A DNA stretch of 64,000 nucleotides, taken from NCBI RefSeq assembly GCF_024267655.1, contig NZ_CP100595.1, positions 310,001 to 374,000 of the forward strand, written 5' to 3'. The first letter of the stretch is position 1. Every line of letters begins with the position of its first letter. Made by a program: the position numbers and the translations under genes. The stretch comes from Arcobacter roscoffensis (lineage in GTDB: Bacteria; Campylobacterota; Campylobacteria; Campylobacterales; Arcobacteraceae). The notes under the pieces were generated by a model. That model did no database searches, was not told the origin of the DNA, and saw nothing but the letters and a program-made list of their open reading frames with translations. Shown in pieces: positions 1 through 64,000 of the stretch.

Positions 1-69
1 GATTTTCCTGTAGCAAACTACAATCTTCACACAGGTATGTTAACTACTATAAAAACTTTAATTAAATAG
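1..69 (+). CDS. C-terminal end of an unidentified protein (partial)
   Basis: An open frame enters from the left edge and ends at a TAG at 67-69, giving a 22-residue tail that ends TTIKTLIK. The downstream hairpin at 64-87 begins inside the stop region, as expected for a real gene end. The piece is too short to assign a function. It converges on the L,D-transpeptidase gene. Confidence 0.5.
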   Translation, partial: DFPVANYNLHTGMLTTIKTLIK

Positions 70-87
70 GTAATAGTTTACCTATTT
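64..87. terminator. Bidirectional hairpin between convergent genes
   Basis: Perfect 10-bp stem (aaataggtaa / ttacctattt) with a 4-nt loop. It lies between the stop codons of the left-edge gene and the L,D-transpeptidase and slightly overlaps both. A-rich and T-rich flanks let it serve both strands. Confidence 0.6.
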
Positions 88-1438
88 AAATCTCATAATT
101 TAACTTTTGGATTTTATCATATCCATAAATATCATCAGTAAATTTCAATTTCCCATCTTTTATATAAGAAGTTATATATGTAATATGTAAAGGAAGCTTC
201 TTACTTAAACTAATAGAATCGGTTTTTTCATTGTCATAGATATATCTCACACTTTTATATGTTTTAGGAGTATATTTTTTTGTGATATGTTTCATCAAAG
301 AAATAGGGTGCTCTAATCTAATACAACCATGACTAACAGCTCTAATACTTTCTTTTGGAATTTTAAATCTCCATGACCCAATAGTATCATGCATATAAAC
401 AGCATGGTCATTTTTGAACATATACTTTACTCTACCCATTCCATTTGTTTTTGAAGGAAGTTGGATAAATTTATATGGAATATATTTAACATCCTCTTTT
501 AAATATTTATCCCACTTCACCTCACTAAATTTTACTTTTTTAGCATCTAAATCATATCTTTTTTCTCTAATTACTATATTTTTCTTTTTTAAAAACTTCT
601 TATCTTTTAAAGCTTTAGGAATAATACTTTTTTTAGCAATAGAACTTGGAATATTCCAAGTAGGATTAACTATAAAATAAGATAGTTTACTTGATAAAAT
701 AGGCGTTTGATTTTTCTTTGAACCTACAACTGTACCAAAGCTTTTTACATTTTTGCCATTTTCATATAAACTAAAATTGTATGATGGAATATTTAGTTGA
801 ATAAAATCATTTGATTTATAGTCTTTTAAAACTTTAAGTCTCTCAATATTTAGGTTTAATCTAGCTTTTTGCTTTTTATTTAAATCAGAACTATTTTTAA
901 AAGAAATAAATTTAAAAAAATCAGGATGTGAGGGAGTATGATTGTCTAAAATACTTTTAATAGAAACATTGTGCTTCTCATACTCTTTAATGATATTTTG
1001 AGTATTTATTTTTTTTGTATAAAATTCATAAGAGTATTTCAAATCTTTATATTTATTTTTCTTAATCTCAGATTTAAAAGCCTCTTTGTTAATACATGAG
1101 TTCTCAAGATTTTCAACATAAATAGGGAAAAACTCTTTTAATTTTTTAGATATTTCTTCTTTACTTTCAAGTTTTTCAAGTTTTGTATAAAAATCTTTTT
1201 GACTACATAAAGAAGAATAACTATCTTTTTTTAAAATCTCTAAAAACTCTTTTTCTTTTTTTGATAAAGTATCTAAGATATTTATCTTATCTTTTAGTAC
1301 TTTCTCTTCAATTTCTTGAACTTTTTTATCTTCTTTATAATCAGTATTTATAACATATTGGTTTTGAACAGTTTTATTACTACAAGCTGTGAAAGCAATA
1401 ATTATAGTAATTAAAAAAATGTAAGTGTTTATTTTCAT
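86..1438 (-). CDS. L,D-transpeptidase lipoprotein, YcbB/LdtD-like
   Basis: This is a 450-residue envelope enzyme expected to form or remodel 3-3 peptidoglycan cross-links, or to attach proteins to peptidoglycan. The N-terminus is a lipoprotein signal with lipobox FTAC, so it is probably anchored in a membrane facing the periplasm. Residues ~25-200 are charged and helix-rich with no motif I can name. The catalytic YkuD domain is C-terminal. It contains the HDT motif (YHMHDT in YcbB-like proteins, here VYMHDT) and SHGCIRLEHP with the nucleophilic Cys at about 372. The separated HDT and SHGCIR motifs favour the large YcbB class over small ErfK-type enzymes. Substrate and partner proteins cannot be read from sequence. 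The gene stands alone, ending convergently with the left-edge gene. Confidence 0.85.
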   Translation of the reverse strand: MKINTYIFLITIIIAFTACSNKTVQNQYVINTDYKEDKKVQEIEEKVLKDKINILDTLSKKEKEFLEILKKDSYSSLCSQKDFYTKLEKLESKEEISKKLKEFFPIYVENLENSCINKEAFKSEIKKNKYKDLKYSYEFYTKKINTQNIIKEYEKHNVSIKSILDNHTPSHPDFFKFISFKNSSDLNKKQKARLNLNIERLKVLKDYKSNDFIQLNIPSYNFSLYENGKNVKSFGTVVGSKKNQTPILSSKLSYFIVNPTWNIPSSIAKKSIIPKALKDKKFLKKKNIVIREKRYDLDAKKVKFSEVKWDKYLKEDVKYIPYKFIQLPSKTNGMGRVKYMFKNDHAVYMHDTIGSWRFKIPKESIRAVSHGCIRLEHPISLMKHITKKYTPKTYKSVRYIYDNEKTDSISLSKKLPLHITYITSYIKDGKLKFTDDIYGYDKIQKLNYEI

Positions 1439-1501
1439 GTAAGCCTTTCAAGATTTTATTTTACAATAAATTTATATAAATATTATTAAATTAAGATTTG
1501 T

Positions 1502-1696
1502 CTAATTATTTGTATCATTAAGAGTTTTACTTATCACATTAGTAGTTTCATTTTTAACATTTGTATTTTGATTTTCCATCCATGTAGAATAAGCTATAAA
1601 AGCTCCAACTCCAATCATTACTAATAAAATTGCTACAAGAATATTTTCTATTGCACCTTTTTGATTTTTAATTATAGATTTAAAGCTTTTATACAT
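1502..1696 (-). CDS. Small pilin-like single-pass membrane protein
   Basis: The product is 64 residues: a short basic N-terminus (MYKSFKSIIKNQKG), one hydrophobic helix (about residues 15-37) and a polar Asn/Thr-rich tail. The NQKG-AIE junction before the helix resembles a type IV prepilin or class III signal peptide cleavage site. However, the acidic residue falls at +3 rather than the usual +5 after the Gly. The start follows a good AAAGGA ribosome site, and the gene begins only 10 nt after maf, so the two are probably co-transcribed. No pilus assembly gene is nearby. It could equally be a plain small membrane protein. Confidence 0.55.
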   Translation of the reverse strand: MYKSFKSIIKNQKGAIENILVAILLVMIGVGAFIAYSTWMENQNTNVKNETTNVISKTLNDTNN

Positions 1697-1706
1697 TTTT
1701 TATCCT

Positions 1707-2252
1707 TTACATAAATGCGATTAATTTTTGGGCACATAAGCCCATGGCTGTACTTTCATAGCCCTTTACATTTTTGATATAGGGTTTGCAAAAGCCTTCA
1801 ACCATAATAGCTCCTGCTTTTCCAAAACATTCACCTGATTTGATATATTCATCCATATGTTCTTTATCAAATTTATCAAACTCATAAGTTGTAATACTAA
1901 TATCTATAAGCTCTTTTTCTTTTGATTTATAAATCATACAAGTAATAACTGAGGTTTCATTTCCACTTTGAAGTTCTAACATAGCTCTTGCATCTGCTTC
2001 ATCTTTTGCTTTTCTAAGTAGTTTATTATTGGCTGTAACAACTGAGTCAGCCACAAGTAAGGGCATATCATCAACTCCGTACTTTTTATAAAGTTCATCA
2101 AACTTTCCTTTTGTTGCTTCATAACAAAAAGATTTAGGATTAGTTGTTTTGATAGAGTCTTCATCAAAATCACCTCCATTTTGAATAAAGTCAATTCCAA
2201 AGTTTTTAAGTATTAGAGCTCTTGTTGGAGAATTTGAACCAAGTCTTATCAA
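1707..2252 (-). CDS. maf: Maf family nucleoside triphosphate pyrophosphatase
   Basis: This 181-residue protein is of normal Maf length. It hydrolyses non-canonical or surplus nucleoside triphosphates to monophosphates and has been linked to septum control. Visible motifs are the N-terminal LGSNSPTR (family signature S-x-SPRR, with Thr in place of the first Arg), the ADSVV segment with the catalytic Asp, and a C-terminal GKAGA-like loop around FGKAGAIMVEGF. The altered SPTR leaves the exact substrate specificity open. It is the first gene of a short leftward unit with the 64-residue pilin-like gene. It is divergent from the panE-like gene. Confidence 0.82.
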   Translation of the reverse strand: MIRLGSNSPTRALILKNFGIDFIQNGGDFDEDSIKTTNPKSFCYEATKGKFDELYKKYGVDDMPLLVADSVVTANNKLLRKAKDEADARAMLELQSGNETSVITCMIYKSKEKELIDISITTYEFDKFDKEHMDEYIKSGECFGKAGAIMVEGFCKPYIKNVKGYESTAMGLCAQKLIAFM

Positions 2253-2289
2253 GTTAAACCTTTTTTATTTAAATTATACTCTATTAGTA

Positions 2290-2295
2290 TATAAT
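2290..2295 (+). promoter_or_regulatory. -10 element of the panE-like gene
   Basis: A perfect TATAAT in the maf/panE-like divergent gap, about 38 bases before the ATG. A GGATTAAATA ribosome site lies further downstream. No clear -35 is seen, which is usual for Campylobacterota sigma-70 promoters. Confidence 0.5.
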
Positions 2296-2333
2296 AAGAG
2301 TTTTAAAAATTGAATATTTTATAGGATTAAATA

Positions 2334-3284
2334 ATGAACATAGTTGTAATAGGTGCAGGTGGAATAGGTGCTTTTTATGGAATGATTTTACATGATGTAG
2401 GATGTAATGTTAAGTTTATAGCAAGAGGACAAAACCTTGAATATCTTAAAAATAATAAAATGAAAGTAAGTCATCCAAATTATACTATTGAAGATAATAT
2501 TGATACATATAGTCTTGATGAGTTTATATCTAATAATAGCCCTGAAGATATAGATGCTATATTTATTGCTACAAAGGGAATGAGTACAGAGTCTATCTCC
2601 CAAAAACTTGCATTATGGACTAAAAATGCAAAGTCACTACCTTACTATATTTCACTTCAAAACGGTGTTGATAATGAAGATATTATGGAAGAGTATTATA
2701 ATAAAGAGTATGTTATAGGTGGACTTACAAGACTTATTGTTTCTCATACAGTAGGACTTGGGCATGTTCACTGTGAGGGGGGAGTTGAAACTTTAATAGG
2801 AGCAGTAAATCCAAATGAAGAAAATAATAGCTTTTTAGAAAACTTAAAAATTGTTTTAGATAAAACTCAAACAAAAACTATTATTTGTGAAAACATAAAG
2901 TTAGAGCTTTGGAATAAACTTATAGTTAATAATGGTGTAAATGCAATATGTGCCTTACTAGAAGAAGAATCAGGTCCTTTAATGAAAAATGAAAAAACTT
3001 CAAAACTTATCTATGGACTTATGAGTGAAGCAGCACTTGCCTCAAATGCTGTAGGTGTAAACCTAAGTCAAGAAGATGCTAAGAAAATGTTTGAGTTATA
3101 TACAAAATTTCAATCTGTAAAACCATCTATGTGGGTTGATAAAGAGAATAATAGAGATTTAGAATTAGAGCAAATTTGTGGAGTTGTTATAAAAAATTGT
3201 GAAAAACAAGGACTTGATGCACCTTATACTAGAACTATTTCTACGCTTTTAGAGTTTACATACAATAGACAAAGAAATAAGTAA
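2334..3284 (+). CDS. Ketopantoate reductase family protein (PanE/ApbA), copy 1
   Basis: This 316-residue protein belongs to the NADPH-dependent 2-dehydropantoate 2-reductase family. The Rossmann motif GAGGIGAFYG is at residues 7-16. The C-terminal half carries ELWNKLIVNNGVNAICALL, which includes the catalytic Lys and conserved Asn of the family. A clear paralogue sits at 21915-22853; the two share long matching blocks (LW-KLI-NNGVNAICALL; KPSM-VD-E near the C-terminus). The canonical reaction is reduction of ketopantoate for CoA synthesis. Many family members, especially in catabolic clusters, act on other 2-oxo acids, so I do not assign panE. It has its own promoter and lies at the left border of the catabolic region. 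Confidence 0.75.
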   Translation: MNIVVIGAGGIGAFYGMILHDVGCNVKFIARGQNLEYLKNNKMKVSHPNYTIEDNIDTYSLDEFISNNSPEDIDAIFIATKGMSTESISQKLALWTKNAKSLPYYISLQNGVDNEDIMEEYYNKEYVIGGLTRLIVSHTVGLGHVHCEGGVETLIGAVNPNEENNSFLENLKIVLDKTQTKTIICENIKLELWNKLIVNNGVNAICALLEEESGPLMKNEKTSKLIYGLMSEAALASNAVGVNLSQEDAKKMFELYTKFQSVKPSMWVDKENNRDLELEQICGVVIKNCEKQGLDAPYTRTISTLLEFTYNRQRNK

Positions 3285-3336
3285 AACTAAAAATCGCAAA
3301 AAAATCGCTTGATTTTTTAAGTTAGTATTTCATAGA

Positions 3337-3342
3337 TATAAT
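3337..3342 (+). promoter_or_regulatory. -10 element of the prephenate dehydratase gene
   Basis: TATAAT in the 81-bp gap before the ATG at 3366, followed by an AAAAAGGAA ribosome site. No matching -35 is evident. Confidence 0.5.
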
Positions 3343-3365
3343 TAGTCATAAGAAAAAGGAATTTA

Positions 3366-4226
3366 ATGAATAAAACAGTTGTATATCAAGGTGTTGAGGG
3401 AGCATATTCTCATCTTGCAAGTAGTAAACTTTTCCCTAACTCAAAATTTATAGCATCTGATTCTTTTTTGGAATCAATGCAACTAGTAGAACAGGGAAAG
3501 GCAGATTTTGGAGTTATTCCTATTGAAAACTCATCAGCTGGTAGAGTTGAAGAGATTTATAGGCTTGTTCCTAAAATGCAATTAAATATAATAGATGAAT
3601 ATTTTCATCCAATAGAGCATGCCTTGATAGCTGTAAAAGGATATAAACTAGATGAGTTAAAAACAGTATCTTCTCATCCACAAGCTCTAGCTCAATGTAT
3701 GAATAATATAAAAGACTTAAACCTAAAAGCAATATCAGAATTTGATACAGCAGGTTCTGCTATGAAGTTAGAACAAACAAATGATAAAAGCCATGCTGTA
3801 ATAGCCTCAACTCTAGCTGCAAAGATTTATAACTTAGAGATTGTAAAAGAGAAGTTTTCAGATTATGCTGGAAATGTTACTAGGTTTATTGTTTTATCAA
3901 AAGAATCAAAAATACCTAAGTTTGAAGAAAACAAAGCATATATAACATCTCTTATATTTAGTATGAGAAATATACCAGCAGCACTTTATAAAGCCCTTGG
4001 TGGTTTTGCTACAAATGGAATTGATTTAATCAAAATAGAGAGTTATTCAGGTATTGGAAGTATGTATTCAACTCAGTTTCATGTGGATTTATATGGACAT
4101 ACGGATGAAAAAAGACTGCAATTAGCCCTTGATGAACTGAGGTTTTTTGTGGAAGAATTGAAAGTTATTGGTGTCTATGAAAGACATGAGTATAGAGATA
4201 AAATGTGTGAGTTAAATAATTTATAA
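3366..4226 (+). CDS. Monofunctional prephenate dehydratase with ACT domain
   Basis: The 286-residue enzyme should convert prephenate to phenylpyruvate in phenylalanine synthesis. The N-terminal catalytic region (about 1-180) starts VYQGVEGAYSHLA, contains IPIENSSAGRV, and ends with the TRF motif at 172-174, whose Thr is catalytic. An ACT regulatory domain follows at about 195-275. Its usual ESRP phenylalanine-binding motif reads ESYS (225-228) here, so normal Phe feedback may be lost or altered. There is no chorismate mutase (AroQ) extension, unlike the fused PheA of many Proteobacteria. It has its own promoter and converges on leuB. Confidence 0.8.
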   Translation: MNKTVVYQGVEGAYSHLASSKLFPNSKFIASDSFLESMQLVEQGKADFGVIPIENSSAGRVEEIYRLVPKMQLNIIDEYFHPIEHALIAVKGYKLDELKTVSSHPQALAQCMNNIKDLNLKAISEFDTAGSAMKLEQTNDKSHAVIASTLAAKIYNLEIVKEKFSDYAGNVTRFIVLSKESKIPKFEENKAYITSLIFSMRNIPAALYKALGGFATNGIDLIKIESYSGIGSMYSTQFHVDLYGHTDEKRLQLALDELRFFVEELKVIGVYERHEYRDKMCELNNL

Positions 4227-4248
4227 AATGAAGCAATAGCTTCATTTT
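4225..4248. terminator. Bidirectional hairpin, prephenate dehydratase / leuB-like
   Basis: Perfect 10-bp stem AAAATGAAGC / GCTTCATTTT with loop AATA, placed between two convergent stop codons and overlapping both ends. The T run on each strand supports intrinsic termination. Confidence 0.75.
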
Positions 4249-5314
4249 ATTTGTTGATATACTCAACTATAATATCTCCCATTTGTGAGGTACTTAAAAC
4301 CTCTTTTGCATCAAAAGATGCTAAATCTTTAGTTCTATATCCATCTTTTAGTACATCTTTAATAGCTTCTTGTATTATGTTTGAGGCTTCTTCTTCATTT
4401 AGTGAATATTTAAGCATCATAGCTGCACTCTCAATTGTAGCAATTGGATTTGCTATTCCAAGTCCTGCAATATCAGGAGCAGAACCATGAATAGGTTCAT
4501 AAACTGATGTTTTATTTCCAGTTGAAGCACTAGGAAGAAGACCAATTGAACCTACAACCATTGAAGCTGTATCACTTAAAATATCTCCAAAAATATTTCC
4601 TGTAACTATTACATCAAATTGTTTTGGGTTTCGCACTAATTGCATAGCTGCATTATCTACATACATATGAGAAAGTTTAACTTCAGGATACTCTTTTGAT
4701 AACTCAATCATAGTTGACCTCCAAAGTTGAGATACCTCTAAAACATTTGATTTATCAACAGAACATAATCTCTTATCTCTTTTCATGGCAAGCTCAAAGG
4801 CAGTTTTTCCGATTCTTTGGATTTCTTCTTTTGTATAAACCATTGTATTAAAGGCTTTTTGTCCATCATTTTGCTTTGGTTCACCAAAATATATACCACC
4901 AATTAACTCTCTTACAACCATAATATCACAGCCTTTTATGATCTCAGGCTTTAGTGTTGAGGCATTTGTAAGTTCATCATAAACAATGGCAGGTCTTAAG
5001 TTTGCAAATACTCCTAACTCTTCTCTAAATTTTAAAAGTCCAGACTCAGGTCTTAGATGCCTAGGTAAGTTATCCCATTTTTCACCACCAATAGCACCAA
5101 ATAAACAAGCATGAGATTTTAAAACCCCATCAACTGTCTCTTTTGGAAGAGGGTGACCTATTTTATCAATGGCTACTCCACCCATTAGATACTCTTTATA
5201 TTCTAAGTTAAAATTACATTTTTTAGCAACTGCATCTAAAACTTTTACAGCTTCATTTATAATTTCAACACCAATTCCATCACCTTTGATTAATGATATA
5301 TTATAATTTTTCAC
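4247..5314 (-). CDS. leuB: 3-isopropylmalate dehydrogenase (LeuB-like)
   Basis: This 355-residue protein belongs to the isocitrate/isopropylmalate dehydrogenase family. LeuB oxidatively decarboxylates 3-isopropylmalate in leucine synthesis. Visible motifs are KGDGIG at the start; the substrate loop with [36 protein letters not shown]; and [13 protein letters not shown] with [10 protein letters not shown] before the NAD-site segment [12 protein letters not shown]. These fit LeuB better than tartrate/malate-type members. It is not with leuCD here. It follows an SDR gene by 11 nt and appears to be transcribed from the direct-repeat promoter at 6149-6182, an odd context for a leucine enzyme. Confidence 0.82.
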
Positions 5315-5325
5315 ATATTCTCCTT

Positions 5326-6120
5326 TTATATTGCACTTTGAACTACACCCGCATCAGCTCTTAAAACTGCACCATTTGTAGCACTTGATATTGGACTTGC
5401 TGTATAAACAATCATATTTGATACCTCATCTACTTCTGTAAATCTTTTAAGTAGCGATGTTGGTCGTATATTTTTAAAAAAGTCTTCTTGCATTTGCTCA
5501 AAAGTGAAGTTCATTTGTTTTGCATAATCATTTAAAAAAGTAGTAACACCCTCTGATTTTGTAGGTCCTATGATGATAGAGTTTGAAGTTACATTGGTAC
5601 CAGCTGTTAGCTCAGCTATTCCTCTAGCGATTGATAATTGTGCAGTTTTACTCATACCATAGTGAATCATCTCTTTTGGTATTTGATAAGCTGATTCACT
5701 TGAAATAAAGATAATTCTTCCCCAATTTTGCTTTAGCATAGAAGGTAAGTAAGATTGAGATAGTCTTACTCCACTCATTACATTTGTATTAAACATACTA
5801 AGCCAATCTTCTTCCTCTAAACTTGTAAACTCTTTTGGCTCAAAAATTCCAAGGTTATTGATTAGAATATCTACTTTTGATAGTTGTTTTATTAGTTTAT
5901 CGCAGCCTTCTTTACTTGAAAGGTCAGCAACTATTCCCTCAACTTTTGCATTTTTGTTATAAGATTTTATTTTTTTGATAGCTTCTTGAACATTTTGTTC
6001 ATTTCGTCCATTTATATAAACATAAGCACCCTCATCACATAGTTTTTTAGCTGTTGCAAAACCAACACCTAAAGTTGAACCTGTAACAAGAGCAGTTTTA
6101 TTTTCAAGCTTTAAATCCAT
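5326..6120 (-). CDS. Short-chain dehydrogenase/reductase (SDR)
   Basis: This is a 264-residue classical SDR. The cofactor motif [10 protein letters not shown] is at about 14-23. NNLG follows strand 4, and the catalytic pair is YGMSK (Tyr/Lys) with a preceding Ser cluster (FISSESAYQ). The extended C-terminal half ([18 protein letters not shown]) resembles oxidoreductases often annotated as 3-oxoacyl-ACP-reductase-like. Substrate unknown. It is the first gene of an SDR-leuB unit whose upstream gap carries a tandem TGCGAT-type repeat correctly spaced to a TAAGAT hexamer. The gene is therefore probably co-regulated with the phenol operons and may process an alcohol or aldehyde, but that is inference. 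Confidence 0.8.
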
Positions 6121-6148
6121 ACTAATACTCCTTTATAAAAATAAAGGC

Positions 6149-6182
6149 ATCTTAGTAGAATTTAATCGTATTATTATCGCAG
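6149..6182 (-). promoter_or_regulatory. Tandem direct-repeat activator site plus -10 (site A, SDR-leuB)
   Basis: On the minus strand, TGCGAT-AATAA-TACGAT (6181-6165) is followed by TAAGAT at 6154-6149, starting 11 bases after the second half-site. The second half-site has one mismatch. It lies ~30 bp upstream of the SDR start and in the same orientation. Repeat period and hexamer placement match the four other sites in this window. Confidence 0.6.
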
Positions 6183-6187
6183 TTTAT

Positions 6188-6946
6188 TTAAAATAGTTCT
6201 ATTTTATAACCTGAGTTATTTTGATTTACTATTAAATCTTTATGTATTTTACTTCTAAGCCTAAATAAAACAGACCTAAAAGCAGCATAGCCAGCTGGTT
6301 CATCTTGCCAAATTGCATACTCCATTTGTTCTTGCGATACAAATTGCCCAGCACTTCTACAAAGTAAATCAATAATCTTTTTCTCTTTAGAAGTTAGTTT
6401 TATAGGTTCATCTCCATAATATAAAACTTCAACTTCTTTATCATAAAGATAACCATATTTAAGTTGTATTGTTCTATGGTTTTGTTCTTTATTTAAAGAT
6501 AATTGATGCTCTAAAGTTTTGTTTATATTTTCAACAGCATCTAGTTTTTTGATTTTTTCATTATCTTCTTTTGCTTTACTAAGAGCCACTTCAATAGCTG
6601 CATGTAAGCTTTGTTTTTTATATGGTTTGATTATATATCCATATGCTAAAGTTTGAGAAGCTTCTTTTATAGTTTTTATTTCTGAATTAGCTGTAAGAAA
6701 AACCACAGGTACCTCAGGAATTGAGTTTTTTAACTCTTTAGCAAGTTCAATTCCTGTAGTTGGACCTTTTAGATAAATATCCATTAAAATCAAGTCAGGT
6801 TTAGCACCTTTTTCTAATAAAGCTATAGTTTTACATCTATTTGGAGCAACTCCACAAACCTTATATCCTAATTCATGTAGTGTTTCTTTTAGATTTAGTG
6901 CAATTATTGATTCATCCTCAACAATTAAAATTTCAATTTTGCTCAT
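6188..6946 (-). CDS. Response regulator with winged-helix DNA-binding domain
   Basis: This 252-residue transcription regulator has an N-terminal receiver domain (1-120) with acidic pocket EDES, phospho-acceptor Asp in LILMDIYLKG and the conserved Lys in YIIKPY. A charged linker of ~40 residues follows, probably coiled coil. An OmpR/PhoB-type winged helix occupies about 170-252 (LTSKEKKIIDLLCRSAG ... FRSVLFRLRSKIH ... GYKIELF). It directly follows the sensor kinase gene (2 nt apart), so the two form one operon. Winged-helix regulators of this class bind tandem direct repeats of about 11-bp period, exactly the pattern found at five promoters around it. It is therefore the best candidate activator of the phenol genes; target assignment is inferred. 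Confidence 0.88.
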   Translation of the reverse strand: MSKIEILIVEDESIIALNLKETLHELGYKVCGVAPNRCKTIALLEKGAKPDLILMDIYLKGPTTGIELAKELKNSIPEVPVVFLTANSEIKTIKEASQTLAYGYIIKPYKKQSLHAAIEVALSKAKEDNEKIKKLDAVENINKTLEHQLSLNKEQNHRTIQLKYGYLYDKEVEVLYYGDEPIKLTSKEKKIIDLLCRSAGQFVSQEQMEYAIWQDEPAGYAAFRSVLFRLRSKIHKDLIVNQNNSGYKIELF

Positions 6947-6948
6947 AA

Positions 6949-8244
6949 TTACTCTCCCTCATCCTTAGAAAAAATTATATTACACTCTAAGCCGTTATTA
7001 TTCTTAAACTCAATAGTTCCATCAAGTTGATCTTCAATAATTGAGTGGATAAGTTGCATTCCTATTGAATCACTTTTATATAGTGAGTCTATATCTTCAA
7101 GTCCATCTCCATTATCACGGATTTTTACATGTATAGTATCTTTGTTTTTTTTCATATGAATACAAAGTAAATTATCTCTATCTTCTTGAAAGGCATGTTT
7201 TAAAGAGTTTACACAAAGTTCATGTAAAACCATTCCTATTTGAATACACCTATTTGTAGAAAAACTTAAGTTATCAATATATACTTCTACATTTAAAGTC
7301 GTATTTTGAGAAATATATAACTCTTTTATATCATCAACAAGTCTTTTTATATAGTTTTTGAGATTTATATATGCAAGGTTTTCACCTAAATATAAAAACT
7401 CATGAACTAAAGCCATAGTATGAATTCTACTTCTACTTTGTTGTAAGATATAAATCATATCTCTATCTTTTGTTCGTCTCTCTTGCATGTTTAATAAGGA
7501 AGATATTATCTCCATATTGTTTTTTACCCTATGATGAATCTCTTTTAGTAATATATCTTTTTCTTCAACTGACTTTTGTAATTCTTGATTCATTTTAGTG
7601 ATTTTTGTTCTGTATTCTTGTCTTTGTGTCATATCTCTTGAAAAAGCACAAATATATTCATTTCCATTATGTGTAAAGCCATGACCTGAAACTTCCACAG
7701 GGAAAATTGTTCCATCTTTTCTAATTTGTGTAGTTTCTAATCTCCAATTTTTATGATGGTAGATATTATACATACACTCTTTTGCAGTTTCCCTATCAAA
7801 ATTTGGGTCCATATCTTCTAAATACATGTGATTTAAGAATTCATCTTTACTTCTTCCTATCATTTTACAAGCAGCTTCATTTACATAAATGAATTTCGCA
7901 TCTAATGTAAACCAGTATATAGCATCAATAGAGTTGTTCAATGCAAACTCATAAGGAACAAGCCTTTCTTTATCTTTATCTTTTAACTCTTTGTATGAAG
8001 CCTCAATTCTTGAAACAACTTTTTGCATATGATTTAGCATGATAAATAAAATTATTCCAGTTGCAATTAAAAATAAAATTCCAAAAGTTAAAGGCCCTTC
8101 CTTACTTAAAGAATGATACTTTGAAAACTCACTTACAAGTCTATCAATAAACAAAATACCAACAGCTCCTATTAGTATATATGTTAATGAAAACTTTGTT
8201 GGTATGGATTTATTATTTAAAATATAGTTCTTAACTCTTCCCAT
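6949..8244 (-). CDS. PAS-domain sensor histidine kinase, HisKA_2 type
   Basis: About 431 residues. Two membrane helices lie near the N-terminus and are separated by only ~15 residues, so ligand sensing is more likely in the membrane or in the cytoplasmic PAS domain (NSIDAIYWFTLDAKFIYVNEAACKMIG...). The kinase core is of the HisKA_2 kind: HHRVKNNMEI with the phospho-accepting His, then the ATPase motifs HELCVNSLKHAF, RDNGDGLE and IGMQLI. I chose the ATG at 8244 because two TATAAT sequences on this strand (8262-8257, 8278-8273) lie between it and an upstream GTG at 8298; starting at the GTG would add 18 residues. It is divergent from the phenol hydroxylase operon and presumably senses phenol, an intermediate or a metabolic state. 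Confidence 0.85.
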   Translation of the reverse strand: MGRVKNYILNNKSIPTKFSLTYILIGAVGILFIDRLVSEFSKYHSLSKEGPLTFGILFLIATGIILFIMLNHMQKVVSRIEASYKELKDKDKERLVPYEFALNNSIDAIYWFTLDAKFIYVNEAACKMIGRSKDEFLNHMYLEDMDPNFDRETAKECMYNIYHHKNWRLETTQIRKDGTIFPVEVSGHGFTHNGNEYICAFSRDMTQRQEYRTKITKMNQELQKSVEEKDILLKEIHHRVKNNMEIISSLLNMQERRTKDRDMIYILQQSRSRIHTMALVHEFLYLGENLAYINLKNYIKRLVDDIKELYISQNTTLNVEVYIDNLSFSTNRCIQIGMVLHELCVNSLKHAFQEDRDNLLCIHMKKNKDTIHVKIRDNGDGLEDIDSLYKSDSIGMQLIHSIIEDQLDGTIEFKNNNGLECNIIFSKDEGE

Positions 8245-8304
8245 TTTACTGCTCTTATTATAGATTTGAAAAATTATATCATAAATAAAAATATTCACTA
8301 ATAA

Positions 8305-8338
8305 CTGCGATAATTTTGCGATTTTTTTCCATTAAGAT
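8305..8338 (+). promoter_or_regulatory. Tandem direct-repeat activator site plus -10 (site B, phenol hydroxylase)
   Basis: TGCGAT-AATTT-TGCGAT (8306-8322), two perfect half-sites with an 11-bp period, followed by TAAGAT at 8333-8338. The ATG of the first hydroxylase gene is 43 bases further on. No -24/-12 (sigma-54) promoter elements are seen, unlike DmpR-controlled operons. Confidence 0.7.
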
Positions 8339-8380
8339 TCAAATTGAATTAAAAATTCATAATTGAAAAAGGTAGGTGTT

Positions 8381-8629
8381 ATGGCTAATGAATCACCGTT
8401 TGAAAGAAAATATGTACATGTTACTGATGTTAAATCAAACGATTTAGTTGAGTTTGATTTCTCTATTGGTGATCCATGTATGTATGTTGAACTTGCATTG
8501 CCGAAAAAGCAATTTGATGAGTTTTGTAAAAGAAATGCAGTTAAGCATTTAACAAGAGATCAAGAAATTGATGTGGAAAACGACAAACATAAGTGGCAGT
8601 ATGGTGTTGTTGGAACACTAAGTAAATAA
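8381..8629 (+). CDS. dmpK: Phenol hydroxylase assembly subunit P0 (DmpK)
   Basis: This 82-residue protein starts at an ATG preceded by AAAGGTAGG; a TTG at 8363 would add six residues and lies upstream of that ribosome site. The sequence FERKYVHVT...FDFSIGDPCMYVELALPKKQFDEFCKR matches the P0/DmpK family (phenol-hydroxylase subunit). In Pseudomonas CF600, DmpK helps to assemble the active iron-containing hydroxylase but is not needed for in vitro turnover. It is the first gene of a tight six-gene operon controlled from site B, and is followed 13 nt later by dmpL. Confidence 0.88.
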   Translation: MANESPFERKYVHVTDVKSNDLVEFDFSIGDPCMYVELALPKKQFDEFCKRNAVKHLTRDQEIDVENDKHKWQYGVVGTLSK

Positions 8630-8642
8630 AGGAGTTGAAAAT

Positions 8643-9638
8643 ATGTCTTTAGATATAAAAAGTATAGATATTAAGCCAAAAAGAGAAACTTTTGGACACG
8701 TGGAAAGAAGAATTGGTGAAGGTAAAATGGCTTCAAGATATGAAGAGGCAACATTTGATATTCAGCCAGTTGCAAACTTTCATTATAGACCTTATGCAAA
8801 TCCAGAGTTTGAGTTATATGATCAAAATAAAACTAGCATTAAAATGGAAGACTGGTATAAATTTTTAGACCCAAGACAATACCACTATGCTTCATATGTA
8901 ACAGCAAGAGCAAAACAACAAGAAGTTGCAGAACAAAACTTTGTTTTTGTAGAAAAAAGAAATATGTTAGATGTAATGCCAGAAGATATAAAACAAGAAA
9001 TCTTGAATTATGTTTTACCCCTTAGACACTATGAGTGGGGAGCAAATATGAATAACCTTCAATTATGTTCAGAAGGATATGGTGCAGCTATTACAAATGC
9101 TTATATGTTCCATGCAGAAGATAGATTAGGTAATGCTCAATATCTTACAAGAATTGGATTATTACTTAGTGAAAATGAACCAGCTGTTTTAGATGATGCA
9201 AAAGATAAATGGTTAAATGATGAAGCATGGCAGCCACTTAGAAAAGCAATGGAAGATAGTTTTGTTTTACAAGATTGGTTTGAGCTTCATATAGCGCAAA
9301 ATGTAATTTTCGATGGTTTTATTCATCCTTTAGTATTTGATAAGTATGAGCAAGAACTAAACCAAAGAGGTGGAACAGCTCAAACAATGATGACAGAGTT
9401 TATCACATCTTGGAATGATGAATCTGCTAAATGGATTGATATGACAGTTAAAGTTGCAGCTTTAGAACGTGATGAAAATAAAGACTTATTAAACCAATGG
9501 TGTAAAAAGTATATTGATATTGCTAGTAATGCAGCCCTAGCAATTGCTAAAAATATAGTTAATAATCCAGAAGAAACAGTTAATAACATACAAGAGCAAT
9601 TAGTGGCAAGATTAAATAAAAATGGTTTAAACCTATAG
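8643..9638 (+). CDS. dmpL: Phenol hydroxylase P1 oxygenase small subunit (DmpL)
   Basis: At 331 residues this is the usual length for the beta-type subunit of bacterial multicomponent monooxygenases. It belongs to the ferritin-like fold but lacks the di-iron ligands, and pairs with DmpN in the hydroxylase. Recognisable stretches include the N-terminal IKPKRETFGHVERRIGEGK and WYKFLDPRQYHYASYVTARA, typical of DmpL/TouE-type subunits. It has an AAAGGAG ribosome site just upstream and sits 13 nt after dmpK and 8 nt before dmpM, in standard dmp order. Confidence 0.92.
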   Translation: MSLDIKSIDIKPKRETFGHVERRIGEGKMASRYEEATFDIQPVANFHYRPYANPEFELYDQNKTSIKMEDWYKFLDPRQYHYASYVTARAKQQEVAEQNFVFVEKRNMLDVMPEDIKQEILNYVLPLRHYEWGANMNNLQLCSEGYGAAITNAYMFHAEDRLGNAQYLTRIGLLLSENEPAVLDDAKDKWLNDEAWQPLRKAMEDSFVLQDWFELHIAQNVIFDGFIHPLVFDKYEQELNQRGGTAQTMMTEFITSWNDESAKWIDMTVKVAALERDENKDLLNQWCKKYIDIASNAALAIAKNIVNNPEETVNNIQEQLVARLNKNGLNL

Positions 9639-9646
9639 GAGAAAGA

Positions 9647-9916
9647 ATGTCAAAGGTATTTTTAGCACTTCAAGCAGTAGATGAAACAAGAGCTATTATT
9701 GAAGCTATACAAGAAGATAATGAAAATGTTGAGGTTGAACCACAGCCTGCCATGGTAAAAATCTCAGCTGAGAAAAAAATGGTAATTAATGCTCAAACTG
9801 TATCTGACAAATTAGGTAGAGATTGGGATCCACAAGAGTTACAGTTAGTTTTAATTTCACTAGCTGGAAATGTTGATGAAGATTATGACCACTTTACAAT
9901 TTATTGGGAAAATTAG
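9647..9916 (+). CDS. dmpM: Phenol hydroxylase P2 effector/coupling protein (DmpM)
   Basis: This 89-residue protein is the cofactor-less effector that binds the hydroxylase and couples electron transfer to oxygen activation (MmoB/DmpM family). It has the standard length, and the central segment VEVEPQPAMVKISAEKKMVIN followed by GRDWDPQELQLVLISLAGNVDED is characteristic. It lies between dmpL and dmpN with ribosome sites on both sides and 11 nt to the dmpN ATG. Confidence 0.9.
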   Translation: MSKVFLALQAVDETRAIIEAIQEDNENVEVEPQPAMVKISAEKKMVINAQTVSDKLGRDWDPQELQLVLISLAGNVDEDYDHFTIYWEN

Positions 9917-9927
9917 GAGAAAATATT

Positions 9928-11448
9928 ATGACTATGAGTACACAAAAAAGAAAAAAACGTCTAAATATGAAAGACAAATATAAGTATATGACAAGACTTG
10001 GTTGGGAAACTACATATCAAGATATGGATGATGTTTTCCCTGAAGATAAATTTGAGGGTATAAAAATTCATGATTGGGAAGCTTGGGAAGATCCATTTAG
10101 AATGACAATGGATGCTTATTGGAAATACCAAGGTGAAAAAGATAAGAAACTATATGTAATTATTGATGCTTTTGCTCAAAATAATGGACAAAAAAATATT
10201 TCAGATGCAAGATATGTATCAGCATTAAAACTGTTTTTAACAGGTGTTTCACCTTTAGAATATCAAGCACATAGAGGTTTTGCAAATATTGCAAGAGCTT
10301 TTAGAGGTGATGGTCCAAGAGTTGCATGTCAAATGCAAGCAATTGATGAGTTAAGACATGTTCAAACACAAATTCATACTTTAAGCCACTATAACAAATA
10401 CTTTAATGGTTTCTCTGAGTGGGCACATTGGCATGATAATGTATGGTATTTATCTGTTCCTAAATCATTCTTTGATGATGCAAGAGCAGCAGGACCTTTT
10501 GAGTTTATTATTGCTATTGGATTCTCATTTGAGTATGTATTAACAAATCTTTTATTTGTACCATTTATGAGTGGTGCTGCTTATAATGGAGATATGGCAA
10601 CAGTTACATTTGGATTCTCAGCTCAAAGTGATGAGGCAAGACATATGACTTTAGGTTTACAAGCTATCAAGTTCTTATTAGAGCAAGACCCTGCAAATGT
10701 TCCTATTGTTCAAAAGTGGATTGATAAGTGGACTTGGAGAGGTTATAAAGTTTTAGGACTAGTATCTGCAATGATGGATTATATGTTACCTGATTCACCA
10801 CAGTCTTGGAAGGAAGCTTGGGAGTTATATTTTGAGCAAAATACAGTTGCATTATTTAAAGATTTAGAAAGATATGGAATTACAGTTCCAGATTGTGCTG
10901 CAACAATAAAAGCTGAAAAAGATCATATTTCTCATCAAGTTTGGATGACATTATATACTCATAATGCAGCAGCACCTTTCCATACGTGGATTCCAGATGA
11001 GAAAAAAATGGATTGGTTAAGTGAAAAGTATCCTGAGACTTTCGATAAATATTACAGACCAGTTTATGAACACTGGAATAAGTTAGAAAAAGAAGGTAAG
11101 AGATACTATTCTGAAATGCTTCCTCAGTTATGTCAAACTTGTCAATTACCAATGTTAGCAACAGAAGTTGAAAAAGGTGAACCAACACAAATTGCCCATA
11201 GACATACTATGTACAATAATGAGAGATTCCATTTCTGTTCAGATCATTGTCAAGATATTTTTGAAAACGAACCTGAAAAGTATATTCAATCTTGGTTACC
11301 AGTTCATCAAATCTTCCAAGGAAACTGTGGAGGTGCAACACTTCCAGAAGTACTTAAATGGTATAAGGTTGAATTTGGACAAGATAATCTTGATTATGTA
11401 GGTTCTCAGGATCAAAAAATGTGGAAAGAATGGAAGGGAGAAGCATAA
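9928..11448 (+). CDS. dmpN: Phenol hydroxylase P3 oxygenase large subunit (DmpN)
   Basis: This 506-residue catalytic subunit holds the carboxylate-bridged di-iron centre that hydroxylates phenol to catechol. Both Glu-x-x-His motifs are visible: DELRH at about 140-144 and DEARH at about 235-240. The C-terminus has a YHS-type zinc/metal knuckle (CQTCQLPM ... FCSDHC) as in DmpN and TouA. I used the ATG at 9928, seven bases after AGGAGA; a TTG at 9904 inside dmpM is unlikely. Its stop overlaps the dmpO start (TAATG). All iron ligands expected by the motif are present, so the enzyme looks functional. Confidence 0.95.
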   Translation: MTMSTQKRKKRLNMKDKYKYMTRLGWETTYQDMDDVFPEDKFEGIKIHDWEAWEDPFRMTMDAYWKYQGEKDKKLYVIIDAFAQNNGQKNISDARYVSALKLFLTGVSPLEYQAHRGFANIARAFRGDGPRVACQMQAIDELRHVQTQIHTLSHYNKYFNGFSEWAHWHDNVWYLSVPKSFFDDARAAGPFEFIIAIGFSFEYVLTNLLFVPFMSGAAYNGDMATVTFGFSAQSDEARHMTLGLQAIKFLLEQDPANVPIVQKWIDKWTWRGYKVLGLVSAMMDYMLPDSPQSWKEAWELYFEQNTVALFKDLERYGITVPDCAATIKAEKDHISHQVWMTLYTHNAAAPFHTWIPDEKKMDWLSEKYPETFDKYYRPVYEHWNKLEKEGKRYYSEMLPQLCQTCQLPMLATEVEKGEPTQIAHRHTMYNNERFHFCSDHCQDIFENEPEKYIQSWLPVHQIFQGNCGGATLPEVLKWYKVEFGQDNLDYVGSQDQKMWKEWKGEA

Positions 11449-11810
11449 TGGCAATCGTAAGTAAAGGTGAATATCCAGTAATTATGATGGATAGTGTAGA
11501 TAAGTTTCATGGTAACCAATTAGTATATGTAGGTTGGGATAAACATAAGTTAATCAATTCAGCGATGGCTTTTCCTTTACCACCACAAATGCCTTTTAAG
11601 GCATTAGTGCATGAAGTAATGCCAGGTTGTTATAAAGATCATCCAGATTTTGAAAAAGTAGTTTGGGATGATTCTGTTATTTGGAGATTAAACGGTGAAG
11701 AGTTTACTCCTGATTTTGAAAAATCTCTTGAAGATAATGGAATTGATCATAAATCATTAGTTAGATTTGAAACACCAAATCTAACAGGAATTAACGGAGT
11801 AGGAATGTGA
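11448..11810 (+). CDS. dmpO: Phenol hydroxylase subunit P4 (DmpO)
   Basis: This 120-residue protein matches the phenol hydroxylase P4/DmpO family, a small subunit of the oxygenase complex with an FHGNQLVYVGWDKHKLINSAMAFP-like core. The ATG overlaps the dmpN stop by one base and follows AAGGGAGA; an upstream GTG at 11421 would run into dmpN coding sequence. The downstream gene begins with a GTG whose last bases form this gene's TGA. Coupled translation through the operon is therefore expected. Confidence 0.9.
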   Translation: MAIVSKGEYPVIMMDSVDKFHGNQLVYVGWDKHKLINSAMAFPLPPQMPFKALVHEVMPGCYKDHPDFEKVVWDDSVIWRLNGEEFTPDFEKSLEDNGIDHKSLVRFETPNLTGINGVGM

Positions 11811-12865
11811 GTTATCAAGTAGAAATAGAACCAACAGGAGATGTAGTAGAAGTTCAAGATGGTCAAACTATTCTTGATGCTGCATTAAGACAGGGGGTAT
11901 ATATTCCCCATGCGTGCTCTCATGGTTTATGTGGTACTTGTAAGGTAGAGATATTAGAAGGTGAAGTTGACTACGGTGCAGCTTCTCCTTTTGCCCTTAT
12001 GGATATGGAAAAAGATGAGGGAAAATGTCTTGCTTGTACTGCAACACCAATGGAAGACTGTGCTATAGAAGCTGATATAGATGAAGATCCAGATGCTAAG
12101 TCAATACCTGTAAAAGATTTTATGGGAACAGTTGTTGAGGTAAAGGATTTAACACCTAGAATAAAAGGTATTTTTATAGAATTAGATGAAGAGATTGAGT
12201 TTCAAGCAGGTCAATATGTACAATATCATGTACCAGGATTTGAAGAACCAAGAGCATTTTCTTTATGTAACTCTTCAAATGATAAAAAAATTGTAGAGTT
12301 AAATATTTCTTTAGTTCCAGATGGAGAAGCAACTCCATGGATTCATAAAAATGTAAAAGTAGGTGCAAGAAGAAAAGTATCAGGACCTTATGGAAGATTT
12401 TTTGTAAGAGAATCTGCTCAAAAACCTATGATTTTCTTTGCAGGTGGTTCAGGTCTTTCTAGTCCAAAATCTATGATTTTGGAGCAGCTTGAAAATGGAA
12501 GTAAACAAGAAATAACACTTTTTCATGGTGCTAGAAATGAAGAAGAGTTATATTATGCAGATTTATTTAGAGACTTAGAGCAAAAGCATGAGAACTTTAC
12601 ATATGTTCCTGTTTTATCCGATGAAGATACTCCTTCTTGGGAAGGAAAAAAAGGTTTTGTAAATGATGCTGCAAAAGAAGTTTTTGAAAATGATTTCTCT
12701 GGAAAAAAAGCATATCTTTGTGGACCTCCACCTATGATAGATGCTTGTATTACAACACTTATGAGAGGAAGACTTTACGAAAAAGATATTTATACTGAAA
12801 AGTTCTTCTCAAAAGCTGATCTAAATGCTGAGAATCAGCGTTCCCCTTTATTTAAATCAATTTAA
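11807..12865 (+). CDS. dmpP: Phenol hydroxylase P5 reductase (DmpP)
   Basis: This 352-residue flavo-iron-sulfur reductase passes electrons from NAD(P)H to the DmpN di-iron site. A plant-type [2Fe-2S] domain occupies 1-95 with Cys37, Cys42, Cys45 and Cys77. The FAD domain carries RAFSL (149-153), and the NAD domain carries FFAGGSGLSSPKS and the terminal CGPPPMIDA. Start is GTG with a 4-nt overlap (GTGA) with dmpO. Length and domain order match DmpP. This is the last gene of the first operon, and a strong terminator follows. Confidence 0.95.
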   Translation: MSYQVEIEPTGDVVEVQDGQTILDAALRQGVYIPHACSHGLCGTCKVEILEGEVDYGAASPFALMDMEKDEGKCLACTATPMEDCAIEADIDEDPDAKSIPVKDFMGTVVEVKDLTPRIKGIFIELDEEIEFQAGQYVQYHVPGFEEPRAFSLCNSSNDKKIVELNISLVPDGEATPWIHKNVKVGARRKVSGPYGRFFVRESAQKPMIFFAGGSGLSSPKSMILEQLENGSKQEITLFHGARNEEELYYADLFRDLEQKHENFTYVPVLSDEDTPSWEGKKGFVNDAAKEVFENDFSGKKAYLCGPPPMIDACITTLMRGRLYEKDIYTEKFFSKADLNAENQRSPLFKSI

Positions 12866-12872
12866 AATTTTT

Positions 12873-12901
12873 AAAAAGGTCTGTTTTACGGACCTTTTTT
12901 T
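12873..12901 (+). terminator. Rho-independent terminator after dmpP
   Basis: Hairpin AAAAAGGTCTG / CGGACCTTTTT (one G-T pair) with a short TTTTA loop and a long T tract, starting about 8 bases after the dmpP stop. It separates the hydroxylase operon from the lower-pathway operon, so each needs its own promoter. Confidence 0.85.
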
Positions 12902-12932
12902 ATTTATAAAACTTTTTTTTAAAAAGTAGTTT

Positions 12933-12966
12933 TTGCGATTTTTCTGCGAAACTATTTCTGTAAAGT
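12933..12966 (+). promoter_or_regulatory. Tandem direct-repeat activator site plus -10 (site C, lower pathway)
   Basis: TGCGAT-TTTTC-TGCGAA (12934-12950), 11-bp period, followed by TAAAGT at 12961-12966, again starting 11 bases after the second half-site. The ferredoxin TTG start is 45 bases beyond the hexamer. It lies right after the dmpP terminator, as expected for an independent promoter. Confidence 0.65.
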
Positions 12967-13011
12967 TAAAAAGTCAAAAAGCTATGACTTTTAAATAAAA
13001 AAGGGGATGTT

Positions 13012-13332
13012 TTGAAATATGAAATCTTCGTAAAAAATAAAGACAAAACTAAAACTTGTCTTGAATCTAAACATCTTATGGATGGTTTATATGTATATGA
13101 TAATCTAGTTCCAAAGGGTTGTCATAATGGTGCTTGTGGACTTTGTAAGGTTAAAGTTCATAGAGGAGACTATAAAAAATGCAAAATGAATAGAAAACAC
13201 ATCTCATGTGAAGAAGAGAGTGCAGATATTCTTTTAGCTTGTAAGACATTTCCTAGAAGTGATATGGAAATAGAATTTATAGGTAGAGACTCATCTAAAG
13301 AAAAATCCCAAGTTTATGTACTTGGTAATTAA
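13012..13332 (+). CDS. dmpQ: XylT/DmpQ-like [2Fe-2S] ferredoxin
   Basis: This 106-residue chloroplast-type ferredoxin has Cys37-x4-Cys42-x2-Cys45 and Cys77. In xyl and dmp clusters this protein reduces inactive ferric catechol 2,3-dioxygenase back to the ferrous form, protecting it from suicide inactivation by substituted catechols. The start is TTG, five bases after AAGGGG; an ATG at 13007 stops after two codons. It is the first gene of the lower-pathway operon and lies directly before the dioxygenase gene, the expected neighbour. Confidence 0.88.
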   Translation: MKYEIFVKNKDKTKTCLESKHLMDGLYVYDNLVPKGCHNGACGLCKVKVHRGDYKKCKMNRKHISCEEESADILLACKTFPRSDMEIEFIGRDSSKEKSQVYVLGN

Positions 13333-13349
13333 ATAATTAGGAGAAAGTA

Positions 13350-14297
13350 ATGAGCGGTATTATGAGATTAGGTCATGTTGATATTAATGTATTAGATATT
13401 AATGAATCAAGAGACTATTATGAAAATATTATAGGTATGGAAGTTACAAGAGAAGACTCTGATGGAACACTTTATTTAAAGTGCTGGGATGAATGGGATA
13501 AATACAGTCTTATTTTAAGACCTAGTGAAGAAGCAACATATAATAAGGTTGCGTATAAAGTAGAAAAAGATTCTGATATAGATGATTTTAAAGAAAAAAT
13601 CGAAAAATATGGAATTCAAACAGAGATTTTAGAAGCTGGAATTATTCCTGAATGTGGAAGGGTATTAAAGTTTATATCTCCAAGTGAGCATGAATTTAAT
13701 TTATATGCTGAAAAAACATTTGTAGGTAAAAAAGTAGGTCATACTAATCCTGCCCCTTGGCCAATTGAGGGAAAGGGTATCAAAGCTCACTGGATTGATC
13801 ATATTTTATTAATGACTCAAGGTCCTGAAAAATTAATGGAAGCTACTAAGTTTTTTGAAGATGTATTTGATATGAAATTAGCAGAGCAAGTATGTGTAGG
13901 ACCTGAGGGCTCAGTTCAGGCTGCAACATGGCTAAGTGCTGGAAATACTCCTCATGATTTAGCTTTTGTTGCTGGAGCAGAAACTGGTATGCATCATTTT
14001 GCATTTTTCTTAGATGGTTGGAACGACATTTTAAGGTCAGCAGATGTTATGGCTATGAATAATGTAAAGTTAGATGTTACTCCTCAAAGACATGGTATTA
14101 CAAGAGGTGAGACTATTTATTTCTTTGACCCATCAGGACATAGACTTGAGACATTTGCAGGACTTGGTTATGCAGTTTGTAAAGATATGCCAACAGTTAC
14201 TTGGACAGAAGATGAACTATGGAGAGGTATTTTCTATCATACAGGGCAAGAAAATGGTGCATTTACAACTGCATATACATTATCAGCTTATAAATAA
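13350..14297 (+). CDS. dmpB: Catechol 2,3-dioxygenase (XylE/DmpB)
   Basis: This 315-residue extradiol dioxygenase cleaves catechol to 2-hydroxymuconic semialdehyde. It has two vicinal-oxygen-chelate domains. The Fe(II) ligands are visible in the C-terminal domain: His151 (AHWIDH), His215/216 (MHHFAFF) and Glu267 (HRLETFAG), and the Tyr/His-rich motif GETIYFFDPSGHR is intact. Length and order place it in the XylE/DmpB (I.2.A) group. It has an AGGAGAAAG ribosome site and follows the ferredoxin by 17 nt. Confidence 0.95.
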   Translation: MSGIMRLGHVDINVLDINESRDYYENIIGMEVTREDSDGTLYLKCWDEWDKYSLILRPSEEATYNKVAYKVEKDSDIDDFKEKIEKYGIQTEILEAGIIPECGRVLKFISPSEHEFNLYAEKTFVGKKVGHTNPAPWPIEGKGIKAHWIDHILLMTQGPEKLMEATKFFEDVFDMKLAEQVCVGPEGSVQAATWLSAGNTPHDLAFVAGAETGMHHFAFFLDGWNDILRSADVMAMNNVKLDVTPQRHGITRGETIYFFDPSGHRLETFAGLGYAVCKDMPTVTWTEDELWRGIFYHTGQENGAFTTAYTLSAYK

Positions 14298-14319
14298 AAG
14301 AAAAATTTAGGAATTTAAA

Positions 14320-14748
14320 ATGTTGACAAAAACATCAAAAGATTTGACAAGTCAAACAGCTTTAAAGCTTTGTGAGTTATCAATTGAAAAGGCTAATGAA
14401 TTAAATATAAAAATAAATGTAAGTGTTACAGATTCAAAAGGAATTGAACTTGCATTTATAAGAATGGATGATTCATTTATTCATTCAAGTCAAATAGCAA
14501 AAGATAAGGCTTACACAAGTGCAAGTTTTGGTTTTGATACAGATACATGGACACAAATTTTTAAAAGTGAAACTCATTTAGAACAAGGTTTTTCTAATCA
14601 AGATAGATTAATACCTTTTGGTGGAGGGCTTACTATCTTTGAAAATAAAGAAAAAGTAGGAGCTATTGGGGTTTCAGGTGGAACTGAACAAGAAGATATT
14701 ATTTGCGCAAAATATGCAATAGAAAGGTTAGGATTAAATAATGAATAA
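14320..14748 (+). CDS. GlcG/HbpS family protein
   Basis: This 142-residue protein of the GlcG/HbpS (DUF336) fold carries the typical VSVTDSKGIELAFIRMDD, AKDKAYTSASF and IPFGGGLTIF...VGAIGVSGGT motifs. Some members bind haem; others accompany catabolic operons with unclear roles. It sits between dmpB and dmpC and overlaps the dmpC start by 8 nt, so it is co-translated with the pathway. Similar small genes are found in some meta-cleavage clusters. Function here is not known; a protective or chaperone role towards the dioxygenase is only a guess. Confidence 0.8.
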   Translation: MLTKTSKDLTSQTALKLCELSIEKANELNIKINVSVTDSKGIELAFIRMDDSFIHSSQIAKDKAYTSASFGFDTDTWTQIFKSETHLEQGFSNQDRLIPFGGGLTIFENKEKVGAIGVSGGTEQEDIICAKYAIERLGLNNE

Positions 14749-16198
14749 AGTACAACACTATATTAACGGACAATTTTTAGATTCATCATGTGGGGATTTT
14801 TTTGACAATATCAACCCTATGAATGGACAGCTTTTATCAAAAGTAGCCCTAGGACGAGAAGATGAAGTAAATGCAGCAGTAGCAGCAGCTAAAGCAGCCC
14901 TTACTGGTGAATGGGGTCAAATGAAATTAAATGACAGAATTGCAATGATGTATGAAATTGCTGAGGAAATTGATAGAAGATTTGATGATTTTTTAGAAGC
15001 TGAATGTTTAGATACGGGTAAGCCTTATTCAATTGCAAGACATATTGATATTCCAAGAGGTGCTGCAAACTTTAAAGTATTTGCTGACACTATGAAAGCT
15101 GTTGCAGATGAAGCTTATAGAATGGATACGCCTGATGGGAAAATAGCAATGAACTATTCTATGAGAAAACCTAAAGGTGTTATTGGAGTTATTTCTCCTT
15201 GGAATTTACCATTACTTCTAATGACTTGGAAAGTTGGTCCTGCTATGGCTTGTGGAAATACTGTAGTTGTTAAACCATCACAAGTTACACCTACAACAAC
15301 ATCTTTACTTGGTGAAGTAATGAGTAAAGTAGGAGTTCCAGCAGGGGCATATAATGTTGTTCAAGGTAAAGGTTCAATTACTGGAAATTTACTAACAGCT
15401 CATAAAGATGTGGATGCTTTAACTTTTACAGGTGAGACAAAAACAGGTGAAATGATTATGAAAGCTTGTTCTAATGGTGTTAGAGATGTATCCTTAGAAC
15501 TTGGTGGGAAAAACCCAGCTATTGTTTTTGCTGATTGTGATATGGATAAGGCAATTCGTGAAACTACAAGATCATGTTTTGCTAATTCAGGACAAGTATG
15601 TTTAGGAACTGAAAGAGTTTATGTTCAAAGAGAAATTTTTGATGAATTTGTATCAAAACTAAAAGAATCAGCATTAAAACTAAAACTTGGAATTCACAAT
15701 GACGAATCAGTTGATATGGGACCAGTAGTAAGTGAAGCTCATAGAGATAAGGTATTAGAGTTTTATGACATAGCTAAAAAAGAGGGTGCAAATGTAATCT
15801 TAGGTGGTGGCGCTCCTAAAATGGAAGGTGATTTAGCAAATGGATTCTTTGTTGAACCTACTATTTGGACTGGACTTCCAGAAGATGCAACAGTTGTAAA
15901 ACAAGAAGTATTTGGACCTTGTTGTCATATCGCACCTTTTGATAGTGAAGAAGAAGTTATTAAAATGGCAAATGACACAGATTACGGACTAGCATCTACA
16001 ATTTTTACTGAAAATCTAGATAAAGCTCATAGAGTAGCTTCTCAAATTGACTCAGGAATTGTATGGATTAATTCATGGTTCTTAAGAGATTTAAGAACAC
16101 CATTTGGTGGAATGAAAGGTTCAGGAATTGGAAGAGAGGGTGGTCACCACTCATTAGAATTCTATACTGAACTTAAAAATGTATGTATAAAAATGTAA
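14741..16198 (+). CDS. dmpC: 2-Hydroxymuconic semialdehyde dehydrogenase (DmpC/XylG)
   Basis: This 485-residue NAD-dependent aldehyde dehydrogenase oxidises the ring-cleavage product to 4-oxalocrotonate, opening the oxalocrotonate branch. Visible active-site parts are PWNLP (Asn155), Lys in VVKPS, Glu253 in LELGG and the nucleophile Cys287 in GQVCLGT. Length and the terminal FGGMKGSGIGREGG motif are typical. Operon position next to the dioxygenase and hydratase fixes the substrate beyond the general family. The start overlaps the preceding gene. Confidence 0.92.
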   Translation: MNKVQHYINGQFLDSSCGDFFDNINPMNGQLLSKVALGREDEVNAAVAAAKAALTGEWGQMKLNDRIAMMYEIAEEIDRRFDDFLEAECLDTGKPYSIARHIDIPRGAANFKVFADTMKAVADEAYRMDTPDGKIAMNYSMRKPKGVIGVISPWNLPLLLMTWKVGPAMACGNTVVVKPSQVTPTTTSLLGEVMSKVGVPAGAYNVVQGKGSITGNLLTAHKDVDALTFTGETKTGEMIMKACSNGVRDVSLELGGKNPAIVFADCDMDKAIRETTRSCFANSGQVCLGTERVYVQREIFDEFVSKLKESALKLKLGIHNDESVDMGPVVSEAHRDKVLEFYDIAKKEGANVILGGGAPKMEGDLANGFFVEPTIWTGLPEDATVVKQEVFGPCCHIAPFDSEEEVIKMANDTDYGLASTIFTENLDKAHRVASQIDSGIVWINSWFLRDLRTPFGGMKGSGIGREGGHHSLEFYTELKNVCIKM

Positions 16199-16207
16199 GG
16201 GTATAAA

Positions 16208-17002
16208 ATGGCAATGACTCAAGAAAAAATTGAAAAATATGGAAATGAATTATATGAAGCCCTAAAAGGAAATCATACTATTGAGCCAATCTCAAATAGA
16301 GAACCTGATTCTACAATTGAAGATGCTTATGCAATTCAACATCACTTTTTAAAAAGAAGAATGGAAGATGATGGAAGTAAAATTATTGGTAAAAAGATTG
16401 GTGTTACATCAAAGGTTGTTATGGACATGTTAGGTGTTCATCAACCTGATTTTGGTTATCTTTTATCAGATATGATTTATTCAGATGGTGATGTGATTAA
16501 TGTTACAGATGGAATGATTCAACCAAAAGCAGAGGGTGAAATAGCCTTTGTTTTAAAAGAGGATTTATGTGGACCAGGAGTTACAGCTGCTGATGTAATT
16601 AAGGCAACAAAGTTTGTAATGCCTTGTTTTGAAATAGTTGATTCAAGAATAAAAGACTGGAAAATCAAAATCCAAGATACAGTTGCTGATAATGCCTCTT
16701 GTGGATATATAGTATTTGGAGGTCAGAGTGTCTCTCCTTTAGATGTGGATTTAACAACTTGTGGAATAACTTTAGAGAGAAATGGTGAGTTATTACATAC
16801 AGGATCAGGTGCAGCAGCTCTTGGTAGCCCTGTAAATGCAGTAGTTTGGCTTGCAAATAAACTTGGTGAGTTTGGTGTATCTCTAAAAGCAGGTGAAGTT
16901 ATACTATCAGGGGCTTTATGTGCAATGGTTGATATAAAACCAGGTGATAATATGACTGCAAGTATTGGTGGCGTTGGTTCTGCCTCAATCAGATTTGAAT
17001 AA
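16208..17002 (+). CDS. dmpE: 2-Oxopent-4-enoate hydratase (DmpE/XylJ)
   Basis: This 264-residue enzyme adds water to 2-hydroxypenta-2,4-dienoate to give 4-hydroxy-2-oxovalerate. It is told apart from its relative DmpH (18929-19717) by GKKIGVTSKVVMDMLGVHQ, PDFGYL and DSRIKDWKIKIQDTVADNASCG, which closely follow Pseudomonas DmpE. The metal-binding acidic residues of the fold (EGEIAF, Glu and Asp in the conserved block) are present. DmpE normally forms a complex with the decarboxylase DmpH, which is encoded two genes downstream. Confidence 0.93.
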   Translation: MAMTQEKIEKYGNELYEALKGNHTIEPISNREPDSTIEDAYAIQHHFLKRRMEDDGSKIIGKKIGVTSKVVMDMLGVHQPDFGYLLSDMIYSDGDVINVTDGMIQPKAEGEIAFVLKEDLCGPGVTAADVIKATKFVMPCFEIVDSRIKDWKIKIQDTVADNASCGYIVFGGQSVSPLDVDLTTCGITLERNGELLHTGSGAAALGSPVNAVVWLANKLGEFGVSLKAGEVILSGALCAMVDIKPGDNMTASIGGVGSASIRFE

Positions 17003-17014
17003 AAGGTAAATACA

Positions 17015-17899
17015 ATGGAAAAAATAAATTGTGCATTAATTGGGTCTGGAAATATTGGAACAGACCTAATGTATAAACTAAAAAGAAGTGAAATATTAAA
17101 TCCTTTATGGATGGTTGGTATTGACCCTGAGTCTGATGGTTTATTAAGAGCTAAAGAAGATGGTATGAAAACAACAGCCGAAGGTGTTGATGGATTACTT
17201 CCTTTTATTAAAGAAGATGGTGTAAAGATTGCATTTGATGCAACATCAGCTTATGTTCATGGTGAAAATAATAGAAAATTAGCGGAACTTGGAGTTCAAG
17301 TTATTGATTTAACTCCTGCTGCAATTGGACCATTTTGTGTGCCATCAGTTAATATGGAAGAGCTACTTGCTCAAAATACTCAAAATGTAAATATGGTTAC
17401 TTGTGGTGGGCAAGCTACTATTCCTATGATAGCAGCTGTATCAAAAGTTCAAGAAGTTGAATATGCAGAAATTGTAGCAACAGCAGCTTCTAAGTCAGCA
17501 GGTCCAGGAACTCGTGCTAATATTGATGAGTTTACTGAAACTACAAAACTTGGAATAGAGCAAGTAGGTGGTGCTAAAAAAGGTAAAGCAATTATTATTT
17601 TAAATCCTGCAGAACCACCTTTAATGATGAGAGATACAATTCATTGTTTAACAAGTGAAAAACCTGATGAAGAAGCTATTACTAAATCAATCCATGAAAT
17701 GGTTGAAACTATGCAAGAGTTTATTCCAGGGTATGTGTTAAAAAATGGACCAGTTTTTGATGGTAATAAAATCTCTATTTGGTTAGAAATTGAAGGTTTG
17801 GGGGATTATTTGCCTAAGTATGCAGGTAACCTAGACATTATTACAGCAGCTGCAACAAACATTGCAGAACAAATGGCTAAAAAGATTAAAGGAGCATAA
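17015..17899 (+). CDS. dmpF: Acetaldehyde dehydrogenase, acylating (DmpF)
   Basis: This 294-residue enzyme converts acetaldehyde, CoA and NAD+ to acetyl-CoA. The NAD site GSGNIGTDL is near the start, and the catalytic Cys130 is in VTCGGQAT. It works in a bifunctional complex with the aldolase DmpG, which channels the toxic acetaldehyde between sites; the two genes are adjacent with one base between stop and ATG. Length matches the family. Confidence 0.95.
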
Positions 17900-17900
17900 G

Positions 17901-18929
17901 ATGGATTTACAAGGTAAAAAAATAAAAATTCATGATATGTCTTTAAGAGATGGAATGCACTCAATTAGACATCAATTTTCACTTGAAGAGATGACAAATA
18001 TGTCAACAGCAATGGATAAAGCAGGTGTTCCTTTTATTGAAGTTACTCATGGAGATGGACTTGGTGGTTCATCACTTAACTATGGATGGGGAAGACATAC
18101 TGATGAAGAATGGTTAGATGCAGTAGTGCCAAATATGACACAAGCTAAAATCTCAGCTCTTTTACTTCCAGGAATCGGTATTGTAAAAGATTTAGAAAAA
18201 GCTGTTGATCATGGTATTTCTATGGTTAGAGTAGCAACTCATTGTACGGAAGCTGATTGTTCAGCCCAACATATAAAAGCTGCTAAATCAATGGGACTTG
18301 ATACAGTTGGATTTTTAATGATGGCTCATATGGTTGATGAAAAAAGATTAGTTGAGGAAGCTTCTAAAATGGTTTCTTATGGAGCTACAACTATTTATGC
18401 AACTGATTCAGCTGGCTACTTACTTCCTGATATGGTAAGTTCTAGAATTAAAGCATTAAAAGCAGAGTTTGGTGATGAGATTGAACTTGGTTTCCACGGA
18501 CATAATAACTTATCAATGGGTGTTGCAAACTCTTTAGCAGCTATTGAAGCAGGTGCTACACGAATTGATGCTTCACTTGCAGGTTTTGGAGCAGGTTCTG
18601 GTAACACTGCAACTGAAGTATTAGTAGCTGTTTGTAATAGAATGGGTGTTGATACGGGTGTTAATCTTGAAGCTATTGAAGATGCAGCTGAGGATATTGC
18701 ACTTCCTATTATGGGTAAACCTACAAGAATTTCAAGGGATTCTATTACTTTAGGTTATGCAGGTGTTTATTCATCATTTTTACTATTTGCTAGACGAGCA
18801 GAAGAAAAGTATGGAATAGATGCAAGATCTTTACTTGTTGAATTAGGTAGAAGAGGAATGATTGGTGGTCAAGAAGATATGATTGATGATTGTGCTATGG
18901 AATTAGCTAAACAAAAAGGATTATTATAA
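17901..18929 (+). CDS. dmpG: 4-Hydroxy-2-oxovalerate aldolase (DmpG)
   Basis: This 342-residue class II (metal-dependent) aldolase splits 4-hydroxy-2-oxovalerate into pyruvate and acetaldehyde. The catalytic region MSLRDGMHS (Arg15, Asp16, His20) and the metal-binding GFHGHNN (about residues 196-202) are intact. I chose the ATG at 17901, after a GGAG site at the end of dmpF, rather than an in-frame ATG at 17862 inside dmpF. The C-terminal region after ~290 is the communication domain that pairs with DmpF. The stop overlaps the dmpH ATG by one base. Confidence 0.95.
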
Positions 18930-19717
18930 TGGCATTAGATAAAGCAACAATAGAAAAACTTGCAAAGCATTGTGAAGATGCTGAATTGCAAGCTTATGAG
19001 ATCACAAAAATTACTGATGATTACCCAGAAATGACATATGAAGATGCATATGACATTCAATGGACTGCAAGAGCTGCAAAAGAAGCAAGAGGTCATAAAA
19101 TAGTTGGTATGAAAATGGGGCTTACTTCACAGGCTAAAATGAAACAAATGGGAGTTCCAAATCCTTGTTATGGATATCTTGCTGATTACTTTGCCTATGG
19201 TGATGGTGCAGAAATACCATATGACGAATTAATTCACCCAAAAGTTGAAGCTGAAATTGCTTTTGTATTAAAAGATGATTTAAGTGGACCTGGATGTCAT
19301 ATAGATGATGTATTAGCTGCTACTGATTTTGTAATGCCTGCTGTTGAGATTATTGATTCAAGATATAAGGATTTTAAATTTGATTTAAAGTCTGTAATTG
19401 CTGATAACTCTTCATCTTCTAGATATGTAAGTGGTGGTATGGCAAAAAAAGCTAATGAAGTTGATTTAAAAACTTTAGGTGTTGTAATGGAAATAAATGG
19501 TGAGGTTGTACAACTTGGAGCAGGAGCTGCAGTTCTTGGTCATCCAGCAACTGCTATTGCAATGCTTGCAAATATGATGAGTGAACGAGGTGAGGTTTTA
19601 AAGGCTGGGTCTTATATTTTAAGTGGAGCAATTACAGCTGCAACTACTGTTAATAAAGGTGATAATGTAACTGTTAAGTTTCAAGATTTAGGAACTTTAT
19701 CATTTAAATTTGTATAG
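18929..19717 (+). CDS. dmpH: 4-Oxalocrotonate decarboxylase (DmpH/XylI)
   Basis: This 262-residue paralogue of DmpE decarboxylates 2-oxohex-3-enedioate to 2-hydroxypenta-2,4-dienoate in the oxalocrotonate branch. Diagnostic segments include GHKIVGMKMGLTSQAKMKQMG, PHPKVEAEIAF-like LIHPKVEAEIAFVL and DSRYKDFKFDLKSVIADNSSSS, which fit DmpH rather than DmpE. It follows dmpG with a one-base overlap. A run of three hairpins then separates it from dmpI. Confidence 0.93.
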   Translation: MALDKATIEKLAKHCEDAELQAYEITKITDDYPEMTYEDAYDIQWTARAAKEARGHKIVGMKMGLTSQAKMKQMGVPNPCYGYLADYFAYGDGAEIPYDELIHPKVEAEIAFVLKDDLSGPGCHIDDVLAATDFVMPAVEIIDSRYKDFKFDLKSVIADNSSSSRYVSGGMAKKANEVDLKTLGVVMEINGEVVQLGAGAAVLGHPATAIAMLANMMSERGEVLKAGSYILSGAITAATTVNKGDNVTVKFQDLGTLSFKFV

Positions 19718-19723
19718 AAAATA

Positions 19724-19850
19724 AGAGCAACTTGTTGCTCTCTTTAGGGTTTGCTTCTTTAAAGATGGCTTTGCCATCTTGTTAAAAGAAGTTAAAAATG
19801 AAATGGTCCCTTTGTAAAGGTCCCCTTTAAAAAATGGTAATTTTTTAAAG
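19724..19850 (+). repeat. Three consecutive hairpins inside the lower-pathway operon
   Basis: The 167-bp gap between dmpH and dmpI holds three perfect inverted repeats in a row. These are AGAGCAAC/GTTGCTCT (19724-19741, 2-nt loop), AAGATGGC/GCCATCTT (19762-19780, 3-nt loop, extendable by an imperfect outer CTTCTTTAA/TTAAAAGAAG arm), and CTTTAAAAAAT/ATTTTTTAAAG (19825-19850, 4-nt loop). None ends in a strong T tract on the coding strand. They look more like RNA processing or stability structures, or weak attenuators, than a full terminator. Confidence 0.65.
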
Positions 19851-19884
19851 CACCTTTTGATGAGACATTAAAAAAGGAGCTTTT

Positions 19885-20076
19885 ATGCCAATAGCAACTA
19901 TAAATATAATCGAAGGTAGATCTGATGAGCAAAAAGAGAAGCTTATAGAAAAAGTAACTCAAGCAATTCACGAAGCTATAGATGCACCAAAACAAAATGT
20001 TAGAGTGATTTTAAATGAAATGCCAAAACAACATTTTGGAATAGGTGGTGAGAGTGTAAAAAAGATGGGGCGATAA
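19885..20076 (+). CDS. dmpI: 4-Oxalocrotonate tautomerase (DmpI/XylH)
   Basis: This 63-residue enzyme converts the enol to the keto form of 4-oxalocrotonate. After Met removal the chain begins with catalytic Pro1; Arg11, Arg39 and Phe50 of the classical active site all fall in place. The overall sequence (PIATINIIEGRSDEQKEKL...) closely follows Pseudomonas 4-OT. It starts after an AAAGGAGC ribosome site. It is encoded downstream of the three-hairpin gap but upstream of dmpD, so it remains in the same direction and probably in the same unit. Confidence 0.95.
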   Translation: MPIATINIIEGRSDEQKEKLIEKVTQAIHEAIDAPKQNVRVILNEMPKQHFGIGGESVKKMGR

Positions 20077-20077
20077 A

Positions 20078-21085
20078 TTGTTAAAATTAAGTGTATTAGA
20101 TCAATCCCCAATTCATGATGGAAAAGAAGCAAAACAAGGTTTATTTGATACTATTGAATTAGCAAAATCTTGTGAAGACTTAGGTTATCATAGATATTTA
20201 TTAGCAGAGCATCATGATACACCTGGTTATGCTTCTTGTGCCCCAGAGATTATGGTTAGTGCAGTTGCTTCAAATACTTCAAAAATTAGAGTTGGTAGTG
20301 GTGGCGTTATGCTAAATCATTATAGCTCTTTTAAAGTAGCAGAGATTTTTAATACACTTAATGCTTTATATGATAATAGAATTGATTTAGGTGTAGGAAG
20401 AGCTAGTGGCGGAAGTTTTTTAGCTACTAGAGCTTTGCATTCAAATCAAAGTGACTACTCAAAAAAGGTTTATGAAACAATAAACTATTTAGATAAAACA
20501 GTTCCTTTAAATTCTTCATTTAGTGGATTGACTTTATCCCCAATTCAAGAAAATAGTACTCCTGTGTATTTACTAGGTTCTAGTAATTCAAGTTCTTCTT
20601 TAGCAGGAGTTCTAGGTGCAGGTTTTATCTTAGCATTATTTATAGGAACACATGAAAGAAATTCTTCAATAATACAAGAGTATAAAAAAACATTTAATAA
20701 AAGTCATAATTTTAAAAAGCCAAAAGCTAGTATTGCAGTTGCTTGTATTGTTGCAAAGGATAAAGAAGAAGCAAGATATATAGCAAGTACACATACTTAT
20801 TGGAAGTTACAAGCTTTCAAACAGCCTACAAGGGATGATTTACAAAGCCCACAAGCAGTTCAAGAACTAATAAAAGATTTAAGCCTTGAAGATAGACAAT
20901 ATTATGAAGAAACAATGAATACCATGATATTAGGTAATGCAAAAGAGTGTAAAGAAGAAATAGAGAAATTAGCTTTAGAGTATGAAGTTGATGAGGTAAT
21001 TATTGTGAATGTGACTTATTCTTTTGAGCATAGAAAAAGATCATATGAACTTTTAGCAAAAGAGTTTGATTTAAATAAGGAGTAA
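20078..21085 (+). CDS. Luciferase-like (LLM) flavin-dependent oxidoreductase
   Basis: This 335-residue member of the bacterial luciferase-like family starts at a TTG one base after the dmpI stop, behind GATGGGG. Features are the N-terminal LDQSPIHDG, AEHHDTPGYASCAPE, and a central LGVGRASGG loop, as in the MsnO8/YhbW-type subgroup with FMN-binding character. Substrate unknown. It is embedded between dmpI and dmpD, which is unusual for a canonical phenol pathway. It might oxidise a side product or protect against aldehyde intermediates, but there is no direct evidence. Confidence 0.82.
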   Translation: MLKLSVLDQSPIHDGKEAKQGLFDTIELAKSCEDLGYHRYLLAEHHDTPGYASCAPEIMVSAVASNTSKIRVGSGGVMLNHYSSFKVAEIFNTLNALYDNRIDLGVGRASGGSFLATRALHSNQSDYSKKVYETINYLDKTVPLNSSFSGLTLSPIQENSTPVYLLGSSNSSSSLAGVLGAGFILALFIGTHERNSSIIQEYKKTFNKSHNFKKPKASIAVACIVAKDKEEARYIASTHTYWKLQAFKQPTRDDLQSPQAVQELIKDLSLEDRQYYEETMNTMILGNAKECKEEIEKLALEYEVDEVIIVNVTYSFEHRKRSYELLAKEFDLNKE

Positions 21086-21087
21086 AA

Positions 21088-21906
21088 ATGTCAAATCCAG
21101 AAATAGCAAATAGTATTAATACGGGTAATTATAATACTAACTATCATGATTTAGGTGAGGGTGAAGTAGTTTTATTTATCCATGGTTCAGGACCAGGGGT
21201 TTCAGCCTTTGCAAACTGGAGATTAGCAATGCCCCAGCTTGCAAAAAACTTTAGAGTAATAGCTCCTGATATGGTAGGCTTTGGTTATAGTGATAGACCT
21301 AATGATATTACTTATAGTATGGATGAATGGGTAGAGCAAGCTATTAATCTAATGGATGCTTTAAAAATAGAAAAATTTAATATTGTAGGTAACTCTTTTG
21401 GTGGAGGCTTGGCTTTATGTTTAGCTATAAAATATCCAAATAGAGTGAATAAAATGGTATTAATGGGTGCAATGGGTGTTGATTTTGAAATAACAGCTGG
21501 ACTTGATCAAGCATGGGGATATACTCCAAGTATAGAAAACATGAAAGCTTTATTAGATACATTTGCTTATAGTAGAGAACTAGTAACAGATGATTTAGCA
21601 AAAATGAGATATGAAGCTAGTATTAGACCTGGATTTCAAGAATCATTTAGTTCAATGTTTCCCGAACCAAGACAAAATAGTGTAAAATCAATGGCAAGTG
21701 ATGAAAAAGAAATAGCTTCTATTGATAAAGATGTTTTAATTATCCATGGTAGAGATGATAAGGTGATTCCTTTTGAAAACTCAATTAGATTGCATAATCT
21801 AATAGAAAAGTCACAATTACATGGTTTTGGACAATGTGGACATTGGTCTCAAATAGAACATAAGGATAGATTTAATAAACTACTTGAAGATTTCTTTTTA
21901 GAATAG
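21088..21906 (+). CDS. dmpD: 2-Hydroxymuconic semialdehyde hydrolase (DmpD/XylF)
   Basis: This 272-residue alpha/beta-hydrolase splits 2-hydroxymuconic semialdehyde to formate and 2-hydroxypenta-2,4-dienoate. The oxyanion motif HGSGPGVSAFANW, nucleophile in GNSFGG, Asp in GRDDKVIP and His in GHWSQIEH are all visible. In the canonical order it sits near dmpC; here it has moved to the end of the operon. With dmpC, I and H present too, both branches are encoded. Confidence 0.93.
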   Translation: MSNPEIANSINTGNYNTNYHDLGEGEVVLFIHGSGPGVSAFANWRLAMPQLAKNFRVIAPDMVGFGYSDRPNDITYSMDEWVEQAINLMDALKIEKFNIVGNSFGGGLALCLAIKYPNRVNKMVLMGAMGVDFEITAGLDQAWGYTPSIENMKALLDTFAYSRELVTDDLAKMRYEASIRPGFQESFSSMFPEPRQNSVKSMASDEKEIASIDKDVLIIHGRDDKVIPFENSIRLHNLIEKSQLHGFGQCGHWSQIEHKDRFNKLLEDFFLE

Positions 21907-21914
21907 GAGTAGAT

Positions 21915-22853
21915 ATGAACTTTTTAATTTTAGGTACAGGTGGAATAGGCGCATTTTACGGAGCAAGATTATTAAGTTCATCAAATAAAGTTACATTTGT
22001 CGCAAGGAGTTTGCACCTAGAAGCTATAAGAAAAAATGGCTTACAAGTGCAACATCCTGATTTTTCCTTCTCTCAAAAAGTAGATGTATCACAACTACAA
22101 GATATAGACTTCACTTCTTTAAATATTGATGTAATAATTCTAACTACAAAATCAAATACAACTAGAATAATAGCAAAAGAGCTTTCTTTTAAACTAGATA
22201 CCTTAAAAGATAAACCATATATTTTATCTTTACAAAATGGTGTTGAAAATGAAAAAATCTTATGTGAATATTTTAAAAAAGATAAAATAATAGGCGGACT
22301 AACTAGAAAAATAGGTGCTCATATTATAAAACCCTCTTTTATAGAAGCCACAGGTAAAGTAGAAACTCTAATAGGTTCAATTTCCCAAACTAAAGAGAAC
22401 ACAGCTTTTTTAAAGAAATTAAATAAAAGTATAAATGAAGCTGGTATTTTATGTGAAGTTGTTGATGATATAAATAAAGAGCTTTGGAAGAAACTTATTA
22501 TAAACAATGGAGTAAATGCTATTTGTGCTTTACTCAAAATTAAAACTGGTGTTTTAATGAATAATGAAAAACTTTCATCTTTAGTTTATGGTCTAATGAA
22601 AGAGACTCAAAGTGCTGCAAAAGCTTGTAGTATAGAAATTACTAACAATGAACTAAGTCAAATGTATGAGTTAATTAAAAATTTTGACTCAATTAAACCC
22701 TCAATGCTAGTTGATAGAGAGTTTAAAAGAGAACTAGAAATAGATGAAATTTGTAATGTAGTAATAAACTATAATAAAATGCAAAATATAGATAGCCCTT
22801 ATACTAAATCAATCTCTTATTTACTTGATTTTGTGTATAAAAATGAAAAATAA
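21915..22853 (+). CDS. Ketopantoate reductase family protein, copy 2
   Basis: This 312-residue paralogue of the 2334-3284 protein has Rossmann motif GTGGIGAFYG and the shared ELWKKLIINNGVNAICALL block with the catalytic Lys. It is the last gene of the lower-pathway operon, 8 nt after dmpD, so it is expected to be induced with the pathway. A housekeeping pantothenate role is unlikely in that position; reduction of a 2-oxo acid such as a pathway intermediate is more plausible. The two copies flank the catabolic block on either side. Confidence 0.75.
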   Translation: MNFLILGTGGIGAFYGARLLSSSNKVTFVARSLHLEAIRKNGLQVQHPDFSFSQKVDVSQLQDIDFTSLNIDVIILTTKSNTTRIIAKELSFKLDTLKDKPYILSLQNGVENEKILCEYFKKDKIIGGLTRKIGAHIIKPSFIEATGKVETLIGSISQTKENTAFLKKLNKSINEAGILCEVVDDINKELWKKLIINNGVNAICALLKIKTGVLMNNEKLSSLVYGLMKETQSAAKACSIEITNNELSQMYELIKNFDSIKPSMLVDREFKRELEIDEICNVVINYNKMQNIDSPYTKSISYLLDFVYKNEK

Positions 22854-22860
22854 AACTATT

Positions 22861-22893
22861 TGCGATTAATCTGCGATAAGTTTTTATTACTAT
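22861..22893 (+). promoter_or_regulatory. Tandem direct-repeat activator site plus -10 (site D)
   Basis: TGCGAT-TAATC-TGCGAT (22861-22877), followed by TACTAT at 22888-22893, starting 11 bases after the second half-site. It begins 8 bases after the stop of the preceding gene. No annotated gene starts in the next 300 bases, so it points to a non-coding transcript or a long porin leader. Confidence 0.6.
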
Positions 22894-22899
22894 TACTTT

Positions 22900-23087
22900 T
22901 GAAATAGGTGCAAGTGATATATTTACTTTTGAAGTTGTAGTACCTATTATGTTTTTTGCTTTTAAACTTATAAATGCTTTCTTTTTATCACTTACAACTT
23001 CAAAGCGACTTATATGAAGTTTCTCCTTTCATAAAAAAATGATTTAGACATAAATACGGCATTTTATATGCCGTATGCCCTTATTTT
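22900..23087 (+). ncRNA. Candidate structured small RNA under site D
   Basis: The predicted start is ~7 bases after the TACTAT hexamer. The interval holds a perfect 12-bp inverted repeat, TTTGAAGTTGTA (22928-22939) and TACAACTTCAAA (22993-23004). It ends with a 9-bp hairpin ATACGGCAT/ATGCCGTAT (23054-23076) followed by a T-rich stretch that could terminate it. There is no good ORF on this strand. Transcription is inferred only. This interval is most of the 355-bp gap between copy 2 of the reductase and the porin. Confidence 0.35.
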
Positions 23088-23100
23088 AACTTATAAAAAG

Positions 23101-23133
23101 TGCGATAATTTTGCGATTTAATTTAATTAAAAT
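23101..23133 (+). promoter_or_regulatory. Tandem direct-repeat activator site plus -10 (site E, porin)
   Basis: TGCGAT-AATTT-TGCGAT (23101-23117), identical in repeat core and spacer to site B, followed by TAAAAT at 23128-23133. The porin ATG is ~75 bases downstream. This ties the porin to the phenol operons by sequence. Confidence 0.65.
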
Positions 23134-23161
23134 CTTTAATGTAGAGTACCAACTATATATT

Positions 23162-23208
23162 GCGCGTGTATGGTAGTCTAGAAAATTTCGAAATCTTGGA
23201 GAGATAAA
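23162..23208 (+). promoter_or_regulatory. Porin 5' leader with ATTTCGAAAT palindrome
   Basis: A GC-rich GCGCG patch, then GGTA, then the palindrome ATTTCGAAAT (23185-23194), then GGAGAG before the ATG. The second porin (59616-60662) has the same series in its leader. This suggests a shared post-transcriptional element or sRNA target. Confidence 0.45.
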
Positions 23209-24375
23209 ATGAAAAAAATTACAAAATTAAGTATGGCTGCATGTTTACTACTTAGTAGTTCAGTTTTTGCTGATACTTTAGAAGAAGCATTTTCTAATTC
23301 AAAAGTAAAGGGTGAATTAAAAGCACAATACTTTGATAAGCAAAGTCCAGTAGATGGTAAAAACGATAATATTTTTGTTACAGGTGGAAATATAAATATC
23401 GTAACTGGTTCTTTTTATGGCTTAAATGCAGGAGTAACATTTCAAGCTTCACATGTAGTAGATAGATCTATTGAGGCAACAAATGATTTTGCTAGCACAA
23501 TGGATGCATCAGGTGCAGTAATGTCTGAATCATATCTAGCATATACTTTAGATAATACAACACTAAAAGTTGGTAGACAGTATATTACAACTCCTTTAGT
23601 TGCAGGTTCTGGTTCTAGAATGATTAAAGAGTCATTTGAAGGTGTAACTTTAACAAATACAGATTTAGCTGATACAACTATAGTTGCTGCATATGTAAAT
23701 AAGTTCCAAGGAAGAACAGATGGTGCTGAAAACCCAGGTGAGTTTGATAAGTATGAAGATGGAGCATATACTTTATATGTGAAAAACAACTCTATTGAAA
23801 ACTTGACACTACAAGGTCAGTATTTAGATGTAGATGGAAGTACTGCAAATACTGATAAAAATGCTTTATATATAGATGGTGTTTATGATGCTAGTATTGC
23901 AAAAGTTTCACTACAAGTAATTGATTCTACAAATGATAGTAATGCTAAGTCTGATGGTAGATTATATGGGGCTAAAGTTAGTGGAAATATAGGAATGGTT
24001 AATTTAACTGGATTATATACAAGTACTACTGATGATGGTGATGTATTTGTTGGTGCTGGAAATGGTGCTGATTCTGGTTATACAGCTTTACCAATTCATG
24101 GTGGAAGTGTAACATATAAAGCAAACACAGATACTATGGTTGCAGTTGCTGCTACACAATTAGCAGGAGCTACTGTTGTTGCATATATAGGACAAGTAAA
24201 ATCACCTGATAATAACAACTTAGGTGGTTCAGATAAGATTGATGCATATGGTGGATTTGTACAGTATGCCTTTAATAAAAACTTTTCAACAAAAGTTATG
24301 TATGAAAACGCTTCATTTAGCGATACTTTAAAAGATTCAAATGCTTTAAGAGTTTATACTTCATATAAATTTTAG
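23209..24375 (+). CDS. Outer-membrane porin, co-regulated with phenol genes
   Basis: This 388-residue protein has a signal peptide (MKKITKLSMAACLLLSSSVFA) and a C-terminus rich in alternating hydrophobic strands ending YTSYKF, typical of an outer-membrane beta-barrel. Strands such as LKVGRQYITTPL and the short acidic loops resemble OprD-like or Campylobacterota major porins. It has its own site-E promoter, and a strong terminator follows. Its place at the end of the phenol region suggests a role in aromatic uptake, but phenol crosses membranes readily, so the true substrate is uncertain. Confidence 0.8.
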   Translation: MKKITKLSMAACLLLSSSVFADTLEEAFSNSKVKGELKAQYFDKQSPVDGKNDNIFVTGGNINIVTGSFYGLNAGVTFQASHVVDRSIEATNDFASTMDASGAVMSESYLAYTLDNTTLKVGRQYITTPLVAGSGSRMIKESFEGVTLTNTDLADTTIVAAYVNKFQGRTDGAENPGEFDKYEDGAYTLYVKNNSIENLTLQGQYLDVDGSTANTDKNALYIDGVYDASIAKVSLQVIDSTNDSNAKSDGRLYGAKVSGNIGMVNLTGLYTSTTDDGDVFVGAGNGADSGYTALPIHGGSVTYKANTDTMVAVAATQLAGATVVAYIGQVKSPDNNNLGGSDKIDAYGGFVQYAFNKNFSTKVMYENASFSDTLKDSNALRVYTSYKF

Positions 24376-24404
24376 TAATTTAATATAGTATAAAAGCTAT
24401 TTTT

Positions 24405-24436
24405 AAGGGTTCAAGTATATACTTGAACCCTTTTTT
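24405..24436 (+). terminator. Rho-independent terminator after the porin
   Basis: A 28-bp perfect palindrome (AAGGGTTCAAGTAT / ATACTTGAACCCTT) directly followed by six T residues, about 30 bases after the porin stop. Confidence 0.9.
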
Positions 24437-24465
24437 AATTTAAAATTTTTTCAAAAGAAGTTATT

Positions 24466-25362
24466 ATGCAGTATTATATTTTATTAGTTTTAGCAGTACT
24501 TTTTTGGTCAGGTAATTTTGTATTTGGAAGATTAGTATCTACAAGTATTGAACCAACTGAGCTTTCATTTTATAGATGGTTTTTTGTTTTAGTATTACTT
24601 TTACCATATATATTAATAAATATAAAAAGATTAACAAAAGCCTTGCGTAAAGACTTTTTACTTTTATTTTTATTGGGCGGTGTTGGTGTTGCAGGATTCA
24701 ATACCTTTTTATACTATGGATTACAAACAACAACAGCAATAAACGCTTTATTAATTAACTCAGCTATTCCTATTATGATTGTAGTTTTATCTGCAATTAT
24801 TTTAAAAGTTAAAATTAAAGCTATTCAAGTATTTGGGATTTTTGTATCTACTTTAGGGGTTATATATCTTATTGTAAAAGGTGAATTATCAATCTTAAGT
24901 ACCTTAGAATTTTCAAAAGGTGATTTATGGATATTGCTTGCAGGACTTTTATGGTCTTTATATTCTATCTTTTTAAAATTCAAGCCAAAAGAGCTTAAAG
25001 CTTTTGACTTTTTAGCTATTACAACTTTTATTGGTGTTGGATTTTTAACTATAGCCTTTTATTATCAAGGATATAGTTTTAGTGTTGGGTTTATAGAGAA
25101 TAAAGAGTTGTTTTATTCATTAATATACATGGTAATTTTCCCGTCAATCTTATCTTTTTATTTTTGGAATATATCAACAGTTGAGGTCGGAGCCAATAAA
25201 GCAGGTCAGTTTGCCCATCTAATGCCAATCTTTGGTGCAGTATTAGCTTATATCTTTTTGGGTGAAAAACTAGAGTTTTATCATTTAGTTGGGGTTATTC
25301 TAATAGCTCTTGGAATTTATTTATCAATATTTTATTTAAAGAAAGACAAAAAAAGTGAATAA
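24466..25362 (+). CDS. DMT/EamA family transporter
   Basis: This 298-residue membrane protein has about ten hydrophobic helices arranged as two EamA repeats (LFWSGNFVFGRLVS... and LLAGLLWSLYSIFLK...). The family exports amino acids and other small metabolites. Substrate cannot be read. It starts 30 bases after the porin terminator and overlaps the next membrane gene by 8 nt, so the two are one transcript. Confidence 0.85.
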   Translation: MQYYILLVLAVLFWSGNFVFGRLVSTSIEPTELSFYRWFFVLVLLLPYILINIKRLTKALRKDFLLLFLLGGVGVAGFNTFLYYGLQTTTAINALLINSAIPIMIVVLSAIILKVKIKAIQVFGIFVSTLGVIYLIVKGELSILSTLEFSKGDLWILLAGLLWSLYSIFLKFKPKELKAFDFLAITTFIGVGFLTIAFYYQGYSFSVGFIENKELFYSLIYMVIFPSILSFYFWNISTVEVGANKAGQFAHLMPIFGAVLAYIFLGEKLEFYHLVGVILIALGIYLSIFYLKKDKKSE

Positions 25363-26647
25363 GGCATTAGCAAGTTTAAGTGGAATATTAATTTTTTCAT
25401 CATTTTTAATAACTTTTCTTGCTTACTTTTTTAATAACTCTTTATTAATTATTGCAGGTGTTTTAGCTTGGCTTTCACTTAGCTTTTCATATACATCTCT
25501 AAAAAGTAAAAAGATGTTAAACATACTTTTACTTTTAAGCCTTATTGCCTTTGCTATTTGCTTTTTCTATGGTTTTAGTATTGATTTTGTAAAAGTTTTT
25601 ACTGTAAATCAATACTTACTAACTCTTTTAATTGGAGTTGGTTTTTTAAGATTAATAGCAACTCCTAAGAAAGATAAAAGTGCTAATCTTCCAAAAGGAA
25701 AACAATCTTTTTTAAAGACTTATCTTGGCGTTCATTTATTTGGATCTGTAATAAACTTGTCTTCTTTGATACTTGTTGCAGATAAATTATATAAAAAAGC
25801 TAATCTTACAAAAACTCAAATAGTTTTACTTACAAGAGCTTTTTCTACAGATGCTTACTGGTCACCTTTTTTTGTAGCTTTTGCAGCAGCTTTAACTTAT
25901 GCACCAAATTTAAAAGCAGGTGTAATTTTGATAAATGGACTAATATTAGCTTTTATAGCATTTTTGTTTACATACTATGAAGTAAATAAAGATAAGAGTT
26001 TTAATTTAGATGAATTCAGAGGTTATCCTATGGCTTTTGATACTTTACTTTTACCTTTTTGTTTAGCTGTATTAGTATTGCTAACAAATCATTTTTATCC
26101 TGATATTAAAGTGATTGTTTTAATCTCGCTATTTTCTTTTTTATTAACAATCTTAGTTTTACCAATAAAAAAAGGAGTATCTAAAACTACAAGTAAGATA
26201 GTAAATCATATTTTTGAAGAGTTACCAAAGATGAAAGTGGAACTCTCACTATTTTTAATAGCTGGAATGTTTGGTATTTCTGTTAGTTCAATACTTTTAG
26301 GACTAGAATTAACACTTCCTTTTGAAGAGTTTGATTGGATTATAGCTTCAATTCTTTTAGCTATTTTTATAGTTTTAGCCTTTGTTGGAATTCATCCTAT
26401 TATTACAATTGCTATTATTGGAGAGTTTTTAAGTTCGGTAAATCATACACTATTAGCTGTGACATTTTTGATGGCTTGGGCTACAACTGTTTCAACCTCG
26501 CCATTTAGTGGATTAAATTTAACAATAGTTGCTAGATATAATTTAAATGCAAAGGATATTTTTAAAGCCAATATTTTTTATGCTCTAAAAATGTACATAG
26601 TAGGGGTGGTTTGTCTATATATTTTGTCAAATTTTATAAAATTGTAA
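25355..26647 (+). CDS. Polytopic membrane protein of unassigned family
   Basis: This 430-residue protein has ~11-12 predicted membrane segments and starts at a GTG overlapping the DMT transporter. Two similar hydrophobic halves are separated by a charged stretch around 265-290 (KKGVSKTTSKIVNHIFEELPKMK). A region near 345-395 (FVGIHPIITIAIIGEF ... AWATTVSTSPFSGLNL) has the re-entrant Gly/Pro/Ser character of ion-transporter superfamily proteins such as ArsB/NhaD/CitT relatives. I do not recognise the exact family. Co-transcription with an EamA exporter suggests a two-gene export or uptake unit. Confidence 0.55.
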   Translation: MNKALASLSGILIFSSFLITFLAYFFNNSLLIIAGVLAWLSLSFSYTSLKSKKMLNILLLLSLIAFAICFFYGFSIDFVKVFTVNQYLLTLLIGVGFLRLIATPKKDKSANLPKGKQSFLKTYLGVHLFGSVINLSSLILVADKLYKKANLTKTQIVLLTRAFSTDAYWSPFFVAFAAALTYAPNLKAGVILINGLILAFIAFLFTYYEVNKDKSFNLDEFRGYPMAFDTLLLPFCLAVLVLLTNHFYPDIKVIVLISLFSFLLTILVLPIKKGVSKTTSKIVNHIFEELPKMKVELSLFLIAGMFGISVSSILLGLELTLPFEEFDWIIASILLAIFIVLAFVGIHPIITIAIIGEFLSSVNHTLLAVTFLMAWATTVSTSPFSGLNLTIVARYNLNAKDIFKANIFYALKMYIVGVVCLYILSNFIKL

Positions 26648-26695
26648 TAAAATCATACAATTATCATATTTGTAGATTATAATTACAGTATTAAA

Positions 26696-26763
26696 GAGGT
26701 AGATGCATTTCTCATTTGTATCCTTTCTGCTTCCTAAATTATAAATTTAAGTGCATCTATCTC
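26696..26763. repeat. Long imperfect inverted repeat
   Basis: A 15-base arm at 26696-26710 pairs with 26749-26763 (two mismatches that become G-U in RNA) around a ~38-nt loop. A second possible pairing, ATTTGTA (26714-26720) with TACAAAT (26773-26779), competes with it. This part of the 250-bp gap between the permease and NlpC/P60 genes has no clear ORF on the plus strand. Confidence 0.45.
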
Positions 26764-26785
26764 ATTAACTCATACAAATTACAAA

Positions 26786-26892
26786 AAGCCTCATTTATAT
26801 TACTCTTTTAATCATATTTAATTTTCTATAGCAAGAGTAGTAAGTGCAAAATGAACTCATTTCTCCTGAACATAATTAAAACTTTGAGGCTT
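26786..26892 (-). terminator. Structured 3' region of the NlpC/P60 gene
   Basis: On the minus strand, AAGCCTCA (26892-26885) pairs with TGAGGCTT (26793-26786) and is followed by TTT. An inner pairing also exists: ATTACTCTT (26799-26807) with AAGAGTAGT (26833-26841). The structure lies just downstream of the NlpC/P60 stop and could terminate that transcript, although the stem loop is unusually large. Confidence 0.4.
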
Positions 26893-26897
26893 ATGTA

Positions 26898-27497
26898 TTA
26901 TAAATCTTTAATAATTCTTCTTGATGTCCAATAAGCCTTTTTATAAAAAGCTTTATTTAATTTTGTAAATTTAACACCTTTTATTGAAGCATGCATAAAA
27001 TTACCATCACCCATATAAACTCCAACATGTCTATCTATTTTACCTGTTTTAAAAAATACTAAATCACCTAGTTTAAGCTGAGACTTTTTAATTTTCTCAC
27101 CAACTTTAACTTGTGTTCTTGTACTTCTTGGTATTTTGATATTAAATTTTTCTTTGAAAATTCTTTGAGTAAAAGCAGAACAATCAATACCTCTTTTTGA
27201 ATTTCCTCCAAATTTGTATTTTACACCTTTCCATTCAGTATAAAATTCCATTAAAGAGTTTTTGATGATTTCATCATTACTTAATTGCTTTTGTATTTCT
27301 TCTTGTTCAATCTCTTGTTCAAGTTTAGTTTCTTCAAGCTTTACTTCTTTTATAGTTTCTGGTTCAAAATGCTTTAAAGCTTCTATTTGTTTATTTATAT
27401 TTTGATTAGATGTCTCTTTATATGCAAGTGTTTTAGTGCTATTACATGCACTAAAAAAAAGTGTTATAAAAATAAAAAATGATAAGTTTCTTATCAC
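26898..27497 (-). CDS. NlpC/P60 peptidoglycan endopeptidase lipoprotein (a)
   Basis: This 199-residue protein has a lipoprotein signal with lipobox FSAC. A Glu/Gln-rich coiled spacer runs from about 30 to 85, and a C-terminal NlpC/P60 domain carries catalytic Cys (GIDCSAF), the first His (RHVGVYMGDGNFMHAS) and a further His/polar residue. The family cuts D-Glu to diaminopimelate bonds in peptidoglycan. It is the downstream member of a tandem pair with the 171-residue protein, and is preceded by a 56-bp gap. Confidence 0.87.
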   Translation of the reverse strand: MIRNLSFFIFITLFFSACNSTKTLAYKETSNQNINKQIEALKHFEPETIKEVKLEETKLEQEIEQEEIQKQLSNDEIIKNSLMEFYTEWKGVKYKFGGNSKRGIDCSAFTQRIFKEKFNIKIPRSTRTQVKVGEKIKKSQLKLGDLVFFKTGKIDRHVGVYMGDGNFMHASIKGVKFTKLNKAFYKKAYWTSRRIIKDL

Positions 27498-27553
27498 ATG
27501 TACTCCTGTAAAATTAGATTAATCTTACATTATACCCTTTTTTTTCTTTGTGT

Positions 27554-28069
27554 TTAAAACAAGACTCTTTTTGCTTTCCAGTAGTGTTTTTTATAATATC
27601 TATTATTTAAAGAAGAAATAATCACACCTTTACTTGTTGATGCATGCATGAATCTTCCATTATCAAGATAAATACCCACATGTCTTGAGTCCCATCCTGT
27701 TTTGAAAAATACTAAATCACCTAGTCTAAGTGAGTTTTTATTTATGTATTTACCAACTTTATGTTGATATTTTGTAGTTCTTGGAAGTTTTAAGTTAAAA
27801 CTATTTCTATAGGCTTTTTGAACAAAAGCAGAACAATCAATACCTCTTTTAGTACTTCCACCCCATTTATACCTAACCCCTCTCCATTCTTTGTAAAAAT
27901 TTTTTAGTTGATTGTTTGTTTCAAGTAGAGTATGTTCAAGTGAAGCACTAGGATAAGGAAGATTATCTAACTCTTTGTAGCTACTTATAAATTTTTGTGA
28001 ACTATTTTTATATGAACATCCAGTTGTAAAAAATAGGCATAAAAAAATAAGGATTATTGATTTTATCAT
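27554..28069 (-). CDS. NlpC/P60 peptidoglycan endopeptidase lipoprotein (b)
   Basis: This 171-residue paralogue of its downstream neighbour has lipobox FTTGC, a short spacer and the same catalytic segments GIDCSAFVQKAY, DSRHVGIYLDNGRFMHAS. Both share the sequence FYxEWxGVRYKWGGSTKRGIDCSAF-like block. Two adjacent lipoprotein endopeptidases imply tandem duplication. This copy lacks the long Glu-rich linker, so the two probably reach different places in the cell wall. Confidence 0.87.
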   Translation of the reverse strand: MIKSIILIFLCLFFTTGCSYKNSSQKFISSYKELDNLPYPSASLEHTLLETNNQLKNFYKEWRGVRYKWGGSTKRGIDCSAFVQKAYRNSFNLKLPRTTKYQHKVGKYINKNSLRLGDLVFFKTGWDSRHVGIYLDNGRFMHASTSKGVIISSLNNRYYKKHYWKAKRVLF

Positions 28070-28150
28070 AATATAAATGTTTTCCTATTGGCAATGAATA
28101 AAAGTATATTATTACAAAAATAACACGATGTCAATTAATTACCTCAAAAA

Positions 28151-28159
28151 TGCTATAAT
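28151..28159 (+). promoter_or_regulatory. Extended -10 promoter element
   Basis: TGCTATAAT, a perfect extended -10, 24 bases before the ATG of the 188-residue lipoprotein gene, with a GAAAGGA ribosome site between. Confidence 0.55.
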
Positions 28160-28182
28160 TTGTTTTTACGAAAGGATTTAAA

Positions 28183-28749
28183 ATGAGAACAGTATTATTT
28201 ACTTTAATAAGTCTTGTTTTTTTTACTGCTTGTATGCCTATTAAATATAAAAACTCTTTTGATACTTTAGAGTTAAAGACACAAAATGAGCTTTCAACTC
28301 TTGGACTTTGCACAAGAGACTCATATATAAAAACTATAAATGATAGTAAATATAAGAAGCTATTCATTGAATATATTTCTTTAAACAATTCATGCACTTG
28401 GAATGGTCTTCCAAGAGGTCATTTTATTTATCAATTTAAGAAGCATTTTAATATTACAAGTATGAAAAAAATTCAAAGATTTGATTATGATAATTATGAG
28501 TTTACAAGTTATTTAATTGATGACAAATATTACATTGATTTAATATATAAGTTTGGCTTTAAAGAAGATCTATTTATCTTAGATTATGAAGGTTTTTATT
28601 TTCAAGAGTTAATACAGAAGTATGATAACTCTTATGTTAATAAAAATATAAATAAAAAAAGATTTCAAAAAGAGTATTTTAAAAGCTTAGTTAAGATGAA
28701 TATAGTAGAAAACTATTTTGAAAAAATATATTTGAAAGATGAATTATAG
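28183..28749 (+). CDS. Hypothetical lipoprotein
   Basis: This 188-residue protein has a signal and lipobox FTAC (Cys17). The mature part is charged and aromatic-rich with many Tyr/Phe/Lys residues. One Cys sits at about 43 (TLGLCTRDSY) and another at about 70 (LNNSCTWNGLPRG), possibly a disulfide pair. No motif that I recognise. It is the first gene of a three-gene run with the MFS transporter and the interrupted SIMPL gene; its stop overlaps the transporter's GTG by one base. Confidence 0.6.
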   Translation: MRTVLFTLISLVFFTACMPIKYKNSFDTLELKTQNELSTLGLCTRDSYIKTINDSKYKKLFIEYISLNNSCTWNGLPRGHFIYQFKKHFNITSMKKIQRFDYDNYEFTSYLIDDKYYIDLIYKFGFKEDLFILDYEGFYFQELIQKYDNSYVNKNINKKRFQKEYFKSLVKMNIVENYFEKIYLKDEL

Positions 28750-29888
28750 TGAAAAAGCTAGATTTGTTTATCGTAATATATTGTATTGTAATTGTTTTAT
28801 CTGTTATGTATGCAACACAACCACTTCAACCATTGCTTGCAAAAGAGTTTGACATTTCAGTTGTAAAAGCTTCACAGTTTACAGCTATAATCATGCTTTT
28901 TTTAGCAATATCACCGATTGTTTATGGATATGTTTTAGAAAAGGTTTGTGCAAAAAAGATGCTTATGTATTCATCAGCTATCTTGCTAGTAACAAATATT
29001 TTCTTAGGTTTAAGTACAAGATATGAAACTTTTTTATTCTTTAGATTTTGTGAAGCTTTAGTGGTACCTGCTATTTTAACTGCACTTATGAGTATCTTAG
29101 CTAATATTGATAAAGAAAATATCAAATATAATATGGCTATTTATGTAGCTGCAACTGTACTTGGAGGAATGATTGGAAGAATATTCTCAGGAGCAATTGC
29201 CACAAGTTTTTCTTATGAATATGTTTTTTATTCTTTATCTTTAGCAATTTTTATTTCACTATTTTTTATTAAAAAACTAAAGTATGAAGGAGATGCAAGT
29301 TTATCAAAACCTAAGGTAAGTGATATTACAAATATTTTAAAAGATAAGAGATTTGTTTTAGTTTACTTATTAATGTTTTGTGTTTTTTTTGTATTTGCAG
29401 GGATATTAAATGTACTACCATTTAGAGTAAAAGATATAAGTAGCTCAATTAATGAGTTTCAAATTAGTCTTTTATATTTAGGTTATGGTATGGGAATTTT
29501 AGTTTCACTTTTTTCAAAAAAAATTGTAAAACTTTTCAAAACAGAACTGAATACAATTTTAGTTGGATTAGCTATATTTACAATAATAAACTTTTTTCTT
29601 GTTAGCAAAAGTGTAGTGTTCTTGTTTATAATGTTATTCATCTTTTGTATTGGTATGTTTACAGTACATACTATGAGTACAGGTTTAGCAAACTCTATGA
29701 AAAGTGAGCAAAAATCACTTACTTCTGGGATGTATCTTACTTTTTACTATTTAGGTGGAGCAATGGGGTCATTTTTACCATCGATAATTTATGAACATTT
29801 TGGATGGGATATTATGGTTTATACATTTATCTGTATTCTCTTTTTTATGTTTATATTAGTGTATAAAAATAAAAAGTTATTTGATTAA
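28749..29888 (+). CDS. MFS transporter, YnfM-like
   Basis: This 379-residue protein has twelve hydrophobic helices and starts at a GTG overlapping the lipoprotein stop. The N-terminal YATQPLQPLLAKEFDIS motif and ISPIVYGYVLEK loop (motif A position) are typical of the YnfM/arabinose-efflux-like subgroup of the major facilitator superfamily. Probable proton-driven drug or metabolite efflux; substrate unknown. The downstream gene begins at an ATG 11 bases after the stop. Confidence 0.82.
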   Translation: MKKLDLFIVIYCIVIVLSVMYATQPLQPLLAKEFDISVVKASQFTAIIMLFLAISPIVYGYVLEKVCAKKMLMYSSAILLVTNIFLGLSTRYETFLFFRFCEALVVPAILTALMSILANIDKENIKYNMAIYVAATVLGGMIGRIFSGAIATSFSYEYVFYSLSLAIFISLFFIKKLKYEGDASLSKPKVSDITNILKDKRFVLVYLLMFCVFFVFAGILNVLPFRVKDISSSINEFQISLLYLGYGMGILVSLFSKKIVKLFKTELNTILVGLAIFTIINFFLVSKSVVFLFIMLFIFCIGMFTVHTMSTGLANSMKSEQKSLTSGMYLTFYYLGGAMGSFLPSIIYEHFGWDIMVYTFICILFFMFILVYKNKKLFD

Positions 29889-29898
29889 AAGGATTTAT

Positions 29899-30615
29899 AT
29901 GTCAAATTTAAGTAGTAAATCAATCTATATCTTAGGAATATCAATTTTCTTAGGTTTAAGCTCACTTGGGTATTTTTTAGTAAAGGGTGTGAAAACTTAT
30001 AAACAATTTGATAGAAGTGTAACTGTAAAAGGTTTATCACAAAAAGAGTTTAAGGCAAATATAGTTTTATGGCCTATAAAATTTGCAGTTGCTAGTAATG
30101 ATTTAAATGATTTAAATAAACAAATTGAAAGTAATACAAAAACAATAATAGAGTTTTTAAAAGAACATAAAATTATGGAAGATGAATGGACAATACCAGC
30201 ACCTTGAATAAATGATAAGTTAGCAAATAGTTACTCAAATGAAAATATGAGATTCAGATATAGTGCAAATCAAACTATTAATGTTTACTCTAAAAATGTT
30301 GAGTTAGTAAGAAGTGCTATTTTAAATATTTCATCTTTAAACAAAAAAGGTATTTTATTTAGAGTAAATGATTATGATTCAAAAGCTCAATATTTTTTTA
30401 CAAATTTAAATGAAGTAAAACCAATTATGATAGAAGAAGCCACAAGAAAAGCTAGAGAAGTTGCTTTGAAGTTTGCTAAGGATTCAAATAGTAAGCTAGG
30501 TAAAATTAAAAAAGCAAGACAAGGTCAGTTTTCTATTTCAAGTAGGGATCAAAATACTCAACATATCAAGAAAGTTAGAGTTGTTTCAACAGTTGAATAC
30601 TATTTAGATGATTAA
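29899..30615 (+). pseudogene. SIMPL (DUF541) domain protein interrupted by an in-frame TGA
   Basis: The same frame reads continuously through 238 codons except for one TGA at 30205-30207. Before the stop there is an N-terminal membrane anchor (IYILGISIFLGLSSLGYFL) and FDRSVTVKGLSQKEF. After it come INDKLANSYSNENMRFRY, TINVYSKNVELVR and ending RVVSTVEYYLDD, both halves of a normal SIMPL protein. The start is ATG at 29899 after AAAAGGA. Nothing else is degraded, so the change is recent, a sequencing error, or a read-through codon. No selenocysteine-type hairpin is obvious after the TGA. Confidence 0.75.
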
Positions 30616-30635
30616 GAGGATTAAAATCCTCTTAA
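30612..30635. terminator. Bidirectional terminator, SIMPL / CopD-like genes
   Basis: Perfect 10-bp stem TTAAGAGGAT / ATCCTCTTAA with loop TAAA that includes both convergent stop codons. Confidence 0.75.
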
Positions 30636-31100
30636 TGTAACTCCTAGAAATATAGCAATAATTCCTAGAATAATATTTAATGGAATAAAGTATTTAGCTA
30701 TTGGTTCTAACTGCTGTTTTGCTGCAGGTAAATTACCACTTTCAAAAGCCTTTGATGCTTTGTTTCTTTTTATATATATAGTAATAAAAACTACAGTCAT
30801 TATAGTCCAAATCACTTCCTTTGCAATTACTACATTATATAAAGGTGTACCTTTAAAGCCTAATGCTATTATCATAATAATCGCTGTTAATAAAAGTAAA
30901 ACAATTGCAGGAATAACCATATTAAAAAATCTTCTAAGACTCTCTAATGTTCTTCCTAGTTTTATCTTTGGGTCTGTAATATCTTGCATTGAGTAGTGAA
31001 CGGCAAATCTAATTGCTAACATTCCACCTACCCATAATACAGCAGAGATTACATGTAGAAAAACTATAATTGATGAATAGTTATCAAATAGTTCACTCAC
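30621..31100 (-). CDS. CopD-like four-helix membrane protein
   Basis: This 159-residue protein has four hydrophobic helices. Conserved His residues lie in helix 1 (FLHVISAVLWVGGMLAIRFAVH) and there is a basic loop near 110-125, resembling CopD/DUF2269-like proteins with possible haem or copper interaction. It follows alaS by only 9 nt and probably shares its transcript. No function is proven. The N-terminal FLHVISAVLWVG motif is the strongest family hint. Confidence 0.65.
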   Translation of the reverse strand: MSELFDNYSSIIVFLHVISAVLWVGGMLAIRFAVHYSMQDITDPKIKLGRTLESLRRFFNMVIPAIVLLLLTAIIMIIALGFKGTPLYNVVIAKEVIWTIMTVVFITIYIKRNKASKAFESGNLPAAKQQLEPIAKYFIPLNIILGIIAIFLGVTLRGF

Positions 31101-31109
31101 TTTGTAATC

Positions 31110-33665
31110 CTATAAGTTTGCTTTTGCATAATCTAAAGCAGCTTTTTTAGCATCTTCAATTTTAGATACATCTTTTCCACCAGCTTGTGCGAAGTCAGGT
31201 CTTCCACCACCTCCACCACCAACGATTGGTGCAATATTTTTGATCCAATCACCAGCTTTAATAGATGTGTTTTTGCTTCCTGCAACAATCATAACTTTTT
31301 CACCTTTTGGTTGAATAAGTAGAGCTGCTAGTTTTTCATTTGCATTTTTCATATCATCAATTAGTTTTTTAATATCACCATTTTTAACAATATCAACTAC
31401 AACTTTAACATCACCAATCATTTCTTCAGCTATAGGAGTTGCACTTGCACTTTGTGCCTCTTCAATTTCTTTTTTAAGCTCTTTGATTTGATCTTTTAGT
31501 TTTTTGATACCAGTAATAGCATCTTGGTTTTTAACTTCAGTTTGAACCTCTTGGTATTTTTTCATAAATGATTTTGCATATGAAATAGCAGACATTCCAC
31601 ATACAGCTTCAATTCTTCTAACACCTGCACTTACACCTGATTCTTTAGTAATATAAAAAGAACCAATGTCATGTGTATTTCTTACGTGTGTTCCTCCACA
31701 GAACTCAACAGATATATCACCAAATTCAACAACTCTTACTACATCACCATATTTTTCACCAAACATAGCAATAGCACCTTTTTTCTTAGCATCTTCAATA
31801 GCTAACTCTTCAACACTTCCAACAATTCCTCTTGAAATCATAGAGTTTACTAAATCTTCTACTTCTTCAATTTGTTCTTGTGTCATTGCTTTTGGATACG
31901 TAAAGTCAAATCTTAATCTAGAAGAATCATTTAAAGAACCTGCTTGTGCAACTGTGTCACCTAAAACCATCTTTAAAGCACTTTGTAAAAGGTGAGTAGC
32001 ACTATGATGTTTTGCAACTTCATATCTATTTACTACAACAGCTTTAACTTCTTCATCTTTACTAATGTCAGAATTTTCTACTTTTACTTTTGAAAGATTT
32101 AATCCATGGAATTTTTGTGTATCTTCAATAATCGCAATATGCTCATTATCTTCTAATGCACCAATATCACCTGCTTGTCCACCAGAAGTAGCATAGAATG
32201 GAGTTTTATCTAACATAACCCATCCAGATTCACCTTTTTTAAGAGATGTAACTTCTTTGAAGTTTTCATCTAAAAGTGAAAGAATTTTACTTCTATAGTT
32301 TGTATTTTCATATCCTACGAACTCATTTTCACCATATTGCTCAAGTAAAGCTTTAAAGTCACCTGAAGTAGCAGCATCTCCACTACCTTTCCAAGCAGCT
32401 TTTGCTTTTGCTTTTTGTTCTGCCATTAGGGAATCAAATTTTTCAATATCAACTTTGATATTTTTATCTCTTAACATATCTTCTGTTAAGTCTAAAGGGA
32501 AACCTTTTTCATCATAAAGTTTAAATGCAATCTCACCAGAGAATATATCTTTTGTGTTCTCTAATTCTTCTTCAAATAAAGCCATACCTGATTCAATTGT
32601 TTTAAAGAATCTAGCTTCTTCTAGAGTTAATTGCTCTTTTATATAATCTTTTTGATCAATTAAGTCACTATAGTGTGTACCCATCATATCACATAAAGTA
32701 TCATATACTTGTGCTAAGAAAGGTTTTCTAAATCCAAGTAAGTAACCATGTCTTACAGCTCTTCTCATAATCCTTCTATTTACATAAGGTCTTCCCTCAT
32801 TTCCAAATAAAATACCTTGAGATAACATAAATGAGTTTGCTCTTAAGTGGTCAGAAATTACTCTGTAAGAACCTATATTTTCGTCATTAATTTTATTAAT
32901 TGCAAGTTCTTCAATTTTTTTGATAATTGGCTGGAAGTTTGAAGAATCAAAGTTATTAAGAACACCTTCTTTAATAGCAATAACTCTTTCAAGTCCCATA
33001 CCTGTATCAATTGAAGGTTTTGGTAATGGATTTAATTTCCCACTTGTATCTCTTTCATACTGCATAAATACAAGGTTCCAGATTTCAAGGAATCTATCTC
33101 CTTCTCCACCTAAATAATCTTCATCACTATTAAAATGCTCTTCACCTTGGTCATAGAAAATTTCAGAACAAGGACCACAAGCACCAGTATCTCCCATAGA
33201 CCAGAAGTTATCTTTATCGCCGAATCTTTTGATTCTAGAAGCATCAATATGTTTTTGCCATAATTCATAAGCTTCATCATCACTATCATGAATAGTAACC
33301 CATAATTTATCAATTGGAAGTGCTAGGTTTTTTGTTACAAATTCCCAAGCATAAGCAATTGCTTTTTCTTTGAAGTAATCACCAAATGAGAAGTTTCCTA
33401 ACATTTCAAATAGTGTATGGTGTCTTGCAGTATAACCTACATTTTCTAAGTCATTATGTTTACCACCAGCTCTAACACATAACTGACAAGATGTAGCAGT
33501 TGGGTTAGATGGAGTTGGAACATCACCTGTAAAAATATCTTTAAACTGCACCATTCCAGCATTTGTAAACATCAATGTTGGATCATCTGGCACTAAAGGC
33601 ATAGATGAAACTACCTCATGGCCTTTATTTTTAAAAAACTCTAAATACTCTTTTCTTATATCCAT
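31110..33665 (-). CDS. alaS: Alanyl-tRNA synthetase
   Basis: About 851 residues, typical size, charging tRNA-Ala and editing mischarged Ser/Gly. The catalytic domain begins [19 protein letters not shown] and includes [13 protein letters not shown] and [16 protein letters not shown]. The editing-domain motifs HHSATHLLQ and CGGTH are present, and the C-terminal Gly-rich [15 protein letters not shown] segment closes the protein. I prefer the ATG at 33665, which gives the standard N-terminus; an in-frame ATG at 33677 adds four residues and has no ribosome site. It is divergent from the thioredoxin genes. Confidence 0.95.
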
Positions 33666-33825
33666 AAAACTATCCATTTTTATTAAAATAGAGTTATTTT
33701 ATCTAAAAAGAGATTTAGGCTAGATTATAAAAGAAATTTTAAGTTAAGCTAGGCTAAAATTAATAAGTTTTATTTATAAAATGTTTTGATAAAGAGAACT
33801 AAAAACTAATAATAAGGAAATTAAA

Positions 33826-34143
33826 ATGGGTAAATATATTGAATTAACTCCTGCAAATTTTGAAGAAGTTACAAAAAGTGGTGTTTCACTAGTAGATTTC
33901 TGGGCTCCATGGTGTGGACCTTGTAGAATGATTGCTCCAGTTATTGAAGAGTTAGCTGAAGAATTTGAAGGAAAAGCAAACATTTGTAAAGTAAATACAG
34001 ATGAAGAGCAAGACTTAGCTGTAAAATACGGAATTAGATCTATTCCTACTATTATCTTCATGAAAGATGGTGAAGTAGTTGATCAAATGGTTGGAGCTTC
34101 TTCTAAACAAGCATTTGCTGACAAAATTAACTCATTATTATAA
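33826..34143 (+). CDS. trxA: Thioredoxin (copy 1)
   Basis: This 105-residue thioredoxin has WCGPC with the redox Cys pair at 30 and 33, the cis-Pro motif RSIPTII and the terminal SSKQAF helix. It reduces protein disulfides using thioredoxin reductase. The adjacent copy (34276-34593) differs by only about twenty residues, a recent tandem duplication. Copy 1 has its own terminator, and TTAAGCTAG motifs upstream (33744 region) resemble those before copy 2. Confidence 0.95.
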   Translation: MGKYIELTPANFEEVTKSGVSLVDFWAPWCGPCRMIAPVIEELAEEFEGKANICKVNTDEEQDLAVKYGIRSIPTIIFMKDGEVVDQMVGASSKQAFADKINSLL

Positions 34144-34172
34144 TCGTAATAAAAATACAAACAATTATTAAG

Positions 34173-34205
34173 AAAGGTAAGACATTTTAGTCTTACCTTT
34201 TTTTA
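34173..34205 (+). terminator. Terminator after trxA copy 1
   Basis: 11-bp stem AAAGGTAAGAC / GTCTTACCTTT with a 6-nt loop and a T run, 30 bases after the stop. Confidence 0.85.
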
Positions 34206-34212
34206 TGTCCTG

Positions 34213-34252
34213 TTTAAGCTAGATATTATTTATTAAATGATAAAATTTTTCC
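34213..34252 (+). promoter_or_regulatory. Shared thioredoxin-system upstream element (trxA copy 2)
   Basis: Begins TTTAAG and ends GATAAAATTTTTCC. The last 22 bases differ from the trxB upstream element at only two positions, and the whole ~40 bp aligns with one gap. GATAAAAT is a plausible -10. TTTAAG is the half-site described for the HP1043/CosR family of orphan regulators. Confidence 0.5.
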
Positions 34253-34275
34253 TATAAAATAAAAAAGGACAAATT

Positions 34276-34593
34276 ATGAGTAAATATATAGAGCTAAATA
34301 ATGATAATTTTGAAGAAACAACAAAAGAAGGTATAGCCTTAGTAGACTTTTGGGCACCATGGTGTGGACCGTGTAGAATGCTTGCACCTGTTATTGATGA
34401 ATTAGCGCAAGAGTTTGATGGAAAAGCAAAAATCTGTAAAGTTAATTCTGATGAAGAACAAGACTTAGCCGTTAAATTTGGTGTAAGATCTATTCCTACA
34501 ATCATTTTTATGAAAGATGGAGAAGTTGTAGATACTATGATTGGTGCATCTTCTAAACAAGCATTTGTTGATAAATTAAATTCATTAATCTAA
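34276..34593 (+). CDS. Thioredoxin (copy 2)
   Basis: This 105-residue near-twin of copy 1 has the same WCGPC active site and RSIPTIIFMKDGEVVD segment. Differences cluster in the first 20 residues and in conservative exchanges (I/L, E/D). It has its own promoter element and terminator, so expression can be set independently of copy 1; its upstream element is shared with trxB, which suggests that copy 2 is the one tied to thioredoxin reductase control. Confidence 0.93.
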   Translation: MSKYIELNNDNFEETTKEGIALVDFWAPWCGPCRMLAPVIDELAQEFDGKAKICKVNSDEEQDLAVKFGVRSIPTIIFMKDGEVVDTMIGASSKQAFVDKLNSLI

Positions 34594-34636
34594 TTAAATC
34601 AAAATACTAAATTTTATAAATACTAACAATTATTAA

Positions 34637-34663
34637 AAAACTAAGAGTAAATCTCTTAGTTTT
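34637..34663 (+). terminator. Terminator after trxA copy 2
   Basis: 11-bp stem AAAACTAAGAG / CTCTTAGTTTT with loop TAAAT and T-rich tail. The preceding ACAATTATTA also occurs before the copy-1 terminator, showing the duplication included flanking DNA. Confidence 0.85.
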
Positions 34664-34751
34664 CTTATTTTTTTCTAAAAACACTTAAATGTCATATTAA
34701 GGTCACTTTTCTTTTCTAATATTTCAATATAAGAAATAAAAAGGAGATGTC

Positions 34752-36164
34752 ATGCTTCAAAGTCAAACTTTTAAAATAGCATTACCAATTATTGTTGCAA
34801 TTATTATTGCAATAATGCCAACGCCAGAAGGTTTAAGTGTTAACGCACAATACTTCTTTGCAGTATTTTTAGGTGTAATAGTAGCACTTATTTTAGAGCC
34901 AATTCCAGCCGCCTTAATAGGTTTAATTGGAGTTTCATTTAGTGCCGCTTTCGGATTAGTAGGTGAGACTGCTAAAGCCAATAGAGATTGGGCTTTAAGT
35001 GGTTTTTCAAATGGGGTTATTTGGTTAATTTTTGCAGCATTTATGTTTGCACTTGGTTACAAAAAATCAGGACTTGGAAAAAGAATTGCTTTACTTTTAG
35101 TAAAAGCCTTAGGTAAAACTTCACTTGGTCTAGGATATGCAGTTGCTTTTGCAGATGGTATTTTATCACCATTTATGCCATCAAACACAGCAAGAAGTGC
35201 AGGGACTATTTTCCCAATTGCTATTAATATTCCACAAATGTTTAATTCTACTCCTGAAAATGAGCCAAGAAAATTAGGGGCATATATTTCATGGGTAGCA
35301 ATTGCTGCAACTTGTGTTACAAGTTCTATGTTTTTAACAGCATTAGCACCAAACTTATTAGCTGTGTCATTAGTTGAAAAAAATGCAGGTATTTTAATTT
35401 CATGGGGTGAATGGTTCAGTACACTTGCTTTAATTATGATACCACTGTTTTTACTAGTACCATATATTACATATTTAGTATATCCACCTGAACAAAAAAC
35501 TTCACCAGAAGCTCCTACATGGGCAGCAAAAGAATTAGATGCAATGGGTCCTATAACTAAAAAAGAGTTAATAATGTTAGGTCTTGGAGTTTTAGCTTTA
35601 GTTATGTGGATTTTTGGAAAATCAATTGGTATAAATGGAACAGTAGCTGCATTAGTTGTTTTATGTTTACTTGTTTTAACAAAAGTTATTGATTGGGAAG
35701 ATGTTATTACAAATAAAGCTGCAATTAATGTATTTATTTGGTTTGCAACACTAGTTGCAATGGCAAGTGGTCTTAAAAAAGTTGGATATTTAAAATGGGC
35801 AGCAGGTTTAATATCAAGTTGGTTAGCAGGTGTTGACCCTGTGAATATTGTGATAATACTTGTAGTATTATTCTTCTTATTCCATTATCTATTTGCAAGT
35901 GTTACAGCTCACGTAGTTGCACTTTTACCACTTTTCCTAGGAATTGGAATGAATTTAATTCCAGCAGAAATGGTACCATCATTAGCAATACTTTTAGTTG
36001 GTTCACTTGGACTTATGGGAATTATTACTCCATATGCAACTGGGCCTTCACCTATTTGGTATGGTGCTGGATATATTTCACAAGCTACATGGTGGAAACT
36101 AGGAGCAATATTTGGAGCACTATTCTTAGCTTCATTAGTTCTTTTAGGCTTCATTATTCTTTAA
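34752..36164 (+). CDS. DASS family anion (di/tricarboxylate) transporter
   Basis: This 470-residue protein has about 12-14 membrane segments. The two Ser-Asn-Thr-type hairpin motifs of divalent anion:Na+ symporters are visible: PFMPSNTARSAG in the first half and the ITPYATGPSPIWYG segment in the second. The sequence resembles the CitT/TtdT/YbhI branch, which exchanges or imports citrate, tartrate or C4-dicarboxylates. A sensor kinase with an extracytoplasmic binding domain is encoded directly downstream, likely controlling it. Confidence 0.85.
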   Translation: MLQSQTFKIALPIIVAIIIAIMPTPEGLSVNAQYFFAVFLGVIVALILEPIPAALIGLIGVSFSAAFGLVGETAKANRDWALSGFSNGVIWLIFAAFMFALGYKKSGLGKRIALLLVKALGKTSLGLGYAVAFADGILSPFMPSNTARSAGTIFPIAINIPQMFNSTPENEPRKLGAYISWVAIAATCVTSSMFLTALAPNLLAVSLVEKNAGILISWGEWFSTLALIMIPLFLLVPYITYLVYPPEQKTSPEAPTWAAKELDAMGPITKKELIMLGLGVLALVMWIFGKSIGINGTVAALVVLCLLVLTKVIDWEDVITNKAAINVFIWFATLVAMASGLKKVGYLKWAAGLISSWLAGVDPVNIVIILVVLFFLFHYLFASVTAHVVALLPLFLGIGMNLIPAEMVPSLAILLVGSLGLMGIITPYATGPSPIWYGAGYISQATWWKLGAIFGALFLASLVLLGFIIL

Positions 36165-36166
36165 AT

Positions 36167-36195
36167 AAAATAGCACCAATAAAGGTGCTATTTTT
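36167..36195 (+). terminator. Terminator after the DASS transporter
   Basis: 11-bp stem AAAATAGCACC / GGTGCTATTTT with loop AATAAA and trailing T's, immediately after the stop codon. Confidence 0.8.
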
Positions 36196-36206
36196 ATAAA
36201 ACTTAC

Positions 36207-36212
36207 TATAAT
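36207..36212 (+). promoter_or_regulatory. -10 element placed for a leaderless transcript
   Basis: A perfect TATAAT ends seven bases before the ATG at 36219, with no Shine-Dalgarno sequence between, so transcription would start at or within a base of the ATG. Confidence 0.5.
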
Positions 36213-36218
36213 AAGTTT

Positions 36219-38399
36219 ATGAAAAAAACTCTATTTTTACTTTTAATTTTCACAACTTTTCTTTTCTCAGATTCAATAAATAAAAATATCTTGATAATAA
36301 ACTCTTATCACAAAGGCTATAAGTGGAGTGATGATATTGTAAAATCAATTGAAAAAGTTTTTTATAAACACACTAACTTAGATATAAATGTTCTATATAT
36401 GGATTCAAAAAAAATTACTTCAAAAGAGTATAGTAAGAACTTGAAAAATCTTTATAAGGTTCAGTTAAAACATAGAAAGTATGACTTAGTTATTACTATT
36501 GATAGATTTGCATATGATTTTATCCTTGATTCCTATGATGAACTTTTCATAAATACAAAAATCTTTACAGTAGGAATAGAAAACTTTTCACAAGAAAAGC
36601 TTATAGAAAAGGCTTTAGAAAATAAAGTTTGGGCTTTACTTGAAAAAAGAGATTTAAAAGCTAATATAAAATTAGTTGAAAAGATTATTCCAAGTATCAA
36701 AAACCTATATATTATAAATGATAAAAGCATAAATGCTACACATACAGAGCCTTTGATAAAGGAGCTATTTGTAGACTTTACAGGACGATATAATCTTATT
36801 TATTTGAAAGAAGATAATCTAAGTAGTTTGAAACACAGATTTTCCAAGCCTGAGAATAATAGTGCAGTTTTGTTTATAAGGTTTTATAAAAATAGTGATG
36901 GCACGCTAAATAAGAACTATGAAATCTCAAAATTTATAAATGATTCTAAGGTTCCTATTTTTATTACAGATTCAGTATTTAAATATAGTGGCGTAATTGG
37001 TGGAAAGATAGTAGATTTAGAAAAATTTGGTACTCAATCAGGTCTTATGGCTTTAGATATTTTAAATAATAAAGAGTTAAAAAAAGTTAATGTGTTTGAT
37101 GATTTCGCATATATTTTTGACTCTAAAAAGCTAGATGAATTTACTATTGCAATAGCTCAGATTAATGACGAATACGAACTGGTAAACAAAAGATTAACTT
37201 TTTTTGATAAACATCGTGGTTTTATAAATTTTGTTTTTATAATATCTCCAATTTTGATATTTTTGATTTTAGGTTTAATTCATAATATTTATATGAGAGT
37301 TAATACGCAAAAAAAATTAAGACAAAGAATAGATTTTGATGAAGTATTGTTAAATGCCATTGAAAGTCCAATTTTTTGGCAAGATGAAAAGGGAAGAATA
37401 TTAGATTCAAATATGATGTTTTGTAATATTATAAATGTTGAAAAAAGTCATATTTACAATAAAAGATTAGATGAGTTTAGTGACAATAGAAGTGTGAAAA
37501 TAGTTCAAAAAGCTTTGTTGAAATATAAAAAGAATTCAAAAAAACACTCTTCTTTTAAATTAAAAGTTACCAGTATTGATGAAAAAATTTATTTTATTAA
37601 ACAAACTACTTATTGTGATAGTAAGACTAAAAAAACAGGTACTGTAACTATTCTTACAGATATTACAAAAGAGAAAAAAGCTGAACTTGAAAGACAAAAA
37701 AACCAGCAGTTTATAATTCAGCAATCAAAACTTGCTGAAATTGGTGAAATCTTCTCTTCTATTGCTCATCAATGGAAATCTCCTTTAGTTGAAATAACAA
37801 CAATTGCTCAAGAGAGCTTTTACTCTTCATCAACACAAAAAAGTGAAGATGAATCTTATGTAAAAGATATTATGACACAAGTTGAATACATGAATAAAAC
37901 AATAAATGACTTTCAAAATTTTATGGTTCCTTCAAATAAAAAAACTATTTTTGATGTAAGTTTAGCCATTGATGAGCTTTTAAAAATAGTAAATCATAAT
38001 ATAAAATATAACTATATTAATCTTGAATTTAATTATGACAAAAACATAAATTTAAATGTATTGGGTTTTAGAAATGAGTTTATGCAAGCTATTTTGAATA
38101 TAATAAACAATGCAAAAGATGAATTGATAAAAAAAGATTTTAATGATAGATTTATTAAAATTAATATTTTAAATGAAGGTAAAAATTTAAAAATTCAAAT
38201 TTTAGATAATGCAGGTGGAATTAAAAAAACAGCTTTAAAAAAGATATTTAAAGCTTATTTTTCTACAAAAAAAGAAGGACATGGGATAGGTCTTTATATG
38301 GCAAAAATGATTATTGAAGATAAAATGAATGGAGAATTACAAGCAAGTAATGCAAATGATGGAGCATTGTTTGAGATTATTTTGGAGTATGTAGAGTGA
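36219..38399 (+). CDS. Sensor histidine kinase with periplasmic ABC-substrate-binding-like domain
   Basis: This 726-residue protein has a signal sequence (1-18) and a periplasmic region (about 20-330) opening with NILIINSYHKGYKWSDDIV, typical of the ABC_sub_bind-like sensor domain. A membrane helix lies at about 340-360 and a PAS-like segment (LLNAIESPIFWQDEKGRILDSN) near 385-470. The kinase core has the phospho-acceptor in SIAHQWKSPL and ATPase motifs NIINNAKDEL, DNAGG and GHGIGLYMAK. AHQW-type kinases are frequent in Campylobacterota. It overlaps its response regulator by four bases. The upstream carboxylate transporter suggests organic-acid sensing. Confidence 0.87.
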   Translation: MKKTLFLLLIFTTFLFSDSINKNILIINSYHKGYKWSDDIVKSIEKVFYKHTNLDINVLYMDSKKITSKEYSKNLKNLYKVQLKHRKYDLVITIDRFAYDFILDSYDELFINTKIFTVGIENFSQEKLIEKALENKVWALLEKRDLKANIKLVEKIIPSIKNLYIINDKSINATHTEPLIKELFVDFTGRYNLIYLKEDNLSSLKHRFSKPENNSAVLFIRFYKNSDGTLNKNYEISKFINDSKVPIFITDSVFKYSGVIGGKIVDLEKFGTQSGLMALDILNNKELKKVNVFDDFAYIFDSKKLDEFTIAIAQINDEYELVNKRLTFFDKHRGFINFVFIISPILIFLILGLIHNIYMRVNTQKKLRQRIDFDEVLLNAIESPIFWQDEKGRILDSNMMFCNIINVEKSHIYNKRLDEFSDNRSVKIVQKALLKYKKNSKKHSSFKLKVTSIDEKIYFIKQTTYCDSKTKKTGTVTILTDITKEKKAELERQKNQQFIIQQSKLAEIGEIFSSIAHQWKSPLVEITTIAQESFYSSSTQKSEDESYVKDIMTQVEYMNKTINDFQNFMVPSNKKTIFDVSLAIDELLKIVNHNIKYNYINLEFNYDKNINLNVLGFRNEFMQAILNIINNAKDELIKKDFNDRFIKINILNEGKNLKIQILDNAGGIKKTALKKIFKAYFSTKKEGHGIGLYMAKMIIEDKMNGELQASNANDGALFEIILEYVE

Positions 38400-39052
38400 A
38401 AATTTTAGTACTAGAAGATAATGAAAGATTGCTTAACTTAATAAGAAACTCTCTTAAAAAAGAGTCTTATTATGTGGATACCTTTATTGATGGACAAAAA
38501 GCACTTGAAAATCTTGATAATGGTTACTCATGTTTCATTTTAGATATAAATGTTCCTAATATTGATGGGATTTCACTTTTAGAGTTATTACGAGTTAATC
38601 ATAAAGATACTCCTGTGATTATAATCAGTTCAAATCATGATTTTGAAAAAATTCAAAAGTCTTATGACCTAGGTTGTGATGATTATATAAAAAAACCTTT
38701 TTATATTTTTGAGCTTATCCAAAAAGTAAAGAAACTTTGTAGAGTTGAAAAAATGTTTTTACAGTTTAATGATAATCTTAAATATGATTTTAAAAATAGA
38801 ATCATGTATAAAAACAATGAAGAAATTGAACTTACTAAAAAAGAGATTTTATTTTTAGAACTATTTTCTAAAAATCTTCATCATATAGCAAATTATGAAG
38901 AGATTTATGAGTATGTATGGGAAGGTGAAGATACGAATTTAACTAATATTAGAGCTATGATAAAAAGATTAAGAAAAAAGCTTTCTAATGAGTCAATTAT
39001 AAGTGTTAAGGGACTAGGATATAGCTTAAATAAAGAGACTAAATTAGTATAA
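38396..39052 (+). CDS. OmpR-family response regulator
   Basis: This 218-residue protein has a receiver domain (1-115) with ED at 7-8, phospho-Asp in FILDINVPNIDG and Lys in DYIKKPFYIFEL. A winged helix follows (LTKKEILFLELFSKN ... NIRAMIKRLRKKLS...GLGYSL). The GTGA overlap with the kinase shows co-translation. Probably controls the neighbouring DASS transporter gene, although no repeated operator was recognised there. Confidence 0.9.
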   Translation: MKILVLEDNERLLNLIRNSLKKESYYVDTFIDGQKALENLDNGYSCFILDINVPNIDGISLLELLRVNHKDTPVIIISSNHDFEKIQKSYDLGCDDYIKKPFYIFELIQKVKKLCRVEKMFLQFNDNLKYDFKNRIMYKNNEEIELTKKEILFLELFSKNLHHIANYEEIYEYVWEGEDTNLTNIRAMIKRLRKKLSNESIISVKGLGYSLNKETKLV

Positions 39053-39056
39053 AAGC

Positions 39057-40397
39057 CTAAGCTTTTATAACTTTTTTCTTATCAAAATATCTTTTTGTCT
39101 CGGAACTTACTACTTTTGAAAGAATTAATAAACCAATTAAGTTTGGAATAGCCATAAGACCATTTGCTAAGTCTGAGAAATTCCAAACAAGTCTAAGCTG
39201 GGAAACACATCCTACATATATGATAGCAATAAAAAAGATTCTGTAGTAGAATATTTTTTTATCCCCTAATATATACTCAAATGCTCTCTCTCCATAGTAC
39301 GACCAACCAAGTATTGTGGAGTATCCAAAAAGAATAGTTGCAAATACTATAACTAAAGCTCCCCAATCACCTAAGAAGTATTCAAAACTTTTTAGTGTTA
39401 GTTCACCAGCATTTCCACCTTGAGTCCAAATAGGTGCCATTAAAATGATTAAAGCTGTCATTGTACAAACAATTAATGTATCTATAAAAGTTTGAGTCAT
39501 AGAAATTAATGCTTGTTTTACCGGATCACTAGTTTTAGCAGCAGCTGCTGCTATTGGAGCTGAACCAAGTCCAGATTCATTTGAAAAAACTCCCCTTGCA
39601 ATACCATATCTAATGGCTGCTGCAATAGCTGCACCCGCAAATCCACCTGTTGCTGCAATTGGATTAAAGGCATAGTAAAAAATCATTCCTAAGGCATCAC
39701 TTACTTTATCAATATTACTTGCAATAATTATTAGTGCTGTAAATAAATATATTGCAATCATAAATGGTATCAAATATGTGGTTACCTTACCAATAGTTTT
39801 TATACCTCCTAAGATAACAAAAGCAGTAATCATTAGTAAAACAATTCCTGTTACTTCAAAAGAAATACCAAACTGTGTATTTAATGCATTTGCAACAGCA
39901 TTTGCTTGTGCCATATTACCTATACCAAAAGAGGCAATTACAGTAAAAAACGCAAATGCCATAGCAAGTTTTGGCATATTTGCACCCTTGAAAATATAGT
40001 ACATAGGACCACCTTTGTAGCCATTTATACCTTTTTCTCTATATTTTACTGCTAGAATTGCTTCTGAGTATTTAGTTGCCATACCAACTAATCCTGTAAC
40101 CCACATCCAAAAAACAGCCCCAGGTCCTCCCATATTAATAGCAGTTGCAACTCCCACAATATTTCCTATACCAACTGTTGCAGCAAGAGCTGTCATAAGT
40201 GCAGCAAAGTTTGTAATATCACCTTTATTTGAATTCTCTTTTTCAAAAATTAGCTTAAATGCATGCCCTAATGCCCAAAATTGCATACCTTTTAATTTTA
40301 TTGTTAAATAAAGACCAGTTCCAACTAATAAAATTAACATAGGTGGTCCCCAAACTAAAGATGCAGTTGATGAGATTATTGTGTTTAAATTATCCAT
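39057..40397 (-). CDS. AGCS family sodium:alanine/glycine symporter
   Basis: This 446-residue transporter has about ten membrane helices. Family signatures are visible: VGTGLYLTIKLKGMQFWALGHAF near the start, NFAALMTALAATVGIGNIVGVATAI, GGPGAVFWMWVTG and NESGLGSAPIAAAAAKT. It imports alanine or glycine with Na+. Converges with the response regulator 4 bases away and is divergent from trxB. Confidence 0.92.
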   Translation of the reverse strand: MDNLNTIISSTASLVWGPPMLILLVGTGLYLTIKLKGMQFWALGHAFKLIFEKENSNKGDITNFAALMTALAATVGIGNIVGVATAINMGGPGAVFWMWVTGLVGMATKYSEAILAVKYREKGINGYKGGPMYYIFKGANMPKLAMAFAFFTVIASFGIGNMAQANAVANALNTQFGISFEVTGIVLLMITAFVILGGIKTIGKVTTYLIPFMIAIYLFTALIIIASNIDKVSDALGMIFYYAFNPIAATGGFAGAAIAAAIRYGIARGVFSNESGLGSAPIAAAAAKTSDPVKQALISMTQTFIDTLIVCTMTALIILMAPIWTQGGNAGELTLKSFEYFLGDWGALVIVFATILFGYSTILGWSYYGERAFEYILGDKKIFYYRIFFIAIIYVGCVSQLRLVWNFSDLANGLMAIPNLIGLLILSKVVSSETKRYFDKKKVIKA

Positions 40398-40454
40398 ATA
40401 TTTCCTTTAATTATGAAATAATAGCATAAAAGTTATAAAGTAAAAATTGATGAC

Positions 40455-40493
40455 TTTAAGTTGATATTTATTATTAAACGATAAAATTTCTCC
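40455..40493 (+). promoter_or_regulatory. Shared thioredoxin-system upstream element (trxB)
   Basis: TTTAAGTTGAT..., ending CGATAAAATTTCTCC, aligns along its length with the element before trxA copy 2. It lies ~115 bp before the trxB ATG. A separate TATAAT at 40570-40575 may be the main trxB -10. Confidence 0.45.
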
Positions 40494-40608
40494 ATTAAGT
40501 TTTTTCTTTTGATTAAACTATAACTTACATAGTTTTTAGTATTATACTGTTTTAATAAATACTATGAACTATAATAAATATAAATGAAACAAATAAAAGG
40601 ATACTAAT

Positions 40609-41538
40609 ATGTTAGATTTAGCAATCATTGGTGGTGGACCTGCTGGTTTAACTGCTGGGCTTTATGCTACAAGAGGCGGTTTAAATAATGTTGTTATGTT
40701 CGAGATGGGAATGCCAGGTGGACAAATCACTGGTTCTTCTGAGATTGAGAACTACCCAGGTCAAGGTGAAGTAATGACTGGTATGGAACTAATGCAAAAC
40801 TGGCCAGAACAGTGTCAAAAATTTGGTTTAAAACATGAAATGAATCAAATTACAAGTGTTGTTAAAGAAAATGATATTTTCAAATTAACAGCAGTTGATG
40901 GTAAAGAATATGAAGCTAAAACTGTATTAATGGCTACAGGTTCAGTTCCAAGAAGAGCTGGTTTTGAAGGTGAAGATAAATTCTTCGGTCAAGGTATTTC
41001 AACTTGTGCTACTTGTGATGGATTCTTCTATAAAGGTAAAGAAGTTGCAGTAGTTGGTGGTGGAGATACAGCTTTAGAAGAAGCAGTATATTTAGCAAAA
41101 CTTTGTTCAAAAGTTTATTTAGTTCATAGAAGAGATACATATAGAGCAGCTCCTTCTACAATTGAGCATATGAAAAACACTGAAAATATCGAAGAAGTTA
41201 CAAATGTAACTGTTGAAGAAGTATTTGGTGATAACACAGGTGTTCTTGGATTAAAAGTAAAATCTAAAGAATCAGGTGAAATTAGAGACTTACCAACACC
41301 AGGTGTTTTTGTATTTGTTGGTAGAGATGTTTTAAATGACCCTATCAAAAATGAAGATGGATCTTTCCTTTGTGATGTAAATGAGCAAGGTGAAGTTATT
41401 GTAAATCTAAAGATGGAAACATCAACACCAGGTTTATACGCAGCAGGTGACATTAGAATTGATGCAGCAAAACAAGTTGTTTGTGCTTCAGGTGATGGAG
41501 CAACAGCAGCTGTAAATATTATTGAATATATAGGATAA
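40609..41538 (+). CDS. trxB: Thioredoxin reductase
   Basis: This 309-residue enzyme uses NADPH to reduce thioredoxin. FAD motif [10 protein letters not shown] is near the start, the redox-active pair is CATCDG (about 133-136), the NADPH motif is [10 protein letters not shown], and the C-terminal FAD motif is GLYAAGDIR. Normal length. It has an AAAGGA ribosome site. Shares an upstream element with the second thioredoxin gene, as expected for a redox regulon. A short gap separates it from dapB. Confidence 0.95.
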
Positions 41539-41552
41539 GGAAGCTAAAAAAG

Positions 41553-42326
41553 ATGATTAAAGTAGGTATTTTAGGAAGTACAGGTAGAGTTGGTTCATTG
41601 CTAATTGATGATTTAGCTAATGACGAGCAAGCAAGAGTAGGTGCAGTACATGTTTTTGATAAATTAAAAAAGCCAGTACCTGAAGATACAGTAGTTACAA
41701 ATGACTTTGCAGTTTTATTTGAAAACTCTGATGTAATTATTGACTTTTCTGCTCCAAGCGCAACAGAAGCTTTACTTACAGAGGTAGTAGAAAATGGTGC
41801 TAGAAAACCATTAGTTATTGCTACAACTGGATTTAACAAGCATCAACAAAATTTATTGTTAGAAGCTAGTAAATTAGTACCAGTATTATATGCTACTAAT
41901 ATGAGTTTAGGTGTTGCAGTTTTAAATAAACTTGTACACTTAGCTTCAAAAACACTTGCCGATTTTGATATTGAGATTGTTGAACAACACCATAGACATA
42001 AAGTTGATTCACCATCTGGAACAGCATTAACATTAGCAGAACATGCAGCTGATGCTAGAGATTTAAATTTAGATGATGTAAGAGTTTCTGGAAGAGATGG
42101 AAATATTGGGGCTAGAACAAAAGATGAAATCGCTGTTATGGCATTAAGAGGTGGTGATATTGTAGGAAGACACACTGTTGGATTATACAATGATGGTGAA
42201 TTCTTAGAATTAAATCATACTGCAACTGCAAGAAATACTTTCTCGCAAGGTGCAATTAAAGTAGCAAAATGGATTATCGGAAAAGATCCAAAACTTTACT
42301 CAATTAATGACGCTTTAGGTCTATAA
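41553..42326 (+). CDS. dapB: 4-Hydroxy-tetrahydrodipicolinate reductase
   Basis: This 257-residue lysine/diaminopimelate pathway enzyme reduces hydroxy-tetrahydrodipicolinate. The nucleotide motif GSTGRVG is at residues 8-14, the catalytic [16 protein letters not shown] block is intact, and [18 protein letters not shown] closes the substrate site. It follows trxB by 14 nt, suggesting co-transcription, and is followed by a hairpin before purF. Confidence 0.94.
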
Positions 42327-42353
42327 AATAAAACAAAAACAAAATTCAAAACT

Positions 42354-42391
42354 AAGAGGAAAAGACATTTACACTTTCACTTCTTCCTCTT
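42354..42391 (+). terminator. Weak hairpin between dapB and purF
   Basis: AAGAGGAA (42354-42361) and TTCCTCTT (42384-42391) form a perfect 8-bp stem with a 22-nt loop. Without a T tract it is a weak terminator or an attenuator for purF. Confidence 0.35.
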
Positions 42392-42407
42392 TCCAAAGGT
42401 TAAATAA

Positions 42408-43757
42408 ATGTGTGCAATAGTTGGAATTTACGGAAATGATAACGCAGCAAGATTAGCTTCACTAGCTTTATTCTCAATGCAGCATAGAGGTCAAGAAGCA
42501 ACAGGTATTTCTTCTTCATGTAATGGAAAGATTTATACAAAAAAAGATAGAGGTTTAGTATCAGAGGTTTTTACTGATGAGGCTTTACAATATTTAAAAG
42601 GTAATATGGCTATTGGTCATAATAGATATTCTACAGCAGGTGGAGATTCTATTTTAGATGCACAACCAGTATTTGCAAAGTATAAATTAGGTGAAATATC
42701 AATTGTTCATAATGGTAATTTAATTAACAAACAAGAAGTAAGACAAGACTTAATTGACAAAGGCGCTATTTTCCAAACAGGAATGGACACAGAAAACCTT
42801 ATTCATTTAATCGCTAAAAATACAAAAGATAGATTAAGAGATAGAATTAAAGAGGCTCTAACTAAAACTATTGGAGCTTATTGTTTTATTGTTCAATCAA
42901 GATCAAAACAGTTCGTAATTAGAGATAGATATGGAATTAGACCATTATCTTTAGGAAAAATTAAATCAGGTGGTTATATTGTTGCATCTGAAACATGTGC
43001 ATTTGATTTAGTGGATGCAGAGTTTGTAAGAGATGTTGAACCAGGAGAAATGTTAATCTTTAGTGAAGATAAAGAAGAACCAGAATCAATTCAATTATTT
43101 GAAAGTCAATATAGACCTTGTGCTTTTGAATTTGTATACTTTGCAAGACCAGATTCAGTTATTGACGGTAAAAATGTATATAGAACAAGAGAAAACATGG
43201 GTAGAGCACTTGCTAGAAATGATGAGAAATCAGAAATAAATGTTGATATGGTTGTTCCTGTTCCAGATTCAGGAGTTCCTGCTGCACTTGGATATGCTGC
43301 ACAAAGTGGAATTCCTTTTGAGTATGGAATTATTAGAAATCACTATGTTGGAAGAACATTTATTGAGCCAACACAAGAGATGAGAAACTTAAAAGTTAGA
43401 ATGAAATTAAGCCCAATGAAATCACTTATTGCAGGAAAATCATTACTTGTTATTGATGATTCAGTTGTAAGAGGAACTACATCTAAAAGAATTGTAAAAA
43501 TGCTAAAAGATGCTGGTGCGAAAGAAGTTCACTTTAGAGTTGCTTCTCCTGAAATAAAATTCCCTTGTTACTATGGTATTGATACACCAAATAAAGAAGA
43601 ATTAATTTCAAATAATATGTCAGTTGATGAAGTATGTGAATACATTCAAGCTGATTCATTAAAATATCTTTCTATAGATGATTTAACAAATGCTATTGGA
43701 AATGATAGAAATTATGCTTTAGAGAGTTTCAATGGGGACTACTTCGTAAAAGAGTAA
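42408..43757 (+). CDS. purF: Amidophosphoribosyltransferase
   Basis: This 449-residue first committed enzyme of purine synthesis begins MCAIVGIYG. The Cys that becomes the N-terminal nucleophile of the glutamine amidotransferase domain is thus at position 2, with no propeptide. The C-terminal phosphoribosyltransferase domain contains the PRPP loop LLVIDDSVVRGTTSKR. Iron-sulfur Cys residues of the Bacillus type are not evident. Ribosome site is weak (AAAGGTTAAATA). Confidence 0.95.
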   Translation: MCAIVGIYGNDNAARLASLALFSMQHRGQEATGISSSCNGKIYTKKDRGLVSEVFTDEALQYLKGNMAIGHNRYSTAGGDSILDAQPVFAKYKLGEISIVHNGNLINKQEVRQDLIDKGAIFQTGMDTENLIHLIAKNTKDRLRDRIKEALTKTIGAYCFIVQSRSKQFVIRDRYGIRPLSLGKIKSGGYIVASETCAFDLVDAEFVRDVEPGEMLIFSEDKEEPESIQLFESQYRPCAFEFVYFARPDSVIDGKNVYRTRENMGRALARNDEKSEINVDMVVPVPDSGVPAALGYAAQSGIPFEYGIIRNHYVGRTFIEPTQEMRNLKVRMKLSPMKSLIAGKSLLVIDDSVVRGTTSKRIVKMLKDAGAKEVHFRVASPEIKFPCYYGIDTPNKEELISNNMSVDEVCEYIQADSLKYLSIDDLTNAIGNDRNYALESFNGDYFVKE

Positions 43758-43758
43758 A

Positions 43759-44721
43759 ATGAGTAATTTAAAAGACGTTTTAACAATAGGTAGATATTTT
43801 AAAAACAAGTTTGGAGAAAAAGTATATAAAGTTCCTATCTCAATATCAGGATTTACATGTCCTAATATTGATGGAACTGTAGCTAAAGGGGGTTGCTCTT
43901 TTTGTGAGAATGACTCTTTTTCTCCTAATCTAAAAGAGAAAAAAACTAAATTTAAACTAAACCCAAAAATTGAAGAAAATCCGTATTTAGAAAATCAACT
44001 AAAACAACTTGAAATGCAATTTACAGCAACAAGAGACAGACTACAAAATAAGTTTGGAGTAGCTAAGTTTATTGTGTATTTTCAATCTTTTACAAACACA
44101 TATGCACCTTTTTCAACACTAAAAGCTTTATATGAAAAAGCCTTATCTTTTGATAATGTAATAGGCCTTAGTATTGGTACAAGAACTGATTGTGTAACAG
44201 ATGAGATACTAGATTATTTAGTTGATTTATCAAAAGATAAAGAGATTTGGGTTGAGTATGGTATTCAGTCATTCTATGATGATACACTTGATGTTATTAA
44301 CAGAGGTGATAGTGTTAAAAATATGAAATACTGGATTAATAGAAGTAAAGAAAAAGGATTAAATGTTTGTGGACATTTGATTTATGGACTTCCAGGCGAA
44401 AGTCAAGAGATGATGCTTGAGTCATTTAAGCAAACTGTTGAGCTTGATGTTGATTCAATTAAATTTCATCCTTTATATGTGGTAAAAAATACTTTATTAA
44501 CTAATGAGTTTAGAAAAGGAAGATTTACTCCTATAACTGAAGATTTATATATAGATACAGTAGTAAAATCAATAGTTGATTTGCCAGAAAATATTTCAAT
44601 TCAAAGAATAACAGCTGGAATTGATGATGATACACTTCTATCACCCAATTGGTGTAGAGATAAACACACTCAAATGAAAAAAATAAGATTAGCTTTAGAA
44701 AAAGAGGGTCTCAATTATTAA
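43759..44721 (+). CDS. TIGR01212-type radical SAM protein (YhcC-like)
   Basis: This 320-residue protein has the radical SAM iron-sulfur cysteines in the family form C-x(10)-GGCSFC near residues 35-50 (FTCPNIDGTVAKGGCSFCEN), followed by YFQSFTNTYAP and a TIM-barrel with GLSIGTRTDC and GLPGE. The true reaction of this family is not firmly known to me. It begins one base after the purF stop, so it is probably co-transcribed. Confidence 0.85.
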   Translation: MSNLKDVLTIGRYFKNKFGEKVYKVPISISGFTCPNIDGTVAKGGCSFCENDSFSPNLKEKKTKFKLNPKIEENPYLENQLKQLEMQFTATRDRLQNKFGVAKFIVYFQSFTNTYAPFSTLKALYEKALSFDNVIGLSIGTRTDCVTDEILDYLVDLSKDKEIWVEYGIQSFYDDTLDVINRGDSVKNMKYWINRSKEKGLNVCGHLIYGLPGESQEMMLESFKQTVELDVDSIKFHPLYVVKNTLLTNEFRKGRFTPITEDLYIDTVVKSIVDLPENISIQRITAGIDDDTLLSPNWCRDKHTQMKKIRLALEKEGLNY

Positions 44722-44750
44722 AATAAGTATTAGATTTCTAATACTTATTT
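44721..44750. terminator. Bidirectional terminator, radical SAM / LysR genes
   Basis: Perfect 13-bp stem AAATAAGTATTAG / CTAATACTTATTT with loop ATTT between convergent genes, overlapping both stop regions. Confidence 0.85.
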
Positions 44751-45641
44751 CATTTTTAGAAGATAGTCAACAACATTGTCTATAAAGGCATCATGTTTTC
44801 TATCTTTTCTGTAAGCAATATATAACTTTCTAACCATTTTTTGATTATTAATTCTTGATTCATATAAAGCACCAGATTTTAAAAGTGATTCAATTGCATT
44901 TCTTGAAACAATTGAAACAGTTGGTGTTGCATTTTTATCTGAGTGTAAAACTGTTTGTACAATAGTTGTAGCACTAGTAACTTCACTAGTTACATCAAAT
45001 GTATCACAATCAGGGAAATTCGCTTTGTCAAGATTCTCTTTAAAGATTGCTCTTGTATGAGAGTCAGGATTTCTACATACCCATTTGTATGACAATAAAT
45101 CTTCTGCTTTTGCTCTTGAAGGAAGTTTTTGGTTAGAGAAAATTACTATTTCATCTTCCATCCATTCTCTATAAATAATATCTTCATTTGGAACATAGTT
45201 TTCAACTAATGCCATATCGATTTTTTTATCAAGTAAATCTGCAATTGCTTCATGAGAAACTGAAACATTTATTGATACTTCATTGTTAATATTTTCTTTA
45301 AGATTATTTAAAAATCTAGGTAAAATATAATTCCCTATAATAAAAGATGCTCCGAAAACAAAAGTAACATCTTTGTTCATAATTTTTAGTAGTTCTTTTT
45401 CGCCATTTGCAACACATTTTTCAATTTTAAGTGCAATAGAATATAGCATTTGACCTTCTTTTGTAAGTCTAATTCCATTTTTCTTTCTATCTACAACTTG
45501 AACATCTAAGTAGTCTTCAATATATCTCATTTGTTGTGTTACAGCAGGTTGAGAAATACCAAGTTTTGCTGAAGCTTTTGAGAAAGACTTTTCTCTAACT
45601 ACTGTTAGAAATGTCTCTAGTTTAGCAAAATCTGTTAGCAT
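44745..45641 (-). CDS. LysR-type transcriptional regulator
   Basis: This 298-residue protein has a helix-turn-helix at 1-65 (KLETFLTVVREKSFSKASAKLGISQPAVTQQMRYIED). The effector-binding domain starts near 90. The recognition helix is typical of the CysB/CbbR-like LysR class, but no target is obvious. The gene is preceded by a GGAGGTT ribosome site, and it is divergent from the uvrD-type helicase. No aromatic-pathway link is visible despite the catabolic genes elsewhere in the window. Confidence 0.88.
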   Translation of the reverse strand: MLTDFAKLETFLTVVREKSFSKASAKLGISQPAVTQQMRYIEDYLDVQVVDRKKNGIRLTKEGQMLYSIALKIEKCVANGEKELLKIMNKDVTFVFGASFIIGNYILPRFLNNLKENINNEVSINVSVSHEAIADLLDKKIDMALVENYVPNEDIIYREWMEDEIVIFSNQKLPSRAKAEDLLSYKWVCRNPDSHTRAIFKENLDKANFPDCDTFDVTSEVTSATTIVQTVLHSDKNATPTVSIVSRNAIESLLKSGALYESRINNQKMVRKLYIAYRKDRKHDAFIDNVVDYLLKMK

Positions 45642-45731
45642 TATAACCTCCGTAAAATAAATTATGATTATAATAACATTTATTTATATATAGAATAATT
45701 AAGAGAAATAGTGAATTTAATTTATATGTGG

Positions 45732-45737
45732 TATAAT
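45732..45737 (+). promoter_or_regulatory. -10 element of the UvrD-type helicase gene
   Basis: TATAAT preceded by TGTG, 22 bases before the ATG at 45759. It lies inside an upstream in-frame extension, which supports the later start. Confidence 0.5.
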
Positions 45738-45758
45738 TATATATTATTGGGAGAAGAA

Positions 45759-47813
45759 ATGTCAGAAAATCTATTATCATTACTAAACGATTCGCAAAAA
45801 GATGCAGCACAACATATTGATGGTTCACTGTTGATTTTAGCAGGAGCAGGATCTGGAAAAACAAAAACAATCACAACAAGACTAGCATACTTAATTTCAA
45901 TTGGAATAGATCCAAGTTCTATTTTAACGCTTACTTTTACAAATAAAGCAGCAGCAGAGATGAGAGAAAGAGCTTTTAGTTTAATTGACCCAGCAATGAT
46001 AAATACTCCACCATTATTATGTACATTCCACAAGTTTGGATTACTTTTCTTAAAATTTCATATGAGTGAACTTGATAGAAAAAACAACTTTATTATTATC
46101 GATACTGATGATAAAAAACGAATATTAAAATCAATAGAAAAAGATATAACAACATCACTTTTAGTTAGTGAAATATCAAAATATAAGAATACTTTAATCA
46201 CGCCTAGTGAAGCAAAAGCAGGTGCTGAATTAAAACTTTATCAACAAATAGCTGATGTATATGAAAAATATGAAGCTTATTTAGCAAAAAACAATCTTGT
46301 TGATTTTGATGATTTAATTTTACTTCCTTATTTGATTTTAAAAAACAATGATAAATTAGCAGAAGAGATTAGTCAAAAATATCAATACATTATGGTTGAT
46401 GAGTACCAAGATACAAATGAACTTCAATATAAGTTACTTAAAAAACTTTGTACATCACACAATAACCTTTGTGTTGTTGGTGATGATGATCAATCTATTT
46501 ATGGCTGGAGAGGTGCTACAATTAAAAATATTCTTAATTTTAGTAAGCATTTTGAAGATACAAAAGTTGTAAAACTAGAAGAAAACTATAGATCAACAGA
46601 TACAATATTAGATCATGCCAACCAGTTGATTGAGCATAATAGAGATAGACTTGGTAAAAAACTTGTAGGAACTAGACAAAAAGGTGATTCAATAAGAATT
46701 TATGAATCACATGATGAAAATGAAGAAACAAGAAAAATCATTGATGATATTAAAAAACTTTTAGATAGTGGTATTAGTGCAAAAGATGTGGCAATCTTAT
46801 TTAGAGTAAATGCCCTATCAAGATCTCTTGAAGAAGGTTTCAATAGAGCTGGGCTTAACTATAAACTAGTTGGTGGTATGAAGTTCTATGAAAGAGCAGA
46901 AATTAAAGATTTAATTGCTTATTTTAGAGTACTTACAAATTCACATGATAACTTCTCATTAAAAAGAATTGTAAATAAACCAAAAAGAGGTATTGGAAAA
47001 ACAACTATAGAAAAACTTGATGCCAAATCAGCAGAACTTCAAAAACCTATTTTTGAAATTATTCAAAGTTTTGATGCCGAAGAATTATCAGCAGTTGTTG
47101 GAAAGAAAAACTCAAGAACTTTGAAAGTATTTGAAGCTTCTATTATGGATTTAAAAGAACAGCTAAAAGAATCTAAGATGAAATTTTTAGATTTATTTGA
47201 GGAAGCTTTTGATTACAGAGCATCTTATGATACTGTTCCAGATGGTTTTGATAGACAAGGAAATATTGATGAGTTTTATGGTTATATTAGAGATTTCTTT
47301 ATTCAAAATCCACATTTAGATTTAAAAGACTTTTTAAATGAAATCGCTTTAGAGAGTGAAAATGATGGTCTTTATAATGAAGCAGTTTCAATGATGAGTA
47401 TTCATGCTTCAAAAGGTTTGGAGTTTAAACATCTATTTATTATTGGTTTTGAAGAAGGTTTCTTCCCAATTACAGGTGATGGAAGTGATATCGAAGAAGA
47501 AAGAAGATTAGGTTATGTAGCTATTACAAGAGCGATGGATAATCTTACTTTATCTTTTGCTCATTCAAGATTTTATAAAGGTAAGAGAGCATCTTTAACA
47601 AAATCTAGATTTTTAAGTGAATCAGGACTTATTAAAGGCTGTTTAACTATAGAGAAACACTCATCATTTAAAAAAGGTGATTTAGTTCAACATAAGATAT
47701 TTGGTATGGGAAGAGTTCAAAAAGCTAATAAAGCTGGGAAAGATTATAAACTAACTATTAATTTTGGTGGACAAAGAAGAGATATCTTATCTTCATTTGT
47801 AGAAAAGATATAA
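45759..47813 (+). CDS. UvrD/Rep-family superfamily 1 DNA helicase
   Basis: This 684-residue ATP-dependent 3'-5' helicase is for DNA repair or replication restart. Visible motifs: Q motif LNDSQKDAA, Walker A AGAGSGKT, motif II DEYQDTN, motif III DDDQSIYGWRGA, motif IV/V SIHASKGLEFKH and motif VI VAITRAMDNL. The C-terminus (FKKGDLVQHKIFGMGRVQ) is the PcrA/UvrD-type tail that contacts RNA polymerase in related proteins. I used the ATG at 45759 with GGGAGAAGAA ahead; the upstream extension overlaps the promoter. Confidence 0.93.
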   Translation: MSENLLSLLNDSQKDAAQHIDGSLLILAGAGSGKTKTITTRLAYLISIGIDPSSILTLTFTNKAAAEMRERAFSLIDPAMINTPPLLCTFHKFGLLFLKFHMSELDRKNNFIIIDTDDKKRILKSIEKDITTSLLVSEISKYKNTLITPSEAKAGAELKLYQQIADVYEKYEAYLAKNNLVDFDDLILLPYLILKNNDKLAEEISQKYQYIMVDEYQDTNELQYKLLKKLCTSHNNLCVVGDDDQSIYGWRGATIKNILNFSKHFEDTKVVKLEENYRSTDTILDHANQLIEHNRDRLGKKLVGTRQKGDSIRIYESHDENEETRKIIDDIKKLLDSGISAKDVAILFRVNALSRSLEEGFNRAGLNYKLVGGMKFYERAEIKDLIAYFRVLTNSHDNFSLKRIVNKPKRGIGKTTIEKLDAKSAELQKPIFEIIQSFDAEELSAVVGKKNSRTLKVFEASIMDLKEQLKESKMKFLDLFEEAFDYRASYDTVPDGFDRQGNIDEFYGYIRDFFIQNPHLDLKDFLNEIALESENDGLYNEAVSMMSIHASKGLEFKHLFIIGFEEGFFPITGDGSDIEEERRLGYVAITRAMDNLTLSFAHSRFYKGKRASLTKSRFLSESGLIKGCLTIEKHSSFKKGDLVQHKIFGMGRVQKANKAGKDYKLTINFGGQRRDILSSFVEKI

Positions 47814-47825
47814 GAGAGTTTTTAA

Positions 47826-48674
47826 TTGCAAAAAAAGTTATATAATAAAGAGCCTTTAAATAAGTTAGTTGTTGTAAAAAAACCAATTTTTAGAAGTTCA
47901 AACTCTTATTTAAATCAGATAAAAAGAAAATATAAAAATAAAAAGGCAGGTTTTAGTGGAACACTAGACCCCTTTGCTTGTGGATGCTTAATAGTTGCCT
48001 TTGGACAATACTCTAAACTTTTTAATTATATGAGTAAAACACCTAAAACTTATAGAGCAGTTGTATGGCTTGGAGCTCAATCTGAATCCTTGGACATTGA
48101 AAATATGATTAGTATTGAAGATGAACAAAGAGTTAATCTTGAACTTATAAAAGAAGAAATATCTAAGCTTCAAGGAATACATGAATATTATCCACCAAAG
48201 TTTTCTGCTAAAAAAATAAATGGTAAAAGAGCTTATGACTTAGCAAGACAGGGTGAAGAAGTGAAGATGAAAAAATCATCTATGACTATAAGTGATACGA
48301 AGTTTATTTCTTATAATCATCCTTTTATTACTTTTGAAGCTACAGTTAGCGAGGGCTCATATATAAGAAGTCTAGCTCAGATACTACTTGAAAGACTTAA
48401 TAGAAAAGGTACATTATCATATTTAGAAAGACTTAATGAAGGTAAATTCTTTTATGAAAATGAAAAAGACTTAAATCCACTTGATTATATTGATTTACCA
48501 AAAAATAAATATTCTGGTACAAAAGAATGGCTTGATACTGGGAAAAAAATATCAATAGATTATTTAGAAAATAAAAATGATGGTAAATATCTTATTGTAT
48601 TTGATACGTTTTTTAGTATAATCCAAATTGAAAATAGTGAAGTTAAATACTTATTAAATAAGGTTACTTTGTAA
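47826..48674 (+). CDS. truB: tRNA pseudouridine(55) synthase
   Basis: This 282-residue enzyme makes pseudouridine 55 in tRNA. The catalytic Asp is in GFSGTLDPFACGC, and RRYREYHPPKFSA-like (HEYYPPKFSAKKINGKRAYDLAR) and GSYIRSLAQ motifs are present. Starts at a TTG, 12 bases after the helicase stop. Its stop overlaps the ispE ATG by one base, so helicase-truB-ispE-smpB read as one transcription unit. Confidence 0.9.
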   Translation: MQKKLYNKEPLNKLVVVKKPIFRSSNSYLNQIKRKYKNKKAGFSGTLDPFACGCLIVAFGQYSKLFNYMSKTPKTYRAVVWLGAQSESLDIENMISIEDEQRVNLELIKEEISKLQGIHEYYPPKFSAKKINGKRAYDLARQGEEVKMKKSSMTISDTKFISYNHPFITFEATVSEGSYIRSLAQILLERLNRKGTLSYLERLNEGKFFYENEKDLNPLDYIDLPKNKYSGTKEWLDTGKKISIDYLENKNDGKYLIVFDTFFSIIQIENSEVKYLLNKVTL

Positions 48675-49438
48675 TGCAAGCTAAATCATATGCTAAAGTT
48701 AATGTATTTTTAAAAATAGCAGGAAAAAGAGATACATACCATGAACTTGTATCTAGGTTCATACGAGTTCATAGTCTGTATGACGAATTCTCTTTTGTTA
48801 AAACGAATAGGAAAGCTTTTAACATTATAGGGGATTTTGGATGTAAATTAGAATCAAATACTGTATATAAAGCATACAATTTGATAAAACACATGAAAAA
48901 TGTAGAAGATTTTTTTCAAGAATATAGTGTAAAGATTGATAAAAATATCCCAGAATTTGCAGGCTTAGGTGGTGGTAGTTCTAATGCTGCTACTTTTTTG
49001 TTAATGGCAAATAAATATTGTAATTTAGGTTTATCAAAAGATGAATTATGTGATATTGCTGTAAAAATTGGTGCGGATGTTCCATTTTTTGTATATGAAT
49101 ATGATAGTGCTAATGTTACAGGTATTGGAGAAGTTGTTGAAATATTTGACGAAGAGCTTTTAGATATAAAAACAATTACACCAGATATAAAATGCGATAC
49201 GGGTAAAATTTTTACGCATTTTAGAGAACATTTTTATAAAGAAATATGTAAAGAAGAAAAAGAAAAACTATTAAATATGAAATCAATAGATATTTTGAAA
49301 GAGTTAAATATTAGTGAAGCAAATGATTTGTACGAACCTGCAATCATGGCTGAACCACTTTTAGAAGAGTATGCAAAAAGTAATTGGTACTTTAGTGGAA
49401 GTGGAAGCTCTTTCTTTACTATAAACGAGGAAGAATAA
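48674..49438 (+). CDS. ispE: 4-Diphosphocytidyl-2-C-methyl-D-erythritol kinase
   Basis: This 254-residue GHMP kinase of the MEP isoprenoid pathway has the ATP-binding glycine motif [16 protein letters not shown] (about 93-108) and begins [21 protein letters not shown] as IspE does. The C-terminal GSGSSFF motif matches. Overlaps truB upstream and smpB downstream by one base each, so the three genes are translationally coupled. Confidence 0.92.
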
Positions 49439-49914
49439 TGGCTAAAAAGAAAGAAAAAGAGAAAAATCTTGTATTTAAAAATAAAAAGGCATGGCATGAT
49501 TATCATATTTTAGATACATATGAAGCTGGCGTTTCTCTTCAAGGAAGTGAAGTTAAAGCTATAAGAGATGGTAGAGTTAATCTAAAAGATACACACGTAA
49601 GAATTATTAAAGATGAAGTATTTTTATTAAATATGCATATTTCACATTTGAGTACTGCTCATACAACTTTTAGACCAAATGAAAGAAGAGATAGAAAACT
49701 TTTACTTCATAGAAAAGAAATAGAAAAGCTTCATACTAAAGTTACTAAAGATGGTATTACTATAGTTGCTTTAAAATTATACTTTAATTCTAAGAATATG
49801 GTTAAGGTACAAATAGCCACAGCGCAGGGTAAAAAACTTCATGATAAGCGTGAAGATATGAAGAGAAAAACTATGCAAAGAGAGACTCAAATGACTCTAA
49901 AAAACTGGAAGTAA
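49438..49914 (+). CDS. smpB: SsrA-binding protein SmpB
   Basis: This 158-residue tmRNA partner needed for trans-translation has signature segments [29 protein letters not shown] and the C-terminal basic tail [18 protein letters not shown]. Normal length. Last gene of the helicase-truB-ispE-smpB unit. No tmRNA gene is visible close by. Confidence 0.95.
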
Positions 49915-50132
49915 AAAAACTTCCATTTAATAATTAAGCTTATCAAATAAACATTATTAATTAGAGAATATATATTTAAATATGAAAATTCATTCACCAA
50001 AACAAAATATTGTAATTTTAGATAAAAAGCAATAAAAATATTTAAGTATACAAATTGTAATACTAATATTAGTAAAAAACACATAAAAACTCTAAGAGAC
50101 CCTTAAAATAGACTTTTATAGAATTATATTGC

Positions 50133-50146
50133 TTGACAACAATCAA
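50133..50146 (+). promoter_or_regulatory. FNR/CRP-type site upstream of ccoN
   Basis: TTGACAACAATCAA differs from the TTGAT-N4-ATCAA consensus at one position. It lies ~240 bp before ccoN, in the otherwise gene-free 49915-50373 gap, which is very AT-rich. Oxygen-linked control of cbb3 oxidase would be logical. Confidence 0.45.
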
Positions 50147-50211
50147 TATAAATATAAGTAAAATTTATAATTTTCGCTAAAAATTGAAAATAGTATTAAA
50201 ATAGCAAAAGA

Positions 50212-50224
50212 GATAATTATTATC
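50212..50224 (+). promoter_or_regulatory. Fur-like palindrome upstream of ccoN
   Basis: GATAAT-T-ATTATC is a perfect 13-base palindrome, resembling part of a Fur box (GATAAT-type repeats). It lies ~150 bp before ccoN. AT-richness makes chance occurrence possible. The rest of the gap shows no other gene or RNA that I can recognise. Confidence 0.35.
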
Positions 50225-50373
50225 AATATAGATTAATTATTAATTTGTTAATTAATTGTTAAAAAAACCCTTAAATATCACTAAAATTAAGAAAAAATTT
50301 AGTGCCCTTTGGCTAATATTTAGGCATAAGTGACGCTTTGTGACTTGTATATAAAATTAGTAGGAGGAGATTG

Positions 50374-51840
50374 ATGCAAAACGGTGCAAAAATTGAGTAC
50401 GATTACTCAGTTGCAAAAGCCTTTACATTTGCAACAATTTTGTTTGGTATCATTGGTATGACAATTGGTGTTATACTAGCGTTTCAATTAGCTTTCCCAG
50501 GTTTAAACAACCTAGCAGGGGAATATGGTACTTTCAGTAGATTAAGACCTTTACACACTAATGGTGTTGCTTTTGGTTTTGCTCTAAGTGGTATTTTTGC
50601 GGCATGGTATTACCTTTCGCAAAGAGTATTAAAGGTTTCTTTAAAAGAATCGCCATTTTTAATGGCAGTAGCAAAATTACATTTTGCTTTATACTTCATC
50701 ACTATTCTTTTAGCTGTTGTTACTCTATTTATGGGTATTACAACTTCAAAAGAGTATGCTGAGTTAGAGTGGCCATTAGACATTTTAGTTGTTGTATGGT
50801 GGGTTTTATGGGGAATTTCAATTTTTGGTTTAATTGGAATTAGAAGAGAAAGAACTTTATATATCTCTATTTGGTATATGATTGCTACATTTATTGCTGT
50901 TGCAATGTTATATTTATTTAACAATATGGAAGTTCCAACTGCATTAGTATCAGGTTATGGATCGTGGATTCACTCTGTTTCTATGTATTCAGGTACAAAT
51001 GACGCACTAGTACAATGGTGGTATGGACACAATGCTGTTGCATTCGTATTTACTACACCAATTATTGCGATGATTTATTACTTCTTACCTAAAGAATCAG
51101 GACAAAATGTTTATTCTTATAAACTTTCTATCTTAGCATTCTGGGGATTATTATTTGTTTACTTATGGGCTGGTGGACACCACCTTATTTATTCAACTGT
51201 TCCAGATTGGATGCAGACAATGGGTTCTGTAATGTCAGTTGTATTAATTTTACCATCATGGGGATCTGCTATTAATATGCTTTTAACTATGAAAGGTGAA
51301 TGGCAACAGTTACAAACAAATACATTAATTAAATTCATGGTATTAGCTTCAACTTTCTATATGTTATCTACTATTGAAGGTCCAATTCAAGCTATTAAAT
51401 CTGTAAATGCAATTGCACACTTTACTGACTGGATTCCAGGTCACGTACATGATGGTGTATTAGGTTGGGTTGTATTTATGATTATGGCTGCTTTATATCA
51501 CATGGTTCCAAGAATGTATAAAAGAGAATTATACTCTAAGTCATTAATGGATACTCAATTCTGGTTACAAACAACTGGTATTGTTTTATACTTTACATCT
51601 ATGTGGATTGCAGGTATTACTCAAGGTATGATGTGGAGAGCTTATGACGAATATGGTTCATTAGTTTACTCATTCATTGATACTGTTGTAGTATTAAAAC
51701 CATACTATACTATTAGAGCTGTTGGTGGGTTATTATACCTAATCGGATTCTTTATGTTTGCATACAACATTTATAAAACAATTAAATGTGGTAGAGTATT
51801 AGATAAAGAACCAGTTAATACAACGCCTGTAGCTGCATAA
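50374..51840 (+). CDS. ccoN: cbb3-type cytochrome c oxidase subunit I
   Basis: This 488-residue catalytic subunit has about twelve membrane helices, haem b, and the high-spin haem b3-Cu(B) site. His-rich signatures include RPLHTNGVAFGF near 60-70, WYGHNAVAFVFTTP, GGHHLIYS and the pair HVHDGVLGW. The ATG at 50374 follows TAGGAGGAGATTG; a TTG just before it is less likely. First gene of the ccoNOQP operon, the high-affinity terminal oxidase for microaerobic growth. Confidence 0.96.
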   Translation: MQNGAKIEYDYSVAKAFTFATILFGIIGMTIGVILAFQLAFPGLNNLAGEYGTFSRLRPLHTNGVAFGFALSGIFAAWYYLSQRVLKVSLKESPFLMAVAKLHFALYFITILLAVVTLFMGITTSKEYAELEWPLDILVVVWWVLWGISIFGLIGIRRERTLYISIWYMIATFIAVAMLYLFNNMEVPTALVSGYGSWIHSVSMYSGTNDALVQWWYGHNAVAFVFTTPIIAMIYYFLPKESGQNVYSYKLSILAFWGLLFVYLWAGGHHLIYSTVPDWMQTMGSVMSVVLILPSWGSAINMLLTMKGEWQQLQTNTLIKFMVLASTFYMLSTIEGPIQAIKSVNAIAHFTDWIPGHVHDGVLGWVVFMIMAALYHMVPRMYKRELYSKSLMDTQFWLQTTGIVLYFTSMWIAGITQGMMWRAYDEYGSLVYSFIDTVVVLKPYYTIRAVGGLLYLIGFFMFAYNIYKTIKCGRVLDKEPVNTTPVAA

Positions 51841-51856
51841 GAAGGAGGGAAAAATT

Positions 51857-52540
51857 ATGTTTCATTGGTTTGAACAAAGACCGTTTTTCTTTGCGGTATT
51901 AGTATTCGTATTTATTTCATTTGCAGGTATCGTAGAAGTAATTCCAGATTTTGCAAAACAGTCTAGACCAACAGTTGGTACTAAACCATATACATTATTA
52001 GAGTTAGCAGGTAGACAAGTATATATCAAAGATTCTTGTAATGCGTGTCACTCTCAATTAATTAGACCATTTAAATCAGAAACTGATAGATATGGTATGT
52101 ACTCATTATCTGGTGAGTATGCTTATGATAGACCATTTTTATGGGGATCAAAAAGAACTGGACCAGACTTAATGAGAGTAGGAAACTACAGAACTACTGA
52201 CTGGCATGAAAATCACATGTTAGATCCAGAATCTGTTGTTCCTGGTTCAATTATGCCAGCATATCCTCACCAGTTTGAGAATATTGCTGATTTAGAAACT
52301 GCATATGCAGAAGCATATACAGTAAAAACAGTATTCAATACTCCATATGATGTAGATATTGATGGAGATGGACAAATTGATGTTCCATTAGGTGATTTTG
52401 AATCTGCTATTGCAAAAGCAAAAGCTGATGCAAAAGAGATTGCTGCTGATATGAAAAATCAAGCTGTAAAAGATGCTGTTGCAAACGGTCAGGTTCCTGA
52501 AATAGTTGCATTAATTGCATATTTAAATTCTTTAAAATAG
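51857..52540 (+). CDS. ccoO: cbb3 oxidase subunit II, monohaem cytochrome c
   Basis: This 227-residue protein has one N-terminal membrane anchor and a periplasmic c-type haem site CNACHSQ (about 57-63). A later Met in the family (PGSIMPAYPH) can be the sixth haem ligand. It transfers electrons from CcoP to CcoN. An AAGGAGGG ribosome site precedes the ATG. An Ala/Lys-rich insertion near 170-210 may be a lineage feature. Confidence 0.95.
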   Translation: MFHWFEQRPFFFAVLVFVFISFAGIVEVIPDFAKQSRPTVGTKPYTLLELAGRQVYIKDSCNACHSQLIRPFKSETDRYGMYSLSGEYAYDRPFLWGSKRTGPDLMRVGNYRTTDWHENHMLDPESVVPGSIMPAYPHQFENIADLETAYAEAYTVKTVFNTPYDVDIDGDGQIDVPLGDFESAIAKAKADAKEIAADMKNQAVKDAVANGQVPEIVALIAYLNSLK

Positions 52541-52550
52541 AGGTTCTTAA

Positions 52551-52775
52551 ATGGATTATGAAACACTGGTTACTGTGCAAGGTTATGCTAAATTCTTTTT
52601 GATTTTAGCTGTATTTATTATTTTTTACTCTTATGCTTACTCTATATACAAAAGAGATAAAAGTGGTGAAAGAGATTTTGAAAAATATTCTAAACTAGTG
52701 CACGATGATGCAGATGTTTCAACTCCTCTAGAAGATAGAAAAAAAGATAAAGATATAGATAATAAGGAGACATAA
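52551..52775 (+). CDS. ccoQ: cbb3 oxidase subunit CcoQ
   Basis: This 74-residue small subunit has one membrane helix (FLILAVFIIFYSYAYSIY) and a charged cytoplasmic tail with KRDKSGERDFEKYS, as in CcoQ proteins. It stabilises the complex. It lies between ccoO and ccoP in the normal order, one base before ccoP. Confidence 0.88.
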   Translation: MDYETLVTVQGYAKFFLILAVFIIFYSYAYSIYKRDKSGERDFEKYSKLVHDDADVSTPLEDRKKDKDIDNKET

Positions 52776-52776
52776 C

Positions 52777-53670
52777 ATGAAATCTATGGTAGTAGGTGGA
52801 ATTGTTCTTATCATCGCTTTATTAGCAGGAACTTACTTCGCAGCAGGTGATGCTTTTAGTAGCGATATTTCGAATATAAATAGTTTAACAATGTTAGGTG
52901 CTGTAGCAATTATTACTATTGTAGTATTTGTTGTACTTAAGTATGTTAATCAAATGAAAAATGATACAGCTAGTGGTGAATTAGCTGAAGATAATTGGGA
53001 TGGTATCGGTGAGTATAAAAATCCTATTCCTACTGGATGGGGATTAGCATTTATTGGTACTATCATTTGGATGTTCTGGTACTTTACTGTTGGTTATCCA
53101 ATTAATGGTTTCTCACAAATTGGACAATGGAATGAAGAAACTTTAGAATATAACAAGAAGTTTGAAGCAAAATGGGAAAACCCATCACAAGAAACACTTG
53201 AAGCAATGGGAAGTTCATTATACTTAGTACAATGTGCTCCTTGTCATGGTGTTGATGCTGAGGGAATTAACGGTAAAGCTCATAACTTAACAAAAAGATT
53301 TGCTAAAGATCAAGTTGTACATGTAATCAAAAATGGTGCAAACAACTTAAAAACTGCATATCCAGCTGGTATGCCTCCAATGATGTTAACAGAAGATAAA
53401 GACATCAATGAAGTAGCTGAATATGTTGCAAATGGTTTCCAAGGTGAACAACCAGCTTCTTATGCTGTTTGTGCCGGATGTCATGGTATGGACGGTAAAG
53501 GAATGGCTTATGTTGCTCCAAACATCAGAGAGTATGACGATGCTATCGTTATGGCTGTATTAAAAGATGGTAAAAAAGGAAACATTGGTGTTATGCCAAG
53601 TTTTGATGGAAGACTTAACGAAACTCAAGAAAAAGCTTTAGCTACATACATTAGAAGTTTAGGAGAGTAA
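52777..53670 (+). CDS. ccoP: cbb3 oxidase subunit III, dihaem cytochrome c
   Basis: This 297-residue protein has two N-terminal membrane helices, then two c-type haem sites CAPCHG (about 155-160) and CAGCHG (about 225-230) in the periplasm. It accepts electrons from soluble cytochrome c. The conserved NPIPTGWGLAFIGTIIWMFWYF segment is typical. Downstream small genes follow without gap. Confidence 0.95.
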   Translation: MKSMVVGGIVLIIALLAGTYFAAGDAFSSDISNINSLTMLGAVAIITIVVFVVLKYVNQMKNDTASGELAEDNWDGIGEYKNPIPTGWGLAFIGTIIWMFWYFTVGYPINGFSQIGQWNEETLEYNKKFEAKWENPSQETLEAMGSSLYLVQCAPCHGVDAEGINGKAHNLTKRFAKDQVVHVIKNGANNLKTAYPAGMPPMMLTEDKDINEVAEYVANGFQGEQPASYAVCAGCHGMDGKGMAYVAPNIREYDDAIVMAVLKDGKKGNIGVMPSFDGRLNETQEKALATYIRSLGE

Positions 53671-53671
53671 T

Positions 53672-53914
53672 ATGGCTGGAAATTCGCAAATGAATGAAAA
53701 TGAAAGAGGAATCTTTAAATTACATGGTATTACAGGGATGCTTATAGCAACTGCTTTATTACTTACAATTCTAGTAGTTTTAACTGTTAATGCAATTAAG
53801 GTTCAACAAAATGAGGCTGATAACTATTACAAAGTTAACCAAGATTTAAATGGTTTAAAAATGAATAGTTCAGACAACCACAAGCAATATGAGCTTGTTG
53901 GTAATGGTAAGTAA
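53672..53914 (+). CDS. DUF4006 family small membrane protein
   Basis: This 80-residue protein has one hydrophobic helix (TGMLIATALLLTILVVLTVNAI) and polar ends; the N-terminal ERGIFKLHGITGMLI matches the Campylobacterota DUF4006 family found next to cco operons. It begins one base after ccoP. Probably an accessory or assembly factor of the oxidase, by context only. Confidence 0.8.
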   Translation: MAGNSQMNENERGIFKLHGITGMLIATALLLTILVVLTVNAIKVQQNEADNYYKVNQDLNGLKMNSSDNHKQYELVGNGK

Positions 53915-53924
53915 GGAGTAAAGT

Positions 53925-54017
53925 ATGGAAAAAATTATAGGTGTTTTACTTTTAGTTTCTGCCGTTATGACAGCTTACTATGGGTTCTTTGACTCAACTA
54001 GAGTGTTCGTTGGATAA
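53925..54017 (+). CDS. 30-residue single-helix peptide after DUF4006
   Basis: A short ORF with its own AAGGAG ribosome site 7 bases before the ATG encodes MEKIIGVLLLVSAVMTAYYG and ten more residues ending STRVFVG. It is a single membrane helix. The stop is directly followed by the ATG of the next gene, so it fills the gap exactly, as expected for a real gene. Size and site recall small oxidase subunits such as CydX or CcoS-like peptides, but no homology can be claimed from sequence alone. Confidence 0.6.
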   Translation: MEKIIGVLLLVSAVMTAYYGFFDSTRVFVG

Positions 54018-54653
54018 ATGAAGAATTTAGTTAATTTTAAAATAGCAGTGTTTTTTTCACTGCTATTTTTTTTATCATCAAACTTATTTGCACAAGGTTA
54101 TATCTTAAAAGATGACGGACTAATTGATGCAAGAGCACAAGAAAAAATAAATCAAATTGGAAATGAAGTTAAAACTAAATTAGGTGTAAGTATTTATATT
54201 TATACTATCAAAGGTTTAGATTTACCAGAAAAACTTCCTATGAAAAAGAAATTTGCTACAATTAAAGCTCATGAAAATGAACTTTTACCGGCTCTTAAAA
54301 AGCCTTATATTCTTTTAACTGCGTTTATAGAAGATACACATGTAAATTTAATTCACTCAAATGATTCATTAAAACAAATTGTTGATAAAGATGATATTTT
54401 AGATGGATATGTTGTACCTTTATTGGCTTCAAAAGATAAGAACACACTTTTTGCTAAAGTTAGTGCTTCTATGTTAAATGGTTATGCATCAATTGCAGAT
54501 ACATTGGCTTCAAATAAAGAAGTTAAACTTGAAACAAGTATTGGAAATGAAGGAAAAGTTTCTAGTACTATATGGAGAGTGTTTATGTATACTATTATTG
54601 TAACAGGACTATTAGCTTATACTTATGCAGTATTAAGAAAAAGGAAATCATAA
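54018..54653 (+). CDS. TPM-domain-like membrane-anchored protein
   Basis: This 211-residue protein has a signal peptide (ending LFAQ, about residue 26). A globular domain begins YILKDDGLIDARAQEKINQI and resembles the TPM fold (ALFs/TPM_phosphatase). One C-terminal membrane helix (about 185-205) is followed by basic residues. The domain would face the periplasm. It lies in the cco accessory run, and its stop is 4 bases before the next ATG. Role in oxidase biogenesis is inferred from position. Confidence 0.65.
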   Translation: MKNLVNFKIAVFFSLLFFLSSNLFAQGYILKDDGLIDARAQEKINQIGNEVKTKLGVSIYIYTIKGLDLPEKLPMKKKFATIKAHENELLPALKKPYILLTAFIEDTHVNLIHSNDSLKQIVDKDDILDGYVVPLLASKDKNTLFAKVSASMLNGYASIADTLASNKEVKLETSIGNEGKVSSTIWRVFMYTIIVTGLLAYTYAVLRKRKS

Positions 54654-54657
54654 ATTT

Positions 54658-55224
54658 ATGAAAAATAGAAATTACTGGCCGCTTTTTTTTATAGGAATAT
54701 TTTCATTCGTATTTTCAATGATTATATGGACTATATATAGTACTTCTCAGGCTAACATCGATGAAGATGAAAGCTTTATGAAGGAATATCAAGATGTAGA
54801 TGCATCATATAATGATATTATGAATTCAAATAAAAAATTCAATAGTTTATATGATCTAAAACTAGTTTTAAATGATAGAAGTTTTGATTTAAATGTTGAT
54901 GATATTATGCACTCACAAAGAGTATTAGAAAAAAGATCAAAACATAGAGATGTTATGATTTTAGGAACTAATACTATGAAAATATTTGCAATTGACAAAA
55001 AAACAAATATTAAAAAAACAATTGATATTAATTTAAAAGTTACAAAAAGTAGTACTATTGATAATGATATTTTATTAGATAATAGTAAATTTAAAAACAA
55101 TAACAATGAGTATGTAACTCAATTTGATATTACAGAAGAAAACAACTGGAATATAACAGGTATATTTAATATTGATGGTAATGCAGGTTATATTTATATA
55201 AAAACAAATGCTAGAAAAAAATAG
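54658..55224 (+). CDS. FixH-like membrane protein
   Basis: This 188-residue protein has one N-terminal membrane helix (WPLFFIGIFSFVFSMIIWTIY), then a conserved-looking DEDESFMKEYQDVDASYNDIM segment and a beta-rich periplasmic domain, as in FixH. FixH/CcoG/CcoI/CcoS assist copper delivery to cbb3 oxidase; only the FixH-like member is seen here. It overlaps the AddB-like gene by 17 nt. Confidence 0.7.
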   Translation: MKNRNYWPLFFIGIFSFVFSMIIWTIYSTSQANIDEDESFMKEYQDVDASYNDIMNSNKKFNSLYDLKLVLNDRSFDLNVDDIMHSQRVLEKRSKHRDVMILGTNTMKIFAIDKKTNIKKTIDINLKVTKSSTIDNDILLDNSKFKNNNNEYVTQFDITEENNWNITGIFNIDGNAGYIYIKTNARKK

Positions 55225-57589
55225 ATTATTTGTTTTCCCCACATCAAGAGCTATTAGAACTTTTTTAGGTGACTTAAAAGGTTCTAATAGTCTTCTTCCT
55301 TTTACTCTTACAATTGACGAGTTTTTTAAAAAATCTACTATTATAAATGATAAAAAGTATTGCGATGAAGAGCAAAGATTTTTATTTTTAAAAGAAGCTA
55401 TTAAAGATATTGATGTTTCTAAACTTGGAATATCAGATAGTTTTACAAAGTTTTTAAAACAAAATGAGTATATATATAGATTTTTTACAGAACTTTCAAG
55501 TGAAAAAATATTGATAGAAGATATTAAAACAGCAGATACTTATGATTATTATTTTGAGCATTTAGAGATATTATCAAAGATTTATGACAATTATGTGCAA
55601 ATACTTGATAAGAATGGCTTTGTTGATAGGGTGACATATTTTAAGTATTTTGATTTAAATAAAAGCTATTTAAATAAGTTTAGTGAAATAAATCTGGTAT
55701 TTGAAGGCTACTTTACAAAAGTTGAGTTTGATATAATAAAAGCTATTTCAAAAGAAGTTAGTTTAAATATAAAGTTTTTTTCAAATGAATATAATCAAAA
55801 ATCTCTAGAAGTATTTAAAGAGTTTATTGAAGATGATAAAATTGAAATAGATTTTGAGTATGTTGTAAATATGAGTGAAAAAAAAGTCACTTATAAAAAT
55901 GAGATGAAATCACAAAATGGTTATGTTGAAATTAAAGGTTTTAATTCAAGAGTTAATCAAATAGCTTTTATCAAAGCTTCGATTGTAAACTGTATTCAAA
56001 AAGGAATAAATCCTTCTAATATAGCATTGGTATTACCTGATGAGAGTTTTGCTTCTACAGTGCAGTTATTTGATAATGAACGCTATTTTAACTTTGCTAT
56101 GGGTAAATCAATTGAAAATAGAAAACTATATGAAGTATCAAATGCAATTTATAACTATCTTAATGAAAAAGAGATAGTTAATATTGAGAGATTAAACTAT
56201 TTAAAAATTGATAAAAAATATGTTGATGATAATATTCAAAAAATTTATACAAAAATTTGTACAAAAGAAAACTTTGAGTTTTTATGTGAATATATAAAAA
56301 GCTTTGAAAATAATAATGAATTATGTGAAAAGTTTGATGACCTTGTTTATAAATTAAAAAGGTTACTTTTTATTTCAGAAAATCCTCTTTTAGTAAAAGA
56401 TGTATATAAAGTTTTACTTCAAAGAATAAAAGAGATAAAACTAGATGATATAAATTCTGGAAAGATTACTGTTTTAGGATTGCTTGAAACAAGAGCAAAT
56501 AGTTTTGATGCTGTTATTATATGTGATTTTAATGAACAGTTTATTCCTAAAGCATCTGTAAAAGATAAGTTTTTGTCTTCAAAAATAAAAGCTATGACAA
56601 ATCTTCCAACTTTAAGCGATAGGGAACTTTTACAAAAGTACTATTATAAAAGGTTGATTGACTCATCAAAAGAGGTTTATATCTCTTATGTAAACTCAGA
56701 TTCAAACCAAATTACAAGATTTGCAAATGAGTTATTTGCAGAGAAGATAGATTATAATGTATACGATAACTCATATAGACATATTTTATACAATAACCAT
56801 ACTTTGAAACATTTCGATAAAGCTATAATTGATAGAGTTGATTTAACGAAGTTCTCTTGGTCAGCTAGTTCACTTAAGAGTTTTTTAGATTGTAAAAGAA
56901 GATTTTACTTACAATATGTTTTAAAAATCTCAGATCATGATATATCTTTGAAACCAAAATCTTTTGAACTTGGAAATATAGTACATGAGATATTAGAAAA
57001 GTACTATACTATTGATGAGAGCAATTTAGAACTTGATTTTAGAAAAATTGAAAATCTTTTTAATGACTACAGAAGTGAAAACCCACTTTTAGCTCTTGAT
57101 TTAGAAATATGGAAAAAGAAACTTCATGATTTTTATATTTATGATTCTAAAAGGCTTCAAGACTCAAAGATTTTAGCTTTAGAGAAAAGTTTTGAGATAG
57201 AGTTTGATGGTTTTAAATTAAAAGGTATAGTTGATAGAATTGATTTTAATAATCAAACAAATAGATATGAAGTAATAGATTATAAAACATCTTCATCTTT
57301 AAAAGTTGATACTTTTAAAAATTATGAAAAAGCTATTGATTTTCAATTAGAGTTTTATTATCTTGCTGTAAATGATTTATATAAAGATGATAATATTGAT
57401 ACTTTTTATTATGACTTAAACTCTGTTAAATTAATTGAAGAAATAGCTTTAGATAAAAAACTTGAACTTTTAAGTACTAAACTTGAAGAGCTAAAAGAGT
57501 TAAGTAAAAATGATATAAGTTTTGAAAAAACTGAACAAAAATCATCTTGTAATTTCTGTATTTATAAAACTATTTGTGATAGGGAATAG
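55208..57589 (+). CDS. addB: AddB-like PD-(D/E)XK nuclease subunit
   Basis: This 793-residue protein has a degenerate helicase-like N-terminal region without a Walker A motif and a C-terminal nuclease with VDRID and YEVIDYKTSS as the metal-binding core. Four Cys typical of the AddB iron-sulfur cluster are visible: one in FLDCKRRFYLQY and three in CNFCIYKTIC at the very end. AddAB is the RecBCD counterpart in this phylum. The partner addA is not adjacent here: the next gene is prfB on the other strand. The ATG lies inside the end of the FixH-like gene. Confidence 0.85.
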   Translation: MLEKNRLFVFPTSRAIRTFLGDLKGSNSLLPFTLTIDEFFKKSTIINDKKYCDEEQRFLFLKEAIKDIDVSKLGISDSFTKFLKQNEYIYRFFTELSSEKILIEDIKTADTYDYYFEHLEILSKIYDNYVQILDKNGFVDRVTYFKYFDLNKSYLNKFSEINLVFEGYFTKVEFDIIKAISKEVSLNIKFFSNEYNQKSLEVFKEFIEDDKIEIDFEYVVNMSEKKVTYKNEMKSQNGYVEIKGFNSRVNQIAFIKASIVNCIQKGINPSNIALVLPDESFASTVQLFDNERYFNFAMGKSIENRKLYEVSNAIYNYLNEKEIVNIERLNYLKIDKKYVDDNIQKIYTKICTKENFEFLCEYIKSFENNNELCEKFDDLVYKLKRLLFISENPLLVKDVYKVLLQRIKEIKLDDINSGKITVLGLLETRANSFDAVIICDFNEQFIPKASVKDKFLSSKIKAMTNLPTLSDRELLQKYYYKRLIDSSKEVYISYVNSDSNQITRFANELFAEKIDYNVYDNSYRHILYNNHTLKHFDKAIIDRVDLTKFSWSASSLKSFLDCKRRFYLQYVLKISDHDISLKPKSFELGNIVHEILEKYYTIDESNLELDFRKIENLFNDYRSENPLLALDLEIWKKKLHDFYIYDSKRLQDSKILALEKSFEIEFDGFKLKGIVDRIDFNNQTNRYEVIDYKTSSSLKVDTFKNYEKAIDFQLEFYYLAVNDLYKDDNIDTFYYDLNSVKLIEEIALDKKLELLSTKLEELKELSKNDISFEKTEQKSSCNFCIYKTICDRE

Positions 57590-57597
57590 AGATTAAG

Positions 57598-57627
57598 GCA
57601 GAGTGCGAATATAAGATTCGCTTCTGC
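57598..57627. terminator. Bidirectional terminator, addB / prfB
   Basis: Stem GCAGA-GT-GCGAAT / ATTCGC-T-TCTGC with loop ATAAG, just after the addB stop and just before the prfB stop on the other strand. Confidence 0.7.
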
Positions 57628-57636
57628 TCTTAAGTA

Positions 57637-58731
57637 TTATTTACTAGTAGCTATAAGTACATCTTCAATAATCTTAGTAATATCACCATCTAAAATAGCA
57701 TCTACATTTGAATATCCAATATTACTTCTAGTATCTTTTACTTGCTGATATGGTTGAAGAACATAAGATCTAATTTGATGTCCCCACCCAATTTCACTTT
57801 TTTCAATACCATCTTTATCTGCTTTTTGTTTTTCAAGTTCTAATTCATATAGTCTTGATTTAAGCATTTTCATAGCACTTGCTTTATTTTTGTGTTGAGA
57901 TCTGTCATTTTGACATTGTACTACAATACCTGACTCAATATGTGTGATTCTAATTGCTGATTCTGTTTTGTTTACATGCTGACCACCAGCTCCACTTGCT
58001 CTATATGTATCAATTCTAATATCTTTATCTTCTATTTCAATATCAATATTATCATCAATTTCTGGACTTACCATAACAGATGCAAAAGAAGTGTGTCTTT
58101 TTGCATTTGAATCAAAGGGTGAGATTCTAACAAGTCTATGAATACCATTTTCAGCTTTTAGATATCCGTAAGCATTTTCACCTTTTACTATAAATGACAC
58201 ATCTTTGATACCAGCTTCATCCCCTGGCTGATAATCTAGTAGCTCAATCTTATAGTTGTATCTCTCAGCCCATCTTAAATACATTCTATAAAGCATTTGT
58301 GCCCAGTCCTGAGACTCAGTACCACCAGCACCTGGGTGAATAGATACAATTGCATTTGAAGCATCATCAGGATTACTTAACATAACAGAAATTTCAGTTG
58401 ATTTTATAAGTTCTCTTAACTCCTCAGCTTCTTCATAAAGCATCTCAATAGTATCTTCATCTCTTTCTTCATTTGCTAGTTCAAAAAGGTCATTTGTTCC
58501 ACTTAAAGCTTCATTTGCCTTATTAAATTTACTTAGTTTTGAAAGAATTCTATTTTTTTCAATACCTATTTTGGTAGCTGTGTCAACATCATTCCAAAAG
58601 TCTTGTTGTGCTTCTAGTTCTTCTATCTCTTTTAATCTTGTATTTAACTCATCAGGCTTTAAAACACCAGTAATATTATCAAGTTTTGTATTTAATGTCT
58701 TTAGTAGTTCACTATATTCGTATGCGTCCAT
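57637..58731 (-). CDS. prfB: Peptide chain release factor 2
   Basis: About 364 residues. The GGQ motif is in [10 protein letters not shown], and the tripeptide anticodon SPF is in [12 protein letters not shown], which identifies RF2 (UGA/UAA). The reading frame is uninterrupted, so there is no programmed frameshift, unlike E. coli. I chose the ATG at 58731 with AAAGGA eight bases before it; a TTG at 58761 gives ten extra residues. Confidence 0.95.
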
Positions 58732-58831
58732 ATAATTAAATCCTTTGGATGGATTATACAAAAAAGTTGTATAAGAAGTGGTTAGAGTAAAAGCTTTTTA
58801 AAAATTAGAACCGATTGGTTCTAATTTAAGA

Positions 58832-59488
58832 TTATTTATTTATTGATTTTAAATAGTTACTTATATTTTTCAAGTCTTCTTCTGTAGTACTAGCAGCATA
58901 TGGTTGCATAATAATAGCTCTACCGTTACCATATCTTTCATCATCATTATCTCTATCATATGATATGTAAGCATTTATTGCTATTTGCATTTCTTCATAA
59001 GAAAGTGTGTTTAAAGGTCTTGAAGCATTCATTGCATTAAGTTCTCCTTTTTGACCATGACATGATTGACATTTGTTAACATAAAGTTTTTTACCTTCTT
59101 CTTTAGCTTTAATTTTTCTTTCAATCTCTTGTTCTTTTTTTTCTTGTTCTTTTTTAGCTTCTAGCCTTTTTACAATTCTAGCTTCTAGTTCTTCTGATGA
59201 AAGATTTGAATTTGTAGTTACAAAATTAGATGAAGATTTACTATCTTTGAAAATATAAATAAAATTATACTTTCCTTCATTTGTTGTAGTGATTTTTATA
59301 TCATCTACAGTCCAGCCATTTTCTTTCATATCTTTGATATTGTAGATGCTTTTACATTCTCCTCCATCAAGTTTTGTTTTTTCAATTGTACTCATAGAGT
59401 TATGGTTTTCTTTAAAACACATAGTTGTTTGTGCAAAAAGTGCTGTTGAAGTTAATAGTGTAAGTGTTAGTGGTTTTAAAAGTCTCAA
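58832..59488 (-). CDS. Monohaem c-type cytochrome, periplasmic
   Basis: This 218-residue protein has a signal peptide (cut near FAQ). The N-terminal half (about 20-90) has two Cys (CFKENHN, GGECKSIY) and no known fold to me. A Lys/Glu-rich helical stretch (about 100-140) leads to one haem site CQSCHG with a distal region ending NYLKSINK. Probably an electron carrier in the cytochrome c553-like group; the Lys/Glu linker is unusual. Its genomic neighbours give no partner. Confidence 0.8.
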   Translation of the reverse strand: MRLLKPLTLTLLTSTALFAQTTMCFKENHNSMSTIEKTKLDGGECKSIYNIKDMKENGWTVDDIKITTTNEGKYNFIYIFKDSKSSSNFVTTNSNLSSEELEARIVKRLEAKKEQEKKEQEIERKIKAKEEGKKLYVNKCQSCHGQKGELNAMNASRPLNTLSYEEMQIAINAYISYDRDNDDERYGNGRAIIMQPYAASTTEEDLKNISNYLKSINK

Positions 59489-59551
59489 TTTTTATCCTTT
59501 TATTTAAAAAGGATAGTTTAGCATAAATACTCTTATATAAAATTTTTAGGC

Positions 59552-59583
59552 AAAAAAAAAGCTAGAACCGAAGTTCTAGCTTT
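59552..59583 (-). terminator. Porin terminator with UUCG tetraloop
   Basis: On the minus strand an 11-bp stem AAAGCTAGAAC / GTTCTAGCTTT encloses TTCG, giving a very stable cUUCGg loop, followed by nine T's. It lies 33 bases past the second porin's stop. Confidence 0.9.
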
Positions 59584-59615
59584 CCATAAGTTTAGTAGTA
59601 TAAACTAAACGCTTA

Positions 59616-60662
59616 TTAGAATTTGTAAGTTAAGTCTAATCTTGCGTGAGTTTTGTCTGTATCAACATTATTTACTTCTTGAGTATAGTCAGCATATCTA
59701 ACAGTTAATGTTGTAGATTTAGCCATTTTGTAAGAAACTTTTCCTACAATTTCTGATGCTTCAGTTTTAGAAACATCAGCTTCACCCCATCCGTAATCTA
59801 ATGCAAAAGATACATTTTCCATTACAGGTACAGTTGCACCGATAGCATATGCTTTCATATCAGCAACATTTCCAGCAACAAAGTTAACTAATTCAATAGT
59901 ATTTGCTGATGAATCATCAGTTACGAATGCAGCATTATCTTCATCATTGTTTAAGTAAGTAGCTCTTAAAGCAACGTTAGCAACTTTTCCTGATGCTGAT
60001 AAAATGTAAGTAGTACCATCTTTTTTTGCTGCATCTTCAAAGTCAGTTGTAGCATATCTAGCACCTAATGCAATATCAGCAACTTTAGTAGAAGCAACTA
60101 ATGTAGTATTTTTAGAGTGGTCAGATACTGTAACATACCATGCTTCAGCATTTACTGGACCAACAGAACCTAATAAAGCAGCTGCATTAATGTCTGATGT
60201 AAGTGAAATCCCAGAGTTGTTAACAAAATGTGCACCAACTGCTGTAACAGGACCTACAGTATACATACCAACAAAACCTTCACCTTCTTCACCATCAGTA
60301 TTTGGAGTGTTAATGTCCATTCTACCAGCATTAACTGTAGCACCATTATTAGTGTAAGAGAAGTATGCATTAGATAATTCTAATGCTTGTTTATCATCAG
60401 TAGCAGTTTCTTCATTTTGCTGAGTATCAGCTTCAATATCAATAACAGCAGTTAAATTGTCATTGATTTTATTTTTTAACTTAATATCAGCATCAATTTC
60501 AAACCCTGATTTTGACCCATCGTTATCAGTTTCAGTTACAAAAGATTCAACATATAATTTACCCGATACGTTTACACCTTTGATTGCTTCTTCTAATGAT
60601 CCAGCGTTTGCTGCAGTCATAGCCATTGCAGCTACTAAACTTAATTTTGCGATTTTTTTCAT
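59616..60662 (-). CDS. Outer-membrane porin (second)
   Basis: This 348-residue protein has a signal peptide (MKKIAKLSLVAAMAMTAANA) and many amphipathic strands ending LDLTYKF, consistent with a trimeric beta-barrel porin of the Campylobacterota major-porin type. The long Ser/Thr/Asp loops are typical. Its GC-rich leader and strong terminator suggest high expression. Unlike the 23209 porin, it has no TGCGAT repeat site, but both leaders share the ATTTCGAAAT element. Confidence 0.82.
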   Translation of the reverse strand: MKKIAKLSLVAAMAMTAANAGSLEEAIKGVNVSGKLYVESFVTETDNDGSKSGFEIDADIKLKNKINDNLTAVIDIEADTQQNEETATDDKQALELSNAYFSYTNNGATVNAGRMDINTPNTDGEEGEGFVGMYTVGPVTAVGAHFVNNSGISLTSDINAAALLGSVGPVNAEAWYVTVSDHSKNTTLVASTKVADIALGARYATTDFEDAAKKDGTTYILSASGKVANVALRATYLNNDEDNAAFVTDDSSANTIELVNFVAGNVADMKAYAIGATVPVMENVSFALDYGWGEADVSKTEASEIVGKVSYKMAKSTTLTVRYADYTQEVNNVDTDKTHARLDLTYKF

Positions 60663-60711
60663 TTGTTCTCCTAAAATTTCGAAATCTTTTATCAGTTTAC
60701 CGGAGCGCGCG
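60663..60711 (-). promoter_or_regulatory. Second porin 5' leader with ATTTCGAAAT palindrome
   Basis: On the minus strand it has GCGCG, then GGTA, then ATTTCGAAAT (60685-60676), then AGGAGAA. This is the same series as in the first porin leader. A further palindrome ACCGTTACGGT (60750-60760) lies farther upstream and could be an operator. Confidence 0.45.
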
Positions 60712-60865
60712 AACTCATTTAAAAACTAGTTTTAAAACTTTTCCGGCTTACCGTTACGGTCATTCTACTGCACTAAATTTTAAAGTTTTCTTAAAAGTTA
60801 TGTATTTCATGTTAATTGAGTGTTAATTTAAGGTTACTTTTAATTAACAAGCTATTAACTCTTGA

Positions 60866-61189
60866 TTAATTACTAAGGGATACAATACAATCACTTAAAA
60901 TATCTGGCTTTGATATTTCAATTTTTAGATTATTAATTTTATACAGTTTGTATAGCTTTCCCTCCATGTAGGCGATTGCTTCTTCTAGTAGTTCAAATTT
61001 TTTCTTTTTCATTTGTTTTTTTATAAAGTCTGAAACTTCACTATAATCTATGAAATAATCTTTTTTATAAATGTAGTTAAATGATACATTTATAATAACT
61101 TTTTGTTTTTCTTTTCTTTCAAAGGGAAGTATTCCAATGATACATTTGAATGTTAGTTCTTTTATGTTTATTCTTAGATTTTGTTTCAT
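60866..61189 (-). CDS. folB: FolB-like dihydroneopterin aldolase family protein
   Basis: This 107-residue protein shows the family pattern: INIKELTFKCIIGILPFERKEKQKV at the start, DYSEVSDFI, and LLEEAIAYMEGKLYKLYKI. The conserved Glu/Lys residues of dihydroneopterin aldolase (E in FERKEKQ; K in the C-terminal third) are plausible but not all certain. It would make 6-hydroxymethyldihydropterin in folate synthesis. It lies downstream of plsY by 123 bp. Confidence 0.75.
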   Translation of the reverse strand: MKQNLRINIKELTFKCIIGILPFERKEKQKVIINVSFNYIYKKDYFIDYSEVSDFIKKQMKKKKFELLEEAIAYMEGKLYKLYKINNLKIEISKPDILSDCIVSLSN

Positions 61190-61261
61190 ATTGTTTATGT
61201 CCTTATGATTTATTGTAGTAGAAAATTTAGATTTATTTTTTGATTAAGAGGAGATAGGGGA

Positions 61262-61286
61262 AGAGCTATCTATAGTAGATAACTCT
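61262..61286. repeat. Hairpin between plsY and folB
   Basis: AGAGCTATCTA / TAGATAACTCT with a TAG loop and one mismatch, in the 123-bp gap after plsY. It may reduce read-through into folB. Confidence 0.4.
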
Positions 61287-61312
61287 CTTTTCATTGGGAA
61301 AAAAAACTTATG

Positions 61313-61936
61313 TTAGATAACTTTTTTTTCCTCTCCCTTGATAATTCTTACTATATTTGGGATATGTTTATAGTAGATAATAAATGCTATTAGATACATA
61401 GGAGCATTTGAGCCTATGTCTAAGCCATCATTCATAAGTGTAGCACTTACTATTACAGCTGTTAATCCTAAAAGTGAAGATAGTGATGAAATTTTTAGAA
61501 CTTTTGCAGCTATTATCCACGTCAGAGCTCCTATTAAAGTTGCAACTGGTACTAAAGCTATATATACACCAAGTCCAGTAGCAACTCCTTTACCACCTTC
61601 AAGTCCTAGGTATATAGAATAACAGTGACCTAAAACTGCTAAAACAGCAATCATCCATAAAGTTTGTTCATTCATTCCCATACTCATAGCTATTAAGATT
61701 ACTACTGTACCTTTTAGTGCATCAAGTATTACTGTTGCGATACCTAGTTTTTTTGCTAAGCTTGGATTTGTTTCTTTTACTACTCTTAGTACATTTGTTG
61801 CACCAATTGATTTACTACCTTGAGATTTTATATCAACACCTGCGAAAGTTTTTGCAAGAAGAAGTCCAAAAGGAATAGAACCTATTAAATATGCTGCAAG
61901 ATAAAATAGCACATTAGGGTTTGTTAAAAAATCCAT
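61313..61936 (-). CDS. plsY: Glycerol-3-phosphate acyltransferase PlsY
   Basis: This 207-residue membrane enzyme has about five helices and uses acyl-phosphate to acylate glycerol-3-phosphate at position 1. The three PlsY motifs are seen: GSIPFGLLLAK, GSKSIGATNVLR and GHCYSIYLGLEGGKGVATG. Normal length. Upstream of folB on the same strand and divergent from nadA. Confidence 0.93.
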   Translation of the reverse strand: MDFLTNPNVLFYLAAYLIGSIPFGLLLAKTFAGVDIKSQGSKSIGATNVLRVVKETNPSLAKKLGIATVILDALKGTVVILIAMSMGMNEQTLWMIAVLAVLGHCYSIYLGLEGGKGVATGLGVYIALVPVATLIGALTWIIAAKVLKISSLSSLLGLTAVIVSATLMNDGLDIGSNAPMYLIAFIIYYKHIPNIVRIIKGEEKKVI

Positions 61937-62047
61937 TTATTACCTTTAATTTGTTGTTTATAGTGAGTTTTCACCTATTTAGTTAAAAGGATTATAACTA
62001 AAATTTAGTTATATTATCATTTAAATATGTTTTATTGAAGGTTTATT

Positions 62048-63037
62048 TTGAATTTAAAAGAAGAGATAATAAAGCTTAAAGAGGAGCTAGATGTAACACT
62101 TGTAGCTCATTTTTACCAAAGAGATGAAGTTTTTGAATTAGCAGATATTACAGGTGACTCTTTAGAATTAGCAAAAAAAGCAAAATTAACAGACTCAAAA
62201 TTTATTGTTTTTTGTGGTGTTGGTTTTATGGGTGAGAGTGTAAAAGTACTTGATCCAAATAAAAGAGTTTTAATGCCAAAAATTGCATGTTGTGCAATGG
62301 CAAGAATGATTGATGAAGGTTATTACGAGCAAAATTTAAAACAAATAAATGATGCAGGAATACCAAATGAAAATATTTTACCTATTACATATATTAACTC
62401 AAGTGCAAGAGTGAAAGCAAGAGTTGGTGAGATGGGTGGTATGGTTTGTACTTCATCAAATGCTTATAAGATTATTGAAAAAGGTTTAAAGTCTGGCAAA
62501 AAAATATTTTTTGTTCCAGATAGATGTTTAGGGCAAAACTTTGCAAAATCTTTAAATCTAAAATCAGCAGTTGTTGGTGATGGAACTGATTTAAAAGAAG
62601 CTGATATTATATGTTACAACGGTTTTTGTTCAGTTCATCAGCAGTTTACTGTAGAAGATATAGAGTTTTATAGAAACAAATATCCTGATATTTTAATTGC
62701 AGTTCATCCAGAATGTGATCCAAGTATTTGTGATGAGGCTGATTTTGTAGGTTCAACTTCTCAGTTAATTAAATATATTAAAGAGTTACCAGAAGATCAA
62801 AAGATTGCAGTGGGAACTGAGTTTAATATGGTAAATAGACTAAGAGAAAAGAATACTTATATTTTAAGTTCTACAAAGCCTGAGTGTCCAACTATGAATG
62901 AGACAACATTAGAAGATGTTTACAATACTTTAAAATCAATTAAAGATGACAATATCTCAAAAGAGAATGAAATATTTATTGATGAAGAGACTGTTAAATA
63001 CGCAAGAGTAGCATTAGAAAGGATGTTTGAAGTATGA
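62048..63037 (+). CDS. nadA: Quinolinate synthase NadA
   Basis: This 329-residue [4Fe-4S] enzyme condenses iminoaspartate with dihydroxyacetone phosphate. Features include AHFYQRDEVFELAD, the FVCGVGFMGESVK-like block, GGMVCTSSNAY, HPECDPSICDEADFVGST and KPECPTMN, which hold cluster and substrate residues. Starts at TTG preceded by GAAGGT. Ends overlapping nadC by four bases. Confidence 0.93.
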   Translation: MNLKEEIIKLKEELDVTLVAHFYQRDEVFELADITGDSLELAKKAKLTDSKFIVFCGVGFMGESVKVLDPNKRVLMPKIACCAMARMIDEGYYEQNLKQINDAGIPNENILPITYINSSARVKARVGEMGGMVCTSSNAYKIIEKGLKSGKKIFFVPDRCLGQNFAKSLNLKSAVVGDGTDLKEADIICYNGFCSVHQQFTVEDIEFYRNKYPDILIAVHPECDPSICDEADFVGSTSQLIKYIKELPEDQKIAVGTEFNMVNRLREKNTYILSSTKPECPTMNETTLEDVYNTLKSIKDDNISKENEIFIDEETVKYARVALERMFEV

Positions 63038-63855
63038 TAAACATAAAAAAATTTGTTAAAAATGCCATTATAGAAGATAATGGTAGAGGGGATTTATTCT
63101 TTGATGTTGCTCCAAAAGGAAGATTTACAGCAAGAGCTATTTCTAAATCTGATGGTATTGTTGCAGGTATTCAGTATGCAAAAGTATTAGCAAGAACTGA
63201 AAAATTTGATTGTAAATTTCTTAAAAGAGATGGTGAAGAGATAAAAGCAGGTGAGGTTATAGCTGAACTTGAGGGTAAAGCTTCCGTTTTACTTTCATCT
63301 GAGAGAACTTTTTTAAATATGCTTCAACATGCAAGTGGTATTGCAACAGAAGCAAATAAATATGCAAAACTTTTAGAAGGTTATGATGTTGTTTTACTTG
63401 ATACAAGAAAAACAAGACCTCAATTAAGAGATTTTGAAAAGTATGCAAGTAGAGTAGGTGGTTCTATAAATCACAGACTTGGACTTGATGATTGTTTAAT
63501 GCTTAAAGATACTCACTTAAGAACTATTAAGGATTTAAAAGGCTTTATTAAAAAAGCAAGAAAAAGAATCTCTTGGGTTACAAAAATAGAGATTGAGTGT
63601 GAAACATTTTCGCAAGTAGAAGAGGCTATGGAAGCGGGTGCTGATATAATCATGTGTGATAATATGACTCCTGAACAAATTAAAGATGTAGTTAAATACA
63701 GAGATGAAAAATATCCTCATATTTTATTAGAAGCTAGTGGAAATATAAATCTTGATACTATTCAAACTTACGCAAAAACAGGTGTTGATGCAATTAGTAG
63801 TGGAAGTATTATACATCAAGCTACATGGTTAGATTTTTCAATGAAGTTTGATTAA
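63034..63855 (+). CDS. nadC: Quinolinate phosphoribosyltransferase NadC
   Basis: This 273-residue enzyme converts quinolinate and PRPP to nicotinate mononucleotide. The signature LDTRKTRPQLRDFEKYASRVGG matches the family, with some variation, followed by NHRLGLDDCLMLKDTH. ATGA overlap with nadA shows coupling. Standard de novo NAD pair; no nadB is visible here. Confidence 0.93.
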   Translation: MINIKKFVKNAIIEDNGRGDLFFDVAPKGRFTARAISKSDGIVAGIQYAKVLARTEKFDCKFLKRDGEEIKAGEVIAELEGKASVLLSSERTFLNMLQHASGIATEANKYAKLLEGYDVVLLDTRKTRPQLRDFEKYASRVGGSINHRLGLDDCLMLKDTHLRTIKDLKGFIKKARKRISWVTKIEIECETFSQVEEAMEAGADIIMCDNMTPEQIKDVVKYRDEKYPHILLEASGNINLDTIQTYAKTGVDAISSGSIIHQATWLDFSMKFD

Positions 63856-63885
63856 TAACAAAAAGTATTGTTAACTTTTTGTTAT
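63855..63885 (+). terminator. Terminator-like hairpin after nadC
   Basis: Perfect 12-bp stem ATAACAAAAAGT / ACTTTTTGTTAT with a 7-nt loop, overlapping the nadC stop. AT-only stems are weak, and the next gene may be partly co-transcribed. Confidence 0.5.
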
Positions 63886-63928
63886 CACAAGTTCAATAGA
63901 ATTAAAAGCTTAAGCAAAAGGAGAAGGA

Positions 63929-64000
63929 TTGGAAAAAGATTTTATTGTTAGTAATAAAATAGATATGGCTGATTATACAAAAGCCTTAGATTTAATAGAA
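63929..64000 (+). CDS. N-terminus of an unidentified protein (partial)
   Basis: A TTG preceded by AAAGGAGAAGGA opens a frame that runs off the right edge, encoding MEKDFIVSNKIDMADYTKAL and four more residues. Too short for a safe assignment. A DHH-type phosphoesterase would fit both the short helical start and the nadAC neighbourhood, but this is only a weak guess. Confidence 0.4.
   Translation, partial: MEKDFIVSNKIDMADYTKALDLIE

Follow-up and report, generated by a model that had tools for sequence, protein, structure and literature searches.

What does a perfect activator site do when no gene starts behind it? The window (the whole 64,000-nucleotide stretch of Arcobacter roscoffensis DNA that was analysed) carries a phenol-degradation locus in which one such site, D, lies between the lower operon and a porin gene that has its own site, E (Table 1). 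The initial annotation had proposed that D drives an independently regulated small RNA. We find support for an independent, regulon-controlled non-coding RNA because the promoter pattern is rare, the unit recurs in two further genomes and stems are kept over loops, but the other part of the claim, release as a free RNA, is called into question by a weak terminator. The reading that we favour, and to which we give a little better than an even chance, is that site D is a phenol-regulon promoter driving a structured non-coding RNA of ~175-190 nt, which would likely damp the translation of co-induced messages.

Table 1. Features of the phenol-degradation locus, in window coordinates
Feature	Position	Strand	Remark
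Candidate regulator: Response_reg + Trans_reg_C (OmpR-type C-terminal domain) response regulator	6188..6946	-	role inferred from adjacency
PAS + HisKA_2 sensor kinase, candidate partner of the response regulator	6949..8298	-	
Multicomponent phenol hydroxylase genes	8643-12865		
Best predicted target: GAAGGGAGAAGC, able to pair over 12 bp with the P3 segment; covers the Shine-Dalgarno (SD) sequence of the DmpO-like phenol hydroxylase gene	11433..11444	+	prediction
Meta-cleavage pathway genes; last two: alpha/beta hydrolase and ApbA-like reductase	13350-22853		
Site D, TGCGATTAATCTGCGAT: TGCGAT-N5-TGCGAT direct repeat, predicted activator site	22861..22877	+	exact match; kept in G034 and G139
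-10-like TACTAT, 10 nt past site D	22888..22893	+	TAATAT in G034 and G139
Predicted structured non-coding RNA	22900..23088	+	putative 5' end ~22900; 3' end uncertain, ~23080-23088
P1 5' strand, AATAGGTGC	22903..22911	+	
P2 5' arm, TTTGAAGTTGTA (inverted repeat)	22928..22939	+	
P1 3' strand, GTACCTATT	22940..22948	+	
P2 3' arm, TACAACTTCAAA	22993..23004	+	
P3 hairpin TATGAAG-TTTCTCC-TTTCATA, anti-Shine-Dalgarno loop	23013..23033	+	
9-bp hairpin ATACGGCAT/ATGCCGTAT, candidate weak terminator	23054..23076	+	other sequence, same place in G034 and G139
Site E with -10 TAAAAT, predicted porin promoter	23101..23133	+	
OprD-type porin (porin 1)	23209..24375	+	ATG 23209
Second porin (porin 2), Campylo_MOMP type	59616-60662	-	

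Site D does have the complete activator geometry that had been ascribed to it, i.e. an exact direct repeat with a 5-nt spacer and a -10 element 10 nt further on, and so possesses all elements of a phenol-regulon promoter; the exact repeat is also present at sites A (8306) and E (23101). The pattern TGCGAT-N5-TGCGAT-N10-TANNNT, with one mismatch or none, occurs at five places in the whole 3.15 Mb genome, all of them inside the window (6181 on the minus strand, 8306, 12934, 22861 and 23101; three exact, two with one mismatch). Allowing two mismatches adds four places, a chance-like number, and the reversed control pattern gives three in the whole genome. We conclude from the sequence that site D is a genuine fifth phenol-regulon promoter. 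It was also correct that no gene starts within the next 300 bases, the porin start lying ~315 nt downstream with nothing plausible earlier. In the phenol clusters of ~15 relatives, where weak-scoring scan matches without a gene behind them were counted as chance, the 10-nt spacing between site and -10 element was found throughout and nearly all sites lie at most ~140 nt from a gene start, typically 16-140 nt. Two cases depart from this, D in each of its three genomes and a G018 site (L194:10609); a site in G034 (L053:657) is followed by a small gene starting at 734 and is hence not distant.

The G018 exception (L194:10609-10740) is an orphan regulon site with a second site 130 nt later. Its promoter and first bases (ATAGGTA) are D-like and are followed by ACTCTT...AGGGAGT, six T and the second site, and it may be related to the D unit, in shorter form, or else be an attenuated leader. 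The one-mismatch site at 6181 precedes a short-chain dehydrogenase gene (window 5326-6181, minus strand) left of the regulator, to which the regulon may extend; a similar site stands ahead of an ORF of 264-265 aa in G136, G032 and G045.

The genes for the response regulator and the PAS/HisKA_2 kinase sit left of the hydroxylase genes, and this two-component pair would be the natural candidate for the activator because it is adjacent and because the direct-repeat site has an 11-nt period. The neighbourhood likewise suggests phenol as the inducing signal. Two 'intergenic' intervals of the window (9639-9903 and 19718-20077), with ~82% identity to G034 across 208-268 bases, probably hold small genes under the ORF length cut-off, encoding the hydroxylase component DmpM and a tautomerase.

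Relatives of the window genome (G000) were reached by a porin search across 104 family genomes and a DNA search, and in two of them, G034 and G139 of the Poseidonibacter group, the order of site D, -10 element, structured interval, hairpin, site E and porin is the same. This unit was found in none of ~100 other Arcobacteraceae genomes, 21 with phenol hydroxylase among these. Since phenol hydroxylase is present in 24 of the 104 family genomes and the unit in three, the RNA appears to accompany the regulon only occasionally. In G000, G034 and G139, a model of the 5' core gave E values of 1.6e-9 to 5e-14; the remaining family genomes stayed at noise level. No further homologues rose above noise among 399 sampled genomes of the order, a porin-based scan of public contigs gave no additional copies of the unit, and no second copy of the RNA was found within the same genome. 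A match in G217 (E 0.007 over the 399 genomes) and an exact core motif inside a coding gene of G133 were set aside as chance. D is preceded by the ApbA-like reductase gene in G000 and G139 and by the hydrolase gene in G034, which is without the reductase, so D travels as its own unit. Rightwards from the P1 3' strand, G034 and G139 are identical at ~58-60 of 60 bases, and leftwards they have strongly diverged; the switch is abrupt and falls within the P1 3' strand (L053 ~15090 in G034, L054 ~11170 in G139), a mosaic that places a recombination break within this unit.

For the predicted transcript (22900-23088) the folding energy is -40.9 kcal/mol, whereas shuffles give -25.5 +/- 3.5 (z -4.4, with 0/200 as low), and the transcripts of the three genomes have fold z of -4.7, -3.8 and -2.5. 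A good fold is obtained for the reverse complement too (z -3.4), so that the strand is fixed by the promoter and not by folding. The 12-bp inverted repeat reported earlier is indeed perfect; such a repeat was reached in 0/300 dinucleotide shuffles, yet in ~3% of the window's 189-nt stretches. Common to the three genomes are P1 (TAGGTRC with GTACCTA), P2 (TGAAGTTGT with ACAACTTCA) and P3, a hairpin with a UUCUCC loop. Because the P2 5' arm lies in the P1 loop, P1 and P2 can form together only as a pseudoknot and otherwise alternate, and the predicted interlock is likely an H-type pseudoknot or an alternative pairing. The window's P3 reads UAUGAAG-UUUCUCC-UUUCAUA, that of the relatives AUUCGUG-UUCUCCUU-UACGAAU (as DNA, ATTCGTG-TTCTCCTT-TACGAAT); the hairpin follows the P2 3' arm in the window and precedes it in G034 and G139, so it has either moved or arisen twice. 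At -3.0 kcal/mol the window's P3 is weak, and in the full fold it competes with another small hairpin. Between the two lineages, the stems of P3 and of the terminator are wholly different in sequence, with pairing kept in both.

In the 5' part, the three genome pairs differ at 0/22, 2/22 and 2/22 stem positions and at 10/27, 13/27 and 17/27 loop positions (Fisher p 0.001, 0.005 and 0.0001), values that speak for constraint on blocks rather than proving pairing, because the stems were defined on these same sequences. Together with the fold z, this conservation of stems over loops points to a selected secondary structure. One P2 pair is compensatory (C-G in the relatives, U-A in the window) and one P1 pair changes between A-U and G-U. 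Covariation in related genomes, which had been put forward as a check, is not significant (168/500 shuffles reach the count for three sequences from two lineages), because there are three sequences only and the 3' halves of G034 and G139 are almost identical.

The interval also lacks coding potential, as a 22-codon ORF from ATG 22949 is absent in G034 and G139 and neither strand of the D-E interval has a Pfam match, a 74-codon open stretch on the minus strand included. A protein-coding reading of either strand was rejected for want of a conserved reading frame and of a Pfam match, and a reverse-strand SD-like AAAGGAG, the reverse complement of the P3 loop, was discarded as a gene start for want of a start codon at a suitable distance. 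The families of Rfam 15 gave no match anywhere in the window at gathering score. Hfq (PF17209) was not found in the genome, the control genomes being positive, and an Hfq-dependent small RNA is thus not what this genome would make. Promoter identity and rarity, conservation, structure and lack of coding were all computed, and at the sequence level there is good support for a promoter of the regulon that drives a structured non-coding RNA under selection, independent in that it has its own promoter and no gene directly downstream.

Where this RNA would end is a matter of the hairpin before E. Its 9-bp stem is exact, as described, but the T-rich run said to follow it is weak: behind the stem the sequence reads GCCCTTATTTT, and the d'Aubenton-Carafa-type terminator score of the hairpin is -45 (-12.6 in reverse), against +27 to about -10 for the window's best terminators. 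The hydroxylase operon ends in a clean intrinsic terminator (window 12878-12894, GGTCTGTTTTACGGACC then seven T), which offers an in-genome standard for judging the D hairpin. The counterpart in G034 and G139 (TACAGTACAAAA/TTTTGTACTGTA) lies at the same place before E, has no sequence in common with the window's and reaches a moderate forward score of -21.7.

Since forward termination is weak in G000, read-through into the porin is plausible, and D might be a distal second promoter of this gene, with the interval as a ~310 nt 5' leader affecting the stability or translation of the porin message. This explanation, which we consider rather unlikely, gains from the presence of the unit before this porin in all three genomes, and such a leader would have regulatory potential, as the E promoter spacer is predicted to mask the porin SD in read-through. 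Predicted SD accessibility is 0.09 in D read-through vs 0.55 in the E transcript in G000, and 0.01 vs 0.56 in G034; upstream shuffles give values as low in 12/100 cases for the window and 1/100 for G034, so we treat the occlusion as a lead only. In the read-through RNA, the E promoter region (23118-23140) is predicted to pair with the porin SD (23195-23206), most strongly in G034 and G139 (UACUUUUCC with GGGAGAGUA). The porin, however, already has its own perfect site E, the read-through transcripts are predicted to be poorly translated, and a hairpin has stayed in its position ahead of E despite a complete change of sequence. Of the two outputs, a free small RNA appears the likelier.

Type I 3'-UTR-associated RNAs are transcribed from a promoter of their own that immediately follows the final gene of an operon, and they share the operon's terminator. 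By analogy, the interval could be the 3' UTR and terminator of the lower operon, protecting the 3' end of the messenger, with D only adding transcripts, and indeed D starts 8 nt past the stop codon of ApbA, and the stretch from the lower operon to the porin holds no better terminator. We nevertheless regard this as quite improbable, since the P1 5' strand begins at the predicted D start and a perfect activator site, here the regulon's own, would be needless for a 3'-UTR function; furthermore, in G034 the unit persists behind another gene. Very improbable, in our view, is a remnant, i.e. that D and E once flanked a gene whose loss left the promoter orphaned and the sequence in decay. The minus-strand open stretch without Pfam match would suit such a history, as would the part of the D-E interval that is unalignable between the two lineages, but decay fits poorly with stems conserved over loops, with the lack of a conserved reading frame and with the recurrence of the geneless D-E unit in two genera.

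If the RNA is free, the P3 loop offers a way to predict what it might act on. The target test used the P3 segment or loop only, whole-RNA duplex energies being uninformative, and background start sites came from 20 sampled stretches each of G000 and G034. The start of the DmpO-like gene scores -19.0 in G000 and beats all 349 sampled start regions, the best of which reaches -16.9. The proposal that the RNA acts on the two porins receives no special support, porin 1 ranking ~18th (~5th percentile) and porin 2 ~65th (~19th percentile) against the 349 sampled start sites of G000; it is the DmpO-like gene, through the anti-SD loop of P3, that tops the ranking. The common palindromic leader of the porins is real, with ATTTCGAAAT before the SD in both (window 23186 and 60677); GCGCG lies upstream in both, and the palindrome is also present in the G034 porin leader. 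In G034, the DmpO-like gene is the best of 18 cluster genes and 28th of ~343 (27/343 sampled regions as good or better). The GGAARGGAGAAGC motif over the DmpO SD was seen in G000 and G034 only, among junctions that could be read, and is indicative only; the anti-SD loop was noticed post hoc, and such loops fit many ribosome-binding sites. The DmpO-like target is therefore convincing only in the window genome, where it is a lead.

For the working of a free RNA, we infer the identity of the regulator, the inducer, the transcript ends, the targets and the direction of the effect. Induction of the pathway, probably via the adjacent two-component system, would lead to the RNA being made alongside the enzymes and the porin. 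Its 5' part would fold into P1 and P2, probably interlocked as a pseudoknot that would aid stability in a cell without Hfq, and the later hairpin would expose a UUCUCC loop able to cover Shine-Dalgarno sequences. Most likely, the RNA would damp the translation of selected messages induced with it, the one for the DmpO-like hydroxylase subunit being the best candidate, so that it would act as an incoherent feed-forward brake and probably fine-tune the phenol pathway. A bolder version, which as a whole we hold to be improbable, is that of a new RNA family, pseudoknotted, Hfq-independent and induced with the phenol regulon by an OmpR-type regulator, whose anti-SD loop throttles the hydroxylase and whose read-through form is a self-silenced porin message, one promoter serving both roles.

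In the literature searched, we found neither a small RNA driven by a dedicated regulator of aromatic degradation nor an Arcobacter small RNA. With Hfq missing from the genome, an RNA tied to phenol would offer a clean, inducible model of RNA control in which the usual chaperone plays no part, and would show that pathways for toxic substrates can have a post-transcriptional brake built in. One near likeness is NikS (HPnc4160) of Helicobacter pylori, which is also without Hfq: this small RNA of an Hfq-less member of the Campylobacterota is under the control of NikR and pairs with the leaders of several mRNAs, including those of outer-membrane proteins, blocking their translation (PMC8322730). 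The D RNA would likewise be under a specific transcription regulator in Hfq-less Campylobacterota, but NikS is repressed by NikR whereas the D RNA is predicted to be activated, within a catabolic regulon, and its pairing is predicted; we claim no sequence resemblance. RepG, a trans-acting RNA from the same Hfq-less relative, has its target site in an mRNA 5' leader, as predicted for the D RNA, and pairs with a homopolymeric G-repeat (PMC8322730, PMC8295292); in contrast, the D RNA has a UUCUCC loop and no long C/U tract, and would cover ordinary SD sequences. In Staphylococcus aureus, RsaA and other RNAs with C-rich loops bind Shine-Dalgarno sequences through an unpaired C-rich loop (PMC3961350). 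RsaA belongs to another phylum, is under sigma-B control and has no homology to the D RNA, which shows a single such loop, with the motif UUCUCC.
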